Shown here: piece by piece, positions 1-64,000 of the stretch
Numbering within the stretch: position 1 is the first letter of the stretch
Layout of the letters: each line of letters opens with the position of its first letter
Assembly: GCF_014174255.1 (NCBI RefSeq)
Contig: NZ_JABEQJ010000011.1
Span: 1-64,000 of the forward strand
Source of the DNA: Gluconacetobacter sacchari
Lineage (GTDB): Bacteria; Pseudomonadota; Alphaproteobacteria; Acetobacterales; Acetobacteraceae
Direction: 5' to 3'
Length of the DNA stretch: 64,000 nucleotides
Notes under the pieces: generated by a model
Seen by the model: only the letters and a program-made list of their open reading frames with translations
What the model was told of the DNA's origin: nothing
Database searches by the model: none
Program-made: the position numbers and the translations under genes

Positions 1-138
1 GGACAGAGCTTTCGACATGACCGCCGGCCTCCCGTCCGGCCATCATGATGAATCATAAATACGCCCGCTTGGGTACCCCTGACGACTCATTCAGAATGAA
101 TTCCGCTCTAATCTCTGGTAAACCCGGGGCGGTTCAGC

Positions 139-1833
139 TCACTCGGAGGTCGGGGCTGCGGGTGTCGCCTGTGGTCCGCTGGGGCCGTAATCGAAAGCGG
201 CGGTGGCGGGGCCGAAAGCCTTGAGACCCTCCGGCGCGTCGAAGGGATCGAGTTGCAGTTCGACGAGGGCGGCCTTGTCGCCGGCGGCGATCGCCTGCAA
301 GGCCGCGGCCAGTTCGCCTTCGGTCGCGACGGTGAAGGTCTGGACCGCGCGACCGGGCGCGAAGATGCTGGGGAGGCCGGTATACTGCCAATTGGCGATG
401 TCGTTATAGGCGGCCTGCATGCCGAGGATGAAGCGTTCGATCGTGTAGCCGCCATTGTTCAGCAGGAAGATGATTGGCTTCAGGTCCAGCCTCAGCAGGG
501 TCGAGAGTTCCTGCGCCGTCAACTGAAACGAGCCGTCGCCGATGAAGAGGATGTGGCGGCGGTGGGGGGCAGCCAGCATCGTGCCCAGCAGGGCGGGCAA
601 TGTATAGCCGATCGCCCCCCAGATGTTGGAGGCGATATAGGTGACGTCCGGGGGGAGTTTCTCGCCGGTCAAGCCGATATTCGAGGTTCCGGCTTCGGCG
701 ATCACCACGTCGTCCGGGCGCAGGAAACCGGTCAGTTGACGCCATATCCGGGCCTGTCGCAGCGGCGAGGATGGTGGGAGGGTGGTGGGTGGCTGGACGG
801 AGGGGGAGTGGGCCGGGGGGCGTGGCGGTGTGGCGGGCAGTTGGTCGATGAAGGGGGCCAGCAGGTCGCGGGCGACCACGCCCTCATAGACCGTCGCGCC
901 GACGGTGACGTCATGGAAGCCCAGATTGATCGTTTCCGCCGGCAGGGATTGCGTGAACGAGCCGGAATTGCTCTCGATGAAGCGCGGCGACGTGGTGAGC
1001 AGGAAGTCGGCGTGCTCGATGCGCTCCCTGACCGCGGGCGCGGATTTGCCGCCGACATAGAGTCCGAGCGAGAGCGGGTCCGTTTCGCTCAGGATCGCCT
1101 TGCCGGTGCCGAGCGCGGCGTAGGGTGTCTGCGTCCTGTCGATGAAGGCACGGAGGAGACCGGTGAGGCCGAAGCGCTCCGCATCCATGTCCAGCAGCAC
1201 GGCGGGCCGCCTGGCCTGCGCGTAAAGGCGGGACAGATGGTCCAGCGCGGCAGCCAGGCGGGCGGGGTCGCTGGCCGGTTCGGGCAGCGCGAAGGGCTGG
1301 TCCGGCACCTCGATGGTCAGGAAGGAGATGTCGGAGGGGAGCTGGATGTAGACCGGCCGCTTTTCCAGCAGGCAGGCGCGCAGGACCCGGTCGATCTCGG
1401 TGGCCGCGTTGGCCGGTGTGAGGCGGGTCTGCGCCGCAGTGAAATGCTGGTAGCAAGCCGCCATGTTGTCGAAATTGCCATCCGCCAGCGTGTGGTGCAG
1501 CAGCCATCGCCGCCGCATGGCGAACAGGGGCGGCGCGCCGGTGATGCAGACGATGGGAACATGTTCGGCGCAGGCGCCGGCGACGCCGCATAGCGCGCTG
1601 AGTTCGCCCACGCCATAGGTGGTGAGCAGGGCGGAGACGCCGGCCAGTCGGGCATAGCCGTCGGCGGCGTAGGCGGCGTTGAGCTCGTTGCAGGTGCCGA
1701 CGAAACCGAGCCCCGCGACCTTGGGCACCTGTTCGAGGAACTGGAGGTTGTAATCGCCGGGAACGCCGATGATGTGGTCGATCCCGATCTGTTTCAGCCG
1801 GGTCAGCAGGAATTCTCCGATGGTGGTCTGCAT
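139..1833 (-). CDS. ipdC: Indolepyruvate/phenylpyruvate-type 2-keto acid decarboxylase (TPP)
   Basis: Thiamine-diphosphate-dependent non-oxidative decarboxylase of 564 aa, the usual length for the PDC/IPDC family. The N-terminal VPGDYNLQFL, catalytic Glu50 in NELNAAYAADGYAR, the His113-His114 pair (LLHHTLADG) and the C-terminal GDGS...NN TPP/Mg motif followed by GYTIE (about residues 432-465) are all present. The N-terminus reads like bacterial indolepyruvate decarboxylase (VPGDYNLQFL, AADGYAR) and not like Zymomonas/Acetobacter pyruvate decarboxylase (AVAGDYNLVLL). Expected reaction: aryl-pyruvate to aryl-acetaldehyde. GGAGAAG lies just before the ATG. It is the last gene of a minus-strand operon after an OprB porin (19-bp gap). 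Substrate preference is inferred; pyruvate cannot be excluded. Confidence 0.85.
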   Translation of the reverse strand: MQTTIGEFLLTRLKQIGIDHIIGVPGDYNLQFLEQVPKVAGLGFVGTCNELNAAYAADGYARLAGVSALLTTYGVGELSALCGVAGACAEHVPIVCITGAPPLFAMRRRWLLHHTLADGNFDNMAACYQHFTAAQTRLTPANAATEIDRVLRACLLEKRPVYIQLPSDISFLTIEVPDQPFALPEPASDPARLAAALDHLSRLYAQARRPAVLLDMDAERFGLTGLLRAFIDRTQTPYAALGTGKAILSETDPLSLGLYVGGKSAPAVRERIEHADFLLTTSPRFIESNSGSFTQSLPAETINLGFHDVTVGATVYEGVVARDLLAPFIDQLPATPPRPPAHSPSVQPPTTLPPSSPLRQARIWRQLTGFLRPDDVVIAEAGTSNIGLTGEKLPPDVTYIASNIWGAIGYTLPALLGTMLAAPHRRHILFIGDGSFQLTAQELSTLLRLDLKPIIFLLNNGGYTIERFILGMQAAYNDIANWQYTGLPSIFAPGRAVQTFTVATEGELAAALQAIAAGDKAALVELQLDPFDAPEGLKAFGPATAAFDYGPSGPQATPAAPTSE

Positions 1834-1852
1834 CGTCTTCTCCGAATCTGGG

Positions 1853-3346
1853 CTATTTGTGGGACAGGCCGGTCAGGAATCCCATATCGACCGAGAGAGC
1901 GGCCTCCAGCACCACGCCATTGGTGCTGATGGTCCTGGCCGCCGGGTTGTAGTAATTGTCGGGGTTGAATATGTATTGAATGGTCGGCTCGACCGCGATG
2001 CCTGGCATGACCGAGATGTGGCCGCTGAGTTCGAGGCGCATGATGTTCTGCGAGCCCATCGCCGGATCGCCGCCGCCGCGCACGCGCATGCGCCGCTGAA
2101 AGAGCATCTGATGTTCCGACGCGCGGGCATAGCTGAATTTTATCTGCTCGGTATCGAGCTTGCGCCCGAACAGGCCGTGATAGCTGAGCCCCATTTCCGC
2201 AAGGCCCTTGAAGGGTGAGGACGGATCGGCGGCGAAGCCGAACGCCCCGAACAGATGCAGGGATTCGGGCAGCGGCTGAAGTACCGGGTGCGCGTGATCC
2301 TTGCGCCAGACCATCTGTTGCAGCCGGAATTCGCCCCCCGCACGCCCGTTATGGGCGGTGCCGGTATAAGGATCGGTATAGCGAGAGCTGTTGAAGAACC
2401 CCATGAGTTGGTAACGGCCGCCGTATTTATGGCTGATCATCAGATGCCTGAAGTTGAAGCCGCCGATGAGCAGATAGCCCGTCGCGGTGCGGGTGTCCCA
2501 GCGCCAGCCGTTGCCGCCCTGGTAATATTGATTGAGATTGGCCTCGAAGACGCCGGCTTCCAGGCTGAGATCGTCGACCAGGCGGGAGGTGAAATAACCG
2601 CCCCATGTCGCATAGGGGGGCGGCAGGACGCCGGCCGCTGCCTGCATGATCGGATCGGTGCAGTTCAGCGCGTTGTCGCAATTGTTGAAATAGAAATAGC
2701 GCCGAGGGTGGGTGCGCCCGACCGACAGGAGGATGCGGTCATGAAGCAGGCGCTGATAATAGGTCATCAGCGCGAGCCAGCCGCCGGCAAGATCGTTATG
2801 CATGTCGATCCCCGCGAAATAGGTGCCAACGGCGCCGGCGTAGGCCGGCGCGGAAGGATAGCCGGCATTGGCCGTGGGGCGAAAGAGAATTTCCTCGAAA
2901 TGCAGTTCGCCGCCGTACAGGCCGATCATTTTCTGCAAATCGACATCGAACCCCAGTGCGATCCCCGTCCCGAGGCCGAAGCGGCCGTTGCGAGGGCCGA
3001 CATTGGGGTTGGTGAAGTAATATTGATTGAAGATCGCGTGCGGCGTGATGCCGTACTGGCGGAAAAAATGCCCGAGGAAGGTCAGCGGTCCCCGGCGCGG
3101 CGGTGTGTAGGGCGATACCAGCAGGGGCGCACCGGCGAGAACCGACGGCGGCAGCGATGACGGCACGAACGTGATCGGTGCCGGAATATTGTTGTAACGT
3201 CGACTGATTTCCAGGGCGGACGGGTCGAGTGGCGTGGGGGTGGTGGCCGCCGGGGCGCGGGGCCCGAGCCCGGCGCAGAGGAGGACAGCGCCGGCCATGG
3301 CCGCGCGCCGGGCCGCCGGCCGCCGAGCCAAATGAGAGCATGTCAC
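1853..3346 (-). CDS. oprB: OprB-family carbohydrate-selective porin
   Basis: Outer-membrane beta-barrel porin of about 497 aa. The GTG start at 3346 is preferred because AAGGA lies about 8 nt upstream; an upstream in-frame TTG (3385) lacks this. Residues 1-34 (two Arg-rich stretches, then AMAGAVLLCAGLGPRAPAA) form a signal peptide. The body has the Gly/Tyr/Trp/Asn-rich alternating strands of OprB proteins (FNQYYFTNPNVG, GGELHFEEILF, FGAFGFAADPSSPFKG). Such porins are common in acetic acid bacteria and usually pass sugars or other small solutes. It sits between an unknown membrane protein and ipdC in one transcription unit, so a role in solute entry for the aryl-pyruvate pathway is possible but unproven. 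Confidence 0.8.
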   Translation of the reverse strand: MTCSHLARRPAARRAAMAGAVLLCAGLGPRAPAATTPTPLDPSALEISRRYNNIPAPITFVPSSLPPSVLAGAPLLVSPYTPPRRGPLTFLGHFFRQYGITPHAIFNQYYFTNPNVGPRNGRFGLGTGIALGFDVDLQKMIGLYGGELHFEEILFRPTANAGYPSAPAYAGAVGTYFAGIDMHNDLAGGWLALMTYYQRLLHDRILLSVGRTHPRRYFYFNNCDNALNCTDPIMQAAAGVLPPPYATWGGYFTSRLVDDLSLEAGVFEANLNQYYQGGNGWRWDTRTATGYLLIGGFNFRHLMISHKYGGRYQLMGFFNSSRYTDPYTGTAHNGRAGGEFRLQQMVWRKDHAHPVLQPLPESLHLFGAFGFAADPSSPFKGLAEMGLSYHGLFGRKLDTEQIKFSYARASEHQMLFQRRMRVRGGGDPAMGSQNIMRLELSGHISVMPGIAVEPTIQYIFNPDNYYNPAARTISTNGVVLEAALSVDMGFLTGLSHK

Positions 3347-3422
3347 GAAAATTTCCTTCTGATTTGAATTATTCTTGTTTTTCAATCAGATCAGAATGCG
3401 ATGGGGGCGACGATCGGGCAGG

Positions 3423-4082
3423 TTAGCCGACCGGACGCCGGCCGGCATGGGCTGCCAGGGACAGAAGCAGGCCGAGCGCCACGCTGAGATAGGCCGCGAA
3501 CAGCACGCGCCATTGGTCGGGCAGCATGAAGGTGATCGTGTGGGCGGGGGTCCAGAAAAAGACCAGGCAGAGCGAGACCATGCGCGCCCACGGCCCGAAA
3601 GTGGGAGAGGTGAGGTATCGCAGCGGGGACTTGAAGCCTTCCTCGATTATCCGGTCGGTCATGAAATGCGACAGCATCATGAAAAATCCATACCCGGAAA
3701 AGACATTGATCCACAGGCTGACCAGGAAGGCCACGAACAGCGGGGGGAGGTGCGTGGCGGCCGTGGCGGCGTGGACGCCCGCACTCATGATCATGAGCGC
3801 GAGGGCGATCCAGATGCCGAAAAAGCCCCAGACGATCGCGCGGATCACGAGATGGTCCGCGATCCACGATCCGGAGGCGATGCGCCGCCGCAGGCACTCG
3901 CCGAACGTGGCCAGAAGGGCGAATTTGACGAAGGCGAGCGCGAAGGGATGGCCCTGCACGGTATGCACCAGGGAGATCACGCCCCAGCTCACGACGCCGA
4001 GATAAAGCAGCGCGACCAGATCGCCGATATGGATATGCATGTTTGCGCGCTCATGCGGCATGAGCGCCTTGTTTTCCAGCAT
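3423..4082 (-). CDS. Polytopic inner-membrane protein of unknown function
   Basis: About 219 aa from the ATG at 4082, chosen because AAGGG precedes it; an in-frame ATG at 4175 would add 31 polar residues and is less likely. About five or six hydrophobic segments are visible (LVALLYLGVVSWGVISLV, FALAFVKFALLATF, IRAIVWGFFGIWIALALMIM, LPPLFVAFLVSLWINVF, MVSLCLVFFW, VLFAAYLSVALGLLLSLAA). The N-terminus has a short histidine-containing stretch (HERANMHIHIGD). I do not recognise the family. It is the first gene of a probable operon with the porin and ipdC. A TTAGCATGTTAA element about 100 bp upstream resembles the hpaR-hpaE intergenic palindrome, so regulation together with 4-hydroxyphenylacetate genes is possible. 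Confidence 0.65.
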   Translation of the reverse strand: MLENKALMPHERANMHIHIGDLVALLYLGVVSWGVISLVHTVQGHPFALAFVKFALLATFGECLRRRIASGSWIADHLVIRAIVWGFFGIWIALALMIMSAGVHAATAATHLPPLFVAFLVSLWINVFSGYGFFMMLSHFMTDRIIEEGFKSPLRYLTSPTFGPWARMVSLCLVFFWTPAHTITFMLPDQWRVLFAAYLSVALGLLLSLAAHAGRRPVG

Positions 4083-4169
4083 TGTTCTACCCTTCATTTG
4101 TTGTTGTTCTAGGGTAAATCTGATTTTCAGGCGTATTGGCGCGCCCTGTATCGGGGCGGGCAGAACCTC

Positions 4170-4193
4170 TAACATGATTTGATTAGCATGTTA
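4170..4193. promoter_or_regulatory. Inverted repeat with HpaR-like half, upstream of the membrane-protein/oprB/ipdC operon
   Basis: TAACATG (4170-4176) and CATGTTA (4187-4193) are perfect inverted arms separated by 10 bp. The right half contains TTAGCATGTTAA (4183-4194), which matches TTAACACGTTAA in front of hpaR/hpaE at 10 of 12 bases. It lies between the 3' end of hpaA and the start of the membrane-protein gene, where that operon's promoter must be. Binding by HpaR or another MarR-type protein is inferred. Confidence 0.45.
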
Positions 4194-4218
4194 ACAACCA
4201 AACCCGGCGGCGGTGCTC

Positions 4219-5157
4219 TCAAAGAAATGTGTTCGGCGGCGCGTCGGTGGAGGGATGAGCGGTTTTCTCAAGCCATTGGCGGCGCCAATCCCGGGGGGAC
4301 AGGCCGGTCAACCTATGGAAGAAGCGGGAGAAATAGGCGGGATCTGGCAGGCCGATCTCGGCGGCGATGGTTTCGATGGGGCGGATGGTGAAGGCGAGCA
4401 GGCGCTTGCTTTCCAGCAGCCGCCTGTCGGAAATCAGGCGTTTGAGACTATGGCCGCAAGTCGTACGCGCCATCGCGTTGAGCTGGTACGGCGTGCAGCC
4501 GAGCTGTCGGGCGTACTCGGAAACCGACCAGGAATCGCGGAAATGCATTTCTATCAGGTCCGCGATGCGGTGATCGGCGGGGCGGGTCGCCTTGCTGTCC
4601 TGCATGCGGGCAAGGGTGGCGGCTTCTGCCAGGATCGCGTTGGCCAGGCCGCAGACGACGCCCTCCGCCGTGGCGGGATTCTGGCGATAGCGGTCGTAGC
4701 CGGCCTCCATCAGCGTGGTGATGAGCGGTGAGGGGCGCGGACTTTCCGACCCGTTGAGGATCAGGGTGTCGCGATAGGGGGGGCTGCGGAAAAACGATGA
4801 TGTCGTCATCTCCGCGTCCTTGAGGGAGATGACGATGGCGTCGGAACCGTCCAGGACGTCGAACCCATGCACGACCTGCGTGGGCATGAAGACGAATGTC
4901 GGGGCAGTGAAGGGAATGATGCGATCGTCGATCGCGTAGGTGCCGCCGCCCGACGTCCATTGGCAGAGCTGGACCAACTGCGTGTGCTGGTGCGCTGCGA
5001 CGTGGCCGTTGTGGAGGGAGCGGCGGTCCATCACTTTTTCGATATGGACCGAGCCGATATCGTCGGTTTTCGCGGTGCGGCCATAGGTGAGATAGGTCGG
5101 GACGTCGGTATTCCGCAGCATTTCAAAAATGTCCAACTCTTCTCGTTTTTTGTCCAT
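4219..5157 (-). CDS. hpaA: AraC-family activator of 4-hydroxyphenylacetate hydroxylase (HpaA)
   Basis: 312 aa with an N-terminal cupin-like sensor (about 40-130; HVAAHQHTQLVQL, FTAPTFVFMPTQVVHGFDV) and a C-terminal AraC double helix-turn-helix (about 205-300; WSVSEYARQLGCTPYQLNAMARTTCG, ETIAAEIGLPDPAYFSRFFHRLTGLSPRDWRR). The family includes E. coli HpaA, which activates hpaBC with 4-hydroxyphenylacetate. It is transcribed divergently from hpaB across a 91-bp gap, the usual arrangement for a dedicated activator. No clear Shine-Dalgarno precedes the ATG. Confidence 0.85.
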   Translation of the reverse strand: MDKKREELDIFEMLRNTDVPTYLTYGRTAKTDDIGSVHIEKVMDRRSLHNGHVAAHQHTQLVQLCQWTSGGGTYAIDDRIIPFTAPTFVFMPTQVVHGFDVLDGSDAIVISLKDAEMTTSSFFRSPPYRDTLILNGSESPRPSPLITTLMEAGYDRYRQNPATAEGVVCGLANAILAEAATLARMQDSKATRPADHRIADLIEMHFRDSWSVSEYARQLGCTPYQLNAMARTTCGHSLKRLISDRRLLESKRLLAFTIRPIETIAAEIGLPDPAYFSRFFHRLTGLSPRDWRRQWLEKTAHPSTDAPPNTFL

Positions 5158-5248
5158 TCTTTTCGGCTGGCGCCGCTTCTAGGGTCTGCGCGGAGACCAC
5201 GTTCTCGGCTTTGCATCCGATAATAACAAAAAACGACAGGAGCGAGAC
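5158..5248. promoter_or_regulatory. hpaA/hpaB divergent promoter region
   Basis: 91-bp divergent gap. On the plus strand GATAAT (5219-5224) is a plausible -10 box, but no -35-like hexamer sits 17 bp upstream, as expected for an AraC-activated promoter. AGGAG at 5239-5243 is the hpaB ribosome-binding site. No extended palindrome was seen. Confidence 0.4.
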
Positions 5249-6811
5249 ATGAGCAAATGCTTCGACGCCAACGCTACCCTGGAGGAGGGGCGGACCGCCA
5301 CGGTTCTGCCGTTTACCGGCGCCGAATATCTGGCGTCGCTGCGTGACGGGCGGAATGTCTATATCGATGGCCAGCGCGTCGACGACGTGACCGCGCACCC
5401 GGCCATGCGTAACGCGGCGCGCTCGATCGCCAGGCTGTATGATGCGCTGCATGACGCAAAGCGCCGGGAGGTTCTGACCACCCCGACCGATACCGGCAAT
5501 GGCGGCTTTACCCACAGGAATTTCAAGGGGGCGAAATCGGTCGAGGATCTGCTGGGCCAGCAGCAGGCGATCGCGGAATGGGCAAGGCTGACCTATGGCT
5601 GGATGGGGCGTACCGCCGATTACAAGGCCGCGCTGACCAATACGCTGGGCGCCAATGCCGAATGGTATGGCCCCTATGCCGACAACGCCCGGGCCTGGTA
5701 CAAGAAGACGCAGGAGCGGACGCTCTTCCTCAATCATGCGATCGTGAATCCGCCGATCGATCGCCATCGTCCGGCGGAAGAGGTGAAGGACGTCTTCGTC
5801 CATATCACCAAGGAGACCGATGCCGGCATCCATGTCTCCGGCGCCAAGGTGGTGGCGACCTCTTCGGCGCTGACCCATTACAACCTGCTGGCCCAGAGCT
5901 CGGCGACGGTGACGGAGGATCCGTCGATGTCTGTGACGTTCATCGCGCCGATGAATGCCCCCGGCATCAAGATGATCTGCCGGACCTCGTACGAGGAAAC
6001 GGCGAACCGGGTCGGCACGCCGTTCGATTATCCGCTGTCGTCGCGCTTCGACGAGAATGACGCCATCTTGGTGCTGGACAATGTGTTCGTGCCCTGGGAG
6101 GACGTGCTGGTCCTGCGCGATGCGAAGCGGATCCTGTCCTTTCCCATCGGTTCGGGCTTCATGCAGGGCTATTGTTTCCAGGGCTGCACGCGCTTTGCCG
6201 TGAAGCTGGATTTCCTGGCCGGGCTGCTGGCCAAGGCGCTGCGCTGCACCGGGGGCGACGCGTTTCGCGGCAACCAGGCGGCGCTGGGCGAGGTGATCGG
6301 GCTGCGCCACATGTTCTGGTCGCTGTCCAGCGCCATGGCGCGCAATCCGCAGCAATGGCACAACGGCGCGATGCTGCCGAACCTGGAGGCGGCGCTGACC
6401 TATCGGGCCTTCATGTCCGATGCCTATCCGCGGGTGATCGAGCTGGTCCGGCGCTGCGTGGCTTCGGGGCTGATCTATCTGCCGTCCTCGGCCAGGGATT
6501 TCGCGAATCCGGAGATCAACCGCTATCTCGCGCAATATGTGCGCGGCTCGAACGGGATCGACCATATCGAGCGCATCAAGATCATGAAGCTGATGTGGGA
6601 TGCCACCGGATCGGAGTTCGGTGGTCGGCATGCGCTGTACGAGCTGAATTATGCCGGCTCGCCGGAGGATGTGCGGCTACAGATCCTCAAGGGCGCCGAG
6701 CGCGGCCCGCTGCTGCGGGAGATGGAGGCGCTGGTCGAGACCTGCATGGGCGATTACGACGAGCATGGCTGGACCGCCGATACGTGGCTGCCGCCGGTCG
6801 GGTGCGGGTGA
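5249..6811 (+). CDS. hpaB: 4-hydroxyphenylacetate 3-monooxygenase, oxygenase component
   Basis: 520 aa, the same length as E. coli HpaB. It belongs to the two-component FADH2-dependent hydroxylases with an acyl-CoA-dehydrogenase-like fold (group D). It ortho-hydroxylates 4-hydroxyphenylacetate to 3,4-dihydroxyphenylacetate using reduced flavin supplied by HpaC. Family features seen include TGAEYLASLRDGRNVYIDG near the N-terminus, the central DRHRPAEEVKDVFVHITKETD stretch and SSRFDENDAILVLDNVFVPWEDVLV. AGGAG is 5 nt before the ATG. hpaC follows after 8 bp, so the two are co-transcribed. Confidence 0.93.
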   Translation: MSKCFDANATLEEGRTATVLPFTGAEYLASLRDGRNVYIDGQRVDDVTAHPAMRNAARSIARLYDALHDAKRREVLTTPTDTGNGGFTHRNFKGAKSVEDLLGQQQAIAEWARLTYGWMGRTADYKAALTNTLGANAEWYGPYADNARAWYKKTQERTLFLNHAIVNPPIDRHRPAEEVKDVFVHITKETDAGIHVSGAKVVATSSALTHYNLLAQSSATVTEDPSMSVTFIAPMNAPGIKMICRTSYEETANRVGTPFDYPLSSRFDENDAILVLDNVFVPWEDVLVLRDAKRILSFPIGSGFMQGYCFQGCTRFAVKLDFLAGLLAKALRCTGGDAFRGNQAALGEVIGLRHMFWSLSSAMARNPQQWHNGAMLPNLEAALTYRAFMSDAYPRVIELVRRCVASGLIYLPSSARDFANPEINRYLAQYVRGSNGIDHIERIKIMKLMWDATGSEFGGRHALYELNYAGSPEDVRLQILKGAERGPLLREMEALVETCMGDYDEHGWTADTWLPPVGCG

Positions 6812-6819
6812 GGTGTGAC

Positions 6820-7359
6820 ATGAATGCGATGTCTCAACAGGATCGGGCGGCCCCCGTGGATGCGGCGGATGCCCTGGCGTTTCGTGCCGCGATGGCGCGG
6901 GTCGGCGCGTCGGTCAATGTGATTACCTCGGCCGGTCCGGCTGGACGGGGCGGCTTTACCGCGACGGCGATGAGTTCTGTGACCGACGATCCGCCGACGC
7001 TTCTGGTCTGCATGAACCGGCGGTCGGCGCAATGCGGGATGTTCTTGGAAAACGGGGTGTTCTGCGTCAACGTGCTGAGCAATGACCATGTCGCGCTGGC
7101 CGGCCATTTTGCCGGCAAGATCGCCGACATGGAGGCGCGTTATGCGTCGGGGGACTGGGAGACGCTGCCGTCGGGCAATTTCGCGCTGCACGATGCCATT
7201 GCCGCGTTCGACTGCCGGATCGTGGCGCACCAGCTTGTCGGCACCCATTACGTGTTGTTCGGCGAGGTGCTGGGCATCCGCCATCGGCCGACCGGGCACC
7301 CGCTGCTGTATCTGGATCGCGCCTTCGTCGGCTCGACCGTGGCCGTGCCGGCGGGGTGA
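6820..7359 (+). CDS. hpaC: 4-hydroxyphenylacetate 3-monooxygenase, flavin reductase component
   Basis: 179 aa NAD(P)H:flavin oxidoreductase of the HpaC/ActVB split-barrel family. Visible motifs are FRAAMARVGASVNVITS, GGFTATAMSSVTDDPPTLLVCMNR, NGVFCVNVLSNDH and the C-terminal HPLLYLDRAFVG. It supplies FADH2 to HpaB. The ATG at 6820 is 8 bp after the hpaB stop; the larger upstream open frame is only the hpaB shadow. The gene ends 14 bp before the convergent hpaR. A second HpaC-like reductase lies at 54.5-55.0 kb. Confidence 0.9.
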   Translation: MNAMSQQDRAAPVDAADALAFRAAMARVGASVNVITSAGPAGRGGFTATAMSSVTDDPPTLLVCMNRRSAQCGMFLENGVFCVNVLSNDHVALAGHFAGKIADMEARYASGDWETLPSGNFALHDAIAAFDCRIVAHQLVGTHYVLFGEVLGIRHRPTGHPLLYLDRAFVGSTVAVPAG

Positions 7360-7373
7360 TCGCCGGTCGGCGG

Positions 7374-7865
7374 TCAGAATTTCGCCAGCCGGTGCAGGAG
7401 ATCGAGCAGCAGGGCGATCTGGTCGCGGCTGAAATAATCTTCCAGCTCGGTATAGATTTTCATGCTGTCGGGCAGGACGCTGCGAAAGATGGCTTCGCCC
7501 TCGCCGGTCAGGCAAAACAGGTAGCGCCGCCGGTCGGACGTGGGTTGCAGCCGCGTGACCAGTGTCCGTGCCTCCAGATTGGCCAGGATCCGCGTCAGGC
7601 TGGGAGGAAGGATGAAGGCCCTTTCGGCGAGTTGGCTGGCGTCGAGGATCCTGTGTTCGTGCAGCAGGCGGATGACGCGCCATTGCTGGGCCGTCAGCCC
7701 ATGCTCGGCCAGCAGCGGCCGGAAGCGGGACAGCAACGCCTCGCGCGCCGCCAGCAGGGCCACGGTCAGCGAGGTGGTCGTGGTTTGCGGCGAGGCGGCG
7801 GGGGCGGCGGTGTCGGTGGCCGGCGGGTCGCTTCGCGCCGATGCCGGGCGGATTTTCGGGGGCAT
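7374..7865 (-). CDS. hpaR: MarR-family repressor of the homoprotocatechuate operon (HpaR)
   Basis: About 163 aa from the ATG at 7865; an in-frame start at 7922 would add 19 residues. Winged helix-turn-helix of the MarR type: AAREALLSRFRPLLAEHGLTAQQWRVIRLL, ASQLAERAFILPPSLTRILANLEARTLVTR and the wing TSDRRRYLFCLT. E. coli HpaR is a MarR repressor released by homoprotocatechuate-type compounds. It sits inside the hpa locus, divergent from hpaE, with an AT-rich palindrome in the shared promoter that fits autorepression. The N-terminal 30 residues are Pro/Ala/Thr-rich and probably disordered. Confidence 0.88.
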   Translation of the reverse strand: MPPKIRPASARSDPPATDTAAPAASPQTTTTSLTVALLAAREALLSRFRPLLAEHGLTAQQWRVIRLLHEHRILDASQLAERAFILPPSLTRILANLEARTLVTRLQPTSDRRRYLFCLTGEGEAIFRSVLPDSMKIYTELEDYFSRDQIALLLDLLHRLAKF

Positions 7866-7963
7866 GGTGGGACTCGATCCAGGATGTGGGACGGATTCGG
7901 CAAAACGATAGCCAAGACCCAAGGATAACGCAAACGTGTGAAGCCGGACATTCGGTCGCGCGT

Positions 7964-7987
7964 TATAAACTTAACACGTTAATTATA
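7964..7987. promoter_or_regulatory. hpaR/hpaE divergent promoter with probable HpaR operator
   Basis: TTAACACGTTAA (7971-7982) has perfect arms TTAAC/GTTAA around AC and is flanked by A/T runs in a GC-rich genome. On the minus strand it directly follows a consensus -10 box TATAAT (complement of 7982-7987), so a bound protein would block hpaR transcription. TATAAA (7964-7969) lies on the plus strand. The site is about 105 bp from the hpaR ATG and about 70 bp from the hpaE GTG. The binding protein is inferred to be HpaR. Confidence 0.6.
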
Positions 7988-8053
7988 TCCCGGAGACGGG
8001 GCACGGGAGCTTTTCGGGACCGTCATGGAACGGAAGAAACAGGAGTCGGGTCC

Positions 8054-9568
8054 GTGGGTAAACTAGAAGACAATGTGCGGAAGGCCGAGGCGTATCTGGA
8101 TGCGATCCGCGCGCGGGGCATTCTGAACCGCATCGGCGGCGAGGATCGCCCGGCAATCGGCGGCGAGACGTTCGATACCATTTCTCCGGTCGATCTGAAG
8201 CCGCTTGCCCGGGTCGCGCGAGGCGGTGAGCGGGACATCGCCGCCGCGGCGAAGGCGGCGAAGGCGGCCCAGCCGGGCTGGACGGCGACCGGCGGCGCGA
8301 AGCGGCGGGAGGTCCTGCATGCGATCGCCGATGCGATCGAGGAGAATGCGGAGGAAATCGCGTTTATGGAATGTCTCGATACGGGGCAGGCCGTGCGCTT
8401 CATGGCCAAGGCCGCCTTGCGCGGCGCCGAGAATTTCCGCTATTTCGCCGATCGTGCGCCGGGGGCGCGCAACGGGCTGTCGCTGCCGGCCAAGGGGCAG
8501 GCGAATATCACCACGCGCGTGCCGGTGGGGCCTGTCGGGGTGATTACGCCGTGGAACACGCCGTTCATGCTGTCCACCTGGAAGATCGCGCCGGCGCTGG
8601 CGGCGGGTTGCACCGTGGTTCACAAGCCGGCGGAGTTCTCGCCGATTACCGCGTCGCTGCTGGTGCGCATCGCGGAGAAGGCCGGGCTGCCGCCTGGTGT
8701 GTGGAACACCGTCAACGGGTTTGGCGAGGATGCCGGCGCGGAACTGACGCGGCACCCCGACATCAAGGCGATCGCCTTCGTGGGGGAGAGCCGCACCGGG
8801 TCGATGATCATGAAGCAGGCAGCCGATACGCTGAAGCGCTTCCATTTCGAGCTGGGCGGAAAGAATCCCGTCATCGTCTTCAAGGATGCCGACCTGGAAC
8901 GCGCGGCGGATGCGGTGCTGTTCATGATCTATTCGCTGAACGGGGAACGCTGCACATCGTCATCGCGCCTGTTGGTCGATGCGGAGATCGCCGACCGCTT
9001 TCTGGCGAAGCTTGCGGAGCGCGTCAGGGCCATCAGGGTCGGGCATCCGCTGGACCCGGAAACGGTGGTCGGGCCGTTGATTCATCCTGTCCATGAAAAG
9101 AAGGTTCTGGACTATATCGAGATCGGCAGGCAGGAGGGCGCGGTGGTCGCGGCCGGCGGCACGAGATACGAAGGGCCGGGTGGCGGCTGCTATGTCGCGC
9201 CCACGCTGTTTACCGGAGCCGATAACCGCATGCGTATCGCGCAGGAGGAGATTTTCGGCCCGGTGCTGACGGCGATCGCCTTCCATTCGGAAGACGAGGC
9301 GGTGGCGCTGGCTAACGACACCGAATACGGTCTGGCGGCCTATCTCTGGACATCGGACGTGACCCGGGCGTTCCGTGTGTCCGAGCAGATCGAGGCGGGG
9401 ATGATCTGGGTGAATTCGGAGAATGTGCGGCATCTCGACACGCCGTTCGGCGGGGTCAAGGCGTCGGGGATGGGCCGCGACGGAGGGGACTGGTCGTTCG
9501 ATTTCTACATGGAGACCAAGAACGTGAGTTTCGCGACGACCTTCCACGCCATTCCCAAACTCGGCTAG
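8054..9568 (+). CDS. hpaE: 5-carboxymethyl-2-hydroxymuconate semialdehyde dehydrogenase
   Basis: 504 aa NAD-dependent aldehyde dehydrogenase with GVITPWNTPFMLSTWK, HKPAEFSPITA, catalytic Glu266 (ELGGKNP) and nucleophile Cys300 (NGERCTSSS). It oxidises the semialdehyde formed by HpaD to the dicarboxylate CHM. Start chosen at GTG 8054 because AGGAG (8041-8045) is 8 nt upstream; earlier in-frame codons run into the hpaR promoter. It is the first gene of the plus-strand hpaEDGHI run. The FGGVKASGMGRDGGDWSFDFY tail is typical of the HpaE/CHMS branch. Confidence 0.92.
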   Translation: MGKLEDNVRKAEAYLDAIRARGILNRIGGEDRPAIGGETFDTISPVDLKPLARVARGGERDIAAAAKAAKAAQPGWTATGGAKRREVLHAIADAIEENAEEIAFMECLDTGQAVRFMAKAALRGAENFRYFADRAPGARNGLSLPAKGQANITTRVPVGPVGVITPWNTPFMLSTWKIAPALAAGCTVVHKPAEFSPITASLLVRIAEKAGLPPGVWNTVNGFGEDAGAELTRHPDIKAIAFVGESRTGSMIMKQAADTLKRFHFELGGKNPVIVFKDADLERAADAVLFMIYSLNGERCTSSSRLLVDAEIADRFLAKLAERVRAIRVGHPLDPETVVGPLIHPVHEKKVLDYIEIGRQEGAVVAAGGTRYEGPGGGCYVAPTLFTGADNRMRIAQEEIFGPVLTAIAFHSEDEAVALANDTEYGLAAYLWTSDVTRAFRVSEQIEAGMIWVNSENVRHLDTPFGGVKASGMGRDGGDWSFDFYMETKNVSFATTFHAIPKLG

Positions 9569-9655
9569 GGCAAGTCGGCCGGATTTCCGGGCGACCGACA
9601 AGAACAAAACAGCAGGCCGACGGTGCGAGACCGGCGGCTTTCCGGGGTAATATCC

Positions 9656-10636
9656 ATGGCACTCGAAGCGTTCAACCTCTATCCCGATTTCAACGTCCTC
9701 CGCCTGAGCCATGTCGAACTGGGCGTGACGGATCTGGCCCGTAGCAAGGCATTCTATGCCGATACGCTGGGGTTGCAGGTGACCGACGAGGACGGCGAGC
9801 ACATTTATCTCCGCGCGATGGAAGAGCGCGGGCATCACTGCGTCATCCTGACGAAGAGTGCGCAGCCGGAAGTGTATGCGCTATCGTTCAAGGTGTTTTC
9901 GGAAGCGGATCTTGACAAGGGGGCGGCCTATTTCCGGGACCTCGACTATCCGGTCGAGTGGGTCGTGCGCCCCTATCAGGGCCGGACGTTCCGTACCCGC
10001 GACAATAGCGGTATTCCGCTGGAGTTCTATTTCAAGATGGACCGGCTGGCGCCCATTCATCAGAAATACGCGCTGTATCATGGCGTGAAGCCGCTGCGGA
10101 TCGACCATTTCAACTGTTTTTCGACCGATGTCGATGCGTCGGTCTCGTTCTATAACAAGCTTGGTTTCCGGACCACGGAATATACCGAGGACGAGGCCAG
10201 CGGCAGGCTGTGGGCGGCGTGGATGCATCGGAAGGGCGGCGTGCATGATATCGCCTTTACCTGCGGACGTGGCCCCCGGCTGCATCATACCGCCTTCTGG
10301 GTGCCGACGCCGCTGAACATCATCGACCTGCTCGATCTGATGGCGACGACGGGCTATGTCGCGAACATCGAGCGCGGGCCGGGACGCCATGGCATCTCGA
10401 ATGCCTTCTTCCTGTATATTCTCGACCCTGACGGGCATCGGATCGAGATCTACTGCTCCGACTACCAGACGGTGGACCCGGATAACGAGCCGATCCGCTG
10501 GGACCTGAAGGACCCGCAGCGCCAGACATTGTGGGGAGCGCCGGCGCCGCGCTCGTGGTTCGAACATGGCAGCGTCTTCGCCGGGTCGGCCGTCGGCGAA
10601 CCGGCGCTGACCGCGAGCCCGATCATTGCGCCCTGA
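9656..10636 (+). CDS. hpaD: 3,4-dihydroxyphenylacetate 2,3-dioxygenase (VOC-type extradiol)
   Basis: 326 aa with two vicinal-oxygen-chelate modules (about 12-130 and 145-275). Iron ligands by motif are His151 (RIDHFNCFSTDV), the His210/His211 pair (RLHHTAFW) and Glu264 (GHRIEIY). It opens the homoprotocatechuate ring at the 2,3 position. This is the class I extradiol type known from Brevibacterium/Arthrobacter HPCD, not the LigB-type HpaD of E. coli. Start at 9656 (MALEAFNLYPDF); an upstream in-frame ATG at 9623 has less support. It lies between hpaE and hpaG. Confidence 0.9.
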   Translation: MALEAFNLYPDFNVLRLSHVELGVTDLARSKAFYADTLGLQVTDEDGEHIYLRAMEERGHHCVILTKSAQPEVYALSFKVFSEADLDKGAAYFRDLDYPVEWVVRPYQGRTFRTRDNSGIPLEFYFKMDRLAPIHQKYALYHGVKPLRIDHFNCFSTDVDASVSFYNKLGFRTTEYTEDEASGRLWAAWMHRKGGVHDIAFTCGRGPRLHHTAFWVPTPLNIIDLLDLMATTGYVANIERGPGRHGISNAFFLYILDPDGHRIEIYCSDYQTVDPDNEPIRWDLKDPQRQTLWGAPAPRSWFEHGSVFAGSAVGEPALTASPIIAP

Positions 10637-10667
10637 CCGGGCGATGCCGCAGGGGGAGGATGGCAGG

Positions 10668-11531
10668 ATGACCGACCGATTTGTCAGTTTCTCGAAGGAT
10701 GGGCAGGTGCGCTACGGCCTGCATCGGCCGGAGGGGATCACCGACCTGTGGGCGGAACATGGGATGCGATGGCCCGGCCTGCGCGAGGTGATCGCGGCGG
10801 GCATGCTGGAGGAACTGGCGGCCGGCGCGCCGAAGCGGGTGGATTTCCTGGAGGAGGAGATCCGCTATGAGATACCGGTGACCAATCCGGAAAAGATTCT
10901 GTGTGTCGGTGTCAATTTTCCCGATCGGAACGAGGAGTACAAGGACGGGCAGGCGGCGCCGGCCAATCCGTCCCTGTTCATCCGCTTTCCGCGCAGTTTC
11001 GTCGGGCATCTTCAGCCGCTGGTCAGGCCACCGGAATCGCCGCAACTGGATTACGAGGGCGAGATCGTGCTCGTGATCGGCAAGGGCGGCCGGCGGATCG
11101 CGCAGGAAGCGGCGCTGGATCATGTCGCGGCGCTGAGCCTGTGTAACGAGGGGACGATCCGCGACTGGGTACGCCATGCGAAATTCAACGTCACACAGGG
11201 TAAGAATTTCGACCGGACCGGATCGATCGGCCCCTGGCTGGTGCCCTATCGCTCGGAGGCGCAGATCGGCGATATCGCGCTGACGACGCGGGTGAACGGT
11301 GCGGTCCGCCAGCAGGACCGCACCGGCCGGATGATCTTTTCGTTCCGTAGGATCATTTCCTACATCTCGACATTCACCACGCTGGTGCCGGGGGACCTGA
11401 TCGTGACCGGGACCCCGACCGGGGCGGGTGCGCGGCTGGACCCGCCGGTGTGGCTGCGGCCTGGAGACGTGGTGGAGGTCGAGGCGACGGGGCTGGGCGT
11501 GTTGCGCAACCCGATCGTGGATGAGGAATAG
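10668..11531 (+). CDS. hpaG: Fumarylacetoacetate hydrolase-family decarboxylase/isomerase (HpaG-like)
   Basis: About 287 aa with one C-terminal FAH domain (about 75-285; ILCVGVNFPDRNEEY, DYEGEIVLVIG, metal/catalytic region NEGTIRDWVRHAKFN..GKNFDRTGSIGPWLV, TGTPTGAGARLDPP). E. coli HpaG is a 429-aa double domain doing both isomerisation and decarboxylation. Here one domain is present and a separate isomerase hpaF lies nearby, so this is probably the OPET decarboxylase. AGGGGGAGGA lies upstream of the ATG at 10668. FAH members are hard to tell apart, so the exact step is inferred from position. Confidence 0.8.
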   Translation: MTDRFVSFSKDGQVRYGLHRPEGITDLWAEHGMRWPGLREVIAAGMLEELAAGAPKRVDFLEEEIRYEIPVTNPEKILCVGVNFPDRNEEYKDGQAAPANPSLFIRFPRSFVGHLQPLVRPPESPQLDYEGEIVLVIGKGGRRIAQEAALDHVAALSLCNEGTIRDWVRHAKFNVTQGKNFDRTGSIGPWLVPYRSEAQIGDIALTTRVNGAVRQQDRTGRMIFSFRRIISYISTFTTLVPGDLIVTGTPTGAGARLDPPVWLRPGDVVEVEATGLGVLRNPIVDEE

Positions 11532-11535
11532 GGAG

Positions 11536-12354
11536 ATGACGGGATTGTCTCCGGAGCAGATCGCTGTGGAGGCGGGGCTGCTGGACGAGGCCGAGCAGAC
11601 GCGGCGGCAGGTCGGGTTGATCTCGCTGAAATATCCCGAAGCCGGGCTGGAGGATGCGTATGCGATTCAGGATGCGTGGGTGCGCCGCAAGATTGCCGGC
11701 GGGCGGCAGGTCATCGGCTGGAAGATCGGCCTGACATCGAAGGCGATGCAATATGCGCTGAATATCGGCACGCCGGATTCCGGCATTCTGTTCGACGACA
11801 TGCTGTTCGAGGACGGAGCGTCGATTCCCGCAAGCCGGTTTATCCAGCCGCGCATCGAGGCGGAATTGGCCTTCGTGTTCAAGCGGGATCTGGATGGGGC
11901 GGCGGAGAGCGTGTTCGACGTGCTGGCGGCGACGGATTATATCGTGCCGGCACTGGAGATTCTCGATACGCGGATCCGTCGCGCCGATCCGCGTACCGGC
12001 GCGGCCCGCACGGTTGTCGATACCATCGCGGACAATGCCGCCAATGCGGGAATCGTGCTGGGCAGCGGGCGGTTTTCGGTCGACGAGGTGGATCTGCGCT
12101 GGGCGGGGGCCATCGTTTCCCGCAATGCGGTGGTCGAGGAGACCGGACTGGCGGCGGGCGTGCTGAACCATCCGGCGCGCGGGATCGTCTGGCTGGCCGA
12201 GCGGTTGCGGGCGTATGGCGGCGTGATCCGAGCGGGGCAGGTGGTGCTGTCGGGCTCGTTCATCCGCCCGGTCGAGGCTCGGCGGGGCGATACGATCGTG
12301 GCGGAATACGGCAAGCTGGGGACAATCAGTTGCTTTTTTGAAAGGGAAGCGTGA
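11536..12354 (+). CDS. hpaH: 2-oxohept-4-ene-1,7-dioate hydratase
   Basis: 272 aa member of the hydratase/4-oxalocrotonate decarboxylase branch of the FAH superfamily. Signature stretches: EDAYAIQDAWVRRKIAGG, GWKIGLTSKAMQYALNI, QPRIEAELAFVFK, PALEILDTRI and the C-terminal VVLSGSFIRPVEARRGDTI. It adds water to 2-oxohept-4-enedioate to make the HpaI substrate. It starts 4 bp after the hpaG stop, and GGGAG overlaps the junction, so translation is coupled. hpaI follows immediately. Confidence 0.9.
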   Translation: MTGLSPEQIAVEAGLLDEAEQTRRQVGLISLKYPEAGLEDAYAIQDAWVRRKIAGGRQVIGWKIGLTSKAMQYALNIGTPDSGILFDDMLFEDGASIPASRFIQPRIEAELAFVFKRDLDGAAESVFDVLAATDYIVPALEILDTRIRRADPRTGAARTVVDTIADNAANAGIVLGSGRFSVDEVDLRWAGAIVSRNAVVEETGLAAGVLNHPARGIVWLAERLRAYGGVIRAGQVVLSGSFIRPVEARRGDTIVAEYGKLGTISCFFEREA

Positions 12355-12355
12355 C

Positions 12356-13141
12356 ATGCCGGCACCTCGGAACGGTTTCAAGGCGGCGCTGCGCGACGAC
12401 AGGTGCCTTCTCGGCCTGTGGCTGGCGCTGGGCGAGGGCTATACGGCGGAGATCTGTGCCGGGGCGGGGTTCGATTGGGTGCTGGTGGATGGCGAGCACG
12501 GGCCGAACGATATCCGCAGCATCATGCGGCAGGTGCAGGCGATCGCGCTGACCGGCAGCCATGCCGTCGTCCGCCCTCCGGTCGGGGAGGATTGGATCCT
12601 GAAACAGATCCTCGATATCGGGGCGCAGACCGTGCTGGTGCCGATGATCGAATCCGCCGCACAGGCGGCTTCGGTGGCCCGTGCGGTGCGCTATGCGCCT
12701 GATGGGCGGCGCGGGATCGGGGCTGCGCTGGCGCGGGCTTCGGCGTTCAACCGCATACCGGACTATCTGTCGTCGGCGGATGATGAGATCTGCCTGCTGG
12801 TGCAGGTCGAAAGCCGCGCCGGACTGGCGGCGCTGGACGAGATCCTGACGGTCGAGGGCGTGGACGGCGTGTTCGTGGGGCCGGCGGACCTGGCGGCGGA
12901 TCTGGGCTATCGCGGCAATCCCGGGCATCCGGCGGTGCAGGAGACGGTCAGGGCGGCGCTGCGGAAGATCGTGGCGGCGGGCAAGCCGGCGGGGATTCTG
13001 TCGAGCGATCTGGCCCTGTCTCAGAGCTATGTCGCGCTGGGCGCGCGATTTGTCGCGATCGGCAGCGATGTGGGCATTCTTGCCGGGGGAACGCGGAGAT
13101 TGCTGGAGGATTTTCGCGGCGGCATGAAGGGGGAGGCATAG
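12356..13141 (+). CDS. hpaI: 4-hydroxy-2-oxoheptane-1,7-dioate aldolase
   Basis: 261 aa class II (divalent-metal) pyruvate aldolase of the HpcH/HpaI family. Diagnostic motifs: GLWLALGEGYTAEICAGAGFDWVLVDGEHGPND, VVRPP, GAQTVLVPMIESAAQA, the metal-binding QVESRAGLAALDEI and FVGPADLAADLG. It cleaves the hydrated intermediate to pyruvate and succinic semialdehyde, the last step of the pathway. The ATG at 12356 lies 1 nt after the hpaH stop, preceded by AAGGGAAG. Confidence 0.93.
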   Translation: MPAPRNGFKAALRDDRCLLGLWLALGEGYTAEICAGAGFDWVLVDGEHGPNDIRSIMRQVQAIALTGSHAVVRPPVGEDWILKQILDIGAQTVLVPMIESAAQAASVARAVRYAPDGRRGIGAALARASAFNRIPDYLSSADDEICLLVQVESRAGLAALDEILTVEGVDGVFVGPADLAADLGYRGNPGHPAVQETVRAALRKIVAAGKPAGILSSDLALSQSYVALGARFVAIGSDVGILAGGTRRLLEDFRGGMKGEA

Positions 13142-13167
13142 GGCGGACGGAGGCAGGACGCCGGGGG

Positions 13168-13575
13168 TTATCGTCCGGCGAAGAGTGGATGCAGGCTGCT
13201 GTGCTTGCCGTCATAGACCTGGGCGGGGCTCTCGTCGATTTGCAGGGTGAGGCCGACCGGCCGGGCGGCCAGCACCGGATCGAGGGCGGCACGCAGGACG
13301 GCGAGCAGCGCGTCGCCGACCGATTTGTGCGTCTGGGCGCTGCGACCGGCGCCGATCCGCAGATTGGCGTAGAGGAAACCGTAATCGCCCTGTCCGTCGG
13401 CGACGGCGCCGTGCGCGGCGGGATAGGCCAGGACGCGGGTGCCGCCGGTGGGGAAAACCTGTTTTCCGTTCTCGTCGCGTCGGGTCAGCATTGTGTCGGC
13501 GAGAGAACGCGTGAGCACGTCGAAATCGACGTCCTTTTCCAAATCGCGCGTATAGAGCAGGACAAGATGTGGCAT
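13168..13575 (-). CDS. hpaF: 5-carboxymethyl-2-hydroxymuconate delta-isomerase
   Basis: 135 aa tautomerase-superfamily isomerase. After Met removal the chain starts with Pro (MPHLVLLY), the catalytic base of this family. The central VADGQGDYGFLYANLRIGAGRS closely parallels the ADGQHDYAF..LKIGAGRS of E. coli HpaF. It converts CHM to its 2-oxo isomer before decarboxylation by HpaG. It is transcribed convergently with hpaI (26-bp gap), unlike operons where it sits inside the hpaGEDFHI run. GGAAG precedes the ATG. Confidence 0.85.
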   Translation of the reverse strand: MPHLVLLYTRDLEKDVDFDVLTRSLADTMLTRRDENGKQVFPTGGTRVLAYPAAHGAVADGQGDYGFLYANLRIGAGRSAQTHKSVGDALLAVLRAALDPVLAARPVGLTLQIDESPAQVYDGKHSSLHPLFAGR

Positions 13576-13710
13576 GGCGTCTTCCTTCCCGTAGCGATAT
13601 CCTGGCCATGATAGGGGAACATGGTGGTGAAGTCACGGGAGTTCATCGTTTTCGAATGGACGGGCGTCGTGCCAGATGATCGGGCCTGTTCTCAAATCTG
13701 TTTTATTTAA

Positions 13711-13730
13711 AAGAAATATGTTTGTTTCTT
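13711..13730. promoter_or_regulatory. AT-rich inverted repeat upstream of the MHS transporter gene
   Basis: AAGAAA (13711-13716) and TTTCTT (13725-13730) are perfect arms with an 8-bp spacer, inside an AT-rich island (about 13695-13735) of the 195-bp gap between hpaF and the transporter. This is a plausible promoter/operator position. No convincing -35/-10 pair was identified. Confidence 0.3.
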
Positions 13731-13770
13731 CTGATGTGCGTGCGAGGCATGTTGCCTGCATGCAAGGTGC

Positions 13771-15165
13771 ATGACATCCAAAAAAAGAGGGATCAATCCC
13801 CGCATGGCCACCTTTCTTCCCACGTCATCTTCCCACGGCCTGAGCCGGGGGGAGATTCGCACGCTCGCCCTGGCATCGCTTGGTGGGGCGCTGGAATTTT
13901 ATGATTTCGTTATTTTCGCCTTTTTCGCGAAAGTGATCGGCCAGCATTTCTTCGCCGCCGGGCAGCCCGACTGGCTGCGGCAGACGGAAACGTTCGGCCT
14001 GTTCGGCGCCGGGTATCTGATCCGGCCGCTGGGTGGGCTGGTGATGGCGCATTTCGGCGACAAGACCGGGCGCAAGCGGATGTTCACCCTGAGCGTGCTG
14101 CTGATGGCGCTGCCGACGCTGGCCATGGGGTTTCTGCCGGGTTACGGGACGCTGGGCATCGCGGCGCCGCTGATCCTGCTACTGCTGCGCATGATGCAGG
14201 GGGCGGCGATCGGCGGCGAGGCGCCGGGGGGCTGGGTGTTCGTGGCCGAACATGCCGGCCGCGCGCGCGAGGGCCTGGCCTGCGGGCTGCTGACCGGCGG
14301 GTTGCAGATGGGCATTCTGCTGGGGTCGCTGGTGGCGCTGGCGCTCAACGGTTTTCTGTCGCCGGAGCAGGTCGGCAGCTGGGGGTGGCGGGCCGCCTTC
14401 GTGCTGGGCGGGATTTTCGGGTTGCTGGCGATGGTCCTGCGGCGCTGGCTGAAGGAGACGCCGGTGTTCGCGGCGCTGAAGGCGCGTGCGGAGGTCGAGC
14501 AGCAGATGCCCCTGGTCACCGTGCTGAGCGCGCATCGGCGCGAGGTGGTCCTGTCGGTGATCGCCACCTGGGCGCTGACGGTGGCGATCATTGTGCTGAA
14601 CCTGATGATGCCCAGCCTGATGCAGACGCTGTACGGCATGCCGGCCGGCGTGACGTTGCAGGCCAGCCTGGTCGAGACGATGGCGGGAGCGGTGGCGGTG
14701 GTGCTGTTCGGGATCGGGGTCGATCGCTGGGGAATGCGGGCGATGGCGCCGCTGGCGACGATTCTGCTGATGGCGGCGGCAGTCGGCCTGTACCGTCTGG
14801 CGCCGGTGCATCCCGAGTGGCTGCTGCCGATGGCGGCGCTGGCCGGGATCGGCTGCGGCTTTACCGGGCTGGTGCCCATCGCCATGGTGCGGGCCTTTCC
14901 GGCGCCGGTGCGGTTTTCCGGCCTGTCCTTCTCCTACAACGTTGCCTATGCCGTGTTCGGCGGGCTGACGCCGATGGCGGTTTCGGCCCTGATGGCGCAT
15001 ACGGCGCTGGCCCCGGTCGTCTATATCCTGGTGGCCACGCTGTGCGGGGGAATCGCGCTGTGGCGTATGCCCGATTGCGAGGCGCCGGCATCGCGGTTCG
15101 CGGAAGCGCCGTCGGCCGAGGGAGGGATGCCGGGGCGTGGGCCCAATCTCGACGGCATTGCCTGA
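13771..15165 (+). CDS. MHS-family (metabolite:H+ symporter) MFS transporter
   Basis: 464 aa with 12 expected membrane segments. Signature features of the MHS branch (ProP, KgtP, ShiA type): SLGGALEFYDFVIFAFFAKVIG at the start of TM1, FGAGYLIRPLGGLVMAHFGDKTGRKRMF in the TM2-3 loop and MQGAAIGGEAPGGWVFVAEH. It lies between the hpa cluster and the paa regulators, so uptake of 4-hydroxyphenylacetate or another aromatic acid is likely (a functional substitute for HpaX) but not proven. An alternative start is ATG 13804. Confidence 0.78.
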   Translation: MTSKKRGINPRMATFLPTSSSHGLSRGEIRTLALASLGGALEFYDFVIFAFFAKVIGQHFFAAGQPDWLRQTETFGLFGAGYLIRPLGGLVMAHFGDKTGRKRMFTLSVLLMALPTLAMGFLPGYGTLGIAAPLILLLLRMMQGAAIGGEAPGGWVFVAEHAGRAREGLACGLLTGGLQMGILLGSLVALALNGFLSPEQVGSWGWRAAFVLGGIFGLLAMVLRRWLKETPVFAALKARAEVEQQMPLVTVLSAHRREVVLSVIATWALTVAIIVLNLMMPSLMQTLYGMPAGVTLQASLVETMAGAVAVVLFGIGVDRWGMRAMAPLATILLMAAAVGLYRLAPVHPEWLLPMAALAGIGCGFTGLVPIAMVRAFPAPVRFSGLSFSYNVAYAVFGGLTPMAVSALMAHTALAPVVYILVATLCGGIALWRMPDCEAPASRFAEAPSAEGGMPGRGPNLDGIA

Positions 15166-15194
15166 GTGCCGGGAGGGCGCCGGTCGGACGGGGG

Positions 15195-15213
15195 TGATCG
15201 ACCGGTCGTTCAA
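15195..15213. promoter_or_regulatory. Probable TetR-type operator upstream of its own gene
   Basis: TGATCGACCGGTCGTTCAA contains the perfect 10-bp palindrome CGACCGGTCG flanked by TGA and TCA. It lies 88 bp before the TetR-family ATG, in the intergenic space after the transporter. The reverse complement of the paaG/paaJ element (28922-28940) matches it at 15 of 19 bases. Autoregulation by the adjacent TetR protein is the simplest reading. Confidence 0.6.
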
Positions 15214-15300
15214 CTCTTGCGCCGGCGGTCGCGGGGCGACAGTATGATGCCGGACGCCCGGCGGCGCGTTCGCATGGCCGGCAGAGACGAAAGAGGGGAC

Positions 15301-15999
15301 ATGGCGCGACCTCGGGCGCAGGATTACGACGAGAAGAGGCAGCTCATCCTGCGCAATGCCGCGAAGTTGTTTGCCGGTTTCGGTTATGTCGGGGCCTCGA
15401 TCACCATGATCGCGGAAGCGTGCGGCGTGTCGAAATCGTTGCTGTATCACTATTACAGCGACAAGGAAGCGGTCATATACGACATCCTTGCGACGCATCT
15501 GGGGCATTTGGTGACTGTTACGACCGGGGCGTTCGAGCGCGCGCCGGCGGGCCAGAAGCTGGGCGCGCTGTGCCTGGCGCTGCTGGACGCCTATCGCGAC
15601 GCGGATGCCGAGCATCAGGTGCAGTTGGCCAATTTCAAGCTGCTCTCGCCCGCGAACCAGGAAAAGCTGCGTCTGTTCGAGCGGCGGCTGGTGAAGCTGA
15701 TGTCGGATGCGGTGGTCGATGCGGTGCCGGAGCTGGCCGGAACGCCGATGCTGGCGCCCAGCACCATGTCGGTCTTCGGCATGATAAACTGGCATTATCT
15801 GTGGTTTCATGACGGCAAGGGGCTGACGCGCGAGGATTACGCGCGCCTCGTGACGCATTTCATCGTTTCGGGCGGCAGGACCGCGCCGGCGCTGCTGGCG
15901 GGCGGTGCGGCCGCGGACGGGACGGCACCCGTACCGAAGGCGGTGCGGGCGGGCAGGCCCGCCGCCGCGCGCGCCGGACGGCGGGCCGCGCGGTCCTGA
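15301..15999 (+). CDS. TetR-family regulator, probable phenylacetate (PaaR-like) repressor
   Basis: 232 aa. The N-terminal TetR DNA-binding domain (about 8-60) has the helix-turn-helix GASITMIAEACGVSKSLLYHYYSDKEAVIYDIL. The remainder is the ligand-binding domain, followed by a basic Ala/Pro/Arg tail ([18 protein letters not shown]). The ATG at 15301 directly follows GAGGGGAC. paaX begins 40 bp downstream, and the paa genes follow, as for TetR-type PaaR regulators of other proteobacteria that respond to phenylacetyl-CoA. A matching dyad occurs upstream of this gene and in the paaG/paaJ promoter. Confidence 0.78.
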   Translation: MARPRAQDYDEKRQLILRNAAKLFAGFGYVGASITMIAEACGVSKSLLYHYYSDKEAVIYDILATHLGHLVTVTTGAFERAPAGQKLGALCLALLDAYRDADAEHQVQLANFKLLSPANQEKLRLFERRLVKLMSDAVVDAVPELAGTPMLAPSTMSVFGMINWHYLWFHDGKGLTREDYARLVTHFIVSGGRTAPALLAGGAAADGTAPVPKAVRAGRPAAARAGRRAARS

Positions 16000-16039
16000 T
16001 GGCCCCCCGGGCGCGGTGCCGCCGGATGGCCGGATCGCG

Positions 16040-16909
16040 ATGACCGCGCCAGCCACCGCGCCCGCGCTGGCCGCCTTCCTCGACGCGTTCGGCCGGACAC
16101 GTTTTCGGCTATGGTCCGTTATTATCACCATCTATGGCGATGCGATCCTGCCGCGCGGGGGGAGCGTGTGGGTGGGGACGCTTCTGGCGCTGTGTCGCGG
16201 CATGGAGGTGGAGGAGAACGCGGTACGCACCGCCATGTCGCGCCTGGCGGCCGATGGCTGGGTGAGCCGGACGCGCCATGGCCGCAACAGTTTCTATGCG
16301 CTGGCCCCCAGGGGGCGGGAGGCGTTCCTGCTGGCCGCCGAGCATATCTATCGCGAGCGGGCGCCGCTGTGGACGGGGCACCTGACGATGGTCATGCCCG
16401 ATGCGTCGGTGCGGGAGACCGCGTTTCCCGCGCTGGCCGAGGCCGGATTCGGTTCGCCGCTGGGCGGACTGTTCGTGGCGCCGGGCGGGCGGGCGGTTCC
16501 ACCCGGCGCGGCCTGTCCGGCGTTCGCGCTTTCCGGGCCGGTGGAGGCGCTGCGCGGGCTGGCCGCGCGCGCGTGGCCCCTGGAGGACATCGCGCGGGAG
16601 TATCAGGCGTTTCTCGACGCGTTCGCGCCCTGCGCGGAGGGGCTGGACGCCGGGGCGGGACTGGACGATCTGGGGGCGATGGTGGCACGGATCGTCCTGA
16701 TCCATGCCTATCGCCGCATCGTGCTGCGCGATCCGCTGCTGCCTGCCGAACTGCTGCCGGCCGACTGGCCCGGCGAGCGGGCGCGGGCGGTGTGCGGGCG
16801 GATCTATGACCGGCTGCGGGCGGGGTCCGAGCGCTGGCTGGATGAGAATGCCGTCGGCGAGGACGGGGCGCCGCTGCCGGCCGGCGGTGAGGCGCGATTC
16901 CGATTCTGA
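16040..16909 (+). CDS. paaX: PaaX-family phenylacetic acid degradation repressor
   Basis: 289 aa. The N-terminal winged helix is about residues 20-95 (RFRLWSVIITIYGDAILPRGG, LCRGMEVEENAVRTAMSRLAADGWVSRTRHGRNSFYAL), followed by the PaaX middle domain and a C-terminal helical domain (IVLIHAYRRIVLRDPLLPAELLPADWPG, the family's recognisable end). E. coli PaaX represses the paa operon and is released by phenylacetyl-CoA. It lies between the TetR gene and paaA. Having both a TetR and a PaaX regulator at one locus is uncommon. The start at ATG 16040 is chosen by family alignment. Confidence 0.88.
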   Translation: MTAPATAPALAAFLDAFGRTRFRLWSVIITIYGDAILPRGGSVWVGTLLALCRGMEVEENAVRTAMSRLAADGWVSRTRHGRNSFYALAPRGREAFLLAAEHIYRERAPLWTGHLTMVMPDASVRETAFPALAEAGFGSPLGGLFVAPGGRAVPPGAACPAFALSGPVEALRGLAARAWPLEDIAREYQAFLDAFAPCAEGLDAGAGLDDLGAMVARIVLIHAYRRIVLRDPLLPAELLPADWPGERARAVCGRIYDRLRAGSERWLDENAVGEDGAPLPAGGEARFRF

Positions 16910-16953
16910 TCGGGTGGATCTGTAAAATTCCTGTGTTCGGGAGGACATATTAC

Positions 16954-16989
16954 AGAATATAATTTGATTCTTTTTTTCGGTAATATATT
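16954..16989 (+). promoter_or_regulatory. paaA promoter region with inverted repeat
   Basis: The 168-bp gap between paaX and paaA holds an AT-rich block. AGAAT (16954-16958) and ATTCT (16967-16971) are perfect arms spaced by 8 bp, and the right side contains TGATTC. TAATATATT (16981-16989) could be the -10 region. The arms may be the PaaX operator; this is inferred from position and symmetry only. AAGGAGG (17063-17069) is the paaA ribosome-binding site. Confidence 0.4.
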
Positions 16990-17077
16990 GAAGAGGGCAT
17001 AGAGGCTGCCTGAAGAGTCGCGCCGGATCGCAGGCCGGGCGACTGTGCCGGCTGCCTCCAAGAAGGAGGCAATCCCG

Positions 17078-18061
17078 ATGTATACCAAGTCGCTGAATGC
17101 GGCCCCCGAGGCACGGCCCGACCTGGAGGATGCGGAGCAGACCGCACGCTTTCTGGAGCGCGTGGATGCCGAGGAACGGATCGAACCCAACGATTTCATG
17201 CCCGCCGCGTATCGGCGGACCCTGGCGCGGCAGATTTCGCAGCATGCCCATTCCGAGATCATCGGCATGCAGCCGGAGGGCAACTGGATCACGCGCGCGC
17301 CCTCGTTGCGGCGCAAGGCGGCGCTGCTGGCCAAGGTGCAGGACGAATGCGGCCATGGGCTGTATCTGTACGCTGCGGCGGAGACGCTGGGGATCGCGCG
17401 CGAGGAATTCGTCGAGCAGCTTCTGTCCGGCAGGGCGAAATATTCCTCGATCTTCAACTATCCCACGATGACCTGGGCCGATATCGGCGCCATCGGCTGG
17501 CTGGTCGACGGGGCGGCGATCATGAACCAGATTCCGCTCTGCCGCTGTTCCTACGGGCCGTATGCCCGCGCGATGATCCGTGTGTGCAAGGAGGAATCCT
17601 TTCATCAGCGCCAGGGCTACGAGATCATGATGACGCTGGCGCGCGGTTCGGCGGAGCAGAAGGCGATGGCGCAGGATGCGCTGAACCGCTGGTGGTGGCC
17701 GAGCTTGATGATGTTCGGGCCGCCCGACGGGCAGAGCACGCATTCGGACATGTCGACGCGCTGGAAGATCAAGCGGTTTTCCAATGACGATCTGCGCCGG
17801 AAATTCGTCGATGCGACGGTTCCGCAGGCGACCTATCTGGGGCTGACGCTGCCGGACCCGGATCTGCGCTTCGACCCGGAAACCGGCCATTGGGCGCATG
17901 GCGCGATCGACTGGGAGGAATTCAGGAACGTGATTGCCGGCAACGGTCCGTGCAATGCCGACCGCCTGGCCCGGCGGCGCGAGACCCATGAGAGCGGTGC
18001 CTGGGTGCGCGAGGCCGCCGCCGCCCATGCCGCCAGGCAGAAGGCGCGTCGCGCGGCCTGA
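17078..18061 (+). CDS. paaA: 1,2-phenylacetyl-CoA epoxidase, catalytic subunit A
   Basis: 327 aa diiron oxygenase subunit. ExxH iron motifs are visible in [12 protein letters not shown] and [13 protein letters not shown], with the conserved [18 protein letters not shown] upstream and [17 protein letters not shown] downstream. With PaaC it forms the epoxidase core that converts phenylacetyl-CoA to ring-1,2-epoxyphenylacetyl-CoA. It starts at ATG 17078 after AAGGAGG. First gene of paaABCDE. Confidence 0.95.
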
Positions 18062-18123
18062 GCGGCCGCTGCCATCCCGCGCCCTCGCGCGTCATCAAAA
18101 GCAAGAACAAGGAAAAACGCGTC

Positions 18124-18411
18124 ATGACCGAGACCATGACCACGCTGTGGGAAGTGTTTATCCGCAGCCGCAACGGCCTTTCGCACAAGCATGTCGGATC
18201 GCTGCATGCCGACGATACCACGCTGGCGCTTCAGGCGGCGCGGGACCTGTATACGCGGCGGGGCGAGGGGCTTTCCATCTGGGTGGTGCCGTCCACGGCG
18301 ATCACCGCGTCCGATCCGGTGGACAAGGCGATGATGTTCGAGCCGACGGCGTCGAAGATCTACCGTCATCCGACCTTCTACGAGGTTCCTGAAGAGGTCG
18401 GCCATATGTGA
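18124..18411 (+). CDS. paaB: 1,2-phenylacetyl-CoA epoxidase subunit B
   Basis: 95 aa, full family length (LWEVFIRSRNGLSHKHVGSLHADD, ARDLYTRRGEGLSIWVVPS, KIYRHPTFYEVP). PaaB is a small structural component of the PaaABCE complex with no cofactor. It lies 62 bp after paaA with AAGGA upstream. Confidence 0.94.
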   Translation: MTETMTTLWEVFIRSRNGLSHKHVGSLHADDTTLALQAARDLYTRRGEGLSIWVVPSTAITASDPVDKAMMFEPTASKIYRHPTFYEVPEEVGHM

Positions 18412-18470
18412 CGCGCGGGGTTGCCCGGCGCGCATGCATTCCGGTCTCTATCGGTTTCAGGAACAGGTCC

Positions 18471-19247
18471 ATGGCTACGACATCCATTCAATTCAAAGCA
18501 TCGCCTTTTGCCAGTTATCTTCTTCGGCGTGCGGATGATGCGCTGATCCTTGGTCATCGCCTGTCGGAATGGTGCAGCAGGGCGCCGACGATGGAAGAGG
18601 ATATGGCGCTGGCCAATATGGGGCTGGATCTGATCGGCCAGGCGCGCGCGCTGTATACGCACGCCGCCGAAATCGAGGATGCCGGCCATGACGAGGACCA
18701 GTTGGCCTATCTGCGCGACGAGCGGGCCTATGGCAATCTGCTGCTGGTCGAGCAGCCCAACGGCGATTTTGCCCAGACGATGGTGCGGCAGTTTCTTTAC
18801 GCGGCCTTCATCGATCCGTATTGGCGGCTTCTGACCGGCTCGGCCGATGCGACGCTGGCCGCCATCGCGGCCAAGGCGGAAAAGGAGAGTGCCTATCACC
18901 TGCGCCACAGCGCCGAATGGGTGATCCGGCTGGGTGACGGCACGGCGGAGAGCCATCGTCGCGCGCGGGCCGCGATCGCCCGGCTGTTCCCCTATACGAA
19001 CGAGATGTTCGACGTGCCGGCGGACGAGGATGTGCTGGCGGCCGAGGGGCTGGTGCCCGACCCGGCTGCGTTGCGCGCGGTCTGGCGGGACACCGTGTCG
19101 GATGTGCTGGGGCGGGCGACGCTGGCACTGCCGGAGGGGGGATGGATGCAGTCCGGCGGGCGCGACGGGCGCCATTCGGAGCATCTTGGTCCGCTGCTGG
19201 CGGAATTGCAGTTTCTCCAGCGCAGTTTTCCGGGCGCGACATGGTAG
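18471..19247 (+). CDS. paaC: 1,2-phenylacetyl-CoA epoxidase, structural subunit C
   Basis: 258 aa ferritin-like helical subunit (LLRRADDALILGHRLSEWCSRAPTMEEDMALANMGLDLIGQARALY, EKESAYHLRHSAEWVIRLGDGT). It pairs with PaaA but lacks a complete diiron site in the family. Start at ATG 18471 (MATTSIQF); the upstream in-frame extension reads through the paaB-paaC gap. Its stop overlaps the paaD start. Confidence 0.94.
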   Translation: MATTSIQFKASPFASYLLRRADDALILGHRLSEWCSRAPTMEEDMALANMGLDLIGQARALYTHAAEIEDAGHDEDQLAYLRDERAYGNLLLVEQPNGDFAQTMVRQFLYAAFIDPYWRLLTGSADATLAAIAAKAEKESAYHLRHSAEWVIRLGDGTAESHRRARAAIARLFPYTNEMFDVPADEDVLAAEGLVPDPAALRAVWRDTVSDVLGRATLALPEGGWMQSGGRDGRHSEHLGPLLAELQFLQRSFPGATW

Positions 19248-19750
19248 ACGAGGCCGCGCCCTCGGGTCCCGCCGCGCGCCGTGCGGCGGTCTGGCGGGTG
19301 GCGGGGACGGTGGTCGATCCGGAAATACCGGTGCTGACCATCGTCGATCTGGGTGTGCTGCGCGATGTCGCCATTCGTGGCGAGACGGCGGAAATTTCCA
19401 TAACGCCGACCTATTCCGGCTGTCCGGCCATGAACATGATCGCGCTGGAGATCAGTCTGGCGGTCGAAAAGGCTGGATTGGGGCCGGTTACGGTCAGGAC
19501 CGTGCTGTCCCCGGCCTGGACCACCGATTTCCTGACCGACGACGGGCGCCGCAAGCTGAAGGATTACGGCATTGCGCCGCCGGCGCCGGCCGCCGGCCGC
19601 CGCGCGCTGTTCGGCGTCGAGACCGTTGCCTGTCCCCGCTGCGGGTCGACGGATACCGGGGAGATCGCACCCTTCGGCTCGACCTCGTGCAAGTCCCTGT
19701 GGCGGTGCAATGCCTGCCGGGAACCATTCGATTATTTCAAATGTCACTGA
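19241..19750 (+). CDS. paaD: Phenylacetate degradation protein PaaD (MIP18-like)
   Basis: 169 aa. The N-terminal MIP18/DUF59 domain (VAGTVVDPEIPVLTIVDLGVLRDV, ITPTYSGCPAM) is followed by a C-terminal zinc ribbon (CPRCGS...CNACREPFDYFKCH). PaaD is needed for epoxidase activity in vivo, presumably for iron-sulfur/iron maturation. The ATG overlaps the paaC stop (ATGGTAG), so the two genes are translationally coupled. Confidence 0.92.
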   Translation: MVDEAAPSGPAARRAAVWRVAGTVVDPEIPVLTIVDLGVLRDVAIRGETAEISITPTYSGCPAMNMIALEISLAVEKAGLGPVTVRTVLSPAWTTDFLTDDGRRKLKDYGIAPPAPAAGRRALFGVETVACPRCGSTDTGEIAPFGSTSCKSLWRCNACREPFDYFKCH

Positions 19751-19793
19751 TCCAGGCTCGTTTCGAGCGAACGCATCATGACGGGATTCAGAT

Positions 19794-20918
19794 ATGGCCA
19801 TCGTTCACGACCCCCTCGTTGCCGCGCCGTCCGCCAGCCGGGCGCGGGTGCCGCGTTTTTACCCGCTGCGGGTGACCGAGCTGCGGCGCGAGACGCCGGA
19901 TGCGGTGTCGATCACCTTCGAGATTCCCGACGATCTGCGCGAGGATTATCGCTATGAGGCCGGGCAGTATCTGACGCTGAAGACCGAGATCGACGGGGAG
20001 GAGCTGCGTCGTTCCTATTCGATCTGTTCCTGCCCCGACGATGGGGAGATGCGCATCGCGGTCAAGCAGATCGAGAGCGGGGCGTTTTCCACCTGGGTCA
20101 ACACGGTGCTGCGCCCGGGAGATCTGCTGGATGTCATGACGCCGACCGGGCGGTTCGGGCTGCAGAACAGTCCGGGCAACGGGCGGACGCATGTGGCCTT
20201 TGCCGCCGGGTCGGGGATCACGCCGGTGCTGTCGATCGCCCGGACGGTGCTGGCGCGCGAGCCGCAAAGCCGGTTTTGCCTGTTCTATGGCAACCGGTCG
20301 ATCGATACGATTCTGTTTCGCTCGGAACTGGAGGATCTGAAGGACCGGTATCTGGAGCGGCTTTCGGTCTTTCACGTCCTGTCTCGCGAAGAGCAGGATC
20401 TGCCGGTTCTGAACGGGCGGCTGGATGCAGCGAAGGCGCGCCTGCTGCTGACGGCGCTGGTGCCGGCGCGGGATGTGGCGCACGCCTTTCTCTGTGGCCC
20501 CAGCGAGATGATCGAGGAGATCGAGGGGGCGCTGCGCGGGCTGGGCCTGGCGGAGGGGCAGATCCATGCCGAGCGGTTCGTCTCGGCTTTTTCCGGGGTG
20601 CCGCGGCCGCGGCCTGTCGTCTCGCCGACGGCCGCGCCGGCGCATGTCGCGGCGTTGATCGTGGACGGCAAGCGGCGGGAGGTGCCGGTGGCGGCGGACG
20701 AGACGATCCTGGACGCGGCCCTGCGCGCCGGGCTGGACCTGCCGTTTGCCTGCAAGGGCGGCATGTGTTCGACCTGTCGCGCCAAGGTGGTGGAGGGCGC
20801 GGTCGAGATGGAGGTGAATTACGCGCTGGAACCGTGGGAGACCGAGGCCGGGTTCGTCCTGACCTGCCAGGCGCGGGCCAAGACGGACAGGGTCGTCATC
20901 GATTACGACCAGATGTGA
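19794..20918 (+). CDS. paaE: 1,2-phenylacetyl-CoA epoxidase, reductase subunit E
   Basis: 374 aa. The FNR-type FAD domain (RSYSICSCPDD, YEAGQYLTLK) is followed by an NAD(P) domain (GSGITPVLSIARTVL, FLCGPSEMIEEIE) and a C-terminal plant-type 2Fe-2S ferredoxin domain (CKGGMCSTCRAKV...LTCQ). It passes electrons from NADPH to PaaA. It lies 43 bp after paaD and 9 bp before a MaoC gene. Confidence 0.94.
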   Translation: MAIVHDPLVAAPSASRARVPRFYPLRVTELRRETPDAVSITFEIPDDLREDYRYEAGQYLTLKTEIDGEELRRSYSICSCPDDGEMRIAVKQIESGAFSTWVNTVLRPGDLLDVMTPTGRFGLQNSPGNGRTHVAFAAGSGITPVLSIARTVLAREPQSRFCLFYGNRSIDTILFRSELEDLKDRYLERLSVFHVLSREEQDLPVLNGRLDAAKARLLLTALVPARDVAHAFLCGPSEMIEEIEGALRGLGLAEGQIHAERFVSAFSGVPRPRPVVSPTAAPAHVAALIVDGKRREVPVAADETILDAALRAGLDLPFACKGGMCSTCRAKVVEGAVEMEVNYALEPWETEAGFVLTCQARAKTDRVVIDYDQM

Positions 20919-20927
20919 GCGTTCGAG

Positions 20928-21374
20928 ATGACCGGCAATGGCTGCGTATTTCAGGTGGGGGAGGGGATGTCGACGATCCTCTCGTTCGACGAGGGCAGCG
21001 TTCGGGACATCGCGACGCTGATCGGCGATACCAACCCGCTGCATCATGACGCGGCGGTCGCGAAGGCCAGCCGCTTCGGGCATCTGATCGCCAGTGGCGG
21101 CCATTGCGCCGCCATGATGCTGGGGGGGCTGGCCGGGTGGCTGACGGAGCGGGATGCCGCCGTGGGGCTGGATTTCGCCTTCTGGTTCCGCAAGGCGGTA
21201 CCCGCGGGCTGCCGGGCGCGGCTGACATGGCGCATTGTCGCGATCCAGCCCAAGGACAGTCTGAAAGGGCATCTGCTGACGCTGGAGGGGGTTCTGGACG
21301 ACGGGGAGGGGGACAGGTTCATCACCGCCTCCTCCACCGCCCTGGCCGGCCCGCCGCCGGCGGTTACTCGGTAA
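20928..21374 (+). CDS. MaoC-like single-domain hydratase
   Basis: 148 aa hot-dog fold protein with the hydratase-2 motif (IATLIGDTNPLHHDAAVAKASRFG) carrying the Asp and His expected for (R)-specific enoyl-CoA hydratases. It is co-transcribed after paaE. PaaZ already has a MaoC hydratase domain, so this is an additional activity, perhaps salvaging oxepin-CoA or acting as a thioesterase/hydratase in the pathway. Its 3' end overlaps the convergent ADH gene by 11 bp. ATG 20967 is an alternative start. Confidence 0.72.
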   Translation: MTGNGCVFQVGEGMSTILSFDEGSVRDIATLIGDTNPLHHDAAVAKASRFGHLIASGGHCAAMMLGGLAGWLTERDAAVGLDFAFWFRKAVPAGCRARLTWRIVAIQPKDSLKGHLLTLEGVLDDGEGDRFITASSTALAGPPPAVTR

Positions 21375-23544
21375 TCGCGTGGCCCTGGGGGATGCCCTGG
21401 GGATTGCTGCGCGCGGCGACCTCGCGCGGGTAGGTGTCCTGGGCCCGTTTGATGAGGAACTGGCGGATCGCTTCGATATCCCGGCGCGGCAGGATGTCGT
21501 CGAAGCGGGTCATTCCGTAGGCCGTCAGGGCGCCCCGGCCGACGACGTTGTAGAATGCCGTCCGGTCGCGCAGGGCGCCCGACCAGCGCAGGTCGGGCAG
21601 GACGCCGCCGGATTGCGCGTTGTCGCCGTGGCAGGCCTGGCAGAAATTTTCGTACAGCTCGTATCCGGCCCCTGCCTGTCGCGTATCGACATGTGATGGC
21701 GGCTGGACCGGCAAGAAGCCCTTGTCGTTCTGAGCGGGCAGTCGGGCCGTGCCGTCGAGGGCGAAGACCAGCAGGCGGGAATGATTGACCGTCCAGCCCG
21801 AGGACAGGGCGGTCCGGCCCAGCAGCAGCGGATAGATGCCGCCCCATCCTGCTTCCACGGCGATATATTGCCGGCCGTTGACCTGGTAGGAGATCGGCGG
21901 CGCGATGATGCCGCTCTGGGCGTTGAAACGGAAGAGATCCGCGCCGTTCGTCGCGTCGTAGGCGTGGAAGACGCCGTTGGCGAGGCCCTGGAACACCAGG
22001 TCGCCGCCGGTTGCGAGCAGGCCGCCATTCCAGGGGCCGCCGTGATCGACGCGGAAGATTTCCTTCTGCTGTTTCGGGTCCCAGGCGATCAGCCAGCCTT
22101 TGAGGGTCTTGATGAACCCGTCGCGCACGGCCGGGTCGTCGGGTAGGCCCTGCATGCTGATTCCGAGATTGAGCCCTTTCTGCTTCAGGGGCTGCGGATC
22201 GGGGACGTACATCATCGGGATCTGCTGCGCGGGGATATAGACCAGGCCGGTTCGGGCACTGTAGCTCATGGCCGCGAAATTATGACCGCCCAGATCACCG
22301 GGCAGGCCGGCCCAGGGCTTACCGGTCACGGAATAGAGGGCATCGGGCACGATGTCGGGCCGTCCGGTCAGCGGATCGACGCTCCTGGCCCAATTGACCG
22401 GCACGTAGGGCTTAGCCGAGAGGAACTGGCCGGTTTTCGCATCCAGGATGTAGAAGAAGCCGTTTTTCGGCGCATGGAGCAGGACGTGGCGCATCCTGCC
22501 GCCGATCTCGAGATCGGTCGTCATGATGGGCTGGGTCGAGGTATAGTCCCACTGGTCCTGCGGTGTTTCCTGGAAATGCCAGACATATTCACCAGTTTCC
22601 GGACGGATGGCGACGATCGAGCCGAGGAAGAGATTGTCGCCGACGCCGTCCGAACGCTGTTTGTAGTTCCAGGGGGACCCGTTGCCGACACCGACATAGA
22701 CCAGATCGGTCCGTGGATCGTAAACGATTGCGTCCCATACCGTGCCGCCGCCGCCGGAATGGGTCCAGGCGCCGTTGGGACCCCAGCTCTGATAGGCCAT
22801 GGTCGTCAGGGGGGTGTCGGAGGCCGCGTGGTCGGGCTGGTTCGCGCGGTTGGGCGTGGTGAAGAAGCGCCATTTCAGCGCGCCGGTTTCGGCATCGAAG
22901 CCGGAGATGAAGCCGCGCGCGCCGAATTCGGCCCCGCCATTGCCGATCATGACCACGCCCTTCGCCACGCGCGGCGCGCCGTCCGTGACGTAGGATCTGA
23001 TATCGCCCAGCCAGGAATCCTTGGGAATCGTCTGGACGTCCCAGACCTTGCGTCCGGTCTTCGCGTCCAGCGCGACCAGCCGGTTGTCGAAGGTGCCGAC
23101 GAAGATTTTCCCGTTCCAGTAGGCAGCGCCGCGATTTACGGTGTCGCAGCAGCCGCGCACCGCCGACGCGCCGGGCACCTCGGGGTCGTAACTCCAGAGC
23201 AGCCTGCCCGTGGCCGCGTCGTAGGCGCGCACCTTGCTCCAGTTCGTTGTGGCGTAGAGGATGCCGTCGACGACCAGCGGCGTGCCTTCCTGGCCCCGGT
23301 TGGTGTCAAAATCGCTGAACCAGGCGAGTTTGAGGCGGCCGATCGTGTCCTTGTTGATCTGGCTGAGCGGGCTGTAATGCTGCTCGTCATAGGTGCGCCC
23401 GTTGGTGGGCCAGTTCTGCGGCGACCGATCGGCCTGTGTGACCACGGGGTCGTCGGTTGCCGCCTGTGCCGGTGAGGGAGAGAGCGCGAACATGGCCAGG
23501 ATGCACGTGTACAGGGTTGTCCGAAACAGGTGAGGGTGTGTCAT
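21364..23544 (-). CDS. PQQ-dependent quinohemoprotein alcohol dehydrogenase
   Basis: 726 aa periplasmic enzyme with a signal peptide (LYTCILAMFALSPSPAQA) and an eight-bladed PQQ beta-propeller (about 35-590). It has the vicinal disulfide Cys-Cys (VRGCCDTVNRG), tryptophan-docking repeats (GRLLWSYD, GEYVWHFQ, GALKWRFF) and a C-terminal cytochrome c domain with CQACH and a Met ligand candidate (YGMTRFDD). It oxidises primary alcohols to aldehydes. No cytochrome AdhB or small-subunit gene is adjacent, so it may be a soluble type II enzyme or use a remote partner. It lies 52 bp after feaB, so 2-phenylethanol is an attractive substrate (inferred). Confidence 0.85.
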   Translation of the reverse strand: MTHPHLFRTTLYTCILAMFALSPSPAQAATDDPVVTQADRSPQNWPTNGRTYDEQHYSPLSQINKDTIGRLKLAWFSDFDTNRGQEGTPLVVDGILYATTNWSKVRAYDAATGRLLWSYDPEVPGASAVRGCCDTVNRGAAYWNGKIFVGTFDNRLVALDAKTGRKVWDVQTIPKDSWLGDIRSYVTDGAPRVAKGVVMIGNGGAEFGARGFISGFDAETGALKWRFFTTPNRANQPDHAASDTPLTTMAYQSWGPNGAWTHSGGGGTVWDAIVYDPRTDLVYVGVGNGSPWNYKQRSDGVGDNLFLGSIVAIRPETGEYVWHFQETPQDQWDYTSTQPIMTTDLEIGGRMRHVLLHAPKNGFFYILDAKTGQFLSAKPYVPVNWARSVDPLTGRPDIVPDALYSVTGKPWAGLPGDLGGHNFAAMSYSARTGLVYIPAQQIPMMYVPDPQPLKQKGLNLGISMQGLPDDPAVRDGFIKTLKGWLIAWDPKQQKEIFRVDHGGPWNGGLLATGGDLVFQGLANGVFHAYDATNGADLFRFNAQSGIIAPPISYQVNGRQYIAVEAGWGGIYPLLLGRTALSSGWTVNHSRLLVFALDGTARLPAQNDKGFLPVQPPSHVDTRQAGAGYELYENFCQACHGDNAQSGGVLPDLRWSGALRDRTAFYNVVGRGALTAYGMTRFDDILPRRDIEAIRQFLIKRAQDTYPREVAARSNPQGIPQGHAITE

Positions 23545-23555
23545 GATATGGCTCT

Positions 23556-23565
23556 CGACCGGTCG
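23556..23565. promoter_or_regulatory. TetR-operator core copy upstream of the quinohemoprotein ADH
   Basis: CGACCGGTCG, a perfect 10-bp palindrome identical to the core of the element at 15195-15213, lies in the 52-bp gap between feaB and the ADH gene, 11 bp before the ADH ATG. The flanks match the longer consensus poorly (13 of 19 overall). It could be a secondary operator or chance. Confidence 0.35.
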
Positions 23566-23596
23566 CTCCCGCGAGGGGGCGCACCGGATGATGTCG

Positions 23597-25090
23597 TTAA
23601 TATCGCATGATGACCGACTTGATTTCCGTGAAATGCTCGATGAACGCGCTGCCGAATTCGCGGCCGATTCCCGAGCCTTTCGCGCCGCCGAACGGCATGG
23701 CCGGATCGATGTAATTATGCATGTTGATCCAGACGGTACCGGCTTCGATGCGTGGAATCAGGCGCAGGGCCTGCGACAGGTCGTTGGTCCAGAGGCTGGC
23801 TGTCAGCCCGTAGGGGGAATCGTTCATCAGCGTGACGAGTTCCTCCACGCTGTCATAGACGAGCAGGGAGACGACGGGGCCGAACACTTCCTGGCGCATC
23901 AGTTCGTCGTCCTGCGACCGTGCGAGTACCGCCGTCGGCTGGATGTAGCAGCCGGGGATGTCGAACGCGCCGCCGCCGTGGATGAACCGGGCCCCCCGGG
24001 CGCGGGCCCTGGCGAAGGAACCCGTCACTTTTTCGAAATGGGCTCGACTGGCCAGCGGGCCGAACTGGCTTTCGTCGTCCATGGGATCGCCGGGCGCGAA
24101 GGCGGCGAGGCGCTTGCCCAGTCGCTCGGCGACGTCGTCGATCCGGGAGCGATGGACGTAACAGCGTTCCGCCGAGGCGCAGACCTGGCCTGAATTGAGG
24201 AACCCGGCCTCGATAATGCCGTCCACCGTCCTGTCCGGGGAGGTATCGGGCAGGAAGGCGGCCGCGTTCTTGCCGCCGAGTTCGAGCGTGACCCGTTTGA
24301 AGCCGGACTGCATCGCGGCGGTGCCGATGGCGGCGCCGGTTTCCATGCCGCCGGTGAAGGTGATCTTGGCGATTTCGGGGTGGGTCATGAGGGCGTGGCC
24401 GGCCTGCGGCCCGCGGCCGTTCACCACGTTGAGAACCCCCGGCGGAATGCCGGCCTCGATCGCCAGTTCCGCGACGCGCAGCATCGTCAGCGGCGTGACC
24501 TCGCTTGGCTTGAGGACGGCCGTGCAGCCGCAGGCCAGGGCCGAGCCGAATTTCCACACCGCGATCATGATCGAGAAATTCCACGGCACGATGCCGGCCA
24601 CCACGCCCAGGGGCTCGCGCAGGGTGAGGCCGGTATATTTCTCGCCGGTCGCCGAGGGGAGGGAAAGAGCGACCGTCCTGCCTTCGATTTTTGTCGTCCA
24701 GCTTGCGTAATAGCGCAGGAAGGCGACCGCGTAATCGACTTCGAACGCGCGCGAGAGGGTGATGAGCTTGCCCGAGGACAGGGTTTCGAGCTGGGCCAGT
24801 TCCTCGCGATGGGCGATCATGAGGTCGGCGAGCCGGTTGAGCAGCAGGCCGCGCTGGGCCGGGGTGGTGTTCGCCCAGGCGCCGTGGAAGGCGTGATGGG
24901 CGGTCTCGACGGCCGCGTCGATCTCGGCGTTCGTGGCCGGGGCCACATGCGCGATGACCTCGTTCGTCGCGGGATTTGCGACGGCGATGGTTTCGCCGCC
25001 TTCGGACGTGACGCGCTGGCCGTTTATGAACTGGCCGTTCGATCGTTCGAGAAATGCGCGGACCTGGGGTAGGATCGTGACTTCAGCCAT
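23597..25090 (-). CDS. feaB: Phenylacetaldehyde dehydrogenase
   Basis: 497 aa NAD-dependent aldehyde dehydrogenase. Catalytic residues are Glu in TLELGGKN and Cys304 in NSGQVCAS. It parallels E. coli FeaB along its length (HREELAQLETLSSGKLITLSRAFEV, EPLGVVAGIVPWNFSIMI, VLKPSEVTPLTMLRVAELAIEAGIP, EIKSVIMRY). It converts phenylacetaldehyde, and in several bacteria indole-3-acetaldehyde, to the acid. It sits in the paaG-paaI-paaK operon between a porin and the alcohol dehydrogenase, giving an upper pathway into phenylacetate. Confidence 0.85.
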   Translation of the reverse strand: MAEVTILPQVRAFLERSNGQFINGQRVTSEGGETIAVANPATNEVIAHVAPATNAEIDAAVETAHHAFHGAWANTTPAQRGLLLNRLADLMIAHREELAQLETLSSGKLITLSRAFEVDYAVAFLRYYASWTTKIEGRTVALSLPSATGEKYTGLTLREPLGVVAGIVPWNFSIMIAVWKFGSALACGCTAVLKPSEVTPLTMLRVAELAIEAGIPPGVLNVVNGRGPQAGHALMTHPEIAKITFTGGMETGAAIGTAAMQSGFKRVTLELGGKNAAAFLPDTSPDRTVDGIIEAGFLNSGQVCASAERCYVHRSRIDDVAERLGKRLAAFAPGDPMDDESQFGPLASRAHFEKVTGSFARARARGARFIHGGGAFDIPGCYIQPTAVLARSQDDELMRQEVFGPVVSLLVYDSVEELVTLMNDSPYGLTASLWTNDLSQALRLIPRIEAGTVWINMHNYIDPAMPFGGAKGSGIGREFGSAFIEHFTEIKSVIMRY

Positions 25091-25138
25091 GTGTGGGCTT
25101 CCTGCGATGGGGGATCTGCGTGCTGCTGTTCGACGGGT

Positions 25139-26092
25139 TCATTCGAACAGATGGATCGGCACGGCGAATTCCACCCAGTAGCGGTCGCCGCCGACCGTAT
25201 TGCGGGCGTCGAGCGCATGCTGCCATTTCAGGACCACGGCGGTGCCGGGGGCGAAATCGTAGACGATCTGCGGCCCCATGGTGAAATTGCGCATCTTGTA
25301 GCCGTCCATATAGCGCCGGCCGTGCAGCGTGTCGTTGCTGGTCTGGTAGGCCCAGTTGCCGTTGACGCCAAACTGCAGATTGCGCAACTTCGCGAACGGA
25401 CGGTAGGAAATGCCGTAATCCATATTATACAGCGTGCCGTCATGATAACCGGTATCGGCATCGCGGGTGGACATCTGCACGGTATTTTCCATGGAGAATT
25501 CCCAATGTCCGGGCGTCCAGGTGACGGCGCCCTCTTCCATGAAGGTCACACGCGTCGAGGTGACGTTCGAGAAGTCGGATTTGTTGTACGATGACCCGGG
25601 AAACCAGAAATCCTGGCCGAACAGCAGGTGCAGGTCGCCTTTCGACCAGGTGACGTACAGTGCCTGCAGGTCGAATGACGACATGTTGAATGTATAGCTG
25701 TCCCGGCCGCCGACACTGACATATTTGCGCTGGAAAACCGGAGAGAGGCCGGTCGAAAAATGGAAATCGCCCAGGGTGAAGTTCCAGGTGTGGAGCAGGC
25801 GGGGGGCGAAGGCGAACAGATTGCCGCCGAAGGCTTCGGCGGAATGCCGGCCGTGGCTGTCATTGAGCGAGGTGAGGGGAATGTCGGCCAGGTAGTTCAG
25901 AAGTTCGGTCTTCCCCAGATCGGGCATGATCGCGGGCATGACGGTGTTGACGCCGGTCGGATAGGTGCTGCCGCCGCCTTCCGTGGCGTGGGCGGTGCGG
26001 GGGACGTAATGGAGGCCCCAGGCGGCGCATGCGGCCAGTGCCGTCAGCCGGCGGCGGGAGCGGGTTGAGGCGGGACCTGATGTGAAGGCCAT
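25139..26092 (-). CDS. Outer-membrane aromatic transporter (phenol MetA-pathway family porin)
   Basis: About 317 aa. It has a signal peptide (RSRRRLTALAACAAWGLHYVPRTAHA) followed directly by EGGGSTYPTGVNTVMPAIMPD, the hallmark start of the MetA-deg/COG4313 outer-membrane family found in aromatic degradation operons. The rest is Tyr/Trp/Phe-rich barrel. The ATG at 26092 has GGAGAC upstream. It lies between paaK and feaB, so passage of phenylacetate or phenylethanol is likely. A palindrome that overlaps the ribosome-binding site is annotated separately. Confidence 0.75.
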   Translation of the reverse strand: MAFTSGPASTRSRRRLTALAACAAWGLHYVPRTAHATEGGGSTYPTGVNTVMPAIMPDLGKTELLNYLADIPLTSLNDSHGRHSAEAFGGNLFAFAPRLLHTWNFTLGDFHFSTGLSPVFQRKYVSVGGRDSYTFNMSSFDLQALYVTWSKGDLHLLFGQDFWFPGSSYNKSDFSNVTSTRVTFMEEGAVTWTPGHWEFSMENTVQMSTRDADTGYHDGTLYNMDYGISYRPFAKLRNLQFGVNGNWAYQTSNDTLHGRRYMDGYKMRNFTMGPQIVYDFAPGTAVVLKWQHALDARNTVGGDRYWVEFAVPIHLFE

Positions 26093-26100
26093 GATATTGT

Positions 26101-26114
26101 CTCCTGAACAGGAG
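26101..26114 (-). promoter_or_regulatory. Palindrome overlapping the ribosome-binding site of the aromatic porin gene
   Basis: CTCCTGAACAGGAG is a perfect 14-bp dyad 8 bp before the porin ATG. In the transcript CUCCU can pair with the AGGAG Shine-Dalgarno around a GUUC loop, hiding it. It could act in translation control or be a DNA operator; only the symmetry is observed. Confidence 0.4.
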
Positions 26115-26248
26115 CCCTGCTGGATGTGCGACATGAATCCCGCCCGGAGAATGCGTCCGGACGAGCGGTGAGGTCTGCTGAAACGAAGGCGCGACACGGC
26201 GCCCGCGCGGAGGCGCGGAAGACCCGGAAAAGGTCCTGAAGGCGCCGG

Positions 26249-27580
26249 CTATTTCGGGCGTTTGTCGATCACGCGCTGGGCCTTGCCGTCGGCGCGGGCG
26301 ATTTCGCCCGGGCCATGGGCGCAGACCCGCGTGGAAACGCCGATGATATCCTTGATGCGCTTGCTGATCCTGGTGGAGAAGCCGGACAGGTCGGTTTGCG
26401 CGTAGCTGCCGGCGTGGAGTTCGGCATGGATGGTCAGTGCGTCCATGCGGCCTTCGCGCGTGAGCTCGAGCTGGTAATGGCCTGTACACAGGGTATCGCT
26501 CAGCAGGATTTCCTCGATCTGGGTCGGGAACAGGTTCACGCCCCGCAGGATGATCATGTCGTCGGAACGGCCCGTGATCTTTTCCATACGGCGCATGCCA
26601 GGGCGTGCCGTCCCCGCCAGCAGCCGCGTCAGGTCGCGCGTGCGGTAGCGGATGATGGGGAAGGCCTCCTTGGTCAGGGAGGTAAAGACCAGTTCGCCTT
26701 TCGCGCCGTCGGGCAGGACTTCGCCGGTCAGCGGGTCGATGACCTCGGGGTAGAAATGGTCTTCCCAGATATGCAGGCCGTCCTTGGTTTCCACGCATTC
26801 CTGCGCGACACCGGGGCCGATGACCTCGGAAAGCCCGTAGATATCGGTGGCGTCGATGCCGAAATCCTGCTCGATTTCCTGGCGCATCGCGTTCGTCCAG
26901 GGTTCGGCGCCGAAAATGCCGAATTTCAGCGAGGAGGCGCGGGGATCGATCCCCGCGCGGGCGAAGCCGTCGGCCAGCGCCAGCATGTAGCTGGGCGTGA
27001 CCATGATCGCGTCCGGCCGGAAATCGGTGATGACCTGGACCTGGCGTTCGGTCATGCCGCCGGACATCGGCACCACGGTGCATCCCAGGCGCTCCACGCC
27101 GTAATGCGCGCCCAGCCCCCCGGTGAAAAGCCCGTAGCCATAGGCGACATGGACCATCATGCCAGGAACGACGCCCGCGGCGCGCAGCGAGCGGGCCACG
27201 ACGTCCGACCACATGCGGATATCGGCCTCGGTATAGCCGACCACGATCGGCTTGCCGGTGGTGCCCGAGGAGCCGTGCAGGCGGATGATCTTTTCACGCG
27301 GTACCGCGAACAGGCCGAACGGGTAGTTTTCCCGAAGATCGTCCTTCTTGGTGAAGGGAAAACGCGCGAGGTCGGACAATTGCCGGAAATCGGACGGGTG
27401 AACGCCGGCCTCGTCGAATTTGCGCCGATAGAAGGGCACGTTTTCGTATGCGTGCCTTAACGACCATCTTAGTTTTTCGCGCTGAAGCGCCATGATTTCG
27501 TCGCGCGACGCGCGTTCGGCGGCATCGAGCGACTGGATGAAACCTTTGTTTGTCGACACAGCAGGACAAGCCAGTGTCAT
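26249..27580 (-). CDS. paaK: Phenylacetate-CoA ligase
   Basis: 443 aa AMP-forming ligase with the P-loop HGSSGTTGKPIVVGYT, the adenylation motifs GIFGAEPWTNAMR, YGLSEVIGPGVAQEC and YRTRDLT, and the C-terminal domain GRSDDMIILRGVNLFPTQIEEILL. It activates phenylacetate to phenylacetyl-CoA, the pathway entry. Start at ATG 27580 because GGAGGAACTC directly precedes it; the longer frame upstream reads through repeats. The 82 bp between paaI and paaK holds three 26-bp repeats. Confidence 0.95.
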   Translation of the reverse strand: MTLACPAVSTNKGFIQSLDAAERASRDEIMALQREKLRWSLRHAYENVPFYRRKFDEAGVHPSDFRQLSDLARFPFTKKDDLRENYPFGLFAVPREKIIRLHGSSGTTGKPIVVGYTEADIRMWSDVVARSLRAAGVVPGMMVHVAYGYGLFTGGLGAHYGVERLGCTVVPMSGGMTERQVQVITDFRPDAIMVTPSYMLALADGFARAGIDPRASSLKFGIFGAEPWTNAMRQEIEQDFGIDATDIYGLSEVIGPGVAQECVETKDGLHIWEDHFYPEVIDPLTGEVLPDGAKGELVFTSLTKEAFPIIRYRTRDLTRLLAGTARPGMRRMEKITGRSDDMIILRGVNLFPTQIEEILLSDTLCTGHYQLELTREGRMDALTIHAELHAGSYAQTDLSGFSTRISKRIKDIIGVSTRVCAHGPGEIARADGKAQRVIDKRPK

Positions 27581-27594
27581 GAGTTCCTCCATGA

Positions 27595-27664
27595 AGCACG
27601 TTGACCGTGCTTTTGTTGTGAACACGTTTACCGTGTTTTTGTTATCAACACGCTGACCGTGCTT
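27595..27664 (-). repeat. Three tandem 26-bp repeats, each a small stem-loop, between paaI and paaK
   Basis: Copies of CACGnTkACCGTG begin at 27597, 27623 and 27649, exactly 26 bp apart, joined by T-rich linkers (TTTTGTT). In paaK-sense RNA each unit folds as a 6-7 bp stem with a 5-nt loop: AAGCACG/CGTGCTT, AACACG/CGTGTT and AGCACG/CGTGTT. One G-C pair becomes A-T with both sides changed. The block fills the intercistronic gap from the paaI stop to just before the paaK ribosome-binding site. It may be a regulator-binding array or an RNA element; too few units and too short for CRISPR. Confidence 0.75.
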
Positions 27665-28100
27665 ATGGTTCGGAAGGCGGCTCGGGCAGGAGCGTGCCGC
27701 CGATGGATCGGGAATGGCCCCGAAACTGTGCGATGATGAGTCCTTCCTGGCTGATTTCCACGTCGTACAATCCCGAACGTCCGGCGCGGCTGACCTCACG
27801 CGCGCGGGCCAGCATGCGCTTGCCCGGCAGGCCGGGGCGCAGATAGGTGATCGCGCAATGCGCGGCGACCGTACGTTCGTTATAACTGTTGCATGCCACG
27901 GCGAAGGCGCTGTCGGCCAGGGCGAAGATGAAGCCGCCATGCGCGGTGCCGACGCCGTTCGCCATCTCGATGGTCACGTCCATGGCGACCGTCGAGACGC
28001 CGGGGCCCGCTTCCAGGATTTCCATGCCCAGGCTTCTGCTTGCGCGGTCGCCGGTCCACAGGGCTTCGGCGGATGCCTGTGCGCGTTGCTCGGGCGTCAT
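27663..28100 (-). CDS. paaI: Phenylacetyl-CoA thioesterase PaaI
   Basis: 145 aa hot-dog thioesterase with the family core NGVGTAHGGFIFALADSAFAVACNS, where the HGG and following Asp form the active site. It hydrolyses ring-hydroxylated phenylacetyl-CoAs, rescuing CoA when the pathway stalls. Its start overlaps the paaG stop by 4 bp (ATGA), so it is translationally coupled. Confidence 0.92.
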   Translation of the reverse strand: MTPEQRAQASAEALWTGDRASRSLGMEILEAGPGVSTVAMDVTIEMANGVGTAHGGFIFALADSAFAVACNSYNERTVAAHCAITYLRPGLPGKRMLARAREVSRAGRSGLYDVEISQEGLIIAQFRGHSRSIGGTLLPEPPSEP

Positions 28101-28882
28101 GCCGGGCGGCCCGTGAAGCGGGGGGAGCGCTTTTCCATGAATGCCGCAACGCCCTCGCGATAATCCGGCGTTCGGCCGGCTTCGCGCTGAAGGTCGCGTT
28201 CCAGGGTGATCTGGCTGTCGAGATCGTTGGTCGCGGATGCGTTCAGGGCTGCCTTGATGCGCGCCAGGCCCTGGGTGGGTTGCGTGGCGAGGTGGGCGGT
28301 CAGCCGGCGGGCTTCGTCCATCAGGCCTTCATCCGCGACGGTTTTCCAGATCATGCCCCATTGCGCGGCCAGTTCGGCCTCGACGGGTTCGGCCAGAAGC
28401 ATCAGGGCGCGGGCCCGGGCGTCGCCGACCAGTCGGGGCAGGGTGAAGGTGCCGCCGGAATCGGGGATCAGTCCGATCCGGGCGAAGGCCTGGATGAATC
28501 TGGCCGAGCGGGCGGCCAGGACGATGTCGCACGCGAGTGCGATATTCGCGCCGGCGCCGGCCGCCACGCCATTGACCGCGCAGATCACCGGTTTGGGCAG
28601 TGCGCGCAGGCGCCGGACCAGCGGGTTGTAGTAACGCTCGATCGTCGTGCCGAGATCGAGAGGGCCGGCCGCGTTGACGCGGTCGCCGAGGTCCTGGCCG
28701 GCGCAGAAGCCGCGTCCGGCGCCGGTCAGCAGGACCGCGCGGCAGGATTCCTCCTCCGCCTCGTCCAGCGTCGCGGCCAGGCGTTGGTGGAGGTCTTCGT
28801 TAAAGGCGTTGAGGCGCGCCGGTCGGTTGAGGGTCAGCTCCATCCAGCCGTCATGGCGATCTATGAGAAGCGTCGGCTCCAC
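28097..28882 (-). CDS. paaG: 2-(1,2-epoxy-1,2-dihydrophenyl)acetyl-CoA isomerase
   Basis: 261 aa crotonase-fold protein. The oxyanion-hole segments GRGFCAGQDLGDR and GVAAGAGANIALACD and the PaaG-type acid region IGLIPDSGGTFTLPRLVG (Asp in place of the usual hydratase Glu) identify it. It isomerises the epoxide to oxepin-CoA. First gene of the minus-strand run paaG-paaI-paaK-porin-feaB-ADH; the divergent paaJ starts 230 bp away. Confidence 0.92.
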   Translation of the reverse strand: MEPTLLIDRHDGWMELTLNRPARLNAFNEDLHQRLAATLDEAEEESCRAVLLTGAGRGFCAGQDLGDRVNAAGPLDLGTTIERYYNPLVRRLRALPKPVICAVNGVAAGAGANIALACDIVLAARSARFIQAFARIGLIPDSGGTFTLPRLVGDARARALMLLAEPVEAELAAQWGMIWKTVADEGLMDEARRLTAHLATQPTQGLARIKAALNASATNDLDSQITLERDLQREAGRTPDYREGVAAFMEKRSPRFTGRPA

Positions 28883-28921
28883 TTAATCTCTCCCGGATTG
28901 GGTCGAAAACGACTTCTTGAA

Positions 28922-28941
28922 TTGACCGTACGGTCGGTCAA
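28922..28941. promoter_or_regulatory. Probable TetR-type operator in the paaG/paaJ divergent promoter
   Basis: TTGACCGTACGGTCGGTCAA contains the perfect 12-bp palindrome GACCGTACGGTC (28924-28935) and outer arms TTGACC/GGTCAA. Its reverse complement matches the element upstream of the TetR gene at 15 of 19 positions. It lies 40 bp before the paaG ATG and about 170 bp from paaJ, where one bound repressor could control both operons. Confidence 0.65.
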
Positions 28942-29112
28942 TGACAATTGCCAGATTACAGACTTTCGGCAGGAGCGCCGATCACTTCTGGCGGAGGGGA
29001 AGACATTGCGAAACGTCCCGGCGGGACGGTGCGGGATTTCCGGTAGCCCGGGCCGGCGTTTCGCCGGGATGCGTAATCGTTTTTCATGATGTCGGCAGCA
29101 GGGATTCATTCC

Positions 29113-30321
29113 ATGGTTCACGCTTTTATCTGCGATTTCGTTCGTTCGCCCATCGGGCGGTATGCTGGGGGGCTGGCGGGCGTTCGTGCCGACGATCTGG
29201 CCGCCCATCCGCTGCGTGTCCTGGCGGAGCGGCATCGCCGAATCGACTGGCAGGCACTGGATGATGTGATTTTCGGCTGCGCGAACCAGGCGGGCGAGGA
29301 CAATCGCAATGTCGCCCGCATGGCGGCGTTGCTGGCGGGCCTGCCCGTCGGTGTTCCCGGGACGACTATCAATCGTTTGTGTGGTTCGGGGCTGGATGCG
29401 GTCGGGATGGCGGCGCGCGCCATCATCACCGGCGATGCCGACCTTGTGATTGCCGGCGGGGTCGAGAGCATGTCCCGCGCGCCGTTCGTATTGCCGAAGG
29501 CGACGCAGGGCTTTTCCCGCCAGGCGGAGATTTATGACACCACGATCGGCTGGCGCTTCGTCAATCCGCTGCTGAAGGCGGAATACGGCATCGATTCGAT
29601 GCCGGAGACAGCGGAGAATGTTGCGGAGGAATACGATATCTCACGCGAGGATCAGGATCTCTTTTCCTACAGGTCGCAGGTGAAGGCGCGTGCGGCGCGC
29701 GAGGCGGGTTATTTCGCGCGCGAGATCGCGCCGGTTGCGATTCCCGGGCGCAAGGGCGCCGCGACCGTGATGGAGCATGACGAACATCCGCGTGCCGATA
29801 CGACACTGGATGGTCTGGCGGCGTTGAAGGCGCCGTTTCGCAAGAACGGCGGGACTGTGACCGCAGGCAATGCGTCGGGTGTCAATGACGGTGCCGGGGC
29901 GTTGATGATCGCCTCAGAACAGGCTGTCAGGGCCTATGACCTGACGCCGCGGGCGCGTGTGGTGTCGGTGGTGCAGGCCGGAGTGCCGCCGCGCATCATG
30001 GGCATGGGGCCATTGTCGGCGACGCGCAAATTGCTGGCGCGCAATGGGCTGGCGCTCGCGGATATCGATCTGATCGAACTGAACGAGGCCTTTGCCGCGC
30101 AATCGCTGGCCGTGCTGCGCGCGCTGGGTCTTGCGGATGATGCGCCGCACGTCAATCCGCATGGTGGCGCGATCGCGCTGGGTCATCCGCTGGGCATGTC
30201 GGGGGCGCGGCTGGCCATGACGGCGGTGAACGGGCTGGAAACGCTGGGCGGCAGGCGGGCTGTCGCCACGATGTGCATCGGGGTCGGCCAGGGCATTGCC
30301 GCCCTGATCGAGAGGGTCTGA
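29113..30321 (+). CDS. paaJ: 3-oxoadipyl-CoA/3-oxo-5,6-dehydrosuberyl-CoA thiolase
   Basis: 402 aa thiolase. Nucleophile Cys90 lies in [16 protein letters not shown], with the His motif [16 protein letters not shown], the [16 protein letters not shown] block and the second Cys in TMCIGVGQG. Length and N-terminus ([33 protein letters not shown]) fit PaaJ/PcaF. It performs both thiolytic steps, ending in acetyl-CoA and succinyl-CoA. Start at ATG 29113; 29086 is an in-frame alternative. Confidence 0.93.
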
Positions 30322-30324
30322 GCG

Positions 30325-32406
30325 ATGAGCGACATCATGGGACCCGTCAGGGTGCGGCAGGAGGGGGCGGTCGCGGTCGTTACGGTCGATTTTCCGCCGG
30401 TCAATGCGTTGTCTACCGCCGTCCGGCAGGCGCTGATCGCGGTGTTTCGCGATGTGGCCGACGATGAGTCGGTGGCGGCGGTGGTGCTGAGCGGCGGCCC
30501 GTCGCGCTTTATCGCGGGGGCGGATCTGCGCGAGATGGCCGGTTTGCCCGCGCCGCCCTTTCTGCCCGAGGTGATCGAAGCGATGGAGCGGTGCGACAAG
30601 CCGGTGGTCGCCGCGATTGCCGGTGCGGCGCTGGGGGGCGGATGTGAGATCGCCCTGGCCTGTGACGCGCGGATCGGTGGCGCCAGTGTGCTGATCGGAT
30701 TGACGGAGACCCGGCTGGGGCTGATTCCGGGGGCAGGCGGGACGCAGCGTCTGCCGCGTCTGGTCGGCATCGCCCGTGCGGTCGAGATGATCTGCGCCGG
30801 TCGTATCCTCACGGCGCGGGAAGCGTGCGCGATCGGGCTGCTCGATGCGGTGGCCGAGGGGGACCCGCTTGCGGAAGCGATTGCCCGGGCGCCCGGCACC
30901 GTGAAACGGCGGCTGTCCCGGGTGGTGGTGCCGCCGGGGGAGGAGAAGGAGGAGGTAGCCGCCATTGCCGTCGCGCGGCGAAAGGCCGGCGGCGTTCCGG
31001 CGATCGAGGAGGCGATCCGGGTCGTGACCGCGACGCGGGGGCAGGATTTTGCCGTCGGGCTGGCGATGGAGCGCGCGGCCTTTCTGGCCCTGCGGGAGAG
31101 TGTGGAGGCGGCTGCGCTGCTGCATCTCTTCTTTGCTGAGCGCGAGGCGACGAAGATCCCCGGATTGGGCGATGCGCGGCCGAGGCCGGTCGGTACGGTC
31201 GGGGTGGTCGGGGCCGGTACGATGGGGGCGGCCATCGCCGTCGCGCATGCCGATGCGGGTTTTCCGGTTCTGCTGGTCGAGCGGGATGAGGCGGCGGCGG
31301 CGGCGGGGCTGGAACGGGTGCGGGACATTTATGCCCGGCAGGTCGGAAGCGGGCGGCTGACGGATGGCGCGATGGCCGAGCGGCTGGGGCGGATCGCGGT
31401 TGGAGCCGACTGGTCGCGGCTGCGCGATGCCGACCTGGTCATCGAGGCGGCGTTCGAGGATATGGATGTCAAGAGCGAGATTTTTCGCCGGCTGGATGCG
31501 GTGGCGCGGCCGGGGGCGATCCTGGCGAGCAATACGTCCTATCTGGATCTCGACGCCATTGCGGCGGTGACGGCGCGGCCGGAGGATGTGGTGGGGCTGC
31601 ATTTCTTCGCGCCCGCCAATGTCATGAAATTGCTGGAAGTGGTGCGGGGCGCGCGAACCGCGCCGGATGTGCTGCGCTCTGCCCTGACGCTGGCGCGGAA
31701 GCTGGGCAAGCAGCCGGTCGTGGCGGGCAATGAGGACGGGTTTATCGGCAACCGCCTGTATGCCGCCTATCGCCGTCATGCGGAATATCTGGTGGAGGAG
31801 GGCGCCGCGCCCGCCGAAATCGATGCCGCGCTGGAAGAATATGGCTTTGCCATGGGCATTTTCGCAGTGTCCGACATGTCGGGGCTCGATATCGCCCGGG
31901 CGATGCGCCAGCGTCGGGCTGCCACCCGCGACCCGCGCGAACGCTATGTCACCATTCCGGACCTGTTGTGCGAGGCGGGGCGGCTGGGCCGCAAGACGGG
32001 CGGCGGATGGTACCGCTATGCGGACGGAGTGAAGGCTGAGGACCCGGCGGTGACGGCGCTGATCGCCGGGGAACGCGCGCGGCGGGGCATTGTGCCGCGC
32101 CGTTTCACGCCCGAGGCGATTCAGCGGCGGCTGCTGGCGGTGCTGGCCAATGAGGGCGCGAAGGCGATCGCCGGGGGCATCGCCCTGCGGGCGTCGGACA
32201 TCGACCTGGCCTTCGTCAATGGATACGGTTTTCCGCGCGCCAGGGGCGGCCCGATGTGGGCTGCCGACCGGATGGGTCTGACGGCGGTGCTCGGCGAAAT
32301 GGAGCAGGCATACGCGACGGGGGGCGCCGGGTCGGAGCCCGCGCCGCTTCTGATCGAACTGGCGCGGTCGGGCCGCACTTTTTCCAGCCTGGATCGGGGA
32401 GAATGA
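30325..32406 (+). CDS. Fused enoyl-CoA hydratase/3-hydroxyacyl-CoA dehydrogenase (PaaF-PaaH type)
   Basis: 693 aa. The N-terminal crotonase domain (about 1-190; SRFIAGADLREM, GGGCEIALACD, ETRLGLIPGAGGTQRLPRLVG) is joined to a 3-hydroxyacyl-CoA dehydrogenase (NAD site GVVGAGTMGAAIAVAHADAG at about 293; VGLHFFAPANVMKLLEVV; NEDGFIGNRL) with a duplicated C-terminal domain. It covers the hydration and oxidation steps done by separate PaaF and PaaH in E. coli. Layout resembles FadB/FadJ, so general beta-oxidation use is possible, but its position between paaJ and paaZ points to phenylacetate. It starts 3 bp after paaJ. Confidence 0.88.
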   Translation: MSDIMGPVRVRQEGAVAVVTVDFPPVNALSTAVRQALIAVFRDVADDESVAAVVLSGGPSRFIAGADLREMAGLPAPPFLPEVIEAMERCDKPVVAAIAGAALGGGCEIALACDARIGGASVLIGLTETRLGLIPGAGGTQRLPRLVGIARAVEMICAGRILTAREACAIGLLDAVAEGDPLAEAIARAPGTVKRRLSRVVVPPGEEKEEVAAIAVARRKAGGVPAIEEAIRVVTATRGQDFAVGLAMERAAFLALRESVEAAALLHLFFAEREATKIPGLGDARPRPVGTVGVVGAGTMGAAIAVAHADAGFPVLLVERDEAAAAAGLERVRDIYARQVGSGRLTDGAMAERLGRIAVGADWSRLRDADLVIEAAFEDMDVKSEIFRRLDAVARPGAILASNTSYLDLDAIAAVTARPEDVVGLHFFAPANVMKLLEVVRGARTAPDVLRSALTLARKLGKQPVVAGNEDGFIGNRLYAAYRRHAEYLVEEGAAPAEIDAALEEYGFAMGIFAVSDMSGLDIARAMRQRRAATRDPRERYVTIPDLLCEAGRLGRKTGGGWYRYADGVKAEDPAVTALIAGERARRGIVPRRFTPEAIQRRLLAVLANEGAKAIAGGIALRASDIDLAFVNGYGFPRARGGPMWAADRMGLTAVLGEMEQAYATGGAGSEPAPLLIELARSGRTFSSLDRGE

Positions 32407-34451
32407 CAATGAACAAGAAACTTGGAAATTACGCGCAGGATCGCTGGGTCGAGGCGGAAGCGGGGCTGGTGGATATTCCCAGCGCCATCGACGGGCGGGT
32501 GGTGGCCCGCGCGTCCAGCAGCGGGCTGGATTTCGGCGCCATGGCGCGCCATGCCCGCATGGTCGGCGGGCCGGCCCTGCGCGCGATGACCTTTCACGAT
32601 CGCGCGGCCATGCTCAAGGTGCTGGCGGTGCATCTGACGGCGCACAAGGAGGAGCTGTATGCGCTTTCGGCCGATAGCGGGGCCACGAAACGGGATAATT
32701 TCTTCGATATCGATGGCGGTATCGGCACGCTGTTCGCCTATGCCTCGCGCGGGCGGCGGGACTTTCCCGCGGAGCGTTTCGTCGTCGATGGGGCCGTCGA
32801 GCCTTTGTCGAAGGAAGGCAGTTTCATCGGGCTGCATGTGCTGACCCCGCTTCAGGGCGTCGCGGTGCATATCAATGCCTTCAATTTTCCCTGCTGGGGG
32901 ATGCTGGAAAAGCTGGCGCCGACGATTCTGGCCGGTGTGCCGGTGATTACCAAACCGGCTACCGCGACCGCCTATGTCGCGGAGGCGGTCGCGCGGCTGA
33001 TCGTGTCCTCCGGCATTCTGCCCGATGGGGCGTTCCAGTTCATCGCGGGTAGTACGGGCGATCTGCTGGACCATCTGGACGGGCAGGATGTGCTGTCCTT
33101 TACCGGATCGGCCGCGACGTCGCGCAGGCTGCGCGATCATGACGCGGTGTCGCGCAAGGCGGTGCGCTTCGTCGCCGAACGGGATTCGCTGAATGCCGCC
33201 ATCCTGGGGCCCGACGCCTTGGAAGGGACGCCGGAATTCGATCTGTTCGTCCGTGAAATCGTGCGGGAACTGACGGTGAAGGCCGGGCAGAAATGCACCG
33301 CCATTCGCCGCATCATCGTGCCGCGCGCGCAGGAGGGGGCGGTGATCGCGGCGCTGGGCCGGCAGTTGGACCGGATCACTGTGGGCGATCCCAGGCGGGA
33401 TGATGTGAAGATGGGGCCGCTCGCCAGTCTTGGCCAGCGGGCCGCCGTGCGGGAAGCCGTGGCGGACATCGCGCGGGAGGCCGAGATCGTGTATGGCGAC
33501 CCCGGCAGGGTCAGCCCGCTGGGCGGAGACGCGGAGACGGGCGCGTTCCAGGCGCCGGTCCTGCTGCGTTGCGCGTCGCCGCTGACGGCGACGGCGCCGC
33601 ATGAGGTCGAGGCGTTCGGGCCGGTCGCAACCGTCATGCCCTATGACACGCTGGAGGATGCGCTGGCCATCGTCGCGCGCGGCGAGGGAAGTCTGGTGGC
33701 CTCGGTCTATACCCATGATGACGCGGTGGCGGAGAGACTGGTTCTCGGTATTGCCTCGTATCACGGCCGTATTCTTGTCCTCGATCGCGATTGCGCGAAG
33801 GAATCGACGGGACATGGCTCGCCCCTGCCGGGCCTGATCCATGGCGGGCCGGGTCGGGCCGGTGGCGGCGAGGAGATGGGTGGCGCGCGTGGTGTGCATC
33901 ATTATCTTCAGCGCACGGCGTTGCAGGGTTCGCCCGGCCGCCTGTCCGCGCTGGTGCGGACCTGGCTGCCCGGCGCGCCCGCGCCGGTGACGGCGGAACA
34001 TCCTTTCCGGCGCGATTACGACCATCTGCGTATCGGCGAGAGCGTGCAGACGCCGCCGCGCGTGATCACGCTGGAGGATATCGAGCATTTCGCGCATTTC
34101 ACCGGCGACGAATTCTATGCGCACATGGATGAGGCGGCGGCGCGCGCCAACCCATTCTTCCCGGGGCGGGTGGCGCATGGCTATCTGCTGCTGTCCTTCG
34201 CGGCCGGGCTGTTCGTCGACCCGGCGCCGGGGCCGTTGCTGGCCAATTACGGGCTGGAGGGGCTGCGCTTCCTCAAACCCGTGTCGCCGGGGGATTCCAT
34301 CCGCGTGCGGCTGACGGTCAAGCGCAAGAATCCGGGAAGGGAGCCGGGTTATGGCGAAGTGCGCTGGGATGCCGAATTGTTCAACCAGAATGACGAGACG
34401 GTCGCCCGGTATGAATTGCTGACCATGAGCGCGCGTTCGACGGGCGATTGA
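32403..34451 (+). CDS. paaZ: Bifunctional oxepin-CoA hydrolase/semialdehyde dehydrogenase
   Basis: 682 aa, matching E. coli PaaZ (681). The N-terminal aldehyde dehydrogenase domain has the Glu region ERDSLNAAI and Cys298 ([11 protein letters not shown]). The C-terminal MaoC hydratase domain (from about 540) has Asp569 and His574 (GDEFYAHMD), the same 5-residue spacing as in E. coli. It opens oxepin-CoA and oxidises the product to 3-oxo-5,6-dehydrosuberyl-CoA. Its ATG overlaps the previous stop (ATGA), and a second in-frame ATG lies at 32409. Confidence 0.95.
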
Positions 34452-34531
34452 TGGCGGGCGGACCCCGCCGGACCGTCCGTGCGCCTCTGTGCTACGTAGT
34501 TTCACCCATGGAGGCGGAGGGTGGCGGATTT

Positions 34532-35392
34532 ATGGTCGGGGCGGGTGTCCGGGACGGGAGCATAGGCACGGTGACCACGCTACAGCGTGCGCGTGGACAT
34601 TTCCGGCTGGCGGTGCGGCCGCGTGATGGACGTGTCGGCGTGGCGGATCTGGAGCAGGGTGGGTGTTGCCGGCTGCTGTTCCCGAAGCGGGCGCAGGCCG
34701 CGCTGGAGGCGGTGACGGTCAATATTTCCGGCGGCATTGCGGCGGGGGACAGGATCGCGGGTGCGTTGGACTGTGCGCCGGAGACGGATCTGCTGGTGAC
34801 GTCGCAGGCGGCGGAGCGGATTTATCGGGCGCGGGCGGGGGATGGCCCGGCGGAAATCGACGTGTCGTGCAGGATCGGGGCGGGGGCGCGGCTGGAATGG
34901 CTGCCGCATGGCACGATCTTCTTCGATGGCTGCCGGTTGCGGCGGCACATGCGGGTTGAGATGGCGGCCTCGTCCAGTTTTCTCTTTCTCGAATGTCGGA
35001 TGTTCGGCCGGATCGGGTCGGGCGAGACGCTGCATCGTCTGGACGTGCGGGATCGTCTGTCGGTACGGCGGGAGGGGCGTGCGGTCCTGGAGGACATGTT
35101 TCGGCTGGAGAGCACGGATGTCTCGGCGTTACTGGCGAACCGTGCGGTGGCGGCGGGCCAGGCGGGGGTGGCGACGTTGGTGCTGGTGTCCGCCGATGCG
35201 GAAGGGCGGCTGGATCGGGTTCGCGATCGCCTGGGCGAGATCGGCGATGGCGGGTTTGCCTGTTCGGCGTGGAATGGCATGCTGGTCGTCCGGGGGGTGT
35301 CGTCGGGCGGGCGTGGGCTGGAGGACACCGTGCAGCGCCTGCTGCCGGCGCTGCGGGATGCGCGGCCGGTGCCGGCCACGTGGCGCTCGTGA
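34532..35392 (+). CDS. ureD: Urease accessory protein UreD
   Basis: About 286 aa. Family landmarks: [99 protein letters not shown]. UreD forms the UreDFG complex that inserts nickel into the urease apoenzyme. The start is uncertain: 34532 has GGAGG upstream, 34508 is possible, and ATG 34451 overlaps the paaZ stop (TGATG). It begins within 80 bp of paaZ with no terminator visible, so it may be read from the paa operon. Confidence 0.85.
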
Positions 35393-35438
35393 TGGCTGGC
35401 AGCCGGGGCGTGATGCGAAACGGGAGATCGACCGGGAT

Positions 35439-35741
35439 ATGAAACTGACGCCTCGCGAACGGGACAAGCTGCTGATCGCCATGGCCGCGATCGTCGCGCG
35501 GCAGCGGCTGGAGCGCGGCGTGCTGCTGAATTATCCGGAAGCCGTGGCCCTGATTACCGAGCATGTCGTCGAGGGCGCGCGGGACGGGCGGAATGTGGCC
35601 GAACTGATGGCCAGCGGCGGCCGGGTGCTGACGCGCGCGCAGGTCATGCAGGGCGTGGCCGAGATGATCCATGACGTTCAGGTGGAGGCGACCTTTCCCG
35701 ATGGCACGAAGCTGGTGACGGTGCATGACCCGATACGCTGA
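35439..35741 (+). CDS. ureA: Urease gamma subunit
   Basis: 100 aa, exact family length ([40 protein letters not shown], the highly conserved N-terminal half; [15 protein letters not shown] at the end). Structural subunit of the urease trimer of trimers. It overlaps ureB by 17 bp. Confidence 0.95.
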
Positions 35742-36069
35742 TCCGCTGCCGGCCGGCGCGATTCCGGGCGAGGTCCTGCCGGCTGAGGGCGAGATCGTGC
35801 TGAATGAGGGCCAGCCGCGGCGCGTGCTGGTCGTGACCAATACCGGCGATCGGCCGGTGCAGGTCGGCAGCCATTATCATTTCGCCGAAATCAATCCGGC
35901 GTTGGCCTTCGACCGGGCGCAGGCGATGGGCTGGCGGCTGGATGTGCCCTCGGGCGGGGCGATCCGCTTCGAGCCTGGGCAGGAGCGCGCGGTGACGCTG
36001 GTGCCGTTGCGCGGGCTGCGGCGCGCGGTCGGGTTTCGTGGCGAGGTCATGGGGAGCGTGGACCCATGA
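35725..36069 (+). CDS. ureB: Urease beta subunit
   Basis: 114 aa ([68 protein letters not shown]), the complete beta-subunit fold. The ATG lies inside the ureA end, and the stop overlaps the ureC start (ATGA), giving tight stoichiometric coupling. Confidence 0.95.
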
Positions 36070-37772
36070 CGCGGCTTTCCCGGCACGATTACGCGGCGCA
36101 GTTCGGCCCGACGGTGGGAGATCGGGTGCGGCTGGCCGATACCGCCCTGCTGGTCGAGGTGGAGCGCGATTACACCGTTTATGGGGAGGAAGTGCGGTTC
36201 GGCGGCGGCAAGACGATCCGTGACGGCATGGGCCAGTCGCAGGTCACGCGTGCCGGGGGGGCGGCGGATACCGTCATCACCAATGCGCTGATCGTCGATC
36301 ACTGGGGGATCGTCAAGGCGGACGTGGCGATCCGCGACGGGCGGATTGCCGGGATCGGCAAGGCGGGGAACCCGGATATCCAGCCGGGTGTGGATATCGT
36401 CATCGGGCCGGGGACGGAGATCATCGCCGGCGAAGGGCGTATCCTGACGGCCGGGGGGATCGACAGCCATATCCATTTCATCTGCCCGCAGCAGATCGAG
36501 GAGGCGCTGTCTTCCGGCATCACCACCATGCTGGGCGGGGGCACCGGGCCGGCCACGGGCACGGCGGCGACGACCTGCACGCCGGGGCCGTGGCATCTGG
36601 CGCGGATGATCCAGGCCGCCGAGGCGTTTCCGGTCAATCTGGCCTTCGCGGGCAAGGGCAATGCCGCGCGGCCCGAGGGGCTGGAAGAGATGGTGCGGGC
36701 CGGGGCGTGCTGCCTGAAACTGCATGAGGATTGGGGGTCGACCCCGGCGGCGATCGATTGCTGCCTGGATGTGGCGGACCGCATGGACGTGCAGGTGATG
36801 ATCCATACCGATACGCTGAACGAAAGCGGATTCGTGGAGGATACGATCGCGGCGTTCAGGGGGCGGACGATCCATGCGTTCCATACCGAGGGCGCGGGGG
36901 GCGGACATGCGCCCGATATCATCCGTGTCGCCGGGCTGGCGAACGTGCTGCCGTCCTCCACCAATCCGACGCGTCCGTTTACGGTCAATACGCTGGACGA
37001 GCATCTGGACATGCTGATGGTCTGCCATCATCTGGACCAGCGCGTGCCAGAGGATATCGCCTTCGCGGAAAGCCGCATCCGGCGCGAGACGATCGCGGCG
37101 GAGGATATTTTCCACGATATGGGCGTGCTCTCGATGATGTCCTCGGACAGTCAGGCGATGGGGCGCGTGGGCGAGGTGGCGCTGCGGACGTGGCAGACGG
37201 CGCACAAGATGAAAGTGCAGCGCGGCGCGCTGGCCGGGGACGGGGCGGCGGACAATGTCCGGGTGAAGCGCTATATCGCCAAATATACCATCAATCCGGC
37301 GATCGCGCACGGATTGTCGCATGAGGTCGGCTCGGTCGAGGTCGGCAAGCTGGCGGATCTGGTGTTGTGGGAGCCCGCGTTTTTCGGTGTGAAGCCGGAA
37401 CTGGTCATCAAGGGCGGGGCGATCGTCTATGCGATGATGGGCGATCCGAATGCCTCGATTCCGACGCCGCAGCCGGTCTATGGCCGCATGATGTTCGGCG
37501 GGTATGGCGGGGCGCTGACCCATACCAGCCTGACCTTCGTCTCGCAGGCCGCGCTTGAGGACGATATCGGGTGCAGGCTGGGATTGCGGCGCGGGCTTTC
37601 CGCCGTGTCGAACACGCGCGGGGGGATCGGCAAGCGCAGCATGATCCATAATGACGCGATGCCGCGGATCGAGGTCGATCCCGAAACCTATGAAGTGCGG
37701 GCCGACGGGGTGCTGCTGACCTGCGAGCCCGCCGAGATCCTGCCCATGGCGCAAAGGTATTTTCTGTTCTGA
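36066..37772 (+). CDS. ureC: Urease alpha (catalytic) subunit
   Basis: 568 aa amidohydrolase. Nickel-site features: [14 protein letters not shown], carbamylated Lys218 in [15 protein letters not shown] (usual position about 217), [14 protein letters not shown] and the flap MLMVCHHLD with the catalytic His. C-terminal ending [12 protein letters not shown] is typical. It hydrolyses urea to ammonia and carbamate in the cytoplasm. No active-site residue appears to be missing. Confidence 0.97.
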
Positions 37773-38251
37773 TGGCCCATGTGACCGAGATCCTGCCAGC
37801 GGGAAGCTGGCCCGTCGCGCAGGCGACGGATGTGTTCGCCGCCGATTGCGAGGGGCGGCATCGCCGGCGGATGATGCTGCCGCTGGGGTCGGGGGAGACG
37901 GTGCTGCTCGACCTGGCGCATGCCCGGCTGCTGCGGGCGGGGGAGGGGTTGAAGCTGGATGACGGGCGGATCGTGCGGGTCGAGGCACTGCCCGAGGCGT
38001 TGATGGAGGTGACGGCGCATGGTCCGCTGCATCTTCTGCGGCTGGCCTGGCATCTGGGAAACCGGCATTTGCCCGCTGCGATTGACGAGGCGCGCATCCT
38101 GGTGCGGCGCGATCACGTCATCGCGGACATGATCCGGGGCCTGGGCGGGCACGTGCGTATGGTCGAGGTGCCGTTCGACCCGGAAAGCGGGGCCTATGCC
38201 GCGCGTGGCGAGGCGGCGGAGCACGGCCATCATCACCACGCCCACGATTGA
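37772..38251 (+). CDS. ureE: Urease nickel metallochaperone UreE
   Basis: 159 aa. N-terminal peptide-binding domain (RRRMMLPLGSGETVLLDLAHARLLRAGEGLKLDDG) and C-terminal metal-binding domain (HLLRLAWHLGNRHLPAAID, VRRDHVIADMIRGLGGHV) ending in a histidine tail GHHHHAHD that binds nickel. The ATG overlaps the ureC stop by one base. Confidence 0.93.
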   Translation: MAHVTEILPAGSWPVAQATDVFAADCEGRHRRRMMLPLGSGETVLLDLAHARLLRAGEGLKLDDGRIVRVEALPEALMEVTAHGPLHLLRLAWHLGNRHLPAAIDEARILVRRDHVIADMIRGLGGHVRMVEVPFDPESGAYAARGEAAEHGHHHHAHD

Positions 38252-38927
38252 TCCGGCCCGGGAGGAGAGCGAGGCCTTTCTCCGGCTGCTGTCCTGGGTC
38301 TCGCCGGCCTTTCCGACCGGTGGCTATGCCTACAGCCATGGCCTGGAATGGGCGGTGGAAACCGGCGATGTGCGGGATGTCGGGACGCTTGGCACGTGGA
38401 TCGGCGCGTTGCTGGATCATGGGTCGCTGGGGAATGACCTGATCATTCTTGGCGCGGCCTGGGACGCCGCGGACGATCGGGATGGGTTGCGCGAAATCGC
38501 GGATTTTGCCTGTGCCTGTGCCTCGTCGCGCGAGCGGTTTGAGGAGGCGGTCTATCAGGGAGAGGCGTTCATGAAGGCGGCATCGGTCTGGGGTGTGGTG
38601 CCCGGACCGGAGGAGAGGGTAGGCGTGCGCTGGCCCTTGCCCGTGGCGCAGGGGCTGGTGTTCCAGCGGGGTGGGGTGACGCGCGCGCAGGCGGTGCTGT
38701 CGGGCGGGTATGGCGGTGTTGCGGCGCTGGTGTCCGCCGCGGTGCGGCTGGTGCCGCTGGGGCAGACGGACGGGCTGCATGCGCTGGCGCGGCTGGAGCC
38801 GGTTCTGCTGGCGGCGGTCGAGCGGACGGCCTTGCTGACGCTGGAGGATCTGGGCGGGGCGTGTTTCCGGTCCGATCTTGCTACGATGCATCATGAAACC
38901 CAGGGAACGAGGTTGTTCAGGACATGA
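38196..38927 (+). CDS. ureF: Urease accessory protein UreF
   Basis: 243 aa all-helical protein ([69 protein letters not shown]). It regulates the UreG GTPase in nickel delivery. It overlaps ureE by 56 bp: the start codon lies inside the ureE C-terminal domain and the His-tail codons are read in another frame. GTG 38205 is an alternative start. Confidence 0.9.
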
Positions 38928-39538
38928 CGAAGACCAAGCATGGCCCGTTGCGCGTCGGGATCGGCGGCCCGGTCGGCACGGGCAAGACGGCGCTGATGGA
39001 TGCGCTGTGCCGCCGCTTTCGCGATCATTACGAGATCGCGGCTATCACGAACGATATCTATACGCGCGAGGATGCCGAATTCCTGACGCGCGCGGGCTCG
39101 CTGCCGCCGGAACGGATCATGGGCATCGAGACGGGCGGCTGCCCGCATACCGCGATCCGCGAGGATGCCAGCATCAATCTGGCCGGGGTCGCCGAACTGA
39201 CGGAGCGGTTCGCCGGGCTGGATCTGGTACTGGTGGAAAGCGGCGGCGACAATCTGGCGGCGACGTTCAGCCCGGAGCTTGCCGACCTGACGATCTATGT
39301 CATCGATGTGTCGGCGGGGGACAAGATTCCGCGCAAGGGGGGCCCGGGCATCACGCGCAGCGATCTGCTGGTGATCAACAAGATCGACCTGGCGCCTTAT
39401 GTCGGGGCCGACCTGGTGGTCATGGACCGGGATAGCCGGAAGATGCGCGGCGTGCGGCCGTTTGTCTTCGCCAATATCCGCGCGGGCGAGGGGGTAGAGG
39501 CGATCGCGCGCTTCATCATCGATCAGGGCGGTCTGTAA
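38924..39538 (+). CDS. ureG: Urease GTPase UreG
   Basis: 204 aa SIMIBI GTPase with P-loop GPVGTGKT (residues 15-22), the nickel-binding [17 protein letters not shown], the [15 protein letters not shown] switch and NKIDLAP for base recognition. It powers nickel insertion. It overlaps ureF by 4 bp, and its 3' end overlaps the convergent nickel-permease gene by 23 bp. Confidence 0.96.
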
Positions 39539-40523
39539 AGGCCGGCTGGCGGGGGGTGGCGAGCAGGGCCGCGATGGCCCACAGGCCAAGAAACCCCATG
39601 ACGAGCCCGATACCGACGATCTGGAAATGGTCCGCGGCACGGGCTGCCAGGGCGCGCAGAAGGGGCGGCATCGGTTCGTTGCCGCCGACGAGCTGAAGCA
39701 GTTCGATCGCCGCGACGCAGGCGGCGGCCAGCGCCGAGAAGGCCGTGACGGCGCGGATATAGAGGGCGCGCCGCTCGGCCGAGGCGCTGCTCCAGCTCCA
39801 GGCGCGCACCATCAGCACCGTGTCGAGACTGTCCATCAGCGCCATGCCGGCGGCGAACAGCAGCGGCAGCAGCATGATGTGGATGGCGGACAGGCCGTGT
39901 GTCGCTTCGGACGCCGTCAGGCCCAGCAGGCCGATTTCCGTTGCCGTATCGAAGCCGAGGCCGAACAGGAAGCCGAGCGGGATCATCTGGCTGTCATGCC
40001 GGATGAGGTCCGTCATCGGTGCCAGCAGGCGCGTCATGACGCCCGCCGGGCCGGATGGCGCACGGCCCGACGGGCCCGCCCGCCACTGGGCGCGGAAGGA
40101 CAGCATGTTGGATGCGGCCATGATGGACAGGAACAGGATGGAGACGGAGGTGCCGATGAGGCCGCCGACATCGTGGACCCGATCGAGCCAGGAATGGACC
40201 GGGACGAGCAGCAGGACGAGCGAGGCGAGCATCACGACGCTGGAATGGCCGATGGAAAAGAACAGCCCGACCAGGATCGGGCGCCGTGCGCGGGCCATGA
40301 GCCGGCGCGTGACGAGGTCGATTGCCGCGATATGGTCGGCGTCCAGCGCGTGGCGCAGGCCGAAGGTCCAGGCCAGGAAAGACGGTGCCAGGAAGCGGGG
40401 ATGGTCGCGGATCGCGGTGGCCGCCAGCAGCCAGAATCCGATATTGGCGGCGGCGAGCGCGAGCATGAGCAGCAGGGAAGACCGGCCATGGCGCGTGGAT
40501 GGAGGAGCCATCGTCTGTTTCAT
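39516..40523 (-). CDS. NiCoT-family nickel/cobalt permease
   Basis: 335 aa with about eight membrane segments and the NiCoT signature [22 protein letters not shown], plus [18 protein letters not shown] and [17 protein letters not shown]. It imports Ni2+ and/or Co2+. Its position convergent to the urease genes indicates nickel supply for urease. It is transcribed divergently from a porin gene across 163 bp. Confidence 0.9.
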
Positions 40524-40582
40524 GCCGACAGGTTAAGGACATTGCGCGGGACCGTCATCCTGCAAATTGTGGAAACGGGCGT

Positions 40583-40652
40583 CGTGAAGCCGCGCTAAGT
40601 AATTTCACGCATCCTCTTTTGAAGATTCTGCATCGTAATGTTTCCGCATCGT
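40583..40652. promoter_or_regulatory. Nickel permease/porin divergent promoter with repeats
   Basis: Inverted arms CGTGAA (40583-40588) and TTCACG (40604-40609) are spaced by 15 bp. Downstream, GCATCGT occurs twice (40630-40636, 40646-40652) as direct repeats 16 bp apart, close to the porin start. This divergent gap would carry the control for both genes. No canonical NikR site (GTATGA-N16-TCATAC) is present. Confidence 0.3.
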
Positions 40653-40686
40653 CAGAGGGCGACTGTGACGAAAGGGGATGTTCAGG

Positions 40687-41883
40687 ATGGCGAAAGGGTC
40701 GCGGTTCTCGGTGAGCCGGAAAAAGAGTGTGCTGCGGTGCGGAAGCGTCCTGTCCGCGTGCGTGGCGATCGGCATGACGATGCCGCGCGCGGCGTCGGCT
40801 GCCGTGACGGTCGATCTGGGGCCGGAATCCAACTTCACGCTCGGTGTCGGCGTTCGCGCGCAATATATGACCGCGGACCCGTCCACGCCGGACAATGGGA
40901 GTGCCGCCGCCGCTGCCGACCTGCGTGTCTATATGGGTGCGCAATGGTACCGCTTTATCAAGAGCACGCTCAATCTGGAGCGCATACGCGATGGAAACTG
41001 GAACGTTCTTGACGGTATCTTCCAGATCGAGCCGTGGAAGGCGTTCAATGTGTGGTTCGGCCGCATGTTGCCGGGCAGCGACCGTTCCAACCTCGACGGA
41101 CCCTATTTCCTGAGCACCTATGCCTTTCCCATCGTCGCGCAATATCCCGGTTCGTGGTCGGGCCGCGATGACGGCATGTCGATCTGGGGCAAGCTGCTGA
41201 AGGATCGCTTTCGCTATGTCGCCGGTGTCTATCGCGGTCATAACTGGAATCCCGGGGCCTCGGCCTATGGCCACCAGCCGCTGTTTGCCGGACGGCTGGA
41301 ATATAATTTCCTCGATCCCGAACCCTCGCCGGCCTACTACACCGCCAGCACCTATTACGGAAAAGCCGATATCCTCGCGATCGGTCTCGCGGGCCAGTAT
41401 CAGGCGGACGGCGTGGGGAGCGCGCAGGAAAAGGGCGATTACAAGGCCTGGAACGTGGATGGTCTTTTCGAAAAGCGGATCGGCAGGAACGCGCGGGCCG
41501 GTGTCTATACGCTGGAAGGGGCCTATTACCAGTATTATACCGACGGGGTGCGGGACGTGGCCCCCGGTTACCGCCAGCCTTCGGCGGATTTCGGCAATAT
41601 CGGCGGTATCAACAGCGGAACGGCGTTTCTGGCCAGCACGGCCTATCTGATTCCCTACCGGCTGGGCTGGGGGCGCTTGCAGCCGCTGGTGCGCTACCAG
41701 CAGTTTCGTTACCGCAAGGGCCTGTACGGGCCGGGGCATCCCAAGACCAATCAGTTCGACGCGGGGGCGAACTATATCATGGATGGTCACAATCTGCGGT
41801 TTACGTTCGATTACGTGCGCTATGCCCCGACCGGGGCCCGTGTGTCCAATGCGTTCCTGATCGGCATGCAGTTCCAGTATTGA
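40687..41883 (+). CDS. Outer-membrane porin (OprO/OprP-like)
   Basis: About 398 aa. Start at ATG 40687 because AAAGGGG sits properly for it; ATG 40678 is immediately adjacent to that sequence. It has a signal peptide (SVLRCGSVLSACVAIGMTMPRAASA) and then an aromatic-rich barrel ending in ...IGMQFQY, with the terminal aromatic residue needed for outer-membrane assembly. Motifs such as AFNVWFGRMLPGSDRSNLDGPYFL fit the phosphate-selective porin-like family. Placed between nickel uptake and the urea sensor/transporter, it may serve urea or amide entry (inferred). Confidence 0.7.
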   Translation: MAKGSRFSVSRKKSVLRCGSVLSACVAIGMTMPRAASAAVTVDLGPESNFTLGVGVRAQYMTADPSTPDNGSAAAAADLRVYMGAQWYRFIKSTLNLERIRDGNWNVLDGIFQIEPWKAFNVWFGRMLPGSDRSNLDGPYFLSTYAFPIVAQYPGSWSGRDDGMSIWGKLLKDRFRYVAGVYRGHNWNPGASAYGHQPLFAGRLEYNFLDPEPSPAYYTASTYYGKADILAIGLAGQYQADGVGSAQEKGDYKAWNVDGLFEKRIGRNARAGVYTLEGAYYQYYTDGVRDVAPGYRQPSADFGNIGGINSGTAFLASTAYLIPYRLGWGRLQPLVRYQQFRYRKGLYGPGHPKTNQFDAGANYIMDGHNLRFTFDYVRYAPTGARVSNAFLIGMQFQY

Positions 41884-41942
41884 GGCGGGTCCGATCCCGA
41901 CCCGTCAAACCCGTGACACCAGAAGAGACCGGAGTGCTGACC

Positions 41943-42365
41943 GTGAAACGACTGATCCTGTGCGGGGCGCTGGCCCTGTCCTGCTGCCTCGAGGCGGAAA
42001 CCGTGCGCGCGGCGTCCTTTTCCCCGGCGTCGGATTGTCGCCATCTGTTGGTACGGGACGTGAGGCTGTCCGATCGGATCGCGGTGCGGCAGCGCAAGGA
42101 TGCGGGCGCGCCGGATACGACCGGGTACAAGGGATTCGCGGTCCACTTCGATGCGCTGCCGGGTATCGGCGTCATGCATGGTGCGACCCTGACGCCCGAA
42201 GGACGGCTGGAAAGCACGGCGGAGGCCGATGAAACGCTGGAAACTCTACAGAAGAACCTGCGGGCGGTTCGGGACGCGGAGCGGGTGAGGAACTGCCCGG
42301 TGATCGCGGCGCCGGCCGATACCCAGCAGCGGATGGAAGCCGACGAGCCGCCGGTGTCGCGGTGA
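41943..42365 (+). CDS. Small exported protein of unknown function
   Basis: About 140 aa from GTG 41943, chosen because GGAG is 8 nt upstream and the chain then begins with a clean signal peptide (KRLILCGALALSCCLEAETVRAA). The mature part has two Cys (SDCRHL, RNCPVI) that could form a disulfide. No family recognised. It lies 59 bp after the porin gene in the same direction, and convergent with the response regulator. Confidence 0.55.
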   Translation: MKRLILCGALALSCCLEAETVRAASFSPASDCRHLLVRDVRLSDRIAVRQRKDAGAPDTTGYKGFAVHFDALPGIGVMHGATLTPEGRLESTAEADETLETLQKNLRAVRDAERVRNCPVIAAPADTQQRMEADEPPVSR

Positions 42366-42388
42366 CGGCGCCTTGCGGGCCGGGGCGT

Positions 42389-43279
42389 TCAGCCCTGGTG
42401 GAGAAGGCGCGACGCCGTGGCGGCCGCCGCGGCGCGCGTGCTGAGGCCGGTCTTATTGTAGATCTGCTCGATATGTTTGTCGATCGTGCGGGGGCTGACC
42501 TGGAGGATGTCCGCGATGTCTCGGCTGGTTTTTCCGCGTGAGATCCAGAGCAGGACTTCGGCCTCGCGCGAACTGAGGCCCAGCCGGGTTTGCAGGGTTC
42601 TTTCGGGAAACAATGTCTGGGCCGCGATGTGGAACAGGTGTTCGTCGGGCCCCGTTGCGCCGACCAGGGTCAGGCGGATCTCGTTCTCGCCGGCCAGATG
42701 GCGCAGCATGACCGTGCCGGGCGGGGGCGGGGGATCGGCGACGTGCATGGCGGCGCGCAGGTCCGCCGGAAGGACGGCGAGCAGGCGCGCGGCCTGGGGC
42801 GTGGCCCATAGCGTCTCGCCCGCCGTGTTCATCGCCAGCAGGAAGCGGCCGGCATTGTCGAGGGCCTTGTGGGCCGCGCGGATGCGCGATGCGGCTTCGA
42901 TATGCACGCCGATGCGCGCGAGGACTTCTTCCAGCGCCAGGGGTTTGGTGACGTAGTCGGAGGCGCCGGCCTCGAACGCGCGCAGGACATGTTCGGTTTC
43001 GGTCAGGCCCGTCATGAAGATCAACGGGATCGCCGCGATCCGCGGGTCCTGGCGGAACATCCGGCAGACGTCCCAGCCGGTCATGCCGGGCATCAGCGCA
43101 TCGACGAGAACCAGGTCGGGGAGCGTGTGGGCGACCACGTCGAGCGCGGCCGGGCCGGACTGGGCCAGCAGCACGACATAGCCGCTGCCGGTCAGGGTTT
43201 CGTCCATCAGGCCGAGTACTGCGGGGTCGTCGTCGATGACGAGGATGCTGCGGCGGGCGGACGCGGAGATCGTCGTCAT
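42389..43279 (-). CDS. LuxR-type response regulator
   Basis: 296 aa. N-terminal receiver domain (ILVIDDDPAVL, phospho-acceptor Asp60 in LVLVDALMPGMTG, Lys in YVTKPLALEEVL), a middle PAS-like region (about 135-225) and a C-terminal LuxR helix-turn-helix (LSSREAEVLLWISRGKTSRDIADILQVSPRTIDKHIEQIYNKTGL). Its ATG overlaps the kinase stop (ATGA), so it is the cognate output of the permease-kinase. A 7-8-7 bp dyad in the kinase/urtA promoter is a candidate target. Confidence 0.85.
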   Translation of the reverse strand: MTTISASARRSILVIDDDPAVLGLMDETLTGSGYVVLLAQSGPAALDVVAHTLPDLVLVDALMPGMTGWDVCRMFRQDPRIAAIPLIFMTGLTETEHVLRAFEAGASDYVTKPLALEEVLARIGVHIEAASRIRAAHKALDNAGRFLLAMNTAGETLWATPQAARLLAVLPADLRAAMHVADPPPPPGTVMLRHLAGENEIRLTLVGATGPDEHLFHIAAQTLFPERTLQTRLGLSSREAEVLLWISRGKTSRDIADILQVSPRTIDKHIEQIYNKTGLSTRAAAAATASRLLHQG

Positions 43280-46200
43280 GGATGGTCGTGCTCCAGATGC
43301 CGGCGGAGGGCCTCAAGCTGATAGGTTGCGGCTAGCGCCGCGAGGGGGCTGATGACGGCCTCCAGGTCCGGCCGGGCGGCTCGCAGGACGGCAAGCTGGT
43401 CTTTCAGGCGTCGGAATTCGCCGCTTTCGAGCGCGGAGAGAAGGGCGGCGCGTTCGTTTTCGGGCAGCGTGCGGGGCGTTGCGCCGGATGCATCCGTATG
43501 GGACGGGACCGCGTCCGGGAGGACCCAGGCCAGGTTCAGCGCGCGTCCGACCGCCGCGATCAGGAGCGAGAGATTGACCGGCTTGCCGATGACCGGGCAA
43601 TCCTCCAGCGACGGGACGTGGCGATTGATGCTTTCGATCAGATTGCCCGTCAGGAACAGGATCGGCAGGTGCGACCAGGTGCTCTCGCGGACGCGCAGGG
43701 CCAGTTCGCGCCCGTCCATGCCGGGCATGGACAGGTCGAGCAGCAGCAGGTCGGGGCGGATCCGGTCGAGATGTTCGAGGCAGGCGGGGCCGTTTTCCAG
43801 CGTTTCGACGCGAAATCCGCAGCCTGTGAGGCATTCGCGCATGATCTGGCGATGGGCGAGATTGTCGTCGACGACGAGGATCGTGCGGCTGGGACCCTGG
43901 TAGCCGACGGGCATGGCGGGCAGGCCGGGCGAGAGCTGGACCTGGCGGTCGGGCAGCATCAGCCGGACCCGGAAGCGGGACCCTTCTCCCGGCGTGCTGG
44001 TGAAGGTCAGTTCGCCGCCCAGGATTTCGGTCAGGAGCTTGGTGATGGTCAGGCCGAGGCCGGTGCCGGGAACGTTGCCGGTCGCCGAACCGCGTTCGAA
44101 CGGTTCGAAGATCCGCGCGTGATCTTCCGGCGCGACGCCCAGGCCGGTGTCCTCGATCACCAGTTCGGCGATCTGGGAGCGCCAGCGGGCGGAGAAGGTG
44201 ACGGACCCCCGCTGGGTGAATTTGACCGCGTTGGACAGGAGGTTGAGCAGGATCTGCCGCAGCCTGTGTTCGTCGCAGGTGACGACGGCCGGCAGGTAGC
44301 CGGGTTGCCAGATGAACTCCAGCCCCTTGGCCTGGGCCTGCGGGCGGATCATCTGCGCCACTGATTCCAGGAAGGCGGGGAGGGCGACCGTGTCGGAATG
44401 CAGTTCGATCCGGCCGGCCTCGATGCGGGAAATGTCGAGCAGGCCGGCCAGGATCGAGGTGATATGCTCGCCGCTTTCGCGCATCAGGCCCAGGGCGGCC
44501 AGACGCTCCGGCGGGAGGCGCCGGTCGTGCTGGAAGAGCTGGATATACCCCATGATGGCATTGAGCGGCGAGCGGATCTCGTGACTGATGCCGCTGATAT
44601 AGCGGGTCTTGGCGAGGCTGGCGCCTTCGGCTTTTTCGCGCGCGACCTGGAGGGCGAGGTCGGTGCGGCGGCGGGCGCGGACCTCGCTCATCAGCAGCCG
44701 GGTCTGGTGGAGGGTTTCGCGGATCGCGGTGCGATGGCCTTCCTGCGCCATGATGAGGAACCATGCGCCGACGACGCAGGCCAGGAAGAGGACGATCAGC
44801 GGGGTGCTGTCGGGCCGCAGGCCGGTCTGCTTCGCCAGCAGGCCGAGGGCGAGCACGATGCCCGCCAGCAGGACGGCGAAGCGGCCGCCCGGCGAAGTCA
44901 CGATCCGCCGGAGCCTGGGCGGCAGCACGCGCAGCGGGGTTGCGAGCTGGGTGCCGATGCGGGTGGAGGCGGGTTTGCAGCGGTCGCGGCAGCGCCCGTC
45001 GAGCGAACAGCAGAGCGAGCAGATATCGCCGCCATAGGCCGGGCAGGACGCCATGTCCTCGGCTTCGAAACTATGTTCGCAGATGACGCAGGTCATCGTC
45101 GGGCGGCTGTTCCAGTCCGCGGGCTGCCGGCGGGCGAAATAGGTGCGGCCGCCGGTGGCACGGGCCAGCAGCGGCGCCGTCGCGCAGGCGACGACGAGGG
45201 TGAGGAACGGGGCGTAGGCGGCGGCGTACAGGCCGATGCGGCCGCTGAGCGCCAGCAGGCCGACGGCGGCGCCGAGCCCCCAGGCGCCGAGCCCGACGAT
45301 GTTGAGATCGGGCAGCAGCGCGCGCTTGAAATCCACCAGTCGCGGACTGAGGCCGAGCGGCTTGCACAGCGCGACATCGCCGAGGATCGCGCCGATCCAC
45401 GAGCATGCGAGCACCGCGTAGAGGGTGATCCCGGCCTGGATGGTACTGACCAGACCGGCCTCCATCAGCAAAAGCGCGATGGCGATGTTGAAGATGACGT
45501 AGAACACGCGGCCCGGATGGTTGTGGGTCAGCCGCGAGAAGAAGTTCGACCAGGCCAGCGAGCCGGCATAGGCGTTGGTGATGTTGATCTTGGTCTGGGC
45601 CAGCACGACGAGCGAGACGGTGAGCATGGTTGCCATGGCCGGCGAAGTGATCGTGCCCCAGGCCAGCCAGTACATCACGCCCGGCTGGGTGGCCTGGGCG
45701 GGTGAAAATCCCATGTCGAGCGCCATCCAGGCCAGGAACGAGCCGGCCAGGAACTTGAAGGCATCCATCACGATCCAGCCCGGGCCGCCCATGACCAGGG
45801 AAATCCACCACCGGCGGCGGTTGGTCTCGGTCAATGGCGGCAGGAAGCGCAGGAAATCGATCTGCTCCGCGCTCTGGCAGACCAGCACGATCATGATCGA
45901 GGCCGCGCTGCCGATGGCGACCGCGCTGATATGGGGCACGGAGGGCGACAGTCCGGGGAAACGCGTCCATTGCGGCAGCAGGTCGGAATGGCGCGTGAGC
46001 AGCACGGCCAGCGGCACGAGATTGAGCGCGAGCCAGACGGGCTGGGTCGCGATCTGGAAACGTGCGATGAACGAGATGCCCCAGGTGACGAGCGGGATGA
46101 CGAGGGCGGAGCAGGCCAGATAGGCCAGCCAGAGGGGCATGCCCAGCAGCGCGTGCAGCGTGCCGGCCATGATGGCGGCCTCGAGCCCGAAGAAGATGAA

Positions 46201-46587
46201 GGTGAAGCTGGCATAGATCAGCGACGTGATGGTCGAGCCGATATAGCCGAAGCCGGTACCGCGGGTCAGCAGGTCGATATCCAGCCCCGCGCGCGCGGCG
46301 GCGACGCAGAGCGGCAGGCTGATGCAGAAAATGACGACCGCGACCAAGGCGATGGCCAGCGCGGTGTTGGCGAAGCCGAAGGCCAGCGTCAATGTGCCGC
46401 CGATGGCCTCCAGCGCCAGGAAGGACATCGAGCCCAGGGCGGTCAGCGCCGCGCGGCCGGGCGTGGCCGCGCGGGCCGTGCGCGCGGTGAAGCGCAGGGC
46501 ATAGTCCTCGAACGTCTGGTCGGCCGCCCAGCGGTTGTAGGCGCGGCGCGTACGCACGATACGCAGGCATCTGGCGTCAGGTGGCAA
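43276..46587 (-). CDS. Hybrid sensor kinase with N-terminal NCS1-type permease domain
   Basis: 1103 aa with, in order: an NCS1 cytosine/purine/allantoin-type permease (about 20-490; roughly 12 TM, with DIDLLTRGTGFGYIGSTITSLIYASFTFIFFG); a Cys cluster (about 497-540; CVIC...C...CSLCC...C..C), probably zinc-binding; two TM helices; HisKA with His669 (ISHEIRSPLNAIMGY); HATPase (N box, DTGLGVAP, GTGLGLTI); a receiver with Asp951 (LLLLDLSMPGMDG); and a C-terminal helical tail. The start is a TTG; GTG 46557 is possible. It is likely a transport-coupled sensor, and the adjacent urea transporter suggests urea or a related N source (inferred). Confidence 0.85.
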   Translation of the reverse strand: MPPDARCLRIVRTRRAYNRWAADQTFEDYALRFTARTARAATPGRAALTALGSMSFLALEAIGGTLTLAFGFANTALAIALVAVVIFCISLPLCVAAARAGLDIDLLTRGTGFGYIGSTITSLIYASFTFIFFGLEAAIMAGTLHALLGMPLWLAYLACSALVIPLVTWGISFIARFQIATQPVWLALNLVPLAVLLTRHSDLLPQWTRFPGLSPSVPHISAVAIGSAASIMIVLVCQSAEQIDFLRFLPPLTETNRRRWWISLVMGGPGWIVMDAFKFLAGSFLAWMALDMGFSPAQATQPGVMYWLAWGTITSPAMATMLTVSLVVLAQTKINITNAYAGSLAWSNFFSRLTHNHPGRVFYVIFNIAIALLLMEAGLVSTIQAGITLYAVLACSWIGAILGDVALCKPLGLSPRLVDFKRALLPDLNIVGLGAWGLGAAVGLLALSGRIGLYAAAYAPFLTLVVACATAPLLARATGGRTYFARRQPADWNSRPTMTCVICEHSFEAEDMASCPAYGGDICSLCCSLDGRCRDRCKPASTRIGTQLATPLRVLPPRLRRIVTSPGGRFAVLLAGIVLALGLLAKQTGLRPDSTPLIVLFLACVVGAWFLIMAQEGHRTAIRETLHQTRLLMSEVRARRRTDLALQVAREKAEGASLAKTRYISGISHEIRSPLNAIMGYIQLFQHDRRLPPERLAALGLMRESGEHITSILAGLLDISRIEAGRIELHSDTVALPAFLESVAQMIRPQAQAKGLEFIWQPGYLPAVVTCDEHRLRQILLNLLSNAVKFTQRGSVTFSARWRSQIAELVIEDTGLGVAPEDHARIFEPFERGSATGNVPGTGLGLTITKLLTEILGGELTFTSTPGEGSRFRVRLMLPDRQVQLSPGLPAMPVGYQGPSRTILVVDDNLAHRQIMRECLTGCGFRVETLENGPACLEHLDRIRPDLLLLDLSMPGMDGRELALRVRESTWSHLPILFLTGNLIESINRHVPSLEDCPVIGKPVNLSLLIAAVGRALNLAWVLPDAVPSHTDASGATPRTLPENERAALLSALESGEFRRLKDQLAVLRAARPDLEAVISPLAALAATYQLEALRRHLEHDHP

Positions 46588-46646
46588 GGTCGTGCTGTCC
46601 CGTCAGGAAAGGATGATGTACCATCGTAACGGATCGCCTCGTCGGG

Positions 46647-46668
46647 CCATACGCAGGATCACGTATGG
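46647..46668. promoter_or_regulatory. Perfect dyad in the permease-kinase/urtA divergent promoter
   Basis: CCATACG (46647-46653) and CGTATGG (46662-46668) are perfect 7-bp inverted arms with an 8-bp spacer, in the 134-bp divergent gap. LuxR/NarL-type regulators bind such paired heptamers, so the neighbouring response regulator is the prime candidate. AGGAG before the urtA ATG is its ribosome-binding site. Confidence 0.55.
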
Positions 46669-46721
46669 GAAGTCGTTTTCCGTTTGGCTGACAATGCACG
46701 CATCAACAGGAGCGCTGATCC

Positions 46722-48062
46722 ATGTCCGACATTCTGCCGTCTTTCTCGCGCCGTACTTTCGGGCGGCTGGCTCTGGCTTCCTCCGCCGCGGCCCTGGCGT
46801 CGGGCTGGCGGCCGGGCGACGCGCTCGCGGCGGCACCCGGTGGCGAGCCGATCAAGGTCGGGATCCTGCATTCTCTGTCGGGCACCATGGCCATCAGCGA
46901 GACGACGCTGAAGGACGTGATGCTGATGTTGATCGCCGAGCAGAACCGCAAGGGCGGCCTGCTGGGACGGCCGTTGCAGCCCGTGGTGGTCGATCCGGCG
47001 TCGAACTGGCCGCTCTTTGCCGAAAAGGCGCGCCAGCTTCTGTCGGTGGACAAGGTGGCCGCCGCCTTCGGCTGCTGGACCAGCGTGTCGCGTAAATCGG
47101 TGCTGCCGGTGTTCGAGGAGCTGAACGGCATCCTGTTCTATCCCGTGCAGTATGAAGGGCAGGAATGCAGCCGCAATATCTTCTATACCGGCGCGGCGCC
47201 GAACCAGCAGGCCATTCCGGCGGTGGATTACCTGCTGAGCGAGGATGGCGGCGGCGCGCGGCGTTTCGCGCTGGTCGGCACCGATTACGTCTATCCGCGC
47301 ACGACCAACCAGATCCTGGCCAATTACCTGCGGTTCAAGGGAATCAGGGACGAGGATGTGATGGTCAACTACACGCCGTTCGGCCAGTCCGACTGGCAGA
47401 CCATCGTGTCGCAGATCAAGGCGTTCGGTTCGACGGGCAAGAAGACGGCGGTGGTGTCCACCATCAACGGCGATGCCAATGTGCCGTTCTACAAGGAGCT
47501 GGGAAACCAGGGCATTTCCGCGACCGATATCCCGGTCATGGCCTTCAGCGTCGGCGAGGAGGAACTGGCGGGCATGGACACCAGGCCGCTGGTCGGCCAA
47601 CTGGCGGCATGGAACTATTTCGAGAGTATCAGGACGCCGGCCAACGAGGCCTTCATCAGGGAATGGCACGCTTTCACGAAGAATCCGAAGCGTACCACCA
47701 ACGATCCGATGGAGGCGCATTATATCGGCTTCAATATGTGGGTGCAGGCCGTCACCAAGGCCGGTACGACCGACCATGACAAGGTGATCGACGCCATGGT
47801 CGGCATCCGCCAGCCCAACCTGACCGGCGGGATCGCGCAGATGCTGCCCGACCATCATCTGACCAAGCCTGTCTATATCGGCGAGATCCAGGAGGACGGC
47901 CAGTTCAGCGTGGTATGGAAGACGCCGGACCTGGTGCCGGGCCAGGCGTGGTCGCCCTGGGTGCCGGAGACGAAGAACCTGATCGGCGACTGGACGAAGC
48001 CGATCGCCTGCGGAAATTACGACACCGTGACCAAGGCCTGTCTCGGCAAGACGCATGCGTAG
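46722..48062 (+). CDS. urtA: Urea ABC transporter, substrate-binding protein
   Basis: 446 aa with a twin-arginine-like signal (SRRTFGRLALASSAAALASG). The periplasmic type I binding fold starts at IKVGILHSLSGTMAISETTLKD and contains the UrtA-specific FGCWTSVSRKSVLPVFEELNGILFYPVQYEGQECS. It captures urea for UrtBCDE. The next gene starts inside its 3' end (8-bp overlap). Divergent from the sensor kinase. Confidence 0.93.
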   Translation: MSDILPSFSRRTFGRLALASSAAALASGWRPGDALAAAPGGEPIKVGILHSLSGTMAISETTLKDVMLMLIAEQNRKGGLLGRPLQPVVVDPASNWPLFAEKARQLLSVDKVAAAFGCWTSVSRKSVLPVFEELNGILFYPVQYEGQECSRNIFYTGAAPNQQAIPAVDYLLSEDGGGARRFALVGTDYVYPRTTNQILANYLRFKGIRDEDVMVNYTPFGQSDWQTIVSQIKAFGSTGKKTAVVSTINGDANVPFYKELGNQGISATDIPVMAFSVGEEELAGMDTRPLVGQLAAWNYFESIRTPANEAFIREWHAFTKNPKRTTNDPMEAHYIGFNMWVQAVTKAGTTDHDKVIDAMVGIRQPNLTGGIAQMLPDHHLTKPVYIGEIQEDGQFSVVWKTPDLVPGQAWSPWVPETKNLIGDWTKPIACGNYDTVTKACLGKTHA

Positions 48063-49659
48063 TCTCGCGTGCCTGACGCTGGTCGTCGCATTCTGGCTGG
48101 GCGCGGTCCTTGCGCCCGGGCAGGGGGCGCGGGCGGACGATTTCGCCGGGCTGGCCAGAGGGCAGTTCGAGGCGATCGCCGGCGGGGTCGCGACGCTGGC
48201 GGCCTCCGGCGACCCGCAGGCGGAAAGCGTGCTGCATGCGCTGGAGCAGCGCAGGCTGTTCTTCACGCCCTCGGGTGGACTCTTCATCCGGCAGGGGGAG
48301 GTGTATCGGGACGCGCGAACCGGGCAGCCGGTTTCCCCCGTGCCGGACATGATCGCGCCCGTCCGGCTGAATAACCGGGTGCGCAAGGCCCTGGTCGCGG
48401 CGTGGGCGGAGCGCGATCTGTCCTCGCCGCTGGTGGCGAAGCGGCTGGGCGCGGCGGAGGCGCTTTATCACCGCCCCGATCCGGCGATGCTGCCGGCGAT
48501 CGGGCGTGTGCTGTCGGGGGAGAAGGATCGGGCCGTGCGGTCGGCGCTGGTACGGGCGCGGGCCGCGACGATCCTGGAGCAGGCACCGGCGCCGGACCAG
48601 GTCGCGGCGCGTCTGGAGGCGGTGGCGAGCCTGCGCGCGGCCGGTGGGCTGGAAGCGCGCGGCATCCTTGCCTCGGTTGCCGCGTCGGCGAGCGAGGACG
48701 CGGGCGTTCGCGCGGCGGCGCGCGCGGCCGTATCGCGTATCGACTGGACCCTGCGCGTCTGGGGCGTGCTGCAGAATGCGTTTTACGGCCTGAGTTACGG
48801 CTCTGTCCTGCTGCTGGCCGCGACGGGGCTGGCCATCACCTTCGGGGTGATGGGCGTCATCAACATGGCGCATGGCGAGATGATGATGATCGGCGCCTAT
48901 GTGACGTGGATGGTCCAGCAGGGTATCCGCATGACGGTGCCCGGACTGGAGCCGATCGCGCTGCTGATTGCGATTCCGGTGAGTTTCGTGGTCTGCGCCG
49001 CGTTCGGCGTGCTGATCGAGCGTGGGCTGATCCGGTTTCTGTACGGGCGCCCGCTTGAAACGTTGCTGGCCACCTGGGGATTGTCGCTGATTCTCCAGCA
49101 GGCCGTGCGGTCGGTCTTCGGTCCGACCAATATCGCGGTGGAGACGCCGTCCTGGCTGTCCGGGTCGTTCGCGCTGGGGGGGATGGAGATCACCCTGAAC
49201 CGGCTGGGCATTCTGGTCTTTGCGTTTCTGGTGCTGGGCGGGCTGATGCTGGTGCTGCGGCGCACGGCGCTGGGGCTGGAGATGCGGGCGGTGACGCAGA
49301 ACCGCCGCATGGCCGCCCTGATGGGGATTCGCACGCCGCGCGTCGATGCGATGGCGTTCGGGCTGGGGGCCGGGCTGGCCGGACTGGCCGGGGTCGCCGT
49401 CAGCCAGATCGACAATGTGAGCCCCAATCTGGGGCAATCCTATATCATCGACAGTTTCATGGTGGTCGTGTTCGGCGGCGTCGGCAATCTGTGGGGCACG
49501 CTGGCCGCGGCCATGGCGCTGGGCATGGGCGGGAAGGTGCTGGAACCGACGATCGGCGCGGTTTCGGCGAAGATCGCGATCCTGGTGCTGGTCATTCTTT
49601 ATATCCAGCGGCATCCGCGCGGCATGTTTCCGGTGCGTGGCCGGGGGATCGAATCATGA
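48055..49659 (+). CDS. urtB: Urea ABC transporter, permease UrtB
   Basis: 534 aa. It has a signal peptide and a periplasmic helical extension (about 25-235; Ala/Arg-rich, HEAT-like pairs such as RAATILEQAPAPDQVAARLEAVASLRAAGG), then a LivH-type permease (about 240-520; NAFYGLSYGSVLLLAATGLAITFGVMGVINMAHGEMMMIGAYV, LETLLATWGLSLILQQ). The N-terminal extension is usual for proteobacterial UrtB. Its stop overlaps urtC (ATGA). Confidence 0.92.
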   Translation: MRSLACLTLVVAFWLGAVLAPGQGARADDFAGLARGQFEAIAGGVATLAASGDPQAESVLHALEQRRLFFTPSGGLFIRQGEVYRDARTGQPVSPVPDMIAPVRLNNRVRKALVAAWAERDLSSPLVAKRLGAAEALYHRPDPAMLPAIGRVLSGEKDRAVRSALVRARAATILEQAPAPDQVAARLEAVASLRAAGGLEARGILASVAASASEDAGVRAAARAAVSRIDWTLRVWGVLQNAFYGLSYGSVLLLAATGLAITFGVMGVINMAHGEMMMIGAYVTWMVQQGIRMTVPGLEPIALLIAIPVSFVVCAAFGVLIERGLIRFLYGRPLETLLATWGLSLILQQAVRSVFGPTNIAVETPSWLSGSFALGGMEITLNRLGILVFAFLVLGGLMLVLRRTALGLEMRAVTQNRRMAALMGIRTPRVDAMAFGLGAGLAGLAGVAVSQIDNVSPNLGQSYIIDSFMVVVFGGVGNLWGTLAAAMALGMGGKVLEPTIGAVSAKIAILVLVILYIQRHPRGMFPVRGRGIES

Positions 49660-50795
49660 GCGCGTTTTCCGCAACGATGGGCCGGCCCTTTTCCGGCGCG
49701 GCCCGGACCGCGATCGTGGTGGTGGCGGTGGCGGTGGCGGTGGCGCTGGCCAGCCTGCTGCCCGAGGGCAATCCGCTGCATGTCTCGGCCTTTGTCGTGT
49801 CGCTGTCGGGCAAATATCTTGCTTATGCGATGCTGGCGCTTGCGGTGGATCTGGTCTGGGGGTTCGCGGGGATATTGACGCTGGGTCATGCCGCGTTCTT
49901 CGCGCTGGGCGGGTACGCGATGGGCATGTATCTGATGCGTGAGATCGGCGCGCGCGGGGTTTATGGCAATGCGAACCTGCCGGATTTCATGATCTTCCTG
50001 TCATGGAACCGGCTGCCCTGGTACTGGTGGGGCAGCGACCATTGGGCGTGGGCGTTGCTGCTGGTGTTCGCGGTGCCGGGGCTGCTGGCCGGGCTGTTCG
50101 GCTGGCTGGCGTTTCGCTCGCGCGTGTCGGGTGTCTATCTGTCGATCATCACGCAGGCGCTGACCTACGCCCTCATGCTGGCCTTCTTTCAGAACGGGCT
50201 GGGGTTCGGCGGCAATAACGGGCTGACGGATTTCAAGGATATCCTGGGGGCCGATCTGCATGCGGCCTCGACGCGGGCCATGCTGCTGGTCGTGACGGCC
50301 GTGGCGCTTGCGGGGGCGCTGCTGGCGGCCCGCTTCGTGGTCGGTGGCCGGTTCGGCCATCTGCTGATCGCGGTGCGGGATGCGGAAAGCCGCACGCGCT
50401 TCCTCGGCTACCGGCCCGAGCAGGTGAAGCTGCTGGTCTGGGTCTTTTCGGCGATGATCGCGGGGCTGGGGGGCGCGCTGTATGTGACGCAGGTGGGCAT
50501 TATCAATCCCGGAGAGTTCGCGCCGGCCAATTCGATCGAATCCGTGATCTGGGTGGCGGTCGGCGGGCGTGGCACCCTGTCGGGCGCGGTGCTGGGTGCC
50601 GTGCTGGTCAATTTCGGCAAGACGCTGTTTACGGCGTGGCTGCCGGCATTCTGGCTTTACGGGCTGGGGCTGCTGTTTGTCGTCACCACGCTGTTTCTGC
50701 CGAACGGGCTGATGGGCTTGCGTCGCCCGGTGCGCGCGCTTCCGGCCGCCGAGGTGACGCCTGAGGTTTCAAACGTGGAGGGCGGAGAGGCATGA
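49656..50795 (+). CDS. urtC: Urea ABC transporter, permease UrtC
   Basis: 379 aa LivM-type permease (LAYAMLALAVDLVWGFAGILTLGHAAFFALGGYAMGMYL, SRVSGVYLSIITQALTYALMLAFFQN, NNGLTDFKDILGADL). The first membrane helix is encoded partly by four perfect GGTGGC repeats (49721-49744), giving a Val-Ala-Val-Ala run. It overlaps urtB and urtD by 4 bp each. Confidence 0.92.
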   Translation: MSAFSATMGRPFSGAARTAIVVVAVAVAVALASLLPEGNPLHVSAFVVSLSGKYLAYAMLALAVDLVWGFAGILTLGHAAFFALGGYAMGMYLMREIGARGVYGNANLPDFMIFLSWNRLPWYWWGSDHWAWALLLVFAVPGLLAGLFGWLAFRSRVSGVYLSIITQALTYALMLAFFQNGLGFGGNNGLTDFKDILGADLHAASTRAMLLVVTAVALAGALLAARFVVGGRFGHLLIAVRDAESRTRFLGYRPEQVKLLVWVFSAMIAGLGGALYVTQVGIINPGEFAPANSIESVIWVAVGGRGTLSGAVLGAVLVNFGKTLFTAWLPAFWLYGLGLLFVVTTLFLPNGLMGLRRPVRALPAAEVTPEVSNVEGGEA

Positions 50796-51532
50796 GCGAC
50801 GCACCGTTGCTGGAACTGCGCGACGTCAGCGTGGCGTTCGACGGATTTCGTGCCATCAACAATTTGAGTTTGTCGCTTCGGCCCGGAGAATTGCGCGCGA
50901 TCGTCGGGCCGAACGGAGCCGGCAAGACGACCATGATGGATATCATTACCGGCAAGACGCGCCCCGATACCGGCATCGTGCGCTTTCGCGGGCATGATCT
51001 GACGCAACTGGACGAACCGTCGATCGCCCGGATGGGGATCGGCCGTAAATTCCAGAAGCCGACGGTGTTCGAGGCGCTGACCGTGCGGGAAAATCTGGTG
51101 CTGTCGCTGCGTGGCCTGCGCACGCCGTTCGCCGTGCTGATGGCGCGGCTGTCGGGAGAGGAGCGGGAGCGGGTCGATCATCTGCTGGGCGTGATCCGGC
51201 TGACGGAGCATGCCGACCGCCGGGCCGGGGGGATGAGCCATGGGCAGAAGCAATGGCTGGAGATCGGCATGCTGCTGGGCCAGGAGCCGGACTTGCTGCT
51301 GGTGGACGAGCCGGTGGCGGGCATGACGGATGCCGAGACGATGGCGACGGCCGACCTGCTGCGCGAGATCAACCGGACGCGCAGCGTGGTGGTGGTCGAG
51401 CATGACATGGATTTCGTCCGCGCCCTGGACGTGACGGTGACGGTTCTGCACGAGGGCAGCGTGCTGTCCGAAGGCGCGCTGGACGTGGTGAGCGCCGACC
51501 CGCGTGTGATCGAGGTCTATCTTGGCCGTTGA
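50792..51532 (+). CDS. urtD: Urea ABC transporter, ATP-binding protein UrtD
   Basis: 246 aa LivG-type ATPase: Walker A GPNGAGKT (39-46), the UrtD-like MMDIITGKTRPDTG, signature region MSHGQKQWLEIGMLL in place of a canonical LSGGQ, Walker B LLLVDEPVAGM and the switch His (VVVVEHDMDFV). It energises urea uptake with UrtE. Confidence 0.93.
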   Translation: MSDAPLLELRDVSVAFDGFRAINNLSLSLRPGELRAIVGPNGAGKTTMMDIITGKTRPDTGIVRFRGHDLTQLDEPSIARMGIGRKFQKPTVFEALTVRENLVLSLRGLRTPFAVLMARLSGEERERVDHLLGVIRLTEHADRRAGGMSHGQKQWLEIGMLLGQEPDLLLVDEPVAGMTDAETMATADLLREINRTRSVVVVEHDMDFVRALDVTVTVLHEGSVLSEGALDVVSADPRVIEVYLGR

Positions 51533-51564
51533 AATATGGCGGTCCGCGGGGGGAAGGAGCGGCT

Positions 51565-52260
51565 ATGCTCAGGGTTGAGGACGTGCATCTGCAATATGGC
51601 GCGGCCCTGGCCCTGCGCGGCGCGTCGCTGGAGGCGCGGGCCGGCGAGGTGACCTGCGTGCTGGGGCGCAACGGGGTGGGCAAGACCAGCCTGTTGCGCG
51701 CCGTCACCGGCATGCATGCGGTCGCTTCCGGACGGATCGCGTGGGAGGGCGAGGACATCACGTCGTTGCCGGCCTATGAGCGGACGCGGCGGGGCATCGC
51801 CACCGTGCCGCAGGGGCGGGATATCTTTCCCCTGCTGACGGTGCGCGAGAATCTGGCCACGGGCTTCGGCCTGCTGCCGCGCGGACGCAGGAAGGTGCCC
51901 GATGAGATCTTCGATCTTTTTCCCGTGTTGGCCAGGATGCTCGATCGCAGGGGGGGCGACCTGTCGGGGGGGCAGCAGCAGCAGCTTGCGATCGCGCGTG
52001 CGCTGGTGATCGGGCCGAAGCTGCTGGTTCTCGACGAACCTACCGAGGGAATCCAGCCGAGCATCATCAAGGATATCGGCACCATCATCGGTATGCTGCG
52101 CGATCGCGGGGACATGGCGATCGTGCTGGTGGAGCAATATTTCGATTTCGCGTTCGAACTGGCCGATGCGGTGACCGTGCTGGATCGTGGCCAGGTCGTC
52201 CTTGCGGGGCGCGCGGAGAACCTGGCGGCGGACCAGGTTCGCGCGCATATCGCGATTTAG
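51565..52260 (+). CDS. urtE: Urea ABC transporter, ATP-binding protein UrtE
   Basis: 231 aa LivF-type ATPase: Walker A GRNGVGKT (34-41), signature LSGGQQQQLAIARAL, Walker B KLLVLDEPTEGIQPSIIKDIG (typical UrtE) and VLVEQYFDFA. ATG 51565 is preferred over the upstream TTG because AAGGAG precedes it. Last gene of urtABCDE; it ends 16 bp before a convergent gene. Confidence 0.93.
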   Translation: MLRVEDVHLQYGAALALRGASLEARAGEVTCVLGRNGVGKTSLLRAVTGMHAVASGRIAWEGEDITSLPAYERTRRGIATVPQGRDIFPLLTVRENLATGFGLLPRGRRKVPDEIFDLFPVLARMLDRRGGDLSGGQQQQLAIARALVIGPKLLVLDEPTEGIQPSIIKDIGTIIGMLRDRGDMAIVLVEQYFDFAFELADAVTVLDRGQVVLAGRAENLAADQVRAHIAI

Positions 52261-52276
52261 CCGCCCCGCAGCGGCG

Positions 52277-52672
52277 TCACGCGCAGAAGGTTTCCTGTAG
52301 AAACGCCCAGAGCAGCGTGTCGTCGGGGCCTTCGGCGAATGTTACGCTGGACCAGCGTTCGGTGCGGGTTTCGCCCTGGGTCTGGATTTCCCGGTAGGTG
52401 GCCAGGAGGCCGCCGGGGAAGACATGGCGGAGGGCCACGTCCTCGATCGTCATCACCAGGCCGGGGCGCGAGCCGTGCAGGGTGGGCAGCGCAGTGGCGA
52501 AGGTTTCGACCGGCAGAAGGCGGCCGGCGGCGCCGACCATGGCGTAGTCGGGAGTGAAATGTTTGAGTACCGTTGCCGGATCGGAGGTGCCTTCGCCACG
52601 GAACCAGGCTTGCAGGACGACATGCAGGGCGACGATTTCATCGTGAGCGGCTTTCAGCAAACGGTCGGTCAT
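52277..52672 (-). CDS. NTF2-like (SnoaL/ketosteroid-isomerase fold) protein, IacI candidate
   Basis: 131 aa small cone-barrel protein (MTDRLLKAAHDEIVALHVVLQAWFRGEG, VLKHFTPDYAMVGAAGRLLPVETFATALP, TERWSSVTFAEGPDDTLLWAFLQETFCA). Last gene of the minus-strand aromatic operon, 20 bp after another NTF2-fold gene. Known iac clusters end in a small protein of unknown function (iacI); this may be its counterpart, but sequence alone does not settle it. Confidence 0.65.
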   Translation of the reverse strand: MTDRLLKAAHDEIVALHVVLQAWFRGEGTSDPATVLKHFTPDYAMVGAAGRLLPVETFATALPTLHGSRPGLVMTIEDVALRHVFPGGLLATYREIQTQGETRTERWSSVTFAEGPDDTLLWAFLQETFCA

Positions 52673-52692
52673 GGTGCGGGACACTCCGGCGG

Positions 52693-53250
52693 TCAGGGAT
52701 TCATCAGGACGGAAACGGCGGGATAGGCATTCGCCCATCCCGGTGTCAGCGGCGCGACGAAGACGTTTTCGGTGCGGGTGCGGGCGACCTTCCAGACCCC
52801 GTCCACCCTGCGGAACAGATTGTTGAGGCGGCTGGAGCGCAGGAGCGCGGTGCCGTCGTCGAAAATCCAGGGCTGGCAGTGAATCCACTGGCCGTCGGCC
52901 TCGTCGCCATGGACGTGGATCTGTTCCGATGTCAGGTAATGCGCGTTCAGCAGCAGGCCGGGCCTGCGGGACGGGCTCCAGAATTTTTCGAAATGGGCGC
53001 GGATCGCGTCCTTGCCCACGGCGCGGCCGAACTGGTTGTCGTAATAGGCGCCCACGCCTTCCCAGACCGCGTCCTCGCAATAGAGATCCATGATCCGCGC
53101 GATCCGCTCGGCGTCGTCGATCTGGCCGGGCTCGGGGCAGGGGGTGTCGCACAGGAACATGTAGCGCGCCTGAATCCGGCGGATATCGGCCTCGGCGGAC
53201 AGCGCGTCCAGTTTCGCCTCCAGGCGGGCCAGGCGGTCTTCGATGTTCAT
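52693..53250 (-). CDS. NTF2-like (SnoaL_4-type) protein
   Basis: 185 aa. The N-terminus is a short helix with heptad-like leucines (IEDRLARLEAKLDALSAEADIRRIQARYMFL), then an NTF2 fold (ARIMDLYCEDAVWEGVGAYYDNQFGRAVGKDAIRAHFEKFW, HGDEADGQWIHCQPWIF, FRRVDGVWKVARTRTENVFVAPLTPGW). AAGGAG precedes the ATG. It could be an isomerase, dehydratase or lactonase in the operon's pathway; function not assignable by sequence. Confidence 0.7.
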   Translation of the reverse strand: MNIEDRLARLEAKLDALSAEADIRRIQARYMFLCDTPCPEPGQIDDAERIARIMDLYCEDAVWEGVGAYYDNQFGRAVGKDAIRAHFEKFWSPSRRPGLLLNAHYLTSEQIHVHGDEADGQWIHCQPWIFDDGTALLRSSRLNNLFRRVDGVWKVARTRTENVFVAPLTPGWANAYPAVSVLMNP

Positions 53251-53261
53251 GACCGGACTCC

Positions 53262-54497
53262 TTATGATTTCAGCGCGGGCGGCATTGGGCGGGCGGGCAG
53301 CAGGGCCTCGGCCCACAGTGCGTGGCCGAGCAGCGCGTGGTCGGTGCCATGGGGGCCCAGGCACTGGATGCCGACCGGCAGGCCCGACGGGCCGAGCAGG
53401 CCCGGCAGCGTCACCGTGGGCAGATAGAGCAGGGTCCACAGGCGGCTGAAGATCGGGCTGCCGGTGCCCTGGCTCCGCAACGGGGCCTCGCCGGGGGCGG
53501 CCGGCGCCACCAGCATGTCGTACTGCGCGAACAGCGCGGCGGCGCGGCGGCGCAGGTCCGCGGCCTGGGTTTGGGCCTGTTCGTACGCGGCGCGGGTGAT
53601 CTTGCGCCCGGCCTCGATCAATCCGACGATCTGCGGGCTGCACATGTCCCGGCGGGCCTGGTATTCCCAGGCCAGGGCCTGGGCGGCCTCGAAGCTCATG
53701 ATCGTGACGTGCAGGTCGGCGGCGGCGGCGAAATCGTCCATCTGCACCGTTTCGACCGCCGTGTGGGCGCCGAACAGGCGCTCGGCCTCCTCCATCGCCA
53801 TGCGGGTGCCCTCTTCGGCCTCGTTCCACCATGGGGTGCGGCAGATGCCGATCCGGGCCGGGGCCCGGGGAGAGACGGGCAGCGTGGCGGGCACCGGGGC
53901 GGCCAGCACCGCGTCGGCGGCGATGGCTGTCGCCACGTCGGGGGTGATGGTGCCGAGCGCGTCGAAGGAGGGGCCGAGCGCCTTGACCCCCGACAGGGCA
54001 TAGCGCCCGTAGGTGGGCTTGAAGCCGACGACGCCGCAATAGGAGGCCGGGCGCGTCAGGGAAGCCGCGGTCTGCGAGGCGATGCCGATATCGACCATGC
54101 CCATCGCCACGGCGGCGGCGGAGCCGCTGGAGGAGCCGCCGGGGGTGCGGGCCGGATCGAACGGATTGGTGGTCGGGCCGGGCCGGAAGAAGGCGAATTC
54201 GGTGGTGACGGTCTTGCCTGCCATGCTGGCGCCCGCCGCGCGCAGCAGGGCGACGCAGGCGGCGTCGCCGGTCGCGCGATGGCCGGCGTAGATTTCCGAC
54301 CCGTAGCCGGTGGGGTAATGTTGGGTATCGACGATGTCCTTGACGCCGACCAGCCGTCCGTTGAGGGGGCCCGGCGGGGCGGTTGCCAGATCCTGTTCCA
54401 GGCGGTCTGGATCGTGGGCCGCGAAGGCCTGGATCCCGGGTTCGAAACGGGCGATGTGCGCGATGCGGGCGGTGGGGTCGATGGTCTGGCCTGTCAT
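53262..54497 (-). CDS. iacH: Amidase-signature hydrolase (IacH-like)
   Basis: 411 aa amidase-signature enzyme with the Ser-cisSer-Lys set: Lys53 (GRLVGVKDIVDT), the glycine/serine loop TPGGSSSGSAAAVAMG (Ser122-126) and nucleophile candidate Ser146 (SQTAASLTRPASYCGVVGFKPTYGR). The usual TGGS before the nucleophile is TAAS here. It cleaves an amide or related C-N bond; in iac clusters an amidase acts after ring opening of the indole. AAGGAATG precedes the ATG. The 11-gene context supports the iac label, which is inferred. Confidence 0.7.
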   Translation of the reverse strand: MTGQTIDPTARIAHIARFEPGIQAFAAHDPDRLEQDLATAPPGPLNGRLVGVKDIVDTQHYPTGYGSEIYAGHRATGDAACVALLRAAGASMAGKTVTTEFAFFRPGPTTNPFDPARTPGGSSSGSAAAVAMGMVDIGIASQTAASLTRPASYCGVVGFKPTYGRYALSGVKALGPSFDALGTITPDVATAIAADAVLAAPVPATLPVSPRAPARIGICRTPWWNEAEEGTRMAMEEAERLFGAHTAVETVQMDDFAAAADLHVTIMSFEAAQALAWEYQARRDMCSPQIVGLIEAGRKITRAAYEQAQTQAADLRRRAAALFAQYDMLVAPAAPGEAPLRSQGTGSPIFSRLWTLLYLPTVTLPGLLGPSGLPVGIQCLGPHGTDHALLGHALWAEALLPARPMPPALKS

Positions 54498-54505
54498 GAC
54501 ATTCC

Positions 54506-55018
54506 TTACCCTGGATGGCGTTCCGTTTGGCCCGGGAGGTCGAAGGCGCCCCGGAAATAAAGCAGCGGCCCGGCGGCCGGGTCGGGATCGACCGCGACGT
54601 GCAATGGCCGGGCGAGAAAGATCTCGTGCGTGCCGCCGCGCAGGGTCTCGACCACCTCGGCGGTGATGTGGACCAGCGCGCCGTCGACCAGCACCGTGCC
54701 GTCCGCCTCGCGCCGGGTGGCGACGCTGCCCTGCTTGCGGTCGGCGGGCAGGGCGAAATAGCGGGCGATCGGTTCCTGGCCGTGGGACAGCACGCTGAGG
54801 CCGAAGCGCCGGGTGTGTTCGATCGCCCGGCAGGTGGCGCTGCCGCGTTTGAGGCAGATCAGCAGGGTCAGCGGGTCGAGCGACACCGAGCTGAGGGCGC
54901 TGATGGTGGCGCCCTGGTCGCCGTGATCGTCCCGGGCGGTGACCACCGCCACGCCGGTGGCGAAATGGGCCATCGCGCGGCGGAACTGGTCGGATGTGAC
55001 GGAGATGTCGGAAGTCAT
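54506..55018 (-). CDS. iacG: Flavin reductase (HpaC-like), partner of the IacA-type monooxygenase
   Basis: 170 aa split-barrel flavin reductase (QFRRAMAHFATGVAVVTARD, GATISALSSVSLDPLTLLICLKRGSAT, RFGLSVLSHGQEPIARYFALPADRK, GPLLYFRGAFD). It supplies reduced flavin, most likely to the group D monooxygenase at 60.3-61.5 kb. It is distinct from HpaC at 6.8 kb. 8 bp separate it from the amidase gene. Confidence 0.75.
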   Translation of the reverse strand: MTSDISVTSDQFRRAMAHFATGVAVVTARDDHGDQGATISALSSVSLDPLTLLICLKRGSATCRAIEHTRRFGLSVLSHGQEPIARYFALPADRKQGSVATRREADGTVLVDGALVHITAEVVETLRGGTHEIFLARPLHVAVDPDPAAGPLLYFRGAFDLPGQTERHPG

Positions 55019-55034
55019 GTGCCCTGCTTTTCCG

Positions 55035-55796
55035 TCAGGCCGCGTTGTCGCCGGGCCAGAGCGGCCCGCGTTCGCGGCGCATCTTGCGCACGGCGGCGTC
55101 GAAGGTCAGGTCGGCCGCCGAGGAATGGGCGATCAGCCCGGCCGCGTCGCGGGCGCAGCCGCGCCGGATCTCGTCGGACAGCCGGACGTCGGCGCCGGGG
55201 ATCATGCCGGTATGGCACTGGATCTCGGCGGCGCGCTGGCAGATCCACAGCAGGAAGAAGGCGCGCGCGACATCGGCCTCGCCGACCGCGAGGCCGTGAT
55301 TGCGCAGGACCAGCACATTCCTGTCGCCCAGGCTTTCCAGCATGCGGGGGCGCTCTTCGTCATAGAGCGTGATCCCTTCGAACGTGTGGTAGCCGACGCG
55401 GCCGAAGAGTTGGGCGCCGTAGAAATTGTCGTGGCTGAAGCCGCCTTCCTTCATCGCGACGGCGGTGACGGCGCTGGTATGGGTGTGGATCACGCAATGG
55501 ATGTCGTCGCGCGCGGTATGGATCGCGCCGTGCAGGGCGAAGCCGGCGGGATTGGGCTTGTAGGCCGACTGGGTCACCAGTTCGCCGCTGGCGTTGACGA
55601 CCAGCAGGTTTTCCGGCGTCACTTCCTCGTAATGCAGGCCGAAGGCATTGACGAGATAGCGCGTCGGCTCGCCGGGCAGGCGCAGCGAGATGTGGTTGAA
55701 GATCATCTCGGTCCAGCCGAGATGGCTGATGAGGTGATAGCATTCCGCCAGGCGGACCCGGAGGGTCCATTCGTCCTGCATCGCGTCGCTGGTCAT
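55035..55796 (-). CDS. Class II aldolase/adducin-family protein
   Basis: 253 aa zinc aldolase fold. Metal ligands by motif: HTHTSAVTAVAM (two His) and LRNHGLAVGE (third His); family N-terminus LAECYHLISHLGWTEMIFNHISLRLPG. Substrate unknown; relatives act on phospho-sugars, hydroxy acids or as decarboxylases. It overlaps the upstream gene by 4 bp (ATGA) and lies inside the iac-like operon, which known iac clusters do not show. It may split a side chain, for instance acetate or glyoxylate, from an indole-derived intermediate (speculative). Confidence 0.75.
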   Translation of the reverse strand: MTSDAMQDEWTLRVRLAECYHLISHLGWTEMIFNHISLRLPGEPTRYLVNAFGLHYEEVTPENLLVVNASGELVTQSAYKPNPAGFALHGAIHTARDDIHCVIHTHTSAVTAVAMKEGGFSHDNFYGAQLFGRVGYHTFEGITLYDEERPRMLESLGDRNVLVLRNHGLAVGEADVARAFFLLWICQRAAEIQCHTGMIPGADVRLSDEIRRGCARDAAGLIAHSSAADLTFDAAVRKMRRERGPLWPGDNAA

Positions 55797-56782
55797 GATG
55801 TCTGTTCCTTTACGGGCAGGGAGGTGCATTGGAAGGTCACGAGGCCGAGCAGGGTGGCGGTCACGGGCGTGGGTACGCCCAGATGGGCCGCCAGGGCGAC
55901 CAGTGCGTCGCCGATCGCCACTGTTTCCAGCGTGCGGCCGGCGCGGAAATCCTGCAGCATCGAGGTTTCGTGCGCGCCGGCCGCCGCCATGATGTCGCAG
56001 ATCGCGCCGGCCGGCTTGAGGGGGGGGATGCCGCAGGCCGTGCCGACGGCGATCGCCTCGTTCAGCGTCGCGTGGACGATGGCGCGGGTGGCGGGGGTGG
56101 TGGCCATGGCCGCGAGCGTGGCGCCGGTGATGACCGACAGGGGATTCGATGCCACGTTGCCGGCGAGCTTGGTCCAGATTTCCCCGCGGATGGTGTCGGC
56201 GATGCAGGCGTCGATCCCGCAGGCGCGCAGCAGATCGGCCAGCTGGTCCAGCCGCGCGTGCGGGCCGGAAGTGGCCGGGCCCAGCATCAGGCGCATCGGG
56301 CGCAGGGAATGGACCCGGCCGGGGGCCGGGCTGGCGGAAAAGGCATAGGCGACGCAGCCCGCGATCTGTCGAGTCGGCAGATGGATGGCCAGTCGCCCGG
56401 TTGGGTCCAGCAGGGGGGCGATCGCGCGGAAGGCGGGCGGGGCGTCGCCTGCCGTCATCCACCATGGGATGCCGTTGACGACCGGGACGATCAGCGTTTC
56501 GGGGCCGACGGCCGGCAGGATCGCCGGCAGCAGGCTGGGCAATTGATGCGATTTGACGGCGAGGAACAGGATATCCGCCGGGCCGGAGGCGCGTTCGGCG
56601 GCGTCGGGCCGGCAGGTGTAAGCCTGGCCGGCCCCGGTGAGGGTCAGGCCGTGCGCGCGCAGGTGCGACAGGGTTTCGCCGCGCGCGATCAGCGACACAG
56701 GGGCGCCCCCGCGCGCCAGAGTGGCCGCCAGCGTGCCGCCGATGGCGCCGATGCCGGCGACGCAGATGCGCGGCGTGGTCAC
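55793..56782 (-). CDS. Ketopantoate reductase-family (ApbA/PanE) oxidoreductase
   Basis: 329 aa. Rossmann motif VAGIGAIGGTLAATLARGG at the N-terminus, then ARGETLSHLRAHGLTL, LAVKSHQL, VVNGIPWW and the catalytic Lys/Asn region EIWTKLAGNVASNPLSVITGATLAA. GTG start at 56782 overlaps the preceding stop (GTGA). It reduces a 2-keto acid or oxidises a hydroxy acid. Placement inside an aromatic operon argues for a catabolic substrate and not pantothenate synthesis. Confidence 0.75.
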   Translation of the reverse strand: MTTPRICVAGIGAIGGTLAATLARGGAPVSLIARGETLSHLRAHGLTLTGAGQAYTCRPDAAERASGPADILFLAVKSHQLPSLLPAILPAVGPETLIVPVVNGIPWWMTAGDAPPAFRAIAPLLDPTGRLAIHLPTRQIAGCVAYAFSASPAPGRVHSLRPMRLMLGPATSGPHARLDQLADLLRACGIDACIADTIRGEIWTKLAGNVASNPLSVITGATLAAMATTPATRAIVHATLNEAIAVGTACGIPPLKPAGAICDIMAAAGAHETSMLQDFRAGRTLETVAIGDALVALAAHLGVPTPVTATLLGLVTFQCTSLPVKEQTS

Positions 56783-57744
56783 AGATCGACCACCAGCAGC
56801 GGGCCGCGGGCGCGCGAGCAGCAGAGCGCGATCTGGTCGGTGCGTTCGTCCTCGGTCAGGTATTCGTCGCGGTGGTCGGGCTCGCCTTCCAGCACCGTGG
56901 CGACGCAGGTGCCGCAGATGCCCTGTTCGCAATTGACCCGCACCTTGACGCCCGCGCGGGCGAGTGCGGCGGTGATCGGCTCGTCGGCGGCGACGGCGAC
57001 GCGGATGCCGGACTTGGCGGCCAGGACCTCGAAACTGTCGCCGTTTTCGACCGGCAGGGCGGAGAAGTCCTCGCGATGGATCTGGTCGGGCGCCAGGCCC
57101 AGCGCCAGCGCGGCTTCCGCGACCGCGTCCATCAGGCCGAGCGGGCCGCAGCTATAGACGCACAGGCCCGCCGTGCCGCCGTTGCGGGCGATGGCTTCGG
57201 CGATGGCGGCGCGCGGGTCGAAGCGCGGAGTGTCCGGTTGGCTGCGATCGTGGATCTGGACCTGCGCGGCGAAACCTTCGCGCGCCAGCAGGGGGGTGAA
57301 GACGGGGTCGCGCGCCACATAATGCAGGGTGAAGGGTTGGCCCGCGCGGGACAGGGTGTGGGCCATCGCGATCAGGGGGGTGACGCCGATGCCGCCGCCA
57401 ACCAGCACCGCCGCGCCGCGGTGGGCCGTGTCGAGCGGGAAGAGGTTGCGTGGGGCGCCGATGGCCAGCGTGGCGCCCGGTTGCACGCGGTCATGCACCG
57501 CGCGCGATCCGCCGCGCCCCTGCGGTTCCAGCAGGACGCCGAGCCGATAGCGGGCCTGGTCCGCCGGATCGCCGCAGAGCGAATATTGCCGCACCAGATC
57601 GTCATCGAGGAACAGGTCGATATGGGCACCGGCCTCCCATGGCGGCAGGGTGCCGGCCCGGGGCAGGAGGTCGAAGATCAGCACGTCGCCCCGTTGGTCG
57701 ACGGCGTCGATGATTGTTTCGATCCGTGCGCGGCTGGTGGTCAT
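56779..57744 (-). CDS. iacF: VanB/PDR-type ferredoxin reductase of the Rieske dioxygenase
   Basis: 321 aa. FMN/FAD-binding domain (RQYSLCGDPADQARYRLGVLLE), NAD domain (GGGIGVTPLIAMAHTL, YSCGPLGLMDAV) and a C-terminal plant-type 2Fe-2S domain (NCEQGICGTCVATVLEGEP..C). It transfers electrons from NADH to the adjacent dioxygenase. The order dioxygenase alpha, beta, SDR, reductase matches iacC-iacD-iacE-iacF. Confidence 0.8.
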   Translation of the reverse strand: MTTSRARIETIIDAVDQRGDVLIFDLLPRAGTLPPWEAGAHIDLFLDDDLVRQYSLCGDPADQARYRLGVLLEPQGRGGSRAVHDRVQPGATLAIGAPRNLFPLDTAHRGAAVLVGGGIGVTPLIAMAHTLSRAGQPFTLHYVARDPVFTPLLAREGFAAQVQIHDRSQPDTPRFDPRAAIAEAIARNGGTAGLCVYSCGPLGLMDAVAEAALALGLAPDQIHREDFSALPVENGDSFEVLAAKSGIRVAVAADEPITAALARAGVKVRVNCEQGICGTCVATVLEGEPDHRDEYLTEDERTDQIALCCSRARGPLLVVDL

Positions 57745-57763
57745 CCGTCTGCTCTCCCCGGGC

Positions 57764-58516
57764 CTATCTCAGATAGAGGCCGCAATTGATGTCGATGGTG
57801 GCGCCGGTGATGGAGCCGGCGTCGGGGCGGGCCAGTTCGACCACCATGCGCGCGACCGTGGCCGGGTCGCCCAGATGGCCGGTGGGGAGGCCCGCCGCGA
57901 CCCGTGCGGCGGCTTCGGCGCCGATGGTCTCGGCCACCGAGGGCAGGTCCAGCGGCCCGGGAGAGATGGCGTTGACCGTGATGCCGTGGGGAGCCAGGTC
58001 GCGCGCGAAGACCTTGGTCAGCGTGTGGACCGCGCCCTTGGAGGCCGCGTAATGCGCGCCGGTCGCCGTGCCGCCGTTCTGCCCCGCCAGCGAGCCGATA
58101 TTGACGATGCGGCCGCCCTGGTCGCGGGCGCGGAGGCGGCGGGCGAAACGCTGCGTACACAGGAAATTGCCGCGCAGGTTGACCGCCATCACCGTGTCGA
58201 AGGTCTCGATGTCGATATCGAGCACCTTCTGCGCCTTCATGATCGCCGCGTTGTTGACCAGCAGCCAGGGCAGGCCATGCGCGGCCTCGACCGTATCGAG
58301 CGCGGCTTCGATCGCGGATTCGGACGTGACGTCGAGCGCGACCGCGTGGCCGCCCAGGCGTGCCGCGGTGGCCTGGGCGCGCGGCAGGTCGCGGTCGCCC
58401 AGCACGACCCTGTAGCCCGCCGCCGCCAGGGCCCCGGCGATCGCGGCGCCCAGGCCGCGCGCGCCGCCGGTGACGAGTGCCACCGGGGCCACGGGGGCCT
58501 CTGCGGCGGCGCTCAC
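57764..58516 (-). CDS. iacE: Short-chain dehydrogenase/reductase (IacE-like)
   Basis: 250 aa classical SDR: TGGARGLGAAIAGAL cofactor motif, NNAA, catalytic Ser (NIGSLAGQNGG) and YAASKGAVHTLTK. The GTG start overlaps the dioxygenase beta-subunit stop (GTGA). In iac clusters the SDR acts on the hydroxylated indole-acetate intermediate. General SDR chemistry is certain; substrate is inferred. Confidence 0.78.
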   Translation of the reverse strand: MSAAAEAPVAPVALVTGGARGLGAAIAGALAAAGYRVVLGDRDLPRAQATAARLGGHAVALDVTSESAIEAALDTVEAAHGLPWLLVNNAAIMKAQKVLDIDIETFDTVMAVNLRGNFLCTQRFARRLRARDQGGRIVNIGSLAGQNGGTATGAHYAASKGAVHTLTKVFARDLAPHGITVNAISPGPLDLPSVAETIGAEAAARVAAGLPTGHLGDPATVARMVVELARPDAGSITGATIDINCGLYLR

Positions 58517-58986
58517 AGGATGTAGCTCACGGCTGTCAGGGCTTCGGTGGCGATCAGCAGGCGGATCACCTTGAGGTCGATCTTCAGCCCGTCGGGGGTG
58601 CGGACCAGGCGATAGGTGACGTTGGCCGCGTAATCGCGTTCGCGGTGCTGGCGCAGTTCCTTGAGGTACTGGGCGCAGCGCAGGGTGCAGGCGTCGCCGT
58701 CGCTGGCCAGCATGCGGTAGCGCGAGAGCAGGCGCACCGTCTGCGCGGGCGGAGCGGCCGAGATCGAGCGGCCGCCCAGCAGGCGCTCGACGCGCTTGGC
58801 GCGCATCGCCGCGTCGTCATAGGCGTAGTTCAGGACGTTCTCGAAATCCTCGGCGTCGGGATCGATGGGGATCACGTATCTGCCGCCGGGCGTGTAGAGG
58901 CCGAGCCAGTCGTGGAACTGCCCGTGGTCGAGCAGGTCGGCTTCCAGCGTGACCAGGGCCACGGCTTCGTCGAGGGTGATGGTCAT
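58513..58986 (-). CDS. iacD: Aromatic-ring-hydroxylating dioxygenase, beta subunit
   Basis: 157 aa cone-fold small subunit (MTITLDEAVALVTLEADLLDHGQFHDWLGLYTPGGRYVIPIDPD, AKRVERLLGGRSISAAPPAQTVRLLSRYRM). Structural partner of the alpha subunit, with which it overlaps by 4 bp (ATGA). Start at ATG 58986; the 15-residue upstream extension lies inside the alpha gene. Confidence 0.82.
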   Translation of the reverse strand: MTITLDEAVALVTLEADLLDHGQFHDWLGLYTPGGRYVIPIDPDAEDFENVLNYAYDDAAMRAKRVERLLGGRSISAAPPAQTVRLLSRYRMLASDGDACTLRCAQYLKELRQHRERDYAANVTYRLVRTPDGLKIDLKVIRLLIATEALTAVSYIL

Positions 58987-60260
58987 GCCACGGTCTCTCC
59001 GGCGGGTTCGGCGGTCATGGCGGCCAGCCACTGGCGATAGGCGGCGCGCATGCCGGTCTCGGCGCTGACGTCGCTGTAGAGATGGCCGTCGGCGCGCTTT
59101 TCCTCGTGCGCCAGGCCGCGATTCAGCAGGATGGGAATGTCGCGCCCGGCGAGCGCGCCGCGATGCACGCGGTCCCAGGCCTCGGCGTCGTCGGGGGTGC
59201 CGAAGCCCATCGGGCCCTGGAAATGCTCGTGCAGGCGCAGGCGGGCCTGGTTGGCGATGTCCGGCCCGCCATCCATGCCGATCGCGATATGGCGGATTTC
59301 GGTCTGCGAGACGCCCAGGGGGCGCAGGACGCGGAAGAACGCCATCGAGCAGGCCAGGTTGGGGAACAGGTTGAGGTTGAAGCCCGACCCGCCGACGGCG
59401 CGGATGATCTGGCGGACCTTTTCCGGCGGATAGGTCTCGGCCAGTTGCGCGGCCAGTTCGAGGAAGCGTTCGGGGATCGGCGCGTCGAGATTGTCGTCCA
59501 GATCGACCAGTTCGGGGATCATGACCATGACCGAATGGCCGTGGCCGAGATCCTCGACGAAGCCCTTGCCGCCGACGAAATTCAGGATGTCCTGCGTTTC
59601 CTGGTCCACCGAATCCAGGAAGGATTTGTGGACGATCGGGAAATGATAGGCGTCGGTCGTGTTTTCGAGCTGGATCTTCCAGTTGCCCGGGAAGGTGAAT
59701 TTATGCTCGCCCATCGTCTTGACCGGCCAACCGGCGCCCTGCTTCATGAACAGGTCGATCCACGGTTTCGCCGCGCCCAGCCAGCTGTCCAGGTCGGGAA
59801 TGGCGTGATCGAAGGTGGCGAAGATCAGGCCCTGATAGTCCGCGACCCGCAGATTGACCAGCGGCAGCGAGGCCTTGTCGAGATCGTCGCCGTAGCCGTT
59901 CTGGTGCGGCACGCCGCGCAAGGCGCCGTCGAGCCCGTAGGCCCAGCCGTGATAGGGGCAGACGAAGCTGGCGGTGTGGCCCTTGTGCTGCTCGCACACC
60001 GTCGCGGCGCGGTGGCGGCAGCGGTTGAGCATGACATGGACCGTGCCCTTGCGGTCGCGGGACACGATGACCGGGTGGGGGCCGACGAACGTGGTGATGA
60101 AATCGCCGGGTTCGGGGATCTCGCTGCGGTGCGCCACCCAGATCCAGTTATGCATGAAGATGCGGTCCATCTCCATGTCGAACAGGGCGGGGTCGTTATA
60201 GATGGACCCGTCGGCCCTGTCCGCCGAGAGAAAGCTGCGAGGATCGGGCTGATCGCTCAT
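58983..60260 (-). CDS. iacC: Aromatic-ring-hydroxylating dioxygenase, alpha subunit (Rieske)
   Basis: 425 aa. Rieske 2Fe-2S ligands Cys81-x-His83 and Cys101-x2-His104. Mononuclear iron site NTTDAYHFPIVH with Asp203 as electron bridge and His206/His211 as ligands; a carboxylate from the C-terminal third completes it. It attacks the ring or side-chain-bearing carbon of the substrate with O2. AGGGAG precedes the ATG. Length and gene neighbours match IacC of indole-3-acetate degraders; other aromatic acids are possible. Confidence 0.83.
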   Translation of the reverse strand: MSDQPDPRSFLSADRADGSIYNDPALFDMEMDRIFMHNWIWVAHRSEIPEPGDFITTFVGPHPVIVSRDRKGTVHVMLNRCRHRAATVCEQHKGHTASFVCPYHGWAYGLDGALRGVPHQNGYGDDLDKASLPLVNLRVADYQGLIFATFDHAIPDLDSWLGAAKPWIDLFMKQGAGWPVKTMGEHKFTFPGNWKIQLENTTDAYHFPIVHKSFLDSVDQETQDILNFVGGKGFVEDLGHGHSVMVMIPELVDLDDNLDAPIPERFLELAAQLAETYPPEKVRQIIRAVGGSGFNLNLFPNLACSMAFFRVLRPLGVSQTEIRHIAIGMDGGPDIANQARLRLHEHFQGPMGFGTPDDAEAWDRVHRGALAGRDIPILLNRGLAHEEKRADGHLYSDVSAETGMRAAYRQWLAAMTAEPAGETVA

Positions 60261-60308
60261 GGTTTGGCTCCCTTGCGCATTGGAAAAAACTTGGGAATAT
60301 CTTCGGGT

Positions 60309-61466
60309 TTACGGATAGCCTGGGCGGCCGCCCCGGCCGAGGATCAGCCGGCCCGCGACCTCGTAATTGCCGCGCGCCATGAAGGCGTGCTGCGCCACCA
60401 CGGCGCTGTCCTGCATGCAGCGCGCCAGGATATGGTCGGCATCCACCGCCGCGATGCCGCCCAGTTCGAAACAGCGGCGCGCGACCTCGTACGATGCCTG
60501 GGCGGCATGGATGCAGGCGAGGCGGACGCGCCCGGCGCAGGCCTCGTCCGCCGGTCCGGCCTCCACCGCCGCCATGGCGGCGCGCGTGGCATCGTAGAAG
60601 AAGCTGCGGGCGGCGGAGAGCGTTGCCTCGGCCTCGGCGACGGCGAACTGGACATAGGGCCGGTCGGCCATGACCGGGGCGCCGGTGATGGATGTGCGCC
60701 CCCGCGCCATTTCGGTGACCTCGGTCAACGCCCGGCGGGCGCAGCCCAGCCCGACCACCGTGAGCACCTGCGCCGCCAGGGCCAGGGAGGGATACCGGTA
60801 GATCGCGCCGTCGAGACTGGAGGGGCCGCCGCGGATGAACGTCCAGTCCATCGGCACGCGGATGGCTTCGACCACGATATCGTGGCTGCCGGTGCCGGCC
60901 ATGCCCATGGTGTTCCAGGTTTCGTCGATCCGGGCCTGCGATGCCGGGAAGACGGCGGTGCGCGGCAGGCCGCCGCCGGCCGGCCCGTCGGGCAGGGAAA
61001 CCCCCACGCCCAGCAGGTCCGCCCCGGTGCAGCCGCTGGCATAGGGCCAACTGCCCGAGACGATCAGATCGTCGCCTTCGACCCCGGCGGGGCGGGGGGG
61101 GAAGATCGCGCCGGCGAAGACCACGTCGGGACCGTCGCGATAGATCGTCTCCAGCGTCTGGACCGGCAGGGCGGCGAGATAGAGGGCCGAGACGCCGAAG
61201 CTGGCGACCCAGCCGGCGGACCCGTCGGCCCGGGCGATCGTTTCGATGGCTTCGAGAAAGCGGTCGGGCGGGATTTCCAGTCCACCGAAGCGGCGGGCGA
61301 CGAAGGCGCGATAGATGCCGATCGTCCTGAAGCCCGCGACGATGTCCGGGGCAAGGCGCCGGGCCTTGCGGAAGGAAAGCGCCCGGTCGCTGATCTGCCG
61401 CAGAAGGGCATCGAATTCCGGCCCGTCCGCAAATCGCGAGCCTGCCTGCTCGACAGAGGTCAACAT
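60309..61466 (-). CDS. iacA: Acyl-CoA-dehydrogenase-like flavin monooxygenase (IacA-like)
   Basis: 385 aa group D flavin monooxygenase with the acyl-CoA-dehydrogenase fold (GIYRAFVARRFGGLEIPPDRFLEAIETIARADGSAGWVASFG, SGSWPYASGCTGADLLGVG, ETWNTMGMAGTGSHDIVVEAIRVP, C-terminal RCFELGGIAAVD). Such enzymes use FADH2 from a separate reductase, here the HpaC-like protein in the same operon. In the iac system this enzyme performs the first hydroxylation of indole-3-acetate. First gene of the operon; AAGGG is 7 nt before the ATG. Confidence 0.75.
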   Translation of the reverse strand: MLTSVEQAGSRFADGPEFDALLRQISDRALSFRKARRLAPDIVAGFRTIGIYRAFVARRFGGLEIPPDRFLEAIETIARADGSAGWVASFGVSALYLAALPVQTLETIYRDGPDVVFAGAIFPPRPAGVEGDDLIVSGSWPYASGCTGADLLGVGVSLPDGPAGGGLPRTAVFPASQARIDETWNTMGMAGTGSHDIVVEAIRVPMDWTFIRGGPSSLDGAIYRYPSLALAAQVLTVVGLGCARRALTEVTEMARGRTSITGAPVMADRPYVQFAVAEAEATLSAARSFFYDATRAAMAAVEAGPADEACAGRVRLACIHAAQASYEVARRCFELGGIAAVDADHILARCMQDSAVVAQHAFMARGNYEVAGRLILGRGGRPGYP

Positions 61467-61564
61467 CCGTCACCCTTTCATCCGCTCCGCTCCGCCCCCT
61501 TTGGGAACGGTGAGGAGACGCTAGCATATTTACGGGAAGTTTCCACTATTTTTTTGGCGAAACG

Positions 61565-61600
61565 AGGGGCCGGAAAGCCCATGTCTTTCCGGTCCTCCCC
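61565..61600 (-). terminator. Probable rho-independent terminator of the TonB receptor gene
   Basis: Starting about 20 bp after the receptor stop, the minus strand can form a long hairpin. CCGGAAAG/CTTTCCGG pairs perfectly around a 7-nt loop (8 bp), extended by the flanking G/C-rich bases with a few mismatches, and the 3' side is followed by TCGTTT. It separates the receptor from the iac-like operon start. Confidence 0.55.
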
Positions 61601-61618
61601 GATCGCGGGCGCGGCCTG

Positions 61619-63997
61619 CTAGAAGGAGACGCCGCCCTGGATGTACCATTGGCGGCCGCGGTCGTACGAGGCCATGAAGTTGTTGACGCTGGCCGAGAAG
61701 CTGCCCCAGTGCATGTATTTCTCGTTGCTGATGTTGTCGACGCCCGCCATGAAATTGTAGCGCGCGTCGGGGCTGACCCAGCGCAGCGAGGCGTTGACCA
61801 GGATATATTCGGGCTGGAACAGCGGGGCGTAATTGATGCTGTTGACGTCGGCGTTGTAGCGCGAACGGTAGGAGGCATCGACGCGCGGGGTGAGGGTGCC
61901 GGCGCGGCCGATCTGGATCGTCCTGGCGACGCCGGCATTGGCGGTCCATTTGGAGACCATGGCGAATTTCGAATTCAGGGTCAGGCCCGAAACCTTGGCC
62001 GTGAGCTTGGTATAGTGCGCGTCGGTCATGCCCAGGGAGCCGGTGAGCATCCAGCCGTCGCCCAGCGCGTACTGGGCCTCCAGCTCGAAGCCCGGAATAC
62101 GGGCGGAGCCGGCATTGGTGTAATAGGGACCGATCGTCGCGGCGTCGGAGACCAGGAGCTGTACATCGTCATAAAAGACGTAGAAGCCGCTGGCGCTGAC
62201 GCGCAGGCGATGGTCCAGCCCGTAGAATTTCAGGCCGCCTTCGAAGGAATTGACGCTTTCGGGCCGGAAGGACGGTGGTGCGCTGACGATCTTGGTCAGG
62301 CGCTGGGTGAAGCCGCCGCCCTTGAAGCCCTGCGAAAAGGTCGAATAGGCCATCAGTTCCGGCGTGACCTGGTAGGCCACGTTGACCATCGGGGTCCAGC
62401 GGGCGTTGTTGTTGTGGAAATTTTCGTACGGGACGATCCGCGTGCCCGGCGGGGCGGTGACGTAGGGTGCGCGGCCCCAGACGATATACTGGTCCGGCAG
62501 GAAGGTCTTGTCGTCCTCGGTATAGCGCACGCCCGCGGTGACGCTGAGCTTCCTTGTGAAGGAATAGGTGGCCTGGGCGTAGGCGGCGTAGTTGATATCC
62601 TTGAAATAGCCGCCGCTTTCCAGATATTCGACCCATTTGTTGCCCGGGTTGATGTCCGCGCCGGACTGATTGAAATAATAGAGGCCGGCCGCGTAATGCA
62701 GGCGGCTCGACAGAGCCCGGCCCATGACCTGGAATTCTTCGGAAACCTGCTTTTCCGAATAGCCGTCCCACAGGTCGTTGATGGCGATCGGCGAGGAGTC
62801 GCGGTCCTGGGCGAACTGGCCGGTGGTCTGGTGGATGGCGGTGATCGATTTGACTTCGAGATAATGCGAGAATGCGTAATCGATCGTGGCCGAGGCCGAC
62901 CAGCTTTCGATATTGGAATAGTTGGGGGCCGTGCTGTAATTTGTCGTCTTGCTGAAATATTTCGAACCGTAGCAGCCGGGCAGGGTGCAGCTTGCCCAAT
63001 TGGCCTTCGTGGCGCCGGCCGCGATATTGTTCAGCGCGACCACGCTGCCGGACAATGTCGGGTCTATGCCGATGACGACATAGGGCGCGCCGTTGCTGCG
63101 GTCGCGGGTGTAATCGCCGCGCAGGGTGACCGTCAGCCTGTCGACCGGGTGCCAGAGGATCGCGCCCTTGAAGATGCGCGTATCCTGGTTGCCCATCTTG
63201 CGCTGCCGTTCGGCATAGGGCTGGTTGACGTAGCCGTCCTGCATGAAGCTGCCGACGGAGAAATTGAGGAACAGGTTCCTGGCCAGCGGGACATTGACGA
63301 ACGCGCGGGCATTGATGCGGTTGCCGGTGCCGTATTTGACGTCGGCCTTGGCGGACAGGCGGTCGTTGGGTGTGAGGGAGGACACCGTGACCGCGCCGCC
63401 GATCGTATTGCGTCCGAACAGGGTACCCTGGGGGCCGCGCAGCACCGAGACGTTGGCGACGTCGATCATGTCCAGCACCGACCCCACGGTGTTGCCGGCA
63501 TAGACGCCGTCGATATACAGGCCGACGCCGGGGTCCACGCCGAAGGAGAAATCGGTCTGGCCGATGCCACGGATGAAGATGGCCGCGGCATTGGCGACGC
63601 CGGCATTGGAGGCGACATTGCCGAACATCATGTTCGGCGCCATGTCCTGGATGCGGGCGATCGAGGTGATGCCGCGTTCGGTGAATTCGCTGCCCGAGAC
63701 GGTGGTCATGGAGATGGGCGTGCGTTCGATCGGCTCGCTGCGCCGGCGGGCGTTGACGGTGATCTGTTCGAGCCCGCTTTCCGGCCGGGTTTTTTTTGCC
63801 CCGGCGCCGGTGGCGGGGCCGGCCTTGGCTTTTGCCCCGGGTGCCGTGCCGGCGGGGCCCGCTTCGGTCCGCGCCAGGGCGGGGGCGGCGGAGATTGCCA
63901 GGACAGCGCAGCCACAATACCAAAAGCGGCGGCCGAACAGACCGGAGATTCCCGCGGGACGGCTGATGACATGTTTTGATATAGAAACGAAATACAT
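61619..63997 (-). CDS. TonB-dependent outer-membrane receptor
   Basis: 792 aa, complete unless translation starts beyond the window edge. Signal peptide GLFGRRFWYCGCAVLAISAAPALA, an Ala/Gly/Pro/Lys linker, TonB-box/plug domain (EQITVNARRRSEPIERTPISMTTVSGSEFTERGI, SVLRGPQGTLFGRNTIGGAV) and a 22-strand barrel ending in QGGVSF. It imports a larger or scarce ligand with TonB energy. It lies upstream of the iac-like operon on the same strand but is separated by a terminator-like hairpin. The ligand may be an aromatic conjugate or an iron chelate; undetermined. Confidence 0.85.
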   Translation of the reverse strand: MYFVSISKHVISRPAGISGLFGRRFWYCGCAVLAISAAPALARTEAGPAGTAPGAKAKAGPATGAGAKKTRPESGLEQITVNARRRSEPIERTPISMTTVSGSEFTERGITSIARIQDMAPNMMFGNVASNAGVANAAAIFIRGIGQTDFSFGVDPGVGLYIDGVYAGNTVGSVLDMIDVANVSVLRGPQGTLFGRNTIGGAVTVSSLTPNDRLSAKADVKYGTGNRINARAFVNVPLARNLFLNFSVGSFMQDGYVNQPYAERQRKMGNQDTRIFKGAILWHPVDRLTVTLRGDYTRDRSNGAPYVVIGIDPTLSGSVVALNNIAAGATKANWASCTLPGCYGSKYFSKTTNYSTAPNYSNIESWSASATIDYAFSHYLEVKSITAIHQTTGQFAQDRDSSPIAINDLWDGYSEKQVSEEFQVMGRALSSRLHYAAGLYYFNQSGADINPGNKWVEYLESGGYFKDINYAAYAQATYSFTRKLSVTAGVRYTEDDKTFLPDQYIVWGRAPYVTAPPGTRIVPYENFHNNNARWTPMVNVAYQVTPELMAYSTFSQGFKGGGFTQRLTKIVSAPPSFRPESVNSFEGGLKFYGLDHRLRVSASGFYVFYDDVQLLVSDAATIGPYYTNAGSARIPGFELEAQYALGDGWMLTGSLGMTDAHYTKLTAKVSGLTLNSKFAMVSKWTANAGVARTIQIGRAGTLTPRVDASYRSRYNADVNSINYAPLFQPEYILVNASLRWVSPDARYNFMAGVDNISNEKYMHWGSFSASVNNFMASYDRGRQWYIQGGVSF

Positions 63998-64000
63998 CCT

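Follow-up and report, generated by a model that had tools for sequence, protein, structure and literature searches.

Two unrelated aerobic routes of auxin degradation, encoded by iac and iad genes, have been described. A gap in the central part of the iac pathway is acknowledged in the literature (PMC7225977). The iac cluster of Marinomonas sp. NFXS50 and MWYL1 comprises iacA, C, D, E, F, G and I together with a class II aldolase, a 2-dehydropantoate 2-reductase, a 2-hydroxyacid-oxidising enzyme, a divergent amidase and a MarR gene, all of which recur in or next to the locus described here. The Marinomonas cluster additionally carries iacB, an ABC transporter beside the aldolase/reductase pair and catechol genes, and the pair appears in print without a function (PMC11373566). 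According to the same paper, the pair is absent from the cluster of Pseudomonas putida 1290. The operon of the second route in Variovorax consists of IadCDE and IadF-K2.

An iac-type operon in Gluconacetobacter sacchari

We analysed a stretch of 64,000 nucleotides of G. sacchari DNA, referred to as the window. Eleven co-directional, tightly spaced genes on its minus strand (61466-52277) form one operon according to the list of open reading frames (Table 1). This list and the Pfam profiles placed every gene named in a preliminary description of this DNA at the position and on the strand given there, including a PanE-like and an aldolase gene between the VanB-type reductase and the flavin reductase. 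The GTG start of the PanE-like gene overlaps the stop of the preceding gene, and the aldolase ATG overlaps the PanE stop. The locus had been taken to end at 61466, but a TonB-dependent receptor gene lies upstream, followed outside the window by genes for an FMN 2-hydroxyacid dehydrogenase, a MarR protein and an MFS transporter. Homologues of the receptor (66-68%) are found directly upstream of IacA in 7 of the 17 other main operons with the window's IacC type and in eight of the twelve named loci from acetic acid bacteria; the FMN 2-hydroxyacid dehydrogenase is located near the operon in half of the genomes with this IacC type (9/18).

Table 1. Genes of the G. sacchari operon and the adjoining receptor gene (percentages are sequence identities)
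Feature	Coordinates	Strand	Basis
TonB-dependent receptor, probably serving outer-membrane uptake at the locus	61619..63997	-	ORF
IacA-like flavin monooxygenase, acyl-CoA dehydrogenase fold	60309..61466	-	PF08028; 46.5-50% to IacA of 4/5 reference loci
IacC, Rieske oxygenase alpha subunit	58983..60260	-	PF00355, PF00848; 63-66% to the IacC proteins of the five reference loci
IacD, Rieske oxygenase beta subunit	58513..59031, probable start 58986	-	PF00866; 38-52% to references
IacE, short-chain dehydrogenase	57764..58516	-	PF13561; 45-57% to four references
IacF, VanB-type ferredoxin/NAD reductase	56779..57744	-	PF00111; 45-46% to two references
PanE/ketopantoate-reductase-family 2-oxoacid reductase, first gene of the accessory pair	55793..56782	-	PF02558, PF08546
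Class II aldolase/adducin-fold metal enzyme, second gene of the accessory pair	55035..55796	-	PF00596
Flavin reductase in IacG position, HpaC/StyB family	54506..55018	-	PF01613; 23-30% to reference flavin reductases
Amidase in IacH position, family of its own	53262..54497	-	PF01425; 27-39% to amidases of five reference loci
IacI-like SnoaL/NTF2 protein	52693..53250	-	PF13577; 30-46% to four references
Second small protein of the locus, kept in relatives	52277..52672	-	no Pfam match

Identity and gene content indicate that this is very probably an iac-type operon for the degradation of indole-3-acetic acid (IAA) in an acetic acid bacterium. Comparison with the P. putida 1290 type was made through five reference loci from Acinetobacter, Klebsiella and Novosphingobium. 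The operon encodes an IacA-type monooxygenase (matching four reference IacA proteins across 365-383 residues; no counterpart was found in the fifth locus), the IacC/IacD/IacF Rieske system, IacE and, at family level, IacG. Its Rieske alpha subunit shares 63-66% identity with reference IacC, compared with 24% (142 bits) for an IadD-type protein which itself scores 652.7 bits against Variovorax IadD; the score against 7yls is likewise 142 bits. The operon thus does not encode an IadD-type alpha subunit, nor does it encode the CoA ligase, thiolase and cyclase-type amidase of the Variovorax operon. No other protein of the operon is as conserved as IacC (77-96% in relatives, 67% in locus L061), and a tree of 62 hand-picked rows placed it among iac-linked IacC proteins, with three outgroup rows on runaway, unreliable branches.

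The iac gene content proposed earlier was borne out for the counterparts of A, C, D, E, F, G and I, but not for canonical IacH. The amidase shows 55-86% identity to its own family in relatives versus the low values for reference amidases in Table 1, and the Marinomonas amidase is similarly divergent (28.6%; PMC11373566). IacB is reported to be uninvolved in the first two reactions (PMC7225977). A search of the complete genome for iacB found no match; the same query detected iacB by tblastn in loci of three relatives (L051, L056, L060). One of these, L056 of relative G331, is a bridging cluster which unites iacH (48%), iacB (59%) and the aldolase/PanE pair in one operon. Of the two proteins called NTF2-like, the SnoaL-like one kept this assignment, whereas the second has no Pfam match and its NTF2 nature is unconfirmed; homologues of the latter occur at the operon end in relatives with the window's IacC type (52-76%) and in three relatives with the other IacC (40-49%). 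A second, shorter operon (C-D-F-amidase-SnoaL) without the aldolase is present in the same genome.

The aldolase/PanE pair beside iac and iad genes

Known iac clusters had been thought to lack the aldolase and PanE. This view was contradicted by the Marinomonas iac clusters, which carry both (PMC11373566), and by the 80 best named aldolase loci, 60 of which lie beside iac genes; an insertion private to this locus is thereby ruled out. The figure of 60 was reached after adding G and canonical H to six core genes, which alone gave 56. Two further loci lie beside iad genes and 18 beside neither, among them eight adjoining the same transporter genes and L091, in whose genome iac genes are about 12 kb away. 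In 74 of the 80 loci, a PanE gene on the same strand lies no more than 400 bases from that of the aldolase; for L092 the gene caller overlooks the aldolase. The counterparts in six Marinomonas loci share 62-63% (aldolase) and 36-38% (PanE) identity with the window's proteins. Unlike Marinomonas, G. sacchari has the pair between iacF and iacG, carries the TonB receptor gene and lacks iacB and a recognisable catechol dioxygenase.

An iad operon (L134/L186) likewise contains the pair. The two iad loci with the aldolase belong to a Rhodospirillales MAG and to Cognatazoarcus, where it is accompanied by PanE in an authentic iad operon, following genes for a binding protein and a branched-chain-type ABC transporter.

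At the level of the order, the aldolase (73-100%) was found in 17 of 18 genomes with the window's IacC type, its own included, and was absent at E<=1e-60 from all four genomes with the other IacC (63-67%), a co-occurrence with a Fisher p of 1.2e-27, uncorrected for kinship. In the phylum sample, just two of ten other IacC genomes had a close aldolase, one of them reading with an internal stop, which implies that the enzyme is dispensable for iac. A P. putida iac fragment was reported to confer growth on IAA without it (PMC8383072). In the IacC tree, rows with and without a found aldolase were mixed, and the label 'no aldolase', which for plasmid references denotes absence from the fetched stretch, requires at least eight changes. 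Distances of IacC or IacA correlated with those of the aldolase (r 0.86, n=44; r 0.88, n=57; 0/2000 shuffles), a relation confounded by species kinship. The recurrence of the pair next to IAA-degradation genes, iac and iad alike, in many Pseudomonadota makes it very likely that it is an accessory of IAA catabolism, and its role in auxin metabolism is probably undescribed. PMC11373566 was the sole match in the open literature for class II aldolase, 2-dehydropantoate 2-reductase and indole-3-acetic acid combined. In G145, the aldolase is accompanied by a panE matched in two pieces, and the fetched stretch contains no iac genes.

The aldolase agrees with class II fuculose-type aldolases in Pfam profile, in the fold of its model and in a metal-binding triad (His104, His106, His167) present in all 104 homologues. 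None of the 104 has, at the corresponding place, the Glu73 with a catalytic role in FucA (PMC11841055); an invariant N-P-A-G occupies this site, the residue correspondence resting on a count by hand rather than on structure. Fold comparison of the predicted structure revealed resemblance to NovR, TqaM and pyruvic oxime dioxygenase, which combine the class II aldolase fold with non-haem iron, while a decarboxylase and true class II aldolases score almost as high. NovR and TqaM catalyse oxidative cleavage. The structure title of NovR, which we take to act on a mandelate-type acid, names a bifunctional non-haem iron oxygenase; one TqaM entry holds bound D-3-phenyllactic acid, which does not imply that it is a substrate, and TqaM gave no match in the open literature. 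The PanE-like protein contains both ApbA and ApbA_C domains and scores above the cut-off of NF005089, and its genomic setting points to a substrate other than ketopantoate.

Fate of the aromatic ring

A catechol 1,2-dioxygenase above the model cut-off was missing from 17 of the 18 genomes with the window's IacC type, including that of G. sacchari, and a catechol 2,3-dioxygenase from all 18. No catechol cleavage gene of the known enzyme types was recognisable in the G. sacchari draft genome (114 contigs): PF00775 matched solely a neighbouring pair read as pcaHG, TIGR03211 gave HpaD and a 44.7-bit match, both below cut-off, and the protein matched by LigB is a dioxygenase of the 4,5-DOPA type. 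The statement that the window is free of catechol ring-cleavage genes stands for catechol itself but overlooks HpaD, a homoprotocatechuate 2,3-dioxygenase (9656-10636). In relative G048, a catechol 1,2-dioxygenase is encoded about 1.3 kb from the aldolase.

In view of these absences IAA may be degraded in part only, and the ring product is probably not mineralised in G. sacchari. In acetic acid bacteria with this IacC type, the lack of recognisable catechol dioxygenases (17 of 18) suggests that auxin is inactivated while the ring does not support growth, a point of relevance to the microbiology of fruits and flowers.

Possible roles of the pair

With moderate confidence, we favour as the best explanation of the locus an iac operon joined by a shared accessory pair that acts as a feeder to IAA. 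The iac and iad routes start from the same substrate and differ in oxygenases and end products; the most likely place for the pair is thus ahead of their divergence. In the iac part, IacA, the flavin reductase and IacE would convert IAA to dioxindole-3-acetate, as the literature on homologues describes, and IacC/D/F, the amidase and IacI would open the ring system towards catechol. A tentative proposal for the feeder chemistry is the conversion of indole-3-pyruvate and indole-3-lactate to IAA. PanE would reduce indole-3-pyruvate to indole-3-lactate, the aldolase-fold metal enzyme, acting like NovR and TqaM, would split the 2-hydroxy or 2-oxo acid oxidatively into IAA and CO2, and the FMN 2-hydroxyacid dehydrogenase adjoining the operon would oxidise the other lactate isomer. 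That this dehydrogenase is near the operon in 9 of the 18 genomes speaks against such a part.

The missing Glu73 and the resemblance to NovR, TqaM and pyruvic oxime dioxygenase speak for a feeder, the nearly equal fold match to class II aldolases proper and a decarboxylase against it. Also in favour, the Cognatazoarcus iad locus has a gene upstream of iadC for a POR/DUF6537 protein, presumably of the indolepyruvate-oxidoreductase kind; such an enzyme would, however, already take indole-3-pyruvate, which counts against the proposal. A binding protein (at least 60% identity) accompanies the pair in 40 of the 80 best named loci. The two of these proteins that were searched are nearest in sequence to 3sg0/4dqd, and the title of 4dqd names a complex with 3-phenylpyruvic acid, again in favour of a feeder. 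An assignment as IadK2-like was dropped, 3sg0/4dqd being nearer; resemblance also extends to the IAA binder IadK2 (7ylt, 248-268 bits) and to p-coumarate binders, and about 42% identity leaves the ligand unfixed. The model of the binding protein (mean pLDDT 69.7) served solely for reading entry titles. Neither the ABC transporter nor the binding protein was found within the fetched flanks of the 12 named acetic acid bacteria loci, and the import argument is therefore inapplicable to the window. In favour, P. putida 1290, whose cluster is without the pair, reportedly fails to use indole-3-lactic or indole-3-pyruvic acid for growth (PMC7225977). A pair common to both routes would also be explained by dioxindole-3-acetate or a similar shared intermediate.

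The pair beside both aerobic routes is a testable candidate for a missing step or an entry, and if it is a feeder, many bacteria destroy auxin precursors besides auxin. It is possible, though rather doubtful, that a shared feeder docks onto two unrelated IAA routes and that acetic acid bacteria combine it with a truncated pathway which destroys auxin, keeps the side chain and leaves the ring.

Alternatively, though this is unlikely as a whole, the aldolase could work after the Rieske step. Lactam hydrolysis of dioxindole-3-acetate would give 2-(2-aminophenyl)malate, and dioxygenation with loss of ammonia a ketone whose neighbouring and next hydroxyls form the pattern cleaved by FucA-type aldolases; retro-aldol cleavage would then release catechol and oxaloacetate, the C4 acid being handled by PanE or the FMN dehydrogenase. 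The sequence would fill the acknowledged gap between DOAA and catechol (PMC7225977), it balances by our arithmetic (C10H9NO4 + H2O + O2 + 2H = catechol + NH3 + oxaloacetate), the IacCD counterpart of strain LY1 has been suggested to perform an angular dioxygenation (PMC8383072), and the acid/base Glu would be unneeded if the leaving enediolate turns aromatic. Eight of the ten other IacC genomes of the phylum sample lack a close aldolase, however, as does the shorter operon of G. sacchari. The finding of the pair in an iad operon, where the Rieske oxygenase catalyses the first step and the route yields anthranilate, led us to set this scheme aside as the main reading.

Still less probable is the earlier suggestion that the pair removes the side chain and redirects an intermediate to isatinate or anthranilate, for example by reduction of isatinate to 2-aminomandelate (PanE) and its conversion to anthranilate by the aldolase-fold enzyme, or by cleavage of DOAA. 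The missing catechol dioxygenases and the oxygenase title of NovR agree with it, and work on an iac-type strain detected isatin, isatinate and anthranilate (PMC8383072). It was weakened by the coexistence of the pair with catechol genes beside iac in Marinomonas and G048 and by its presence in an iad operon: as the pair accompanies the route to catechol as well as the one to anthranilate, a redirected ring product is not the preferred interpretation. Moreover, the high conservation of IacC implies that the Rieske step is still under selection, and the iad route reaches anthranilate by its own F-J enzymes (PMC12633357).

That the operon serves another indole or aryl acid instead of IAA, as the modest identities of IacA and the amidase and a literature search on IAA degradation by acetic acid bacteria with nothing on topic among the matches listed might suggest, is very improbable given seven iac counterparts in one operon, the IacC identity, the bridging cluster of G331 and the aryl-acetate context within the window. 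The tested IacA and IacE accept other indole acids (PMC7225977), so the substrate range may be wider than IAA.

Composition of the main operon and of a shorter relative

The operon for the predicted degradation of indole-3-acetate (IAA) begins on the minus strand with genes for an IacA-like protein, Rieske alpha and beta subunits, an SDR, a VanB-type reductase and a PanE-like reductase, followed by those for a class II aldolase, a flavin reductase, an amidase, a SnoaL protein and a second small protein. Gaps among the eleven genes do not exceed 48 bases, and VanB/PanE as well as PanE/aldolase overlap by four bases. A TonB receptor gene is located 152 bases upstream of the IacA gene; past the window edge, the extended stretch L062 holds genes for an FMN 2-hydroxyacid dehydrogenase, a MarR protein and an MFS transporter. 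Within the same genus, the contig of G135 is identical in sequence to one of Gluconacetobacter dulcium LMG 1728, and the part of G145 that was compared to one of G. liquefaciens DSM 5603, which places the window in an acetic acid bacterium (Acetobacteraceae).

Comparison with a canonical cluster carrying an annotated IacB (L015, Acinetobacter plasmid) revealed identities of 46.5% (A), 65.7% (C), 49% (D), 45% (E), 46% (F), 28% (G), 27% (amidase) and 30% (I), while Rieske alpha showed 24% identity to an IadD-type protein. Judged by these values the operon is of the iac type, as the preliminary description had claimed; the likeness is incomplete in that IacB is missing and the amidase belongs to another family. 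A single operon of the relative G331 (L056), which encodes IacH (48%), I, A, B (59%), C, D, E and F and then PanE, aldolase and G, bridges the canonical form and that of the window by gene content.

A second, shorter operon of the same genome (contig C3, locus L009, 12769-19654) comprises genes for a TonB receptor (24%), C (85%), D (77%), F (69%), amidase (69%) and SnoaL protein (75%), without IacA, IacE, flavin reductase (G) or the PanE-like/aldolase pair. The C-D-F-amidase-SnoaL set was found again in genome G084, and in G063 a C-D-F-G fragment lies at the end of a contig. This operon may take up already oxidised auxin such as dioxindole-3-acetate (DOAA).

Distribution of the PanE-like/aldolase pair

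Among 395 genomes of the same order, IacC (E<=1e-120) was present in 22, namely in 18 with at least 78% identity (own genome included; one partial match), hereafter termed this IacC type, and in four with 63-67% (other IacC). The aldolase was found with at least 73% identity in 18 of the 395 genomes, 17 of them also carrying IacC (Fisher p 1.2e-27, kinship ignored); G145 (Gluconacetobacter liquefaciens DSM 5603) has the aldolase without IacC and G153 IacC without the aldolase. None of the four genomes with other IacC showed an aldolase at E<=1e-60. In 12 of the 17 genomes the pair follows iacF inside the operon, and in five it lies 7-12 kb off iacC. The G. liquefaciens locus (L081/L064) carries the aldolase gene and a panE matched in two frameshift-like pieces; its fetched stretch contains no iac genes, and the locus looks decayed.

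A pattern scan with an alignment of twelve aldolases as query, covering genome contigs of 84,980 species (one genome per species), yielded 509 relatives, and the best 80 loci were fetched with 10 kb flanks (less at contig ends). Two or more iac genes occurred in 60 of these best 80 of 509 and two or more iad genes in another two; the remaining 18 fall in neither group. Of these 18, eight carry the same genes for transporter or binding protein, two have only a shared CoA ligase, and eight have none of them. A PanE gene was located on the same strand within 400 bases of the aldolase in 74 of the best 80. The set includes Pseudomonas, Acinetobacter, Marinomonas, Azospirillum, Rhodopseudomonas, Bradyrhizobium, Hylemonella and Ideonella, besides several genera from the Roseobacter and Paracoccus families and a single Sphingomonas. 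As the loci were selected by the aldolase, they say nothing on the frequency of the pair among iac clusters. When 398 genomes were sampled across the phylum, IacC was detected in ten others: two encode a close aldolase (57-60%) at a distance of 8-10 kb from iacC, in one case with an internal stop, four have only matches of at most 47%, and four have none at E<=1e-20. PanE/aldolase pairs (PanE 40-45%, aldolase 59-64%) also occur at four loci (L071, L072, L136, L122) whose fetched stretches contain no iac or iad genes; the few neighbours inspected at L136 and L122 include MFS and TRAP transporter genes.

The pair was also found beside the iad route. On a Cognatazoarcus contig, a POR/DUF6537 gene precedes a reductase gene (iadC) and those of the Rieske alpha (iadD) and beta (iadE) subunits. 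Next come genes for a CoA ligase, a thiolase, an SDR, a cyclase-family protein, a second SDR and a binding protein, and after these a branched-chain-type ABC transporter, PanE and the aldolase, another CoA ligase and MarR. The iadD product of this contig matches the Variovorax IadD structure (7yls) over the full length with 652.7 bits, and the gene order downstream of iadE equals the IadF-G-H-I-J-K2 order described in PMC12633357. In a Rhodospirillales MAG (L102), the aldolase gene adjoins iadD (67%), five other iad genes and a binding protein gene; PanE is absent from the fetched stretch. According to PMC12633357, the Rieske enzyme performs the first step of the iad route, whose end product is anthranilate; the iac route leads to catechol, and its Rieske enzyme is thought to act late (PMC7225977). 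Since the pair occurs with both, it should act on their common ground: IAA, its uptake, its precursors or perhaps DOAA.

Proposed role of the pair and its aryl-acetate surroundings

We infer that the pair would convert indole 2-oxo or 2-hydroxy acids to IAA and thus act as a feeder, both chemistry and direction being part of this proposal. Strains bearing the pair would then be predicted to use indole-3-lactate or indole-3-pyruvate. Pseudomonas putida 1290 did not grow on either compound according to PMC7225977, and its cluster is described without the pair in PMC11373566.

Aryl-acetate-related and other features of the window
Feature	Coordinates	Remarks
TPP-dependent decarboxylase	139-1833	481.8 bits to indolepyruvate decarboxylase model, under cut-off 946
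4-hydroxyphenylacetate (hpa) cluster	5249-13575	HpaB-, C-, E-, D-, G-, H-, I-, F-type genes
Phenylacetate (paa) genes	16016-30321	with PaaX-like regulator, under cut-off
PQQ alcohol dehydrogenase	21364-23544	amid paa genes, 27 kb from main operon
Phenylacetaldehyde-dehydrogenase-like gene	23597-25090	amid paa genes
Urea-type ABC transporter genes	46722-52260	UrtA over cut-off (sole gene scored)
Main iac-type operon	61466-52277	minus strand

Its predicted gene content makes the window an aryl-acetate island, with TPP decarboxylase, hpa cluster, paa genes, PQQ alcohol dehydrogenase and aldehyde dehydrogenase. The decarboxylase is possibly an arylpyruvate decarboxylase. HpaE, HpaD and HpaH scored over their model cut-offs and HpaI just under. 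Of the 17 further main operons with this IacC type, 13 have a PQQ alcohol dehydrogenase homologue in their fetched stretch (one end-cut), as would be expected for an additional input of alcohols such as tryptophol. The transporter genes converge with the iac operon, 16 bases separating the last genes. On plasmid pNL2 of Novosphingobium aromaticivorans (L013), iac-type genes are neighboured by genes annotated for amine dehydrogenase and by one for an aldehyde dehydrogenase; these enzymes could feed tryptamine into IAA.

Catechol dioxygenases and the fate of the ring

Among the 18 carriers of this IacC type, one genome (G048) exceeded the cut-off of the catechol 1,2-dioxygenase model, and 15 gave no match at all to it. 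The own genome and Gluconacetobacter dulcium LMG 1728 showed weak matches under the cut-off at a neighbouring gene pair, read as pcaHG in the own genome. All four genomes with other IacC gave a match, two over the cut-off, one with 332.8 and one with 158.3 bits. With the strict cut-off the comparison is 1/18 versus 2/4 (p 0.07), and with the weak pairs left out 1/18 versus 4/4 (p 0.0007). These figures concern recognisable dioxygenases; ring-cleaving enzymes of another kind may be present. Catechol 2,3-dioxygenase exceeded its cut-off in none of the 18 and in two of the four genomes; in three of the 18, own genome included, the same search gave about 200 bits for an HpaD-like protein. LigB-family matches numbered one in 14 of the 18 genomes, two in three and none in one, and that of the own genome is of the 4,5-DOPA dioxygenase type.
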